Virus record (IMG/VR): IMGVR_UViG_3300042691_006267
Coordinates: 1-29,942 of that record
Source: a virus
Direction: 5' to 3' (one strand)
DNA length: 29,942 bases
Both the position numbers and the translations under genes were made by a program. The notes under the pieces were generated by a model that was not told the origin of the DNA, searched no databases, and saw only the letters and a list, made by a program, of their open reading frames with translations. Numbering within the stretch: position 1 is the first letter of the stretch; each line of letters begins with the position of its first letter. Shown here one piece after another: positions 1 through 29,942 of the stretch.

Positions 1-2
1 TT

Positions 3-254
3 GCTTACAAGATTGCATTTAAACAATTTATACAAGGTAATATTACTGATAAAGTATTCCAAATGATTGAGAGAGAAAGAGATTGGAAAGTTGCTCAAGC
101 AGTTAATAAAACTAAAACACCTTCTATTGATGAAATGGAATCATTCAAAAATCAGTGGCTTAAACTTATTCCTCAATACAACAATCATAACAACATGTTT
201 AGAAACATGCAGTTACCTGAAAAAATGTTTAATCACCCATATAGATATTTTTAA
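3..254 (+). CDS. C-terminal fragment of an upstream virion/tail gene (5' truncated)
   Basis: The frame is open from the first bases of the window and ends at TAA 252-254, so only the last 83 residues are visible; the true start lies outside. A Met codon at 63 is in frame, but sense codons continue upstream of it, so it is probably internal. The tail is hydrophilic, probably helical, with many Asn/Gln residues, and ends in an aromatic HPYRYF. I do not recognise a domain. It ends 11 bases before the muzzle-like gene on the same strand. In crAss-like phages that position lies within the portal/ring/tail block, so a small tail or ring component is plausible, but this is inferred from context only. 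Confidence 0.6.
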   Translation, partial: AYKIAFKQFIQGNITDKVFQMIERERDWKVAQAVNKTKTPSIDEMESFKNQWLKLIPQYNNHNNMFRNMQLPEKMFNHPYRYF

Positions 255-265
255 TTTGAAGACAT

Positions 266-3200
266 ATGCCAGTAGGTAAGAACACTTGGAATAAAGGATT
301 AAATTCAGATTTATCAAAACTTAAATCTCAACCAGATAGTTACCTTGATGCTAAAAACATCAGGGTAATTACTGATGAAGGTTCATCAACATTTGCTATA
401 GAAAACATTAGAGGTAATAGGTTTGACTTTAAGCTACCTCCAATTGAATCTACTTACTCAATAAAAATTATACCTAACTCTTCTGGTATAGCAACAATTA
501 ATTTACAAAGATCAGTTTACTATCCTCAATCAGGTTTATCTGTTTTAGAAACAGCTACTTTTCAAATAGTTAATATTGAAAGTAAATCATATGAGTTTAT
601 AGCAAATGAGTTAAATGCTTTATTAGAAGATCCTACATTAATATTTACAGGTAAACAATATATAAGATTTTATTACAATTCAGGTTCTGTAATACTATAT
701 GACTTTAAACCTGAATCAGAAGTTAATCTTTCAAGTTTAATAGTTACTGAAAACAATATTGAAATAACTCAAAGAACTAGTAAAGTAAATTATCATACTA
801 TATTAGGATGGGGTGTATATAATGATAATGTTGTTTTAATAAGTTGTGACTTTGGTTCTATAAGTGAAGATCCTGTTGATAGTGAAGGATTTTTATGGGA
901 TATAACTTATAATAATGCTACTAGTGAAATAATATCTTCACAACTAGATGGAGTTTATTTAAATCCTGATACTACATTAAAGTATGCAGGTAATTTAAGT
1001 CTATCTAGAAACTATGCTATTAGTGAACATTTAAAATGTAGATATGAAAGTACTGAAGTTACAAGAGTAGTATGGACAGATTGGTATAATAATTTAAGAA
1101 CTTGTAATATAAATGATCCTCAAATATGGGGAACACCTGAAGAATTATTTTCTTATATACCATTACACTTACCACAAAAACCAATTATAGAACAAATTAT
1201 ACAAGGTGGTACATTACCTACAGGTAAATATCAATACTTCTATCAACTATATTCTACACAAGGTGCTAAATCTACATACTCACCTGTAAGTAGTTTAATA
1301 GGACTATATCCTGGTGACTTATCTAAATATATAACTACTGGAAATAGACCAGGAGTTAATTCACAGAAGTCAGTTAAAATTCAATTAACTAATTTAGATA
1401 CTAACTATGATATTATTAGAATAGGTTATATAGTATATCAGATTACAGATTTTCCAGAAGCATTCTTTTTTGATGAAAGATTTATTCCAGAAGATGGATT
1501 TATAAGTATAGTTCACAATGGTAATGAGAATGATATTTCTATAGATTCTACAGAGATTGCTAATCTTAATAGACCACCAGAAATATTTAAAACTCTTGAT
1601 GTTGTAAGAAATAGATTATTTGCAGCTAATGCAATTACTAAATATTTTGATCCTGTATTTGATGCAAGAGCTTATAGATTTAATTCTTCAAGAATAGCTA
1701 AATTATATAATTCAAATGATACTATTAATAATCCATCAGTATTAATAGATGCCGCAAATAACACAATATCTATTGAAGGTAACTCACCACAATCACTTAA
1801 CTATTCATTAATACCTGATAAGTTTGATGTTATAAATCCATTTAATGATGAGAATCCTGATGCATCTGTAAACCCACTATCTGCTGGTAGTTGGGAAGCT
1901 AACTCTCAATATAAATATAAATCTGATGGTATAACATTAGGTGGTGAAGGTTTAAATATTAGTTATGAATTTATTACTGATATTAAACTAGCTAAACTTG
2001 CGGGATTACCAGATGTAACACCTTACATTAGACCTGCTATGGATGGTGTTAGTGATTTTACAGTACCTTTTACAGACACATATACATATTATTTATCTGA
2101 TAATACATCATTAGATTCTATGAAAAATCCTTATGTAGAATCTTTATTTACAGGATATTCTAGAGGTGAAGTATATAGATTTGGTATTGTATTCTATGAT
2201 ATATATGGTTATCCATCTTATGTTAATTGGATAGGTGATATTAAGTTTCCATTTGCATATGATTCTGATGGATACTTTGGATTAAGTGAAAATAAAGTTG
2301 GTGCTGCAAATGGTGATTTAGTAGCTCCTGCATATACTCAACAACAAGATGGAAGAGATTTACCTACAACAGGAAATAATACTTTAAGTTTACTTGCAGG
2401 TACTTCATCATTTAGATTTTATATGCAGTCACCTGACAATTCACAACAGTTTCAACTTTCAGGACCAAATGGTTTTTATGTTTGGAATCCAGATTCAAAT
2501 GATAAAATTCAAGATTTTAGAATTAATTTTAATAATGCTAATTTAAATTTTACAGATGGAATTAGTTCAGTAAGTACAAATATAGTTTGTGAAAACTATG
2601 GTGACAATGTTAAATTTGTTTTATCTAGTTTAAGTTCTGTTTTTTTAGGTTGGAAGTTATATGTAGTTAGAACAAGTAATTTTAGTGGAAATACAGAAAC
2701 ATCAAGAGATTTTGTATTTACAGGACAGTTATTGTCAAATACAATAGGTGAACTATATACTAAACAAATAGGTATTAAGTTTACTCTTAATATTCAAAAT
2801 GATCAGTTTCAAGCTATTAAAAATCAAATATCTGGATGGTCTTATGTTAGAGTTAGAAGAGATATTAATAATAGTACAAGATTAGGCACAGGTTATGTAC
2901 ATTCTCTATTATATGTAAATGATAATTTATTTCAAGGTTCTTATACACTAACACCATTTGAAAGAAATTTATCAACTCAATTAGATAATGAATGGTTATT
3001 TGAACCTGAAACTAGAAATAGATTACAAGTTTTTTATTCTCCTAACTTTTTAACTAGAAAAGCTGGTTTTTTTATATCAGGTGATTACATGAGAATGATA
3101 GGTAGAACTAATGATTTTGGTTTTTTAAATCAGTATTCTCAAAAAATATTTTTATTACCTAATTGGCCTGCTAATACTGAATTATATTATTTAGCATCTG

Positions 3201-5164
3201 CAGATTTTAATTATACTTATAATGATGCATTTAGTTCAAGTTTAGTACCTGATTCTATTAATACAAGTTCTTTTGATTCAACTTTTAATTTTAATCAAGG
3301 TAGAGATAAGTTTAATATAATAAGTAGAACATATGTTAATTATTCTACAAGTCAAAATTATGTACCAGCTAATACTATTACAGGTTTAGATTTTCCATTT
3401 ATAAACATGGCTTCTTCTAATATAGCTGATGCTGAAGATAATAAATATATGGAATGGGGTAATGTTTGTGAATTAATATCATACATTGAACCAGGACCTG
3501 ATGTTACTTATAATTCTAATCCTAATGTTTTGTTACCAATATATTTAACATCATATGAAAGATATTTAACAAGTCAATATGGTGGATGGTTAAGGTCTGA
3601 TAGATATGCTAATGAATATATATTAACTAATCACTTTCAACCTTGGGATAAAAATAATTCAGAAGCTTTATATTCTAATGGATTAGTAACTAATGGTGTA
3701 TTTGGTGGAGATACTTATGTTAATTATTTTGATTGGCAAAGAAGTAATATAAATTATAAAGAAGGTAGTGGATGGGATATAAGTGCTCCTACTGGATTTG
3801 AACCATTTGGATTAGCAGTATTCTTTCCTTGTGAATCATCATTTAATACAGAATTAAATATAAGTAATCAACATGCATCTAATAGATTAGATAGTGTTGA
3901 AGGTAGTTATTCAATATTTCCAAGTAGTTATATTTATAATGATGCACTATCTCAACAAAATACAACTAATCTATTTATATCTAAAGCATTAAATCAAACT
4001 AATGTAGTTCGTGAACCACATACTATATATGGTACAGAACCTAAATTAGATAATGAAAGAATAGATAGTTGGAGATCATTCTTAATTAATAACTCACTTA
4101 CTGTTAATGGTAACTATGGTGAGATTAATAGACTAGTTCAGTTTAAAGATAAATTGTTTTATTATCAGAATGATGGGTTTGGTGTTGCATCTGTTGATGA
4201 AAGAGTACTTGCTGATGAAGGAGCTACTTCACAAACTCAATTAGGTACAGGTACTTTACTTCAAAGATTTGACTATGTATCTACTGAAACAGGAGCTAAA
4301 CATTCATTTGCTGTAAAAGCTACAGGTTCTGCTATATATCACTATGATGCTTTTATTAATAAGTTATTTAGATATTCAACTACTAAAGGTAAAGATGGTA
4401 CTTCATCAACAGGTGTATCACCACTTACTGATGTTAATGGTTTAAGTGGATTCTTTAGAACTGCATTTGTTAATACTGAATTAAAAACTAAAGATAAAAT
4501 TCTATTACCACCTACTAAGCAAGGTACACCACAAAGATGTGGTATTGTATCAGGATACAACTCAGAATACAATACAGTTTATTTTACATTCTTTGTTCCA
4601 GATGGACCATTTGAAACTTCTTATACTATTGCATATAATGAATTATTAGAGTCTTTTGAATCTTTCTGTGACTTCTATCCATCATTATATCTTAATATGA
4701 GAAAAAGATTTTTGTCAATTAATCCTTCACAAACATCTGAAGTATATACACATAATCTAGGATTAAGAAATACTTTTTACGGAACTACATTCCCATCATA
4801 TATTAAATTTAGAGTTAATGAAAACTCAGACTTTGTAAAGACATTTGATAACTTTATTATTAATACTGAAGTTATTAATGTAGCAACAAATCAACAATTA
4901 AATGAAACTATTACTAGTTATGGTATATCTAATGACTATCAAATAGTTAATGAAAGAATTGCTAACTTTACTGAGAAGATTAGATCTTGGAGATTACAAA
5001 TCCCAAGAGATGAAACTAATCTTAACTTAAATATAAAACCAAGAATGTCTGATAAATATATTGATGTACTATTTAAACATACTATTAATGGTGGAGATAA
5101 AATATTCAGACTACATGATGTAATGACTGAATACTCATTAAGAAGTAAAATACTACCTAGATAA
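266..5164 (+). CDS. Tail muzzle / stabilisation-like protein (crAss-like, P22 gp10-type family)
   Basis: This 1632-residue protein would act at the distal tail, closing the tail channel or anchoring appendages. The N-terminal ~50 residues (N-x-W-N-K-G-L-N-x-D, then SYLDAKNIRV and an ENIRGN motif) match my memory of the large 'stabilisation' proteins of crAss-like phages, called muzzle in the phicrAss001 virion structure. The middle is β-rich, with much Asn, Ser, Tyr and Phe, no obvious transmembrane segment and no signal peptide. The last ~50 residues (KPRMSDKYIDVLF, then a phenylalanine/leucine-rich ending) resemble the family's C-terminal β-domain. The ATG at 266 starts the conserved N-terminus; no Shine-Dalgarno is present, as expected for a Bacteroidota host. 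The next gene starts 2 bases after the stop. Family assignment is fairly secure; the exact virion position is inferred. Confidence 0.72.
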   Translation: MPVGKNTWNKGLNSDLSKLKSQPDSYLDAKNIRVITDEGSSTFAIENIRGNRFDFKLPPIESTYSIKIIPNSSGIATINLQRSVYYPQSGLSVLETATFQIVNIESKSYEFIANELNALLEDPTLIFTGKQYIRFYYNSGSVILYDFKPESEVNLSSLIVTENNIEITQRTSKVNYHTILGWGVYNDNVVLISCDFGSISEDPVDSEGFLWDITYNNATSEIISSQLDGVYLNPDTTLKYAGNLSLSRNYAISEHLKCRYESTEVTRVVWTDWYNNLRTCNINDPQIWGTPEELFSYIPLHLPQKPIIEQIIQGGTLPTGKYQYFYQLYSTQGAKSTYSPVSSLIGLYPGDLSKYITTGNRPGVNSQKSVKIQLTNLDTNYDIIRIGYIVYQITDFPEAFFFDERFIPEDGFISIVHNGNENDISIDSTEIANLNRPPEIFKTLDVVRNRLFAANAITKYFDPVFDARAYRFNSSRIAKLYNSNDTINNPSVLIDAANNTISIEGNSPQSLNYSLIPDKFDVINPFNDENPDASVNPLSAGSWEANSQYKYKSDGITLGGEGLNISYEFITDIKLAKLAGLPDVTPYIRPAMDGVSDFTVPFTDTYTYYLSDNTSLDSMKNPYVESLFTGYSRGEVYRFGIVFYDIYGYPSYVNWIGDIKFPFAYDSDGYFGLSENKVGAANGDLVAPAYTQQQDGRDLPTTGNNTLSLLAGTSSFRFYMQSPDNSQQFQLSGPNGFYVWNPDSNDKIQDFRINFNNANLNFTDGISSVSTNIVCENYGDNVKFVLSSLSSVFLGWKLYVVRTSNFSGNTETSRDFVFTGQLLSNTIGELYTKQIGIKFTLNIQNDQFQAIKNQISGWSYVRVRRDINNSTRLGTGYVHSLLYVNDNLFQGSYTLTPFERNLSTQLDNEWLFEPETRNRLQVFYSPNFLTRKAGFFISGDYMRMIGRTNDFGFLNQYSQKIFLLPNWPANTELYYLASADFNYTYNDAFSSSLVPDSINTSSFDSTFNFNQGRDKFNIISRTYVNYSTSQNYVPANTITGLDFPFINMASSNIADAEDNKYMEWGNVCELISYIEPGPDVTYNSNPNVLLPIYLTSYERYLTSQYGGWLRSDRYANEYILTNHFQPWDKNNSEALYSNGLVTNGVFGGDTYVNYFDWQRSNINYKEGSGWDISAPTGFEPFGLAVFFPCESSFNTELNISNQHASNRLDSVEGSYSIFPSSYIYNDALSQQNTTNLFISKALNQTNVVREPHTIYGTEPKLDNERIDSWRSFLINNSLTVNGNYGEINRLVQFKDKLFYYQNDGFGVASVDERVLADEGATSQTQLGTGTLLQRFDYVSTETGAKHSFAVKATGSAIYHYDAFINKLFRYSTTKGKDGTSSTGVSPLTDVNGLSGFFRTAFVNTELKTKDKILLPPTKQGTPQRCGIVSGYNSEYNTVYFTFFVPDGPFETSYTIAYNELLESFESFCDFYPSLYLNMRKRFLSINPSQTSEVYTHNLGLRNTFYGTTFPSYIKFRVNENSDFVKTFDNFIINTEVINVATNQQLNETITSYGISNDYQIVNERIANFTEKIRSWRLQIPRDETNLNLNIKPRMSDKYIDVLFKHTINGGDKIFRLHDVMTEYSLRSKILPR

Positions 5165-5166
5165 TT

Positions 5167-8100
5167 ATGGCAGAAAAAAACTCACTCTGGAAAAACATTA
5201 GGAAGAAAGCTGAACAAAACAGAAGGACAGGTAATAAACCTAAAGAACCTACTAAAGAAATGCTTGATCAAGAAAGAAAGATTAAAGCTAAGCAATATTA
5301 TAATGGAGGTCCAACAGGTAATGATGAAGATGATAAAATCATTGATCCTGCAGATTACTTAATTTCTAAAGTAATTATGAATAGAAGCAAAGATCAAAAT
5401 TTAGATCAAACAACTCCTATAAATAATAATGAAGATGGTGCTCCATATAGACCATTAAGCATTCCAATGGAAGGTTATGAATTACCAGAGAGAGAAGATT
5501 ATACTCCATATAAACCATTAAGTATTCCCATGATAGGTTATGAACCAGATCCATCTTTTTACAATACTCCATCTAAAACTGAAACTACAAAAGCAAGTAA
5601 TAAAACTAAAAATAAAAAACCAGTTAATAAACCAAATAATGTAAAATCCAATACTGGAAATTCTGAAATTTCACCATATACTAGATTTCTTTTAGATAAT
5701 TACAAGTATAAAAATCAAAATTCACAATATACACAACCTAGATATATAACAGAAAGAGATGCTAGTTCTACACCACTTAGTCCAGCAATTTCAACATCAG
5801 GTAAAGAATCTACACCTAGTTCATATGACACTCAAGCAATTCAAATAGCATTAGATTTAGGACAAATGGTTCCTAATCCATATGTTTCAGGTGCAGCTTA
5901 TATTGCATCTTTACCTTTTACAACTATGGATGTATTTGATTCTTTAGATAAAAATGATTATAAACAGGCAGGTATTGATGCATTAGGATATATACCAACA
6001 TTTAGAGTATATAGGCGTGGTCTTAAAGGTAATAAATATTTAGATGAAACAAGTAAATTGGCTAAACAATATAAAAAAATCAATAATATAGTTAATACTG
6101 TTAATTTATCTAATGATGCGAGTAAAAAAGCTAATGGTGGACCTGTAGGTGATGATGATAAAAATAAATTATTAAAAGGAGAAAATGATACATTATTAGC
6201 ACCTACATTAAATACACAAGTTGTAGAAGAACAAGCTCCACAATGGATGAAAGACAAAGAAAGTCTTAATCCAGATGAAATTAATTTTTGGGAAAGTTTT
6301 AATCCTAAAAAATGGGGATTAAATGATTATTCTAATTATAGTTCTTTTAATTCTGCTTTTAGAAATGCTAGAGAAGCTGGTGAAAAAGAATTTGTATGGA
6401 ATAGAAATAGATATACTACTGACTTAGTTCCTGAAGAAATTAGTAATAATTATTGGGATTCTAAAAATTGGTTAGAAAATTATTACAAAAATGAAAATTT
6501 TTTTCCAGTAGATACTTCAATATCTGCATTAATGGATTTTTCTGAAAAACAATTTGGAAATCAATTTAAATATAACAATTATAATGAACTATCTCAAGAA
6601 GAAAAATTAAACTTTGAAAATGCACAAAGACAAAAATATATAGATGCTTTAAATGATCCTAACTATTATTTTTCAATTACAACACAACCAAATGTTGATG
6701 AAGGTATTTTAGCATCTCATTTTTCAGATGAAGATAGAAAATGGATTCATGTTAGTAATAAAGGTGGTAATAATCCTGCTAATGATTATACAACATTTAT
6801 TCATGAACTTTCACATAAAGGAGATTCAAAAAGTAGATTAGAATATTATAATCAAAGTAACAGAATTCCTAAAGTAGATATAGACGTACTTAATAAATTT
6901 GGTACTAGATTATCTCAAAAGAGATTTGAATATGTTAATAGACCTACTGAAACGGAAGCTAGAAAAATGTCTACTCTTTACTTTATGAATAAAAATCTTA
7001 AAAAAGATATTAGTTCTGGAAAAATAAAAAATAAAGATCTTACTGAGTTGTATAATATTTTTAACTCAGAAGGAGGACATGGAAAATCTAAATCTATACC
7101 TGATGATGTACAAGATTTATTAGAATTATATAAATATCAATGGAATGATTTATTAAAATATTTAAATAATGATTTTTCTTATGCTCAAGGTGGTTATGTA
7201 GATGGTGATGATGATAAAAAGAAAAAGACTAGAGTATATACAGATCCTAGAGAATTTAGAATAGCTCAGCAAAATTATAATGATAGTTTAGCTGTAGCTA
7301 ATCATTCACAAATACTTATAGATGCATATAATAGAGCTAGAGGAACTAATACAGGATTATCTAGAACTGAATATCGAAGAGTAAACTCTGATAATCCATA
7401 TCCAGCTGATGCTATTTCAAGATTAAATAGACCAAAACCTATATCAAAATATAATATAAATATAACTAATAGTAAAAGACCTGATTTAGATGGTATACAT
7501 ATATTTAAAGAACCAGAAGTTATACCAGTATTTAGAAAACCAGAAATAGAACTTATACCTTCAAAACCTTATAAAGGTGAAAGTACAGAACCAACTATTA
7601 TTCCAACTCCTCCTAATGTTGATTTTGGAAAACCAAATTTAGATAATTTTTTTGAAGGTACATATGAAAAATACAGAAAATCTCCTTATGAAGATCCTAT
7701 GTATAGAGTATGGATTTCTGGTCAACAACAGCAAATAGTACCTGAATCAGAATTTAAAAAGTTAAGTGATCAATATCTTCTTAAAGATTTAGATGCTCCA
7801 GATCCAGGAGGAAACTTGTATGATAAACCAAAAGCTACAGGTGGATACATGTATGATGGTGGGGGTGATGTTAAAGTTGGTGATGATGGTACTCCATTAG
7901 CACCTACTTTAAAAGAACTTGAAGTTATAGATGAAGCTACAGGTTGGGCAAGAATATGGCAAGATGAATATAATAAAAGATTAGGAGCTCAAAAAACATT
8001 TCAAGAAAGTTGGTATCCTGGTCAAGAATATGATCCTACAAATATAGAAAGAAGAGCAAGTATAGCAGCAGATGATGCTGCTGCTAAATATATATTAGAT

Positions 8101-11100
8101 AATCATGCTTCAAGAAATGATTTTGCAAACAGACAAGAATACTTGAAATCATTTAATCCTTATGAAAGAGAAGTAATTGCAAGATCTAATTATGCTGGAA
8201 ATCTTGATCCTGATATGGGTTCTAGATTTAGAAAAGGTTTAGGTTTATTAATGGGAACAAGATCAGCACTTACTAACCCAGATCCTGATTTAAGTGCTGA
8301 AGATTATGCTGATACAAATTTTCTTAGTAATATAGGAGATATATTTAGTCCAGCAACTTATTTTCTAAATCTTGGAAAAGGTGCAGCAACAGGTACTTTT
8401 GCGTCTGCTCTTAGAGGTAAACCATCTAATCCTTGGGTAGATGCTACAGATATGCCACTAGGTGATGAAGAAGATGTATGGAAATATAATGTAGAAGGTG
8501 ATATTATTATGGACCCTTTAAATTTTGCAGGTACAGGTATTGGTAGTTCATTATATGATGATTTAGGTAAAGTAGGTAAGTTTACAGCAAAATCTTTTAA
8601 TAAAATAGCTACAGGTAATTCACGTTTAACAGATTTAGGTTTTCCAGCTTGGAAGGTAGAAAAACCCTCAACTGGTTCAATATATTCAGGATTAAGTAGA
8701 CCTTATATTGCTAGAAATGTTACAGATAGAGAAGCAGAATTATTAAGTAAATTTGGTAAAGGTATGCGCCTTTCACCAGAAGAGTGGAAAGAAATGGAAG
8801 CATTAGTAAAATCAGGAGCTACAGATTTTAGTAAAGAAAACATTCCTATTAGTAGAATAATTGGTTACTATAATAGAGGTAATGCAGAAAATCAAATTAT
8901 TGAAAATTTAAAAACAGGAGAAGTATTTACTACACCTACTACAGAAAATATTAGAACATGGAGCGCAGGTGTTCCAGATGTTAGTGGTTCAGAATATTTA
9001 AAAGGAAAAACAAGATTAATTATTCCTAGTAGATATACTAAAGATTTAGGTAGTCATTTTTCTGCTATGCCATATGATGATTTGAGAATAGGATTTATTC
9101 ATGAAAATCCTACAACAGGTATGAGACCACATTTTAATTTTAATGCTGCTAAAGAAAATGAATTAATGGGAAATATTCCTGAAGGATTTAAAGTAATAGG
9201 TAGAAGTAAAGAAGATGGATTAAACAACTTAATTATTAAACCAATTAAATCTAAACAAACATCTAGTTTAATAAAAAATGAAGATAATTTAAAATATTCA
9301 ACAATATTAAATGAAATTAATGAAATTAAAAGTGAATTATCAAATGCATTTAAAGGTAGCAAAAGTTTTTTTAATGAAATAAAAGGTGAATTGTTACAAG
9401 GAAAAGCTAACAAAGAAACTATTAAAAAAGCCAATGAATGGTTAAAAAATTGGATTGAACATCCTGCAACACAAAAAAAAATTGATACTGATATAGATAA
9501 TAAAATAGATTATGTTACACAATTTTATAAGGATCCTTTTTTAAATGAAGAATTAGAAGTACTTAATTTAATTAAAGAACAATCTAAAAATTTTAAACCT
9601 AATAGTAAAGAATACTCTTTATTAAAACAATTAGATGATAATCTACAACAATATTTAATTATAAAATCTAGAAAATCAATTCATCAAAATAATTTAGGTG
9701 TAAGTTATCAACATAAATATCATCCAATACATAGACAAAATATAGAAAAAGGAATACAAGAACCTTATGATAGATATGGTAGTTTTATTTCAAGAAGAAC
9801 TAGAATGCCACAATCTAAAAGAATGAATGTTACTATTCATGAAGGTGGACATGATTGGGTTTCTGAAGAAGCTTTTAAAAAATCAGGAATGAGAAACATT
9901 GCTCTTAAAAACATGAATCCTGATATCAAAAAAGATTTTTTAGAATGGGAATATTATAATAATATGGGAATTGATCCTGTTAAAAAAATGGGAAAAGAAA
10001 GAGCTTATCAAGCTTATTTAGCTGATCCTACAGAACAACATGCTAGAATAATGGAATTAAGATATCAATTAGATATAACTCCTGATTATATAATGGATGA
10101 AAAAAAAGCTAAAAGTGTTATAGATTGGATAGAAAGTGGTTATAGTACTGTAGATTCTAAATTTTTAAATGTAATAGATAGAGATCCTAAAAAACTTGCA
10201 GAACTTTTTAATAAATTTTGGATGGCTCCACCAGCTATAATAGGAACAGGAGTAGTAGGAGCAGGAGTAATGCAAGACTCTCAACCTGAACAACAATCAC
10301 AAGGAGGTTATATAAATCCATATATGTACTATGCAGGTGGACCAATTGATTTAGAAGGAAATGATAAAATCTATTCTACTACTCAACAAAATTCATCACA
10401 ATCTAGTATAAATGGTAGAGTTAAAAATTATTATAATAATTTTCTAAATGCTTCTACTAATATAAATTCAAATGGTAATATCACTAATCAATATAGTAGA
10501 CAAACTACTGATCCTAATTCTACTCCTGTTATAAATTATTTTAATGATAGTGATTTAGGAAGTCAATTAAAGATAGCAGGTCCTAATAACAATCATGCTT
10601 TTATTAAACCAGATCCAATAATGAATAACTTTTTAAATAATAGAACTCAATATTTATCTGGTGCAATGTCAGATTTAAATTATGCAGAAGGTGGTGTACT
10701 AAAAGATATTGGTAAATTATTTATAAACAACATAGTTAGTCCATTTGAACATATAAGTGGTAATAACTTTTATAATCCTGAATATGAAAATAAAGGGTTT
10801 GCAAATACAGCTGCTGTAATGGAAGGATTTGCAGGTTTAGGAACTGATATTGCAGGTTCAATATTTTTAGGTCCTGCATATGGAATGGGTAAAGGTGCTA
10901 TACAAGGAGTTACTAAAAATTTAGGACATAGTCAAGAATATCAAAGAGGTGCTGATAAGTGGGCAAATAAAACAGGTCAAATAGCATCTAGTGCAGGTAA
11001 TTTAACTTCTGGTATAATAAGTGGTAATCCTCAACAAATTATTGGTGGTGCAGGTCAAGTATTAGGAACTTTAGGTTCTGAATTTGGTTCTAAAAAATTA

Positions 11101-13797
11101 AATGCTGCTGGACAATTAGTAGGAATGGGTTCTCAATTTGTAAATCCTTCACAAGGTATGCCAAGTACAACACCATCAGTAGATTCAAGTATAAATAATT
11201 TTCAAAGTCCAGTAATGTATCCTGATCAAATGTTAAATCAAGGATTATCATTTGCAGCTACTGGTGGTCCTTTAAACAATAAAGAATATTTAGTAAATTC
11301 GCAAATAGATTCTATGAGAAATAGATATAAAACTTACAAAACCAAATACAGACAAGGTGGTTCAATGAACCAATCTAATGTAGACTTTATTTCAGATAAA
11401 GCAGGATTACATCGAGAAAATGTTTACGAGGGAGTTCATCTTACTAAAGGAAAAGGTGCATATGCTAATGGTGGTGCAGCTTTAGTTGAAGCAGGTGAAG
11501 GTGTTATTCGTGATAAACAGGGTAATCCTTCATTTATTCTTCCTGATCAAGGAAATGGTGAACCTGTATATATGTTACAACCAAATGCTAGTTATACAGA
11601 TTTTGAAAGAGATAAAGATGGTAATTACATTGAATTACCTATTACTGTAGCAGATTGGAGAAAAAAAGAAGAAAAAAGAGGTAGTAACTTTAGAGATCCA
11701 GAAAATGATTATATTTCAAATCCTAGAAAAGATAACGCTAATCAACTAGCTATGGCTGCTACAGAAATTCAAAAACAATTAAAAGCACAAAGAGATATGA
11801 ACAATGAAATGATGGTTGAAGGTGCTTTACAAATTGCTGCAGCTGGTGGTAAGTTAAATAAAGATCTTGAAAAGATTTTAAGTAATGATATCCAAAGATA
11901 TGTTGAAGCAGATAATTATTATGCTTATGGTGGATATCTTCCTAAAGATAAAGGGTTTAATATGCCTAATTCCTATGCTAAAGGTGGTAGTATTCATATT
12001 AAGAAATCTAAAAGAGGTACATTTACTGCTGCAGCTAAAAAGAGAGGTAAGTCTGTACAAGAGTTTGCAAGACAAGTATTAGCTAATAAAGAAAACTATT
12101 CTTCAGCAATGGTTAAGAAAGCTAACTTTGCTAGAAATGCTGCTGGTTGGAAACATGCACATGGTGGTCCAATGGTATCTAATGTTGCACAACCATTTCA
12201 AGTAGCTGCACAAAATAGAGGTGGTATGATGATGGCTAATGGTGGTATGATGCAACAATCTAGTCAGCAAGACCAAATGATGCAAATGGTGCAACAAGTT
12301 CAAGAGATGTTAATGCAAGGTGCTAATCCTCAAGAACTTTTAAAACAACTTATGAAATCAGGATTACCACAAGATCAAGCACAGCAACTTGTTCAAGCTG
12401 CAATGCAAGACTTAGAATCACAACAGCAGTCACAACAAACACAAATGGCTATGGGTGGTAAAATGTATGCTAATGGTGGTCCTCCATATGATTTACCAGG
12501 AATGTTTGATATGACTGCAAATCCTGGTACAAGAACTATTGAATCTACTGGAGAAACTTGGGAAGATCCTGGAACAATGTATGAGTATGATGCTATAAAT
12601 AATTATTTAACTAATTTAGATACACCTAATGTAATAGATGCTCAAGGTAATGCAACTAGTATTTTAGATAGACAAAAAAATATAAATACTACTACACCTA
12701 ATCCAATAAATAATTTTTTAAATACAGCTAGAAATTATTTAAAACAAAGAGGATTTAGAGTTGGTAATAAAAGTATGAATAGTATGACTCAGGTTCAACA
12801 ACCTAATATAAATCCTACTAATCAACCTAGTCCATTTTTACCAGAATCTTTAAGACCAGTAGAACAAATACCTGGACCATATACTCCTCCAACATATGGA
12901 CCTATGACTGAAGAAGAAGCTGCGCTGCAATTAAGGAAAATTGTACCACTAGAAACTATGCCTATTAATAGTATATTTCCAGAAAAAATAACAACACCTA
13001 TTAGCCCTTTACCTCCTTTATCAGAAGATGCTACTTATTTAAGTCCTTATGAAAGATATTTAGTAAACAATTATCCTAAAGGTTTGAATAATTTACAATA
13101 TGATGATTCTGGTGAATATACTGGATTTATAAATTCAAATAATAGTAAAAATTCTGCATCACCTAATTCAACAACACCTTGGTATAAAGAACCTTTTTAT
13201 TCTAAAGCAGCTAGATATTCACCATTATTTGCAAGTGCTGCAGGAGTTATTACTGGATTACAAAATAAGAAAAGATCTTTAACTCCTGAAGATATATCAC
13301 CTTCTAAAATTAATTTAGAAAGATCTAGAATAACTACTGCAGAAGAAGGTAGAAGAGGATTAGATACTGCATTAAGAACTGTTAGAGGTGGTGCTAGTAG
13401 TAGTGGACAATTAAATGCTGCTGCAAGAGATTTGGTTTTAACAGGTAATAAAAATATAGCAGCTAACATTAATAAACTTTATGAGACAGAAGAAAATACT
13501 AATGCTATGAATTTGTACAACAGTAATTTAGCTAATCAACAATATCGTAATCAATTTAAAATAACTAATGAAGAGATGTTCCAAAATGCACAAAAACAAG
13601 CATTAAGAGCAGCACAAGAAGGTACACAAAATCTACAAGGTGCAGCTCAAGATGAAAGAGCACAATACTTGCAAGAATGGATAGCTCAAAATAGATTGAA
13701 TACAAGAAGTTATAAAACAAATATTAATGGTCAAGATGTATATATTAACCCTGATGGTAAAGTATATGACATAAATGGAAATCCAATTACAGTTTAA
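5167..13797 (+). CDS. Giant modular virion cargo-like protein with two zincin modules and Gly-Gly motifs
   Basis: A 2876-residue multidomain protein, probably packaged in the capsid or tail. Visible in order: a short tandem repeat (residues 93-126); a first zincin, HELSH at 546-550 with a downstream PTETEARKM (E595/E597); a disordered Pro-rich part (~760-880); a second zincin, HEGGH at 1558-1562 with PTEQHARIM (E1623); a Gly/Ala-rich hydrophobic region (~1850-2010); a basic domain with RGTFTAAAKKRG (~2280-2335); a Gln/Met-rich helical stretch (~2360-2430); and a conserved-looking helical C-terminus (~2690-2876) that resembles cargo proteins of crAss-like phages. About 17 motifs such as YAxGG, ANGGP and YAGGP separate the modules. 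The two peptidase modules look paralogous. Cleaving host envelope proteins, or processing this chain at Gly-Gly, are both possible. The start is 2 bases after the previous stop. Cargo role is moderately sure, peptidase activity inferred from motifs. Confidence 0.7.
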   Translation: MAEKNSLWKNIRKKAEQNRRTGNKPKEPTKEMLDQERKIKAKQYYNGGPTGNDEDDKIIDPADYLISKVIMNRSKDQNLDQTTPINNNEDGAPYRPLSIPMEGYELPEREDYTPYKPLSIPMIGYEPDPSFYNTPSKTETTKASNKTKNKKPVNKPNNVKSNTGNSEISPYTRFLLDNYKYKNQNSQYTQPRYITERDASSTPLSPAISTSGKESTPSSYDTQAIQIALDLGQMVPNPYVSGAAYIASLPFTTMDVFDSLDKNDYKQAGIDALGYIPTFRVYRRGLKGNKYLDETSKLAKQYKKINNIVNTVNLSNDASKKANGGPVGDDDKNKLLKGENDTLLAPTLNTQVVEEQAPQWMKDKESLNPDEINFWESFNPKKWGLNDYSNYSSFNSAFRNAREAGEKEFVWNRNRYTTDLVPEEISNNYWDSKNWLENYYKNENFFPVDTSISALMDFSEKQFGNQFKYNNYNELSQEEKLNFENAQRQKYIDALNDPNYYFSITTQPNVDEGILASHFSDEDRKWIHVSNKGGNNPANDYTTFIHELSHKGDSKSRLEYYNQSNRIPKVDIDVLNKFGTRLSQKRFEYVNRPTETEARKMSTLYFMNKNLKKDISSGKIKNKDLTELYNIFNSEGGHGKSKSIPDDVQDLLELYKYQWNDLLKYLNNDFSYAQGGYVDGDDDKKKKTRVYTDPREFRIAQQNYNDSLAVANHSQILIDAYNRARGTNTGLSRTEYRRVNSDNPYPADAISRLNRPKPISKYNINITNSKRPDLDGIHIFKEPEVIPVFRKPEIELIPSKPYKGESTEPTIIPTPPNVDFGKPNLDNFFEGTYEKYRKSPYEDPMYRVWISGQQQQIVPESEFKKLSDQYLLKDLDAPDPGGNLYDKPKATGGYMYDGGGDVKVGDDGTPLAPTLKELEVIDEATGWARIWQDEYNKRLGAQKTFQESWYPGQEYDPTNIERRASIAADDAAAKYILDNHASRNDFANRQEYLKSFNPYEREVIARSNYAGNLDPDMGSRFRKGLGLLMGTRSALTNPDPDLSAEDYADTNFLSNIGDIFSPATYFLNLGKGAATGTFASALRGKPSNPWVDATDMPLGDEEDVWKYNVEGDIIMDPLNFAGTGIGSSLYDDLGKVGKFTAKSFNKIATGNSRLTDLGFPAWKVEKPSTGSIYSGLSRPYIARNVTDREAELLSKFGKGMRLSPEEWKEMEALVKSGATDFSKENIPISRIIGYYNRGNAENQIIENLKTGEVFTTPTTENIRTWSAGVPDVSGSEYLKGKTRLIIPSRYTKDLGSHFSAMPYDDLRIGFIHENPTTGMRPHFNFNAAKENELMGNIPEGFKVIGRSKEDGLNNLIIKPIKSKQTSSLIKNEDNLKYSTILNEINEIKSELSNAFKGSKSFFNEIKGELLQGKANKETIKKANEWLKNWIEHPATQKKIDTDIDNKIDYVTQFYKDPFLNEELEVLNLIKEQSKNFKPNSKEYSLLKQLDDNLQQYLIIKSRKSIHQNNLGVSYQHKYHPIHRQNIEKGIQEPYDRYGSFISRRTRMPQSKRMNVTIHEGGHDWVSEEAFKKSGMRNIALKNMNPDIKKDFLEWEYYNNMGIDPVKKMGKERAYQAYLADPTEQHARIMELRYQLDITPDYIMDEKKAKSVIDWIESGYSTVDSKFLNVIDRDPKKLAELFNKFWMAPPAIIGTGVVGAGVMQDSQPEQQSQGGYINPYMYYAGGPIDLEGNDKIYSTTQQNSSQSSINGRVKNYYNNFLNASTNINSNGNITNQYSRQTTDPNSTPVINYFNDSDLGSQLKIAGPNNNHAFIKPDPIMNNFLNNRTQYLSGAMSDLNYAEGGVLKDIGKLFINNIVSPFEHISGNNFYNPEYENKGFANTAAVMEGFAGLGTDIAGSIFLGPAYGMGKGAIQGVTKNLGHSQEYQRGADKWANKTGQIASSAGNLTSGIISGNPQQIIGGAGQVLGTLGSEFGSKKLNAAGQLVGMGSQFVNPSQGMPSTTPSVDSSINNFQSPVMYPDQMLNQGLSFAATGGPLNNKEYLVNSQIDSMRNRYKTYKTKYRQGGSMNQSNVDFISDKAGLHRENVYEGVHLTKGKGAYANGGAALVEAGEGVIRDKQGNPSFILPDQGNGEPVYMLQPNASYTDFERDKDGNYIELPITVADWRKKEEKRGSNFRDPENDYISNPRKDNANQLAMAATEIQKQLKAQRDMNNEMMVEGALQIAAAGGKLNKDLEKILSNDIQRYVEADNYYAYGGYLPKDKGFNMPNSYAKGGSIHIKKSKRGTFTAAAKKRGKSVQEFARQVLANKENYSSAMVKKANFARNAAGWKHAHGGPMVSNVAQPFQVAAQNRGGMMMANGGMMQQSSQQDQMMQMVQQVQEMLMQGANPQELLKQLMKSGLPQDQAQQLVQAAMQDLESQQQSQQTQMAMGGKMYANGGPPYDLPGMFDMTANPGTRTIESTGETWEDPGTMYEYDAINNYLTNLDTPNVIDAQGNATSILDRQKNINTTTPNPINNFLNTARNYLKQRGFRVGNKSMNSMTQVQQPNINPTNQPSPFLPESLRPVEQIPGPYTPPTYGPMTEEEAALQLRKIVPLETMPINSIFPEKITTPISPLPPLSEDATYLSPYERYLVNNYPKGLNNLQYDDSGEYTGFINSNNSKNSASPNSTTPWYKEPFYSKAARYSPLFASAAGVITGLQNKKRSLTPEDISPSKINLERSRITTAEEGRRGLDTALRTVRGGASSSGQLNAAARDLVLTGNKNIAANINKLYETEENTNAMNLYNSNLANQQYRNQFKITNEEMFQNAQKQALRAAQEGTQNLQGAAQDERAQYLQEWIAQNRLNTRSYKTNINGQDVYINPDGKVYDINGNPITV
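5302..12483 (+). repeat. Dispersed Gly-Gly peptide motifs (YAxGG / ANGG / YAGGP) in the cargo protein
   Basis: Short motifs ending in Gly-Gly are scattered through the 2876-residue protein. Those seen have their glycines at residues 47-48 (NGGP), 324-325 (ANGGP), 675-676 (YAQGGY), 892-893 (ATGGY), 1713-1714 (QGGY), 1724-1725 (YAGGP), 1842-1843 (YAEGG), 2033-2034 (ATGGP), 2064-2065 (RQGGS), 2102-2103 (YANGG), 2227-2228 (AAGGK), 2255-2256 (YAYGGY), 2273-2274 (YAKGGS), 2333-2334 (HAHGGP), 2352-2353 (NRGGM), 2359-2360 (MANGGM), 2430-2431 (MAMGGK) and 2437-2438 (YANGGP). They sit mostly between recognisable modules and become dense after 2030. Their function is unknown to me; processing sites or short interaction motifs are the two simplest readings. 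Confidence 0.7.
5443..5544 (+). repeat. Two-copy 63-bp tandem repeat in the cargo gene
   Basis: The protein motif PY[R/K]PLSIPM[E/I]GYE occurs at residues 93-105 and again at 114-126 with a period of 21 residues. The DNA copies start at 5443 and 5506 and differ at several third positions (AGC/AGT, CCA/CCC), so the duplication is not recent or is under protein-level selection. It lies in a Pro/Lys/Asn-rich, probably disordered N-terminal segment. Confidence 0.75.
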
Positions 13798-13809
13798 AAT
13801 AAGATTAAA

Positions 13810-16293
13810 ATGAATTTATTTGAATACACCCCACAACCTTATAAAAGTACTAGAGTAGATTTACCTTTAGACTTTATTTATAAACAGCTTGAAACTAAAC
13901 AAAAAGAGTTTGATGCACAAGCTGCAGCTGTTGACAAAGCAACTGAAAACTTTATGAAACTTGATTATGGCATGTTAACAGAAGATGCATATAAGAGAGT
14001 TATGGAAAGTTATTTACCTAGACTTGAAAGTATTAGAGATAATTTATTTGCTACAGGTAATGTTGCAATGGCTGCACCAGATCTTGCTAAGTTTACAACA
14101 GATCTTGCAGGAGATCCTGAAGTTAAAAACATGTTAAAAGATGCTCAGCTAACTGAAACATATAGACAAGCTGTTCAACAAGGATTGTATACAGATAAAG
14201 ATCTTCCAGGATTATTTGTTGCCCCAGGTAAATTAAGAGATCAACTTGGAGTAGGTCAAAAAACTTCACCAATTTACTATTCACCAATGGAATTTGTTGA
14301 TCCTTTAACAGAATTAGGTGCTGAAGCTGATAAGTATGTTAAAGAAATAGAAAGAGATAACCCTGCTGTATTTAGACAAACTAAAGATGGTAGAACTATA
14401 ACTACTCAAGAAGGATATAAACAAAGAAAGTATGAAAAGCTTAGAGAATATCTAGATGCTAGACATGATAGTTGGAGATTAGATCCTAAAAATCAAGGTT
14501 ATTTTTATAGGTCTACTGGATCTAAACCAGAAACTTATACTAAAGAGAAGTGGATTTCTGAAGTAAGTGATCCATTGTCTAAAGCATTAGCTTATGAAAA
14601 CAGAAGTATAGAAACACAAATATCTGGAACACCAAATGTACCAGGTTTAAATAAACCAAGTGGTGATGGAACTACTGATAAAAAAGATTCTAAAGTTACA
14701 GGACATCCTACAAGGTTTACTTTTTCAGCATCAACTCCAGGATTCCCATCTTATAAGAAAGATGATTATGTTACAAATGTTGATGATTTCCAAAGAGATA
14801 TTGATGAATCACTTGCTGATATGAGATCAGCACAAGAAGCTATTTCAAAACTATCAGGTGGAACTTTAGCTAAAGGAGATCCTTATTATGAAAATTATAG
14901 AAATGAAACAAGAGAGTGGATATTTAACAATTATCAAGTTGTAGATGGAAGATGGGAACTTAAACCAGGTTCAAGTGCTCCTGCAATAACTCCTGATATA
15001 TCAAAAACATTATCACAATTCCAAGATGCTACAATATCATATAATAATAGAACACAAACATTAAAGGATATAAAAGAAAATGCTGGTGTTAAAAATTGGG
15101 ATATGAATGCAATAAGAGAAGCAGAATCAAGTTTAATGTTAGGTACTAATGTTCCTAGTGGATTAGATGCACCTGATGAAGAATTTAAAAGATATAGAAC
15201 ATTCTCTGATCGTGCTATAATTGACTATCTTTCAAATAAAGGAATGGACCCTAGGTCTAGTGAGTTTAGAAGAGAAAGAGAAAGATTACAATCTTTATCT
15301 CCAAGTAGTTTATATAGTTTAATTTCATCTGGAAAAGTTATTGATACTCCAGGTATATCTACTTTCTTAAATGCATTCAAAGATCCTCAAAATCTTACAT
15401 TTAAAGAAATTAATAAATTCTTATCTGAAGGTAAATCTAAATTATTAGAAGGTACTAATGAAGGTAAAGTATATGCTGCATTTGATAATATAGCTAAGAA
15501 AATATCTCAAATAAGTATATCACAATTACCTGATAGTCCACAAACTAATAATTTAGAAAGTGGATTAATTAGTTTAATTCAAAGTGCAGGTATACCTGCT
15601 GTTGATATAAGTAATGATACAAAATTAGATAAAGATGATCTTGATGAAAACTTTACAAAGTTTATTCCTATAAATAAAGATGGAACTATTGATCTTAGCC
15701 AAGTTCAAACTTCAATAGGATATTCACCAAAATATGGTGTTATTGGACTTATAAGTTTTGGAGGTAAACATTATCAAGTAGATTTGGCAAATTCAAATAT
15801 TGATCAATTATTTACAGATGAATATCCTGAATATGCTGCAGAATTAAGAATGTATGATCAAGTTAGTAAATCTCTTAAGAGAACAGGTATGAGAGAAGGT
15901 ACTTTTAATATAGGAAATCTTTCATTTAAGTTTAATTTGAAAAGCAAAAATCTTTCATCAGCTAATCCAGAATATTCATATGAAGAAATATTTGATGGAA
16001 CAAATACTCAACAACATTCAAACTTGGGTACTATATTTGAAAAAGCTCTTTCAATTGCTAATCAAAGAGAAAGTCTTTATGATAGATTGGAAGAAGATAT
16101 AAATAGACAATACCTAGAAGAGTTTAATGCATTAGATATGATGGATGTAGAAGGTGCAAAAAGACTAAAACAAAAAAGAGATGAAAGACTTGAAAATCTT
16201 AGACGAGCTAAAACTCAAGGTACAACTGTAGGAGATGAATCCTCGGGAAAGTCGGGGGAGTGGAGAACAAGCCCCAAAACTCCACTCAAGTAA
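13810..16293 (+). CDS. Helical virion/cargo protein, upstream partner of a probable -1 frameshift fusion
   Basis: An 827-residue hydrophilic protein. The N-terminus (LPLDFIYKQLETKQKEFD, residues ~18-35, continuing helical to ~130) matches my memory of conserved internal virion proteins in crAss-like phages and related prophages. The centre is mixed helix and loop; residues ~755-805 are a charged coiled-coil-like helix (DRLEEDINRQYLEEF, then KRLKQKRDERLENLRRAK). No catalytic motif is apparent. The zero-frame C-terminus, after Lys814, is only 13 residues (SGEWRTSPKTPLK). The end of the gene overlaps the M23 frame and carries a slippery heptamer at 16245-16251. A -1 shift there would replace those 13 residues by 713 residues including an M23 peptidase, giving about 1527 residues. 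The gene starts 12 bases after the cargo gene, in the same frame. Virion role is likely; exact role unknown. Confidence 0.68.
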   Translation: MNLFEYTPQPYKSTRVDLPLDFIYKQLETKQKEFDAQAAAVDKATENFMKLDYGMLTEDAYKRVMESYLPRLESIRDNLFATGNVAMAAPDLAKFTTDLAGDPEVKNMLKDAQLTETYRQAVQQGLYTDKDLPGLFVAPGKLRDQLGVGQKTSPIYYSPMEFVDPLTELGAEADKYVKEIERDNPAVFRQTKDGRTITTQEGYKQRKYEKLREYLDARHDSWRLDPKNQGYFYRSTGSKPETYTKEKWISEVSDPLSKALAYENRSIETQISGTPNVPGLNKPSGDGTTDKKDSKVTGHPTRFTFSASTPGFPSYKKDDYVTNVDDFQRDIDESLADMRSAQEAISKLSGGTLAKGDPYYENYRNETREWIFNNYQVVDGRWELKPGSSAPAITPDISKTLSQFQDATISYNNRTQTLKDIKENAGVKNWDMNAIREAESSLMLGTNVPSGLDAPDEEFKRYRTFSDRAIIDYLSNKGMDPRSSEFRRERERLQSLSPSSLYSLISSGKVIDTPGISTFLNAFKDPQNLTFKEINKFLSEGKSKLLEGTNEGKVYAAFDNIAKKISQISISQLPDSPQTNNLESGLISLIQSAGIPAVDISNDTKLDKDDLDENFTKFIPINKDGTIDLSQVQTSIGYSPKYGVIGLISFGGKHYQVDLANSNIDQLFTDEYPEYAAELRMYDQVSKSLKRTGMREGTFNIGNLSFKFNLKSKNLSSANPEYSYEEIFDGTNTQQHSNLGTIFEKALSIANQRESLYDRLEEDINRQYLEEFNALDMMDVEGAKRLKQKRDERLENLRRAKTQGTTVGDESSGKSGEWRTSPKTPLK

Positions 16294-16300
16294 CAGGGGG
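16245..16300 (+). promoter_or_regulatory. Probable programmed -1 ribosomal frameshift signal
   Basis: The heptamer GGGAAAG at 16245-16251 lies in the zero frame as G GGA AAG, the canonical X XXY YYZ form and the same heptamer as the lambda G/GT tail-chaperone frameshift. After a 6-nt spacer comes a perfect 8-bp inverted repeat, GAGTGGAG (16258-16265) with CTCCACTC (16280-16287), with a 14-nt loop. The loop contains CCCC (16272-16275), which can pair with GGGG in the G run at 16296-16300 to form an H-type pseudoknot. The -1 frame is open only from 16239 (TGA at 16236-16238) and the zero frame stops at 16291-16293, so the heptamer is inside the short overlap. The surrounding 60 bases are about 58% G+C in otherwise very AT-rich DNA. 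All elements are seen directly; function is inferred. Confidence 0.85.
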
Positions 16301-18392
16301 AACAGGACCTTATGGAGAGTATCATTTACCATTAGCACAGTATAGTATAACAAGTGGTTATGGAACTAGAAAAGATCCTCATACAGGAAAAGAGTCACAT
16401 CATAATGGTTTAGATTTAGCTGTACCTGAAAACACACCTATTGTATCTCCATTAGATGGAGAAGTTCAAACTGTTAGTTATGATAAACTTAATGGTAATT
16501 ATGTTGCAATTAAACATACAGATGGTTCTAGATCAGGATATGCTCATTTAAATAGTTCTGATGTTAAAGTTGGTGATAAAGTATATGCTGGTCAAACAAT
16601 AGGTTTATCAGGAAATACTGGAAAATCAACAGGACCTCATTTACATTTTACATGGAAAACACCTGATGGTAAAAATGTAGACCCTGCAACAATTTTTGAT
16701 TTTAAATCAAGTGATGGTAAAACATATAGAACACCAGGAACTAAAACTTATACAAGTGGAATTAGATCAGAAGGTGGTAAAGGAAAACTATTAAAATTTG
16801 ATAATCCTAAAGATGCATATAATAGTTCTTATAATGATGTTTGGGCAAAGTTAAATGGAAAATCTAATTGGGTAAAACCTAGTACTACTGTAGATGAATA
16901 TATAAATAGATATGCACCAAAAGGTGATGGTAGTAATGATCCTCCAAAATATATTAATCACCTTGTTAATTATTTTAATAATATTCTAGGTTCTGCAGTA
17001 ATATCTGCTACATCAACATTATCTGAAATTAAAAACATTTTAATGGATAATGGATTTGATCCAGAACATGAATTCACTAAAATGCATTTAGCTCAAGAAA
17101 ATCCAGCAGTTTTAAAAGATTTAGGTATTTCAACACCTTCAACAAGTAGTGGAACTAAAAAAGTAGAAAAACCTGCAGCAGCTAAACCTGCAGCTAAAGC
17201 ACCTGTTAAAACAGAAGTTAAAAAAGAAGCTCCTAAAAAAGTATTAACTGAAGCTGAAAAGAAAAAAGCTGCTGAACTTTCTGATAAACTTTATGGTACT
17301 AAAAAAACAGGTACACTTGATTTAGCAAGAGAAGCTGCTGCTAAAGCAAAAACTGCACCTAAGCCAGTACCAAAACCTGCACCTAAAAAAGAAGAACCTT
17401 CTATGTTTGATGTTTTTACTTCAGGTATAAGCTCAGTAATTGATGATGTAAGTGATGCTGTTGATGCAGGTACACAATATATTGATGATGCTATGAGTTG
17501 GGCAGAAAGAGCTGCAGTTAAATCTGGAGCATCTGAAGTTACAGAAACTAAAACTGTTAAAACAGAAGTACCTTACAAATCTGATGTTGTTTCTAGTGGT
17601 GTATCATTTATAGGTGAAGTACCTGGTGAAAAAAGTTCTTTTGCAACTTTTTATAATAAGTTTGATAGAAATACTGGTTTTGAATATGTACCTATTAAAA
17701 ATGTAGGTAAAAGTAATAATAAAACAGAATACTCTAATGTAAAAGGTATTGCACACTTTATATTAGATAGTGATGCAACAGATGATTATAAACATGAATA
17801 CTCTGTTAACTATATGAAGAAACAGTTAAAAGGTGAAAACATAGCAGCAGGTTCTACTGTTAAAGATCAATTTGTTCCTGTTAGAGTAAAAAATCCTTCT
17901 AATGGTAGAGTTAGAGTTAAATATAAAAAGGTATCTGAATTAAAGAAAGAGGATTACTATATGGCACCATTAAGACAGTATAGATATACAGATATTAATT
18001 GGGATGGTAAGGTTGCTGCTAAAGGATTTGCAAGTACTATTAAAGCATTACCTACTAAATCAGGACAGCAAACATATTTTATATTTCCAAATACAAAAAC
18101 TGGTAAATCAACATATGGCAAATTTGGAGGAGGCTCTGTAGTATTTTTAGCTGAAAATAAAAACTTTGCTATAGATTTTGCAGGAAGTATTGATGATATT
18201 AAAAATATGGCATTGAAGATTATTGAACAAGAAAAAATTAAACCTGAGAATTTAATTATAGCATACCATGATTTAGGAAGTTTTTCAGCTAAACCTAAAG
18301 CAGGTAAGGATAATAAATTACGTTTTACACAATGGTCTGGTTTTAATAATGCTCCTTATACAGGAGGTGCTTTAGCTTATCCAAGTAATTAA
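16260..18392 (+). CDS. M23/LytM-type peptidoglycan endopeptidase domain, probably expressed as a frameshift extension
   Basis: The frame encodes a zinc D,D-endopeptidase domain followed by a long tail. Numbering from GTG 16260, the M23 motifs are complete: HxxxD as H48-NGL-D52, H96 in YAHL, and HLH at 127-129 within GPHLHF. This family cuts peptide cross-links in peptidoglycan, so the protein probably helps DNA entry through the cell wall. Residues ~300-380 are an Ala/Pro/Lys-rich linker; the C-terminal ~250 residues form an unrecognised domain ending in a Gly/Ala/Tyr-rich tail. There is no signal peptide. The first in-frame ATG codes for a Met near residue 260, after the catalytic domain, so an ATG start would lose the enzyme. 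The GTG at 16260 lies inside a GC-rich stem. Expression as a -1 extension of the 827-residue protein is therefore the better explanation. A 1-nt indel in the nearby G run is the main alternative. Confidence 0.82.
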   Translation: MENKPQNSTQVTGGTGPYGEYHLPLAQYSITSGYGTRKDPHTGKESHHNGLDLAVPENTPIVSPLDGEVQTVSYDKLNGNYVAIKHTDGSRSGYAHLNSSDVKVGDKVYAGQTIGLSGNTGKSTGPHLHFTWKTPDGKNVDPATIFDFKSSDGKTYRTPGTKTYTSGIRSEGGKGKLLKFDNPKDAYNSSYNDVWAKLNGKSNWVKPSTTVDEYINRYAPKGDGSNDPPKYINHLVNYFNNILGSAVISATSTLSEIKNILMDNGFDPEHEFTKMHLAQENPAVLKDLGISTPSTSSGTKKVEKPAAAKPAAKAPVKTEVKKEAPKKVLTEAEKKKAAELSDKLYGTKKTGTLDLAREAAAKAKTAPKPVPKPAPKKEEPSMFDVFTSGISSVIDDVSDAVDAGTQYIDDAMSWAERAAVKSGASEVTETKTVKTEVPYKSDVVSSGVSFIGEVPGEKSSFATFYNKFDRNTGFEYVPIKNVGKSNNKTEYSNVKGIAHFILDSDATDDYKHEYSVNYMKKQLKGENIAAGSTVKDQFVPVRVKNPSNGRVRVKYKKVSELKKEDYYMAPLRQYRYTDINWDGKVAAKGFASTIKALPTKSGQQTYFIFPNTKTGKSTYGKFGGGSVVFLAENKNFAIDFAGSIDDIKNMALKIIEQEKIKPENLIIAYHDLGSFSAKPKAGKDNKLRFTQWSGFNNAPYTGGALAYPSN

Positions 18393-18405
18393 TTTGTATA
18401 TTTGC
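18371..18405 (+). promoter_or_regulatory. Possible Bacteroidota-type promoter before the RNA polymerase gene
   Basis: TATATTTGC at 18397-18405 matches the Bacteroidota -7 element (TAnnTTTG). A weak -33 candidate, TTTA at 18371-18374, lies 22 bases upstream, against the usual TTTG at 19-21. Transcription would start near 18411, giving a leader of about 14 bases before ATG 18425. The 32-base gap that holds the -7 element is the largest between the genes in this window, and it precedes the giant polymerase gene. The -7 element is good, the -33 poor. In AT-rich DNA such matches also arise by chance. Confidence 0.4.
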
Positions 18406-18407
18406 AG

Positions 18408-18420
18408 AATAATCATTATT
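18408..18420. promoter_or_regulatory. Small palindrome at the predicted transcription start (possible operator)
   Basis: AATAAT (18408-18413) and ATTATT (18415-18420) form a perfect 6-bp inverted repeat around one base, directly downstream of the -7-like element. It is too AT-rich and short to act as a terminator and has no following T run. A protein-binding site overlapping the start site is possible, but AT-only palindromes are common by chance in this genome. Confidence 0.2.
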
Positions 18421-18424
18421 ATAT

Positions 18425-21400
18425 ATGGATGAACTTGAAAAACTGTTTCAAAACGGAACTATAGATTCAGAAACCTATCAAAGATTAAAGCAACAATATA
18501 ATCAGGATGCAATAAACAAAGAGTATCAATCTAATCAAAGTGCTTTAGAACAAGCTAATAGATATTATCAATCTCAAGTAAGTTCTGGTTTAGGTACAAT
18601 AACTATTGGAGGAGATGTAAATAAAAATGTTTATGTTGATCCTGATGAAATGGAATCTTACCTTTCAAGAGGTATTATGCCATCTTATGGAGTTGATTAT
18701 GAAAATGTTAGAGCTGAGAGACAAACTTGGCAAGATCAATTAGCTAATGGTGCTTTAAAATTTGTAGGTAAAACTGCTACTGGTGTTGCAGGTGGTTTTG
18801 CTATGTTACCTACTTTAGCTATTGTCAGTGTAGGACAAATAGCTGACTTAGCTAGTAATTCAGATAATACTGAATGGAGAAATATATATGATAATGGTTT
18901 CCAAAGAATGATGGATTCTTATAATGAAGCCATGGATAAATCATTACCTAACTATGTATCTAATGCTGAAAGAGAAGCAAGTGCTTTAGGTTCTATGGGT
19001 ACAATGAATTTTTGGGCTAATGATGTATTAGGAGGAGCTTCATTTGTAGCATCAGCATTATTAACAGAATACTTATCAGCAGGTTTAGCTACACCACTTG
19101 CATTAACTAGAGCAAGTAAATTATTAAAAGCAGCTAGTACTGCTGATGATATGGCTGTAGTTAATAGATATGCTGAAAAATTTAGTGGTTATGTTAAAGC
19201 AGATAGAACTTTAAAACTTGCTAGACAAATGGTAACTGGTGCAGGTTATGAAGCAGGTGTAGAAGCTAGGCATTTTGTAGATCAAGCTAAAGATGAATAT
19301 ATTAATGATTATTATGAAAAGTATGGTGAAGAACCTTCATCTGAAGAAATTGCTGCAGCTATGAATGATATTCATTCAGTAGGTAATTGGGTATTTGGAA
19401 TTAATTTAGGTTTAGTATCATTAGGCAATATGGTTACATTACCTAAAACATTTGCTCCAGGATTAGCTTCTAAGTTTGGTTTTAAAGCAGGTAAAGTTGC
19501 AGATGCTGATTGGGTAGTTAGACCTTCAGAACTTACTGATACTCAATTAACTAGAATGGCTAAAAAAACTGGTAAGTCTATAGAAGAACTTAAAGCAGCA
19601 GAATATTTAAATAAATGGGATGGATTAAGTAAAATTGAAAGATTAGGTAGAAATGCTAAAGGTAGATTTGCACCAATGGCTACAGAAGGTTTCTTTGAGG
19701 AAGGTCTTCAAGGTGTAACTCAAAATGCTGCTTTAGATTATGTAAGTAATAGATTAAATCCTGATAACATGGAAGATGTTGCTAGTGTTAGTGAATCTGT
19801 TATTAGAGGATTTGAAGAACAATATGGTTTACAAAATTCAGAAGGTTGGAAAGAAATTATTATAGGTTCTATTCTTGGTGGTATTGGTGCTCCTAATATT
19901 GGTAGAGCTAAAGGACAACCTGTTTGGCAAGGTGGAGTATTTGGATATCAGTCTCCTGGTAAAAGAGAAGGTATTCAAAATTTAATTAGTGAAGCTACTA
20001 AATATGGTAGAGCTACTCCTGAAGTTGTTAAACATGCAGCTACTATTGTAGGTACAAATAAAAAACAAGATGATGCTATTGCACAAGGAGACATGTTTGA
20101 AGCTAAAAATCAAGAGTATGCTTCAATGTATTCTTATGTAAGTACTATGGTTAAGCTTGGAAGATTTGATGAAATTAATTCTGAAGTTGCTAAGATGGTA
20201 GAAAAAATGTCAGCTGATGAATTTGGTGAACAATTTGGATATACTAATCTTACAGAACAAGAATTAGCTGAAAGAAAAACTGAAGTACTTTCAACATTTA
20301 AACAGAGAGCTAATGATATTAGAGAAGCTAGAGAACTAGCAAATAAAATTTCTATATATGATGATGATGAAGATTTAAAAGATGGTTTAGGATATGTATT
20401 AGGTATATCTAAAAACATTGATGAAAGAGAAGAGCAAATGTTTAAAACTCTTCAAAAGAAATTAGGTTTACTTTATGATAAATCTACAATTAAAGAGTTT
20501 GCATCTTTTGTTGAATTTCAAAAAACTACAAGTAGCAAGTTAGTTAATGAATATACTAAGAAAATAAATGAACTTGAAAAGTTAACATCTGATGAATTAA
20601 AAGCTAATAAAAATAGAACCTCTAAACAAATTATGGATAGAGGTAAAGAAATAGATAAACTTACTAATGAAATTTCTGCAATAGAAAGTAGATTAGAAAA
20701 AGAATTTAATGCTTTTATTAAAACTTATGAAGCTACTGGTAAAGGTGAAACTATAAGTTATAACAGAGATAGACAAAAGTTTAAAACTGCATACAATAAT
20801 TTTATAATGCTTCAAAATGAAGCTATTGAAAATGTAGGTGAAGACTTCTATAATAGACCTGATGTTAAACCAATATTTGATGATTTAATGAAACTTGCTA
20901 CTTACAGACAGCAGCAGATTACATTAGCTAATTATTACATGACTGAAAATGGTCAAAATAAATTAGCTAGTGAAATTGATAATCTTAAAAAGATGGCTGC
21001 TGATGAACTTGTTAGTGATGAGTTAAATCGTTCAGCAATGGAGTTTGGTTTAACAGGTAATGTAGATACTAGAATGCAAGATGTTGCTGCAAGAGCTTAT
21101 AAGAAAAAAACATTAGGAGTTAATCCTGATGAAACTTATGAACCATCAGAAGAGCTTGATGCTATTAATAATATATTACAAAACTTACCTAATGGTCCTC
21201 AAAAAGATCAATTCTTAAGAGCAATGCAACTTGTTAATGAAAAGTTAAACTCTAAGAATATAGATGATATAGAACCTTATTTAAACAATATATATACTGA
21301 ATTATTTAATTCTGAATTAGGTGATACACCAGAAGGTAAACAAATATTAGATAGAATTAGATTTGCATTTGATGAAATTATAAGTTATTTAAAAGCACCT

Positions 21401-24400
21401 AAAACTACAGCAGCTATTTCATCTATTAATAGATTCTTTAGAGTTTATGTTCCAGAAGAAGTAGATGAATATTTAGCAAATACATTTACACACCCTTCTG
21501 ATTTTACAGTAAAGCTTGAAGAACTTGATCCTGAAGATCCTTATGTTAAACAACAAGAAGAAAGTAATAGGATTGTCTTTCTTAAAGATGAAGAAAAAAA
21601 TAAAATACTTACTCCTTTTATAGCAATGCAATCTTTAATTAAGCATAATGGTAAATACTATGCTATTAAATTAATGCATGAAAATAATTTTGTTGGATAC
21701 ATATTAGATCCTAATAGATATAAATTTAAAAATCCTAATACCAATGCTTATGAAGATTTTAATCCAAAGTCATTGGCACACTTAAGATTAATTAATCCAG
21801 CATTTGTATCAAAAGATAAAATTACTGCTGAAGGTCTTGAGTTTATTGAAGCATATACTCAAGGTATGAAGATGTTTAAATTCTTCTTAGATAAAATTGA
21901 TGAAGGTGCAAGTAAGGTTGGTACTAGAGAATTGTTAGAAAATGGATTCTTACTATTTGATAGTAAGTTTAATAGATATGATGATGGTGTTCCTGGTGAA
22001 CTTATAAAAGAACTTAGAGACAAACCTGAACTTTATAATTTAGTTCCTATGGATGAACCTAGAGGAATTGAAGTTAGAGAGGGTGAATTTGTAAAAGCTC
22101 CTTTTATTCAAGTTAAAGTTGGTAATAGTATAGATTATTATTATTATGATAGAACAGATGATTCTGTTAAGAGAGTAATTTATCAAGGAGGTATAGATAA
22201 ACTAAACACCTTATTAAAAATTAATTCTAAAAGTTCACAGTTTGGTATTAATAGTTCTAGAAACTTTATTAAAATAATTAAACCAAGTGATACTGGATTT
22301 AGTCCAATTAGTGTAAGAATACCAACTATAAATTTAGATGATGAAAATTCTTCTTTTATAAATGATTTTAAAAATTACATTGATCAATATATTGGTAAAA
22401 AGAAAGGTGAGTTTAGATACAAATCTAATTTCTTTAATACTAATATTGTAGGTTATACTGAAGGAGATGATTCTATTAATCTTAAATTATATTTAGATCC
22501 TGTAAACTCAAAAGGTAGTCAGTTTTTAAAACTTCAAATTTATTACAATGGTAAATTTGCAGATATTATTTTAGATGAGGTTGATGAAGTTTTAAATATT
22601 AAAAATGGAAAAGAGCTTCTTGACTTAATTAATAAAGAACTTAAAAAGAAAGCAGGTAAGATGGCAACTGCTGGTGTTCAATTACCAAAATCATTTGTTG
22701 CCACTGGATTTAACTATGCAACTAAAACTGCTGATATAAAAAGCATTTTAGAAACAGGTATTCCAACACTATTATCAAAAAGAGGTATTGTTTATAAACC
22801 TAAAGAAATTCAATTTAAAGATAAACCTGAAGAAACTACTGCTGAAGCTACAGGTACATATACAAAAGAAGATTTTCTTTCAGCAGATGAAGTTGAAGAA
22901 GCTGGTGGATTTAATTGGGAAGATGAACCTGCTAGTGAAGAACAACCTCAAGGAATAAATTTAGGAACTGCAGCTAGTGATGCTTTAAAAGCAAAAGGTG
23001 TAAAATTTGGATTTACTGAAGATCAAATAGATTCAATGTCAATTGAAGAAAGAGATGTTATAAGAAAATCTAATGATAAAAGTGATAGTGAAATAAAAAA
23101 TCTATTTGATAAATATAATAAAAAAGATACAGAGGAAGATGATGATTTTATTCCTGCTTATAAAATTGATGAACGCACTTCAGATTATGAAGAGAGTTTA
23201 GAAAGTAGACAAGAAAAACTTGAAGGTATATTACCAAGTTGGATACCTATTAGAGACCTTGAACAAATCAGAAGCAGATTTAAAAACAAAGGTTTTACAT
23301 ATGGAGTATTTATTGACAGTGTTGTATATCTAGCTAAGAATGCACCTAAAGGTGTTGAGTACCATGAAGCATTCCATGCTGTATTTAGAACACTATTAAA
23401 TGATGCTCAAATATCAAAAGTATTACAAGAAGCAGTTACAAGATATGGTAAACCTACTGATCAAGATATTGAAAACTTAAGAAGTAAGTCTGCAGAATAT
23501 ACTAATTTAAATCTTGATACTTTAGTTAAACTTTGGTATGAAGAAAAATTAGCAGATGAATTTCAAAGCTTTATGCTTAAAAAAGAAAAGCCTAAAACAT
23601 TTATACAAAAAATGTTTGACTTAATTAAGAAGTTTGTTAATTGGGCAACTAATAATAAAAGTTATATTGATGGTTTATTTAAAGATATTAAAAGAGGTGT
23701 TTATAAAAATGCATCAGCTGTTAGAAATCAATATTATCAAAAGTCATTAGCTGCATTTAAAACTCTTGAATTTGAAGAACAGTATGAAGGTGCTAAAAGA
23801 ACTAGAACATTAGATTCAAGAACTACTTCTAACATTGCAAATAAAATATTAAAGAAAGCTTTTGATTTAAGTAAGATTAGTGATGTTACTGATCTTGATA
23901 TAAAAAATATAATTAAAGATTTAATAGACAATTATTATACAGAAGAAAACTTTGAAGAGTTATTTAAACAATCAACTCCTGCTAAAGTTAATTCAGCTAA
24001 AAAACAATTATCTCAAGTAAGAAATGCTTTATCTAATCCTAAAAATGTAACAGAATTAGTTAAAGATGTACAGAATTTATTATCAATGTATAAGATTGTA
24101 GATTATACTTTAGAACCAGATGAAGATCAAGATAACCAAGAACTTCCTACAGAATTCTTTGCAAAAGAAGTTTCTACTATTGGTGGTATAGGAAGTCTTT
24201 CTAAAGAAATGAGAAAGTATTTACAGTTTATACCTTCACCAGTAGATGAGTTTGATTTAGGTGTAACTATAGATCCATCTTCTCAATTTGTATCATATGC
24301 TGATTCTTATGAGCTTTATAATGGTATTGCTAGAATATTAGCTAATAGAAAGCCAAGTGATATTATTAAAGCTTTGTATTCTCAATCTAGAACTAATGAG

Positions 24401-27400
24401 CAATTAAAATATTTTACTGCACAAATATTTTCAGACATAGCAAAAGATTTAGATCTTACAAACTATAGTCCTAAAGAAATATCTGAGTTAGGTTTACTTA
24501 CTTTAGAAAAGTCAACAACATTCCAAATGTTTGTTGCAAACTTTAGAAAAAATAAAATTGATTATATAAGTATAACACCTGATGTTGAAACTAATAAGTT
24601 TAAATTATTTAGATCTAACATTAATGATGTTAAAGATATTCAAGTTGACAGTTGGGGTAACGCTAACTTAAGTAATCCTGTAAGTAGTGAAGATCAAGGA
24701 ACTTTATTAAATAAACTTAGAAATACATTTAGAAATATAAAAGAAGGTGAAGAGTCTATTAAAAATTTAAAACAGTTTGTTGATACTGTTGAGAAAATTA
24801 AATCTGATTTAAAAGCATTACATATTGATGTAAGTGATTTATATGTAAGACTATCATTGTTTAATTCTCTTCCTAATAAATTAGATTTAGCAGCAAAAGA
24901 TGATGATGGTACTTTTGAAAATCTATCAGAAACTCTTTCTGTATATCCTGAAGTTTTTTATTTAAATGATGAACTGTTTACATCAATGTCAAATGCCACA
25001 ACTAATGGTGGCTCTATATATCAAAAGGTTGAAGGAAAAGATTCTGGTGCTATTACTAGATTAAAAAATATTGCAGAAGCAAACTCTTATTTTGACTTTG
25101 CAGTTATACCTACTACATTTAAAAACATTGAAGGTAAAACAATATACTCTTATATTCAACCTAACTATATTACAGATATTGTAAATAGTTTAAAAGATAA
25201 TCCTGATGTAATTATTGATGCACTAAATGATCCTAATCCTGAAACAGGGTATTTAACATTTAGAGATTTCTTAATTGCTAATAATTTAGAATCAAATGAT
25301 TTTCTTCAAAGAAAGTTTTATAACTCATTAAGATACAATCCTCAGTTAAGTTCTGTTGATGCTAAAACTTTCTTATCAGGATTAAATGCATTTATATTAG
25401 ATGGTTCAAGAGTAGTTAGACTTGATGATAATTATAAAGAGATAACTTACTTGAGTAATGATGATGGTAAAACTTTTCAATCTCTAGACCCTAGAGGTAA
25501 AATACTTACTTACTTCATGTTGTATAGTACAAAAGGTGGTCAAAACTCTATGGTAAAAACTGTAGATGGAGTTGAGTTTGTACCTTACATACCTTTCCAA
25601 AATGAAGGTAAGAATACACAATGGGCAGTTAGTATGCCTAAAGTTAAAGATGCTTTTTCAGAAGGTAAAATATCACAAGAAGCTTATGAAAAGATTTTTA
25701 AAATCTTTCAACTTGAACATAATAACTTGTTATCATTTTTCCAAAGTTTAAGAGATGATGAAACATTACCTATTGTAAAAGGTGTTACTGAATTTAAAGA
25801 TGGAGAATTAAAACAAGCTGTTGTTAATGCTTTAAAAAATGATGATTTTGAAGCATTATCAGAAATATATAAAACTAGATATAAAGAGTTGCCAAGAGCA
25901 ATGAAGTTTAGTAACATTGAATTCCTATTTAATGATGATAACATTGACTATTTAATTAAATCAGCATTTGATGGTGTTGAACTTGATTTGAATGATGAAG
26001 TTAAATCTTCAATTAACAAGCTTGTAGATAGTATAACTAATGAAACATTAGAAATGTTATCATCTGATAATATTAAACTCATTAGTAAAGTTGAAGAAGG
26101 TAAATATACAAATGTATTATTACCAAGAGAATTCTTGTTTGACAATGGTGATGTTGATGTTTCAAAGCTTAAAAACTTTTTACTTAATGATTACATAAAT
26201 TCTGTATCATTTATCAATATGTTAGTTGGAGATATGGCATTTAACTTTAAAGATGCTATTGATTTTCCAAAGAGAATGGCAGGACTAAATGCAGCTGGTC
26301 CATCATTAGGTTTAACTAAAAGTAATGTTACTATTATAAAAGATGTTGAAGGTGTACATGTTGATCTTGAAACAGGTAAAGCTGTTGGTAAAGAAAGAAC
26401 TGATGGTCAAAGTTATTCTACTCAAACTTGGTATGAAAGAAAATATTTAAGAACATTTAAAAAGTGGAATCCAGAAGTAGAGAGAATATATAAGAAGATG
26501 AGAAAGTGTCAAAAACTTTCTTGGTCTGAAAAAGAGTTCTTAGAAAACTATGGTGCACTTGCAAACTCTAGAAAGATTGCACTGTTTAATTATGCACTAT
26601 ATGGTAAAACATCTATTAATCCTATTGTAAGAAATGAGGTTTCATTTGTTAAACCAGAAAATCGTAAAGCAGTTAATGAACTTGTAGAAAGACTTTACAA
26701 AACTGATGATATAGCAGAATATAAAAAGATATTAACTAGTCTTCATAAATACTATGAACCTTATCCTCAAACTAGAAAGATGCATGAGCTTCTTAATAAA
26801 ATGGAATTAGGTGATACTGATATAGCTTTAAGTGAGAGTGCTGTTAAAACAGTTGTTTATAATTCACAAAATCCAGAAAATGTTAAGTCATTTGAAAATA
26901 TTGTAATGGGTGATACATACATCAGAGAACAAGTTGTTACTGATGGTATGAAAACTAAAGTTGTAGATCCTACTCAGTTATTACAGTTAATTGACAGTGA
27001 GCAAAAACCAGGAACTAAAGTAAGTGTCTTAGATAAAGAGTATGATATAGAAACTATTGTCAATGTATTTAAGAAAACTAAAGAGTATAGAGTAAAACAA
27101 AAATATGAAGAGTTAAAGAAATCTTATTCTGAAGGTAACAAACCTAGATATAAAGCATTACTAAAGTCATTTAGAGAAAGCTTATTAACTATGGGTACTG
27201 ATCCTATTATGTTAGAACTATTATCAGCTAGTGAAAATCTTGATAGTTCTAAGTATAACTGGAACATGAATAAAACTATTAGTGCTGTTGAAAAAATGCT
27301 TTACTCTTACTTGTCAGCATCACTATCACATAAAGTAGCTGGTCAAAAGTTTACATTATTAACTGATGATGCTTATAAAGTAATGGAAGACTCTAATGGT

Positions 27401-29942
27401 AATATTGTTACTATGGAAGATTTTAAAATCAATCCTATAGAAAACTATACTACAAGAGATCTTGATGTTAAATATGATTCTGTTAAAAAATGTTATTATG
27501 CAGAATGTGTTATATCTCCTCAAACAGCTTACAAGTATGGTTTAAAACCAGGAGATACTATACCAGCTAATAAAAAACTATTAGAATTAATAGGTACTCG
27601 TATTCCTACACAGGAAAAATCTTCAATGGCATATTTAAAAGTTGTAGATTATTTACCTGTTGAAAAAGGTAACTCTATTATATTACCATTTGAAATAATG
27701 TATTACTCAGGTGCTGACTTTGATATTGACTCATTGTTTACACAAACCTATGAAACCTATGAAGATGAGAATGGTAATGAAATTATTTATGGAAATTATT
27801 TAGATATAAAAGAAGAAAAAGCTAGATTAAATGCAGCATTTGATGAATATTATAATCATTTTTCACAGGTAAAATCTGTAAGAGCAGATTATGATAAATA
27901 TGTAGAAACAGATGAAAAGTTAGCAAAGTATTATGATGAGTTAGAATATTCACAGAATGCTTTAAAACTTGCATCAATGAAAAACATATTTGATCTTTTT
28001 AATTTTGTTCAACAAGAAATACCTGAGTTTGAAGAAATTGTTAGAGAAGAATTTAATAAACATAAAGACTTTGAAAAAACATTATCTTTTGTTCTTAAGA
28101 ATACAACTGCTCTTGACATTAAACAAGATAATATTGATTTAATCAAATCTCTATCTAAGAAAATTAAAGATAGAAAGAAAGAACTTTTAAATGTTTCACT
28201 CAAAAGAAATAATTATATATCTACACTTGAAGATTTTAAAAACAATATAGATATTGTTAAAAAGATTAACAAGAACTATAATGCTGTTAAAAATGGTGAT
28301 TTATTAGAGTATACACCTTTAAACACTTCTGAAACAAATAACTTCATGTTAGAACTTAAAAAGGTTCTTATTAAGAATGAAGGTAATAAAGAAGCTTCAA
28401 GAAGAGATGTGGAAAGAGAGGATGCTAAAAGATTAACAGAAATGTTGAAAGAGTTTGGTATCAAAGATCCTACAGAAATTTCTCACTACTCTAGTTTAAC
28501 TTCAAAAGTTAAAATGTCAATGGCTAATGCTGTTGGTGGTAAAAACATTGGTATTGCAGCATTAGGTAACATTATGGCTCAGTACTTAATTAGAAATAAA
28601 GCTGTAATAGGTAATGTTGGTGTAGCTTCTGATTTTAACTGGAAGGGTAATAATGAATCTATTAACAAGATATTGTCACTGTGGATTACATTAGGTGTAG
28701 ATAATGCTAAACATCAAGATGCTGGTAGATTCTACATTACAAGTCAAATGCAATCAGTATTTGTATTTGATGCTATTATTAATAAAGACAGTCCTTCATA
28801 TTCATCTAAGCATATAATGGCTTTAGGTTTATTACCTAGAGTTAAACAGATGTTAAATGAAATATCATTCTCTACAGAAAACTTTAAAACTAAAAGTGAA
28901 GAAAAAAAGAGTGCAAGTAAAAATGAAATTCTTACATCATACTCTAGACCTTCAAGTATCAATTGGAACAATCTTACATTAGATCAAATATTAAATACTG
29001 TTAAGAAATTAGAGAATGGTGAAGAAGTTGATCCTGATTTTGAACAAGCTGCAATTAATAAAATAATTGATTTAATGAGAATTGCAGACTATGCAATACC
29101 ATTTACTCAACTATTAGGTTTAATTAAAGGTAATAAAGCTACATCAGCTGAAAACTTTTTACTACTTGATACACTTAACTCATTAGGTATTGAAATTAAA
29201 AATGGTGAATTAGTAAATACTCAAGAGTATATCTATTCTAAAAACTCAGAAAAGGATGTACACCCTATTGACTTTTTATCTATAATAAACTCTGATCCAT
29301 TCTTAAAACAAGAAATACTTACGTTTAATAATATTATAAATGATTCAGGTATGTTCTTAATTCCTGCATCATCTTTTGGACAAAAGCTTTATAAGAAAGT
29401 TGTAAATAACTTAAAGAAAAGTTTCTTTTATAATGAAAGTAATGTTAAGAGATTAACTTACTTAATAAACAACTCATTAGCATTTGCAACATTAAGACAT
29501 GAACAGTCTTTAAATAATCAAAGAGCAACTAATACTACTGAGTTTATTACATCTTCTCCTGAAGATTTACCAAAGTATATTAAAGTATTTAATGAATTAA
29601 AAAGTAGTGAGTTACTGCAAAATAATTATTTCTTAAAAAATCTTAAAGCTTCATTTGTTGAAGGTAGAGAAGGTAGTCCTTTAGATGGACTTACTGTACA
29701 TTATATATCTACAAATTCAAGATTAAACATATCACCTAACATGAAGAAAAAGATTGCTGATGATATGTATGATTTATTTGTAGGTAATGTATATAATACT
29801 GATGGAAGTTTAAATAAAGATTTAAGTATAAAAGCTAAATACTTTATAGGTACAATGTTAAATCAGATTTATCAAAAAGATGCTGGTTTATTTCAAAATG
29901 AAACATTGTTACCATACACAGAACCATTCTTTTTAAATAACT
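18425..29942 (+). CDS. Giant virion RNA polymerase protein with zincin domain (3' end outside window)
   Basis: One frame stays open from ATG 18425 (in-frame TAA at 18410) to the window end: at least 3839 residues. The N-terminal ~500 residues have several Gly/Ala-rich hydrophobic segments (near 119-143, 200-228, 321-347, 477-495). Residues ~700-775 are coiled-coil-like and ~1470-1585 an acidic linker. A zincin motif HEAFH lies at 1647-1651, with a downstream EEKLADEF as likely third-ligand region. The polymerase follows: GDMAFNFK and a KR pair (2602-2617), DGQSY (2660-2664), YGK (Lys2728), RIPTQ (3059-3063), and GADFDIDSLF with Asp3098, Asp3100 and Asp3102. The last corresponds to the NADFDGD metal-binding loop of cellular β', and RIPTQ to the preceding RxPT. 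NAVGGKNIGIAALGN (~3369-3383) would be in the trigger/bridge region. This matches the two-barrel, YonO-like polymerases of crAss-like phages (e.g. phi14:2 gp66), but in a much longer chain. Polymerase assignment is firm; delivery in the virion is inferred from family and neighbours. Confidence 0.83.
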   Translation, partial: MDELEKLFQNGTIDSETYQRLKQQYNQDAINKEYQSNQSALEQANRYYQSQVSSGLGTITIGGDVNKNVYVDPDEMESYLSRGIMPSYGVDYENVRAERQTWQDQLANGALKFVGKTATGVAGGFAMLPTLAIVSVGQIADLASNSDNTEWRNIYDNGFQRMMDSYNEAMDKSLPNYVSNAEREASALGSMGTMNFWANDVLGGASFVASALLTEYLSAGLATPLALTRASKLLKAASTADDMAVVNRYAEKFSGYVKADRTLKLARQMVTGAGYEAGVEARHFVDQAKDEYINDYYEKYGEEPSSEEIAAAMNDIHSVGNWVFGINLGLVSLGNMVTLPKTFAPGLASKFGFKAGKVADADWVVRPSELTDTQLTRMAKKTGKSIEELKAAEYLNKWDGLSKIERLGRNAKGRFAPMATEGFFEEGLQGVTQNAALDYVSNRLNPDNMEDVASVSESVIRGFEEQYGLQNSEGWKEIIIGSILGGIGAPNIGRAKGQPVWQGGVFGYQSPGKREGIQNLISEATKYGRATPEVVKHAATIVGTNKKQDDAIAQGDMFEAKNQEYASMYSYVSTMVKLGRFDEINSEVAKMVEKMSADEFGEQFGYTNLTEQELAERKTEVLSTFKQRANDIREARELANKISIYDDDEDLKDGLGYVLGISKNIDEREEQMFKTLQKKLGLLYDKSTIKEFASFVEFQKTTSSKLVNEYTKKINELEKLTSDELKANKNRTSKQIMDRGKEIDKLTNEISAIESRLEKEFNAFIKTYEATGKGETISYNRDRQKFKTAYNNFIMLQNEAIENVGEDFYNRPDVKPIFDDLMKLATYRQQQITLANYYMTENGQNKLASEIDNLKKMAADELVSDELNRSAMEFGLTGNVDTRMQDVAARAYKKKTLGVNPDETYEPSEELDAINNILQNLPNGPQKDQFLRAMQLVNEKLNSKNIDDIEPYLNNIYTELFNSELGDTPEGKQILDRIRFAFDEIISYLKAPKTTAAISSINRFFRVYVPEEVDEYLANTFTHPSDFTVKLEELDPEDPYVKQQEESNRIVFLKDEEKNKILTPFIAMQSLIKHNGKYYAIKLMHENNFVGYILDPNRYKFKNPNTNAYEDFNPKSLAHLRLINPAFVSKDKITAEGLEFIEAYTQGMKMFKFFLDKIDEGASKVGTRELLENGFLLFDSKFNRYDDGVPGELIKELRDKPELYNLVPMDEPRGIEVREGEFVKAPFIQVKVGNSIDYYYYDRTDDSVKRVIYQGGIDKLNTLLKINSKSSQFGINSSRNFIKIIKPSDTGFSPISVRIPTINLDDENSSFINDFKNYIDQYIGKKKGEFRYKSNFFNTNIVGYTEGDDSINLKLYLDPVNSKGSQFLKLQIYYNGKFADIILDEVDEVLNIKNGKELLDLINKELKKKAGKMATAGVQLPKSFVATGFNYATKTADIKSILETGIPTLLSKRGIVYKPKEIQFKDKPEETTAEATGTYTKEDFLSADEVEEAGGFNWEDEPASEEQPQGINLGTAASDALKAKGVKFGFTEDQIDSMSIEERDVIRKSNDKSDSEIKNLFDKYNKKDTEEDDDFIPAYKIDERTSDYEESLESRQEKLEGILPSWIPIRDLEQIRSRFKNKGFTYGVFIDSVVYLAKNAPKGVEYHEAFHAVFRTLLNDAQISKVLQEAVTRYGKPTDQDIENLRSKSAEYTNLNLDTLVKLWYEEKLADEFQSFMLKKEKPKTFIQKMFDLIKKFVNWATNNKSYIDGLFKDIKRGVYKNASAVRNQYYQKSLAAFKTLEFEEQYEGAKRTRTLDSRTTSNIANKILKKAFDLSKISDVTDLDIKNIIKDLIDNYYTEENFEELFKQSTPAKVNSAKKQLSQVRNALSNPKNVTELVKDVQNLLSMYKIVDYTLEPDEDQDNQELPTEFFAKEVSTIGGIGSLSKEMRKYLQFIPSPVDEFDLGVTIDPSSQFVSYADSYELYNGIARILANRKPSDIIKALYSQSRTNEQLKYFTAQIFSDIAKDLDLTNYSPKEISELGLLTLEKSTTFQMFVANFRKNKIDYISITPDVETNKFKLFRSNINDVKDIQVDSWGNANLSNPVSSEDQGTLLNKLRNTFRNIKEGEESIKNLKQFVDTVEKIKSDLKALHIDVSDLYVRLSLFNSLPNKLDLAAKDDDGTFENLSETLSVYPEVFYLNDELFTSMSNATTNGGSIYQKVEGKDSGAITRLKNIAEANSYFDFAVIPTTFKNIEGKTIYSYIQPNYITDIVNSLKDNPDVIIDALNDPNPETGYLTFRDFLIANNLESNDFLQRKFYNSLRYNPQLSSVDAKTFLSGLNAFILDGSRVVRLDDNYKEITYLSNDDGKTFQSLDPRGKILTYFMLYSTKGGQNSMVKTVDGVEFVPYIPFQNEGKNTQWAVSMPKVKDAFSEGKISQEAYEKIFKIFQLEHNNLLSFFQSLRDDETLPIVKGVTEFKDGELKQAVVNALKNDDFEALSEIYKTRYKELPRAMKFSNIEFLFNDDNIDYLIKSAFDGVELDLNDEVKSSINKLVDSITNETLEMLSSDNIKLISKVEEGKYTNVLLPREFLFDNGDVDVSKLKNFLLNDYINSVSFINMLVGDMAFNFKDAIDFPKRMAGLNAAGPSLGLTKSNVTIIKDVEGVHVDLETGKAVGKERTDGQSYSTQTWYERKYLRTFKKWNPEVERIYKKMRKCQKLSWSEKEFLENYGALANSRKIALFNYALYGKTSINPIVRNEVSFVKPENRKAVNELVERLYKTDDIAEYKKILTSLHKYYEPYPQTRKMHELLNKMELGDTDIALSESAVKTVVYNSQNPENVKSFENIVMGDTYIREQVVTDGMKTKVVDPTQLLQLIDSEQKPGTKVSVLDKEYDIETIVNVFKKTKEYRVKQKYEELKKSYSEGNKPRYKALLKSFRESLLTMGTDPIMLELLSASENLDSSKYNWNMNKTISAVEKMLYSYLSASLSHKVAGQKFTLLTDDAYKVMEDSNGNIVTMEDFKINPIENYTTRDLDVKYDSVKKCYYAECVISPQTAYKYGLKPGDTIPANKKLLELIGTRIPTQEKSSMAYLKVVDYLPVEKGNSIILPFEIMYYSGADFDIDSLFTQTYETYEDENGNEIIYGNYLDIKEEKARLNAAFDEYYNHFSQVKSVRADYDKYVETDEKLAKYYDELEYSQNALKLASMKNIFDLFNFVQQEIPEFEEIVREEFNKHKDFEKTLSFVLKNTTALDIKQDNIDLIKSLSKKIKDRKKELLNVSLKRNNYISTLEDFKNNIDIVKKINKNYNAVKNGDLLEYTPLNTSETNNFMLELKKVLIKNEGNKEASRRDVEREDAKRLTEMLKEFGIKDPTEISHYSSLTSKVKMSMANAVGGKNIGIAALGNIMAQYLIRNKAVIGNVGVASDFNWKGNNESINKILSLWITLGVDNAKHQDAGRFYITSQMQSVFVFDAIINKDSPSYSSKHIMALGLLPRVKQMLNEISFSTENFKTKSEEKKSASKNEILTSYSRPSSINWNNLTLDQILNTVKKLENGEEVDPDFEQAAINKIIDLMRIADYAIPFTQLLGLIKGNKATSAENFLLLDTLNSLGIEIKNGELVNTQEYIYSKNSEKDVHPIDFLSIINSDPFLKQEILTFNNIINDSGMFLIPASSFGQKLYKKVVNNLKKSFFYNESNVKRLTYLINNSLAFATLRHEQSLNNQRATNTTEFITSSPEDLPKYIKVFNELKSSELLQNNYFLKNLKASFVEGREGSPLDGLTVHYISTNSRLNISPNMKKKIADDMYDLFVGNVYNTDGSLNKDLSIKAKYFIGTMLNQIYQKDAGLFQNETLLPYTEPFFLNN

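Follow-up and report, generated by a model that had tools for sequence, protein, structure and literature searches.

Both -1 programmed frameshifting and virion lysins are already known in phages; their combination appears to be new. In phage T7, the 10A/10B capsid frameshift sets a minor virion form, and the locus described here would resemble it in that respect, although the T7 product carries a short capsid-protein extension and no enzyme. The tail assembly chaperones, such as lambda gpG/gpGT, are alike in their coding: a -1 shift occurs near the 3' end of the gene at a heptamer of the G_GGA_AAG type, and a minor extended form shares its N-terminal part with the major one. However, these chaperones stay outside the virion, their extension is not an enzyme, and they are unrelated to the cargo protein considered here. 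T7 gp16 and other hydrolase ejection proteins are alike in being internal, ejected virion proteins that bear a peptidoglycan hydrolase, but theirs is in frame on every copy, no frameshift is involved, and no homology to the present protein was shown. A lysin with a frameshift is reportedly listed in the earlier literature, as a lysin gene and not as a virion cargo gene. Literature searches, incomplete in their coverage, returned no description of a frameshift-attached lysin on a virion cargo protein.

Gene order and the cargo protein

The window, i.e. the whole stretch of DNA analyzed, is a 29.9-kb viral record (IMGVR_UViG_3300042691_006267, 29,942 nt). An ORF at 266-5164 encodes the crassvirus muzzle protein (PF25731, 4.9e-142). 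It is followed, in order, by a giant ORF in the place of cargo protein 1 (C1), an 827-aa ORF in that of cargo protein 2 (C2), an M23 peptidase frame, and a second giant ORF where the RNAP region would be expected. In crAss001 the order is muzzle gp44, gp45, gp46, then RNAP gp47, and gp45 and gp46 were found in virions as cargo (PMC10172136). On the muzzle match and the muzzle/C1/C2/RNAP order, the window is a fragment of a Crassvirales genome, which bears out the crAss-like origin proposed in a preliminary description of this DNA.

The first giant ORF (5167-13797, 2876 aa) contains two HExxH motifs (HELSH at 6802 and HEGGH at 9838), possibly embedded zinc proteases; its matches to relatives are patchy, and ORF length at this position is very variable. 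The second (18425-29941, >3839 aa; phrog_32390) extends past the end of the window; in the relatives L031, L032 and L035 the ORF in this position is single and of ~4300-4470 aa.

The 827-aa ORF (13810-16293, + strand; stop codon 16291-16293) would yield a zero-frame product of 93.5 kDa. It was assigned as cargo-protein-2-like using synteny with crAss001 and hhalign, in which its family matched the gp46 set with a probability of 92.9% (E 3.6e-7) over only ~95 N-terminal residues. The gp46 position and this N-terminal profile homology sustain the earlier view of the protein as a cargo-type protein. The crAss001 counterpart differs in being a 60-kDa protein whose next gene begins 6 nt on, and in having no extension; packaging in virions was demonstrated for crAss001 gp46 only (PMC10172136). 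Direct searches with P0001, P0002 and the L034 cargo protein found no homologues except generic M23 matches.

The frameshift signal and the -1 frame

A slippery heptamer, G_GGA_AAG, lies at 16245-16251 (+ strand) in register with the 827-aa ORF. After a 6-nt spacer (16252-16257), a predicted stimulatory stem-loop occupies 16258-16287 (+ strand); its arms, GAGTGGAG (16258-16265) and CTCCACTC (16280-16287), form a perfect 8-bp stem around a 14-nt loop. Both elements fall within the region open in two frames, 16239-16293 (+ strand; 55 nt including the stop, 52 nt without it), and the preceding stop in the -1 frame is the TGA at 16236-16238. Heptamer, spacer, stem and overlap are thus all present where the preliminary description had put them. 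For an overlap of this size, an in-frame GGGAAAR would occur by chance with a probability of ~0.003. Taken alone, the stem of the window had no significance when compared to shuffled sequences (z -0.8; 16 of 60 shuffles were equally good), and in a 60-nt fold a GGGG/CCCC pairing competes with it; the stem was accepted because of the comparison with relatives, not on the window alone.

A Shine-Dalgarno-like AGGAG is located at 16230-16234, ~10 nt 5' of the heptamer. Its equivalents are AGGAGG in L031, L047 and L019 and GGGAGG in L120, and some loci have none. Such an element 5' of the heptamer is a feature of dnaX-type stimulators. Transcriptional slippage was considered and rejected for the GGGAAAG loci, which have no long homopolymer; it is allowed at L019, where the sequence contains a run of eight A.

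Past the slip site, the -1 frame continues for 713 residues (16245-18392, + strand), and the predicted fusion has 814+713=1527 aa and a mass of 169.6 kDa. A Peptidase_M23 domain is encoded at 16398-16685 (+ strand; PF01551, 6.3e-29, profile positions 2-96 of 96), with PDB matches 2gu1 and 9gy1. The near-full profile and both zinc motifs, HxxxD (HNGLD, 16401) and HxH (HLH within GPHLHF, 16632), confirm that the domain is complete, as had been claimed. A second module follows (16743-17020, + strand); it is similar to the first module of L042 and shows a weaker resemblance to the endolysin module of L098. The C-terminal module (FGGG...DLGSFS; 17499-18389, + strand) is common to other frameshifted extensions; its structural model (pLDDT 39.7) was too poor for use. 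It shares 57% identity with its L098 counterpart, whereas the two cargo proteins are 14% identical, a difference that points to module exchange. The same module also occurs outside a frameshift setting: in L122 (2452-6849) it is the in-frame C-terminal part of a 1466-aa protein that carries a PG_binding_1 domain.

The M23 frame had been described as lacking an ATG start, and this held: the sole early start-like codon is the GTG at 16260, within the stem, and the first ATG occurs 266 codons past the slip site, downstream of the M23 domain. That GTG is in frame and could in principle serve a separate gene, as could re-initiation, with no frameshift at all. The relatives make this very improbable (see below).

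Conservation of the signal in relatives

A search with the muzzle protein yielded 29 loci, and downstream DNA was retrieved for several. The first relatives with the layout of the window were L031, L034 and L035, each with a cargo ORF, a -1 overlap, an in-frame GGGAAA[G/A] and a strong stem. Later searches, run with alignments of cargo, lysin, muzzle and C-terminal-module sequences, brought the total to 16 distinct loci, in whose choice the presence of a heptamer played no part. In all 16, which are divergent crAss-like loci (just two pairs of their cargo proteins are >45% identical over 200 aa), the -1 overlap at the end of the cargo gene holds an in-frame canonical heptamer: GGGAAA[G/A] in 13, A_AAA_AAG in two and A_AAA_AAA in one. 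Using the codon usage of each gene, the 13 overlaps would all contain GGGAAAR by chance with a joint probability of ~1e-32; elsewhere in the same genes the motif was found once in 9,725 codons. The codon that precedes GGA in the first nine loci specifies Ser, Glu, Leu or Val, yet it always ends in G, and these G-ending codons are rare synonyms (2-12%) in the genes concerned. In L120 and L125 this codon is ATG.

A stem begins 4-7 nt after the heptamer in most of the 16 loci; it spans 9-11 bp in both A_AAA_AAG loci and is weak in L120 and L019. Covariation of the stem arms was assessed in the first nine loci in a nine-pair register. The register was set by hand and the pairs were counted by script, because two rows were out of register in the MAFFT alignment of the stem arms. 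Standard pairs made up 74 of 81, as against 49.7 expected, and none of 20,000 permutations of the partners reached 74. Thus, relatives keep the heptamer and the frame, and mostly the stem, though their proteins diverge and the type of enzyme changes. The -1 signal proposed earlier is upheld by the in-frame heptamer, its conservation, and the covarying stems.

The same loci bear on the start of the extension. An early ATG is missing from it in 15 of the 16 loci; the sole exception is L047, with an ATG 6 nt past the stop, which would suit a separate gene. Early GTG and TTG codons are absent as well in several relatives. Elsewhere the first ATG is inside the enzyme domain or past it, so that no early start is conserved, and a gene with its own start would leave the 16 heptamers and the covarying stems unexplained. 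With the lysin cases L049, L050 and L098 set apart, all remaining -1 overlaps between genes in the second batch have an ATG at most 15 nt from the stop and no canonical heptamer. A scan of genome contigs found nothing.

Since the window is a single metagenomic contig, and in-frame fusions occur in another clade, one might suppose that an indel in the G run, introduced in sequencing or assembly, has artificially split one fused gene. This is hardly credible: the -1 layout, with a heptamer of the same kind, recurs in divergent phages and in independent contigs from separate samples, and no relative with this layout has a single unbroken gene.

Enzymes attached in different lineages

The extension of the window is an M23 peptidase, while that of L019, a distant crAss-like locus (21333-22217) with the A_AAA_AAA heptamer, is NlpC/P60 (2.4e-7). 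The extensions of L098 and L119 match endolysin phrog_873 (to 6.5e-14), which we take from its motif to be “P5-type”. Eight loci encode a family in which a Glu and a GxYQH motif (GKYQH) are invariant. This domain was modeled with a pLDDT of 76.6, and its best Foldseek match, MltF, was not significant (E 0.75); from its sequence, it looks lysozyme-like (a candidate SLT/lysozyme-like fold). M15-like HxH motifs, a motif-level assignment, occur in L035, L120 and L125, in which these parts had no Pfam match and PDB searches found nothing. M23 was absent among the first 24 relatives. The idea that M23 is a private acquisition of the window was dropped; the -1 frames of relatives encode other enzymes instead.

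In a separate clade (L018, L022, L030 and others), the cargo-protein-2 homologue has a C-terminal M15-type domain in frame (L018, 18868-22260; L022, 18099-22373; L030, 19473-24227). The domain of L030 matches VanY at 3.5e-5, slightly below the Pfam cut-off, and an H, D, E, H motif is conserved in the clade. The cargo gene has no extension in L003, L004 and L012, nor in 14 reference Crassvirales, in which the next gene lies within ~20 nt. L005 was left out of this count, as its contig ends within the cargo gene. The swapping of enzymes between lineages, and the wide spread of the system in Crassvirales, go beyond what the preliminary description foresaw.

Stop reassignment is known in crAss-like phages. 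In two reference phages, cr109_1 (L108, 2829-4703) and cr7_1 (L113, 11368-13281), the cargo-protein-2 gene is full of stops under table 11, consistent with such reassignment; the window has no such stops.

Proposed mechanism and implications

In the best reading of the locus, which is very probably correct, a minor cargo-lysin fusion arises through -1 programmed frameshifting and is used in virion entry. We infer ordinary -1 tandem slippage because G_GGA_AAG, like A_AAA_AAG, shifts very readily in E. coli (PMC5009743) and a hairpin stands at a suitable spacing. Most ribosomes on the cargo-protein-2 gene would stop at 16293 and release the 827-aa protein. At the hairpin a minority would pause while G_GGA_AAG occupies the P and A sites, move one base backwards onto GGG_AAA and continue in the overlapping frame; the product would be the 1527-aa protein, whose C-terminal part comprises the M23 endopeptidase and accessory modules. 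The virion-binding part would be common to both forms; since they share the cargo part, the slip rate would set the fraction of cargo subunits with a hydrolase. Ejected as internal cargo, the fusion subunits would then cut peptidoglycan at the entry point.

Frameshifting could also be real and the fusion never packaged; it would then act in assembly, as lambda gpGT does, or serve in lysis at a late stage. The lambda gpG/gpGT pair indeed relies on -1 frameshifting, and both proteins are absent from the virion (PMC5009743), and the linkers and C-terminal modules of the present fusion have no assigned function. We regard this outcome as unlikely, however, as the gene sits in the gp46 position amid cargo genes and gp46 is present in crAss001 virions (PMC10172136). 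In addition, PDB entries 9m7n (Gp16) and 9k2v (Internal protein) contain M23 domains, T7 gp16 brings a hydrolase into the cell (PMC8954989), and in the other clade the enzyme is in frame and must go with the cargo protein. As has been argued for T7 gp16 (PMC8954989), local opening of peptidoglycan during ejection is the likely use of a packaged cargo-lysin fusion.

On balance, we favor the broader view that, in a large part of Crassvirales, cargo protein 2 bears this signal as a conserved “docking cassette”, behind which unrelated hydrolase families are exchanged; the entry enzyme would be changeable, and the slip rate would hold it at a low copy number. The loci provide a signature for finding virion lysins that stay hidden when gene callers truncate or mis-start them, and the module swaps constitute a natural series of entry enzymes that can be compared with host cell walls. 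If true, the proposed mechanism would mean that phages use frameshifting not only for assembly chaperones and capsids but also to control how much enzyme a virion carries, and would suggest how some of these tailed phages of Bacteroidota may breach peptidoglycan with a sub-stoichiometric enzyme.
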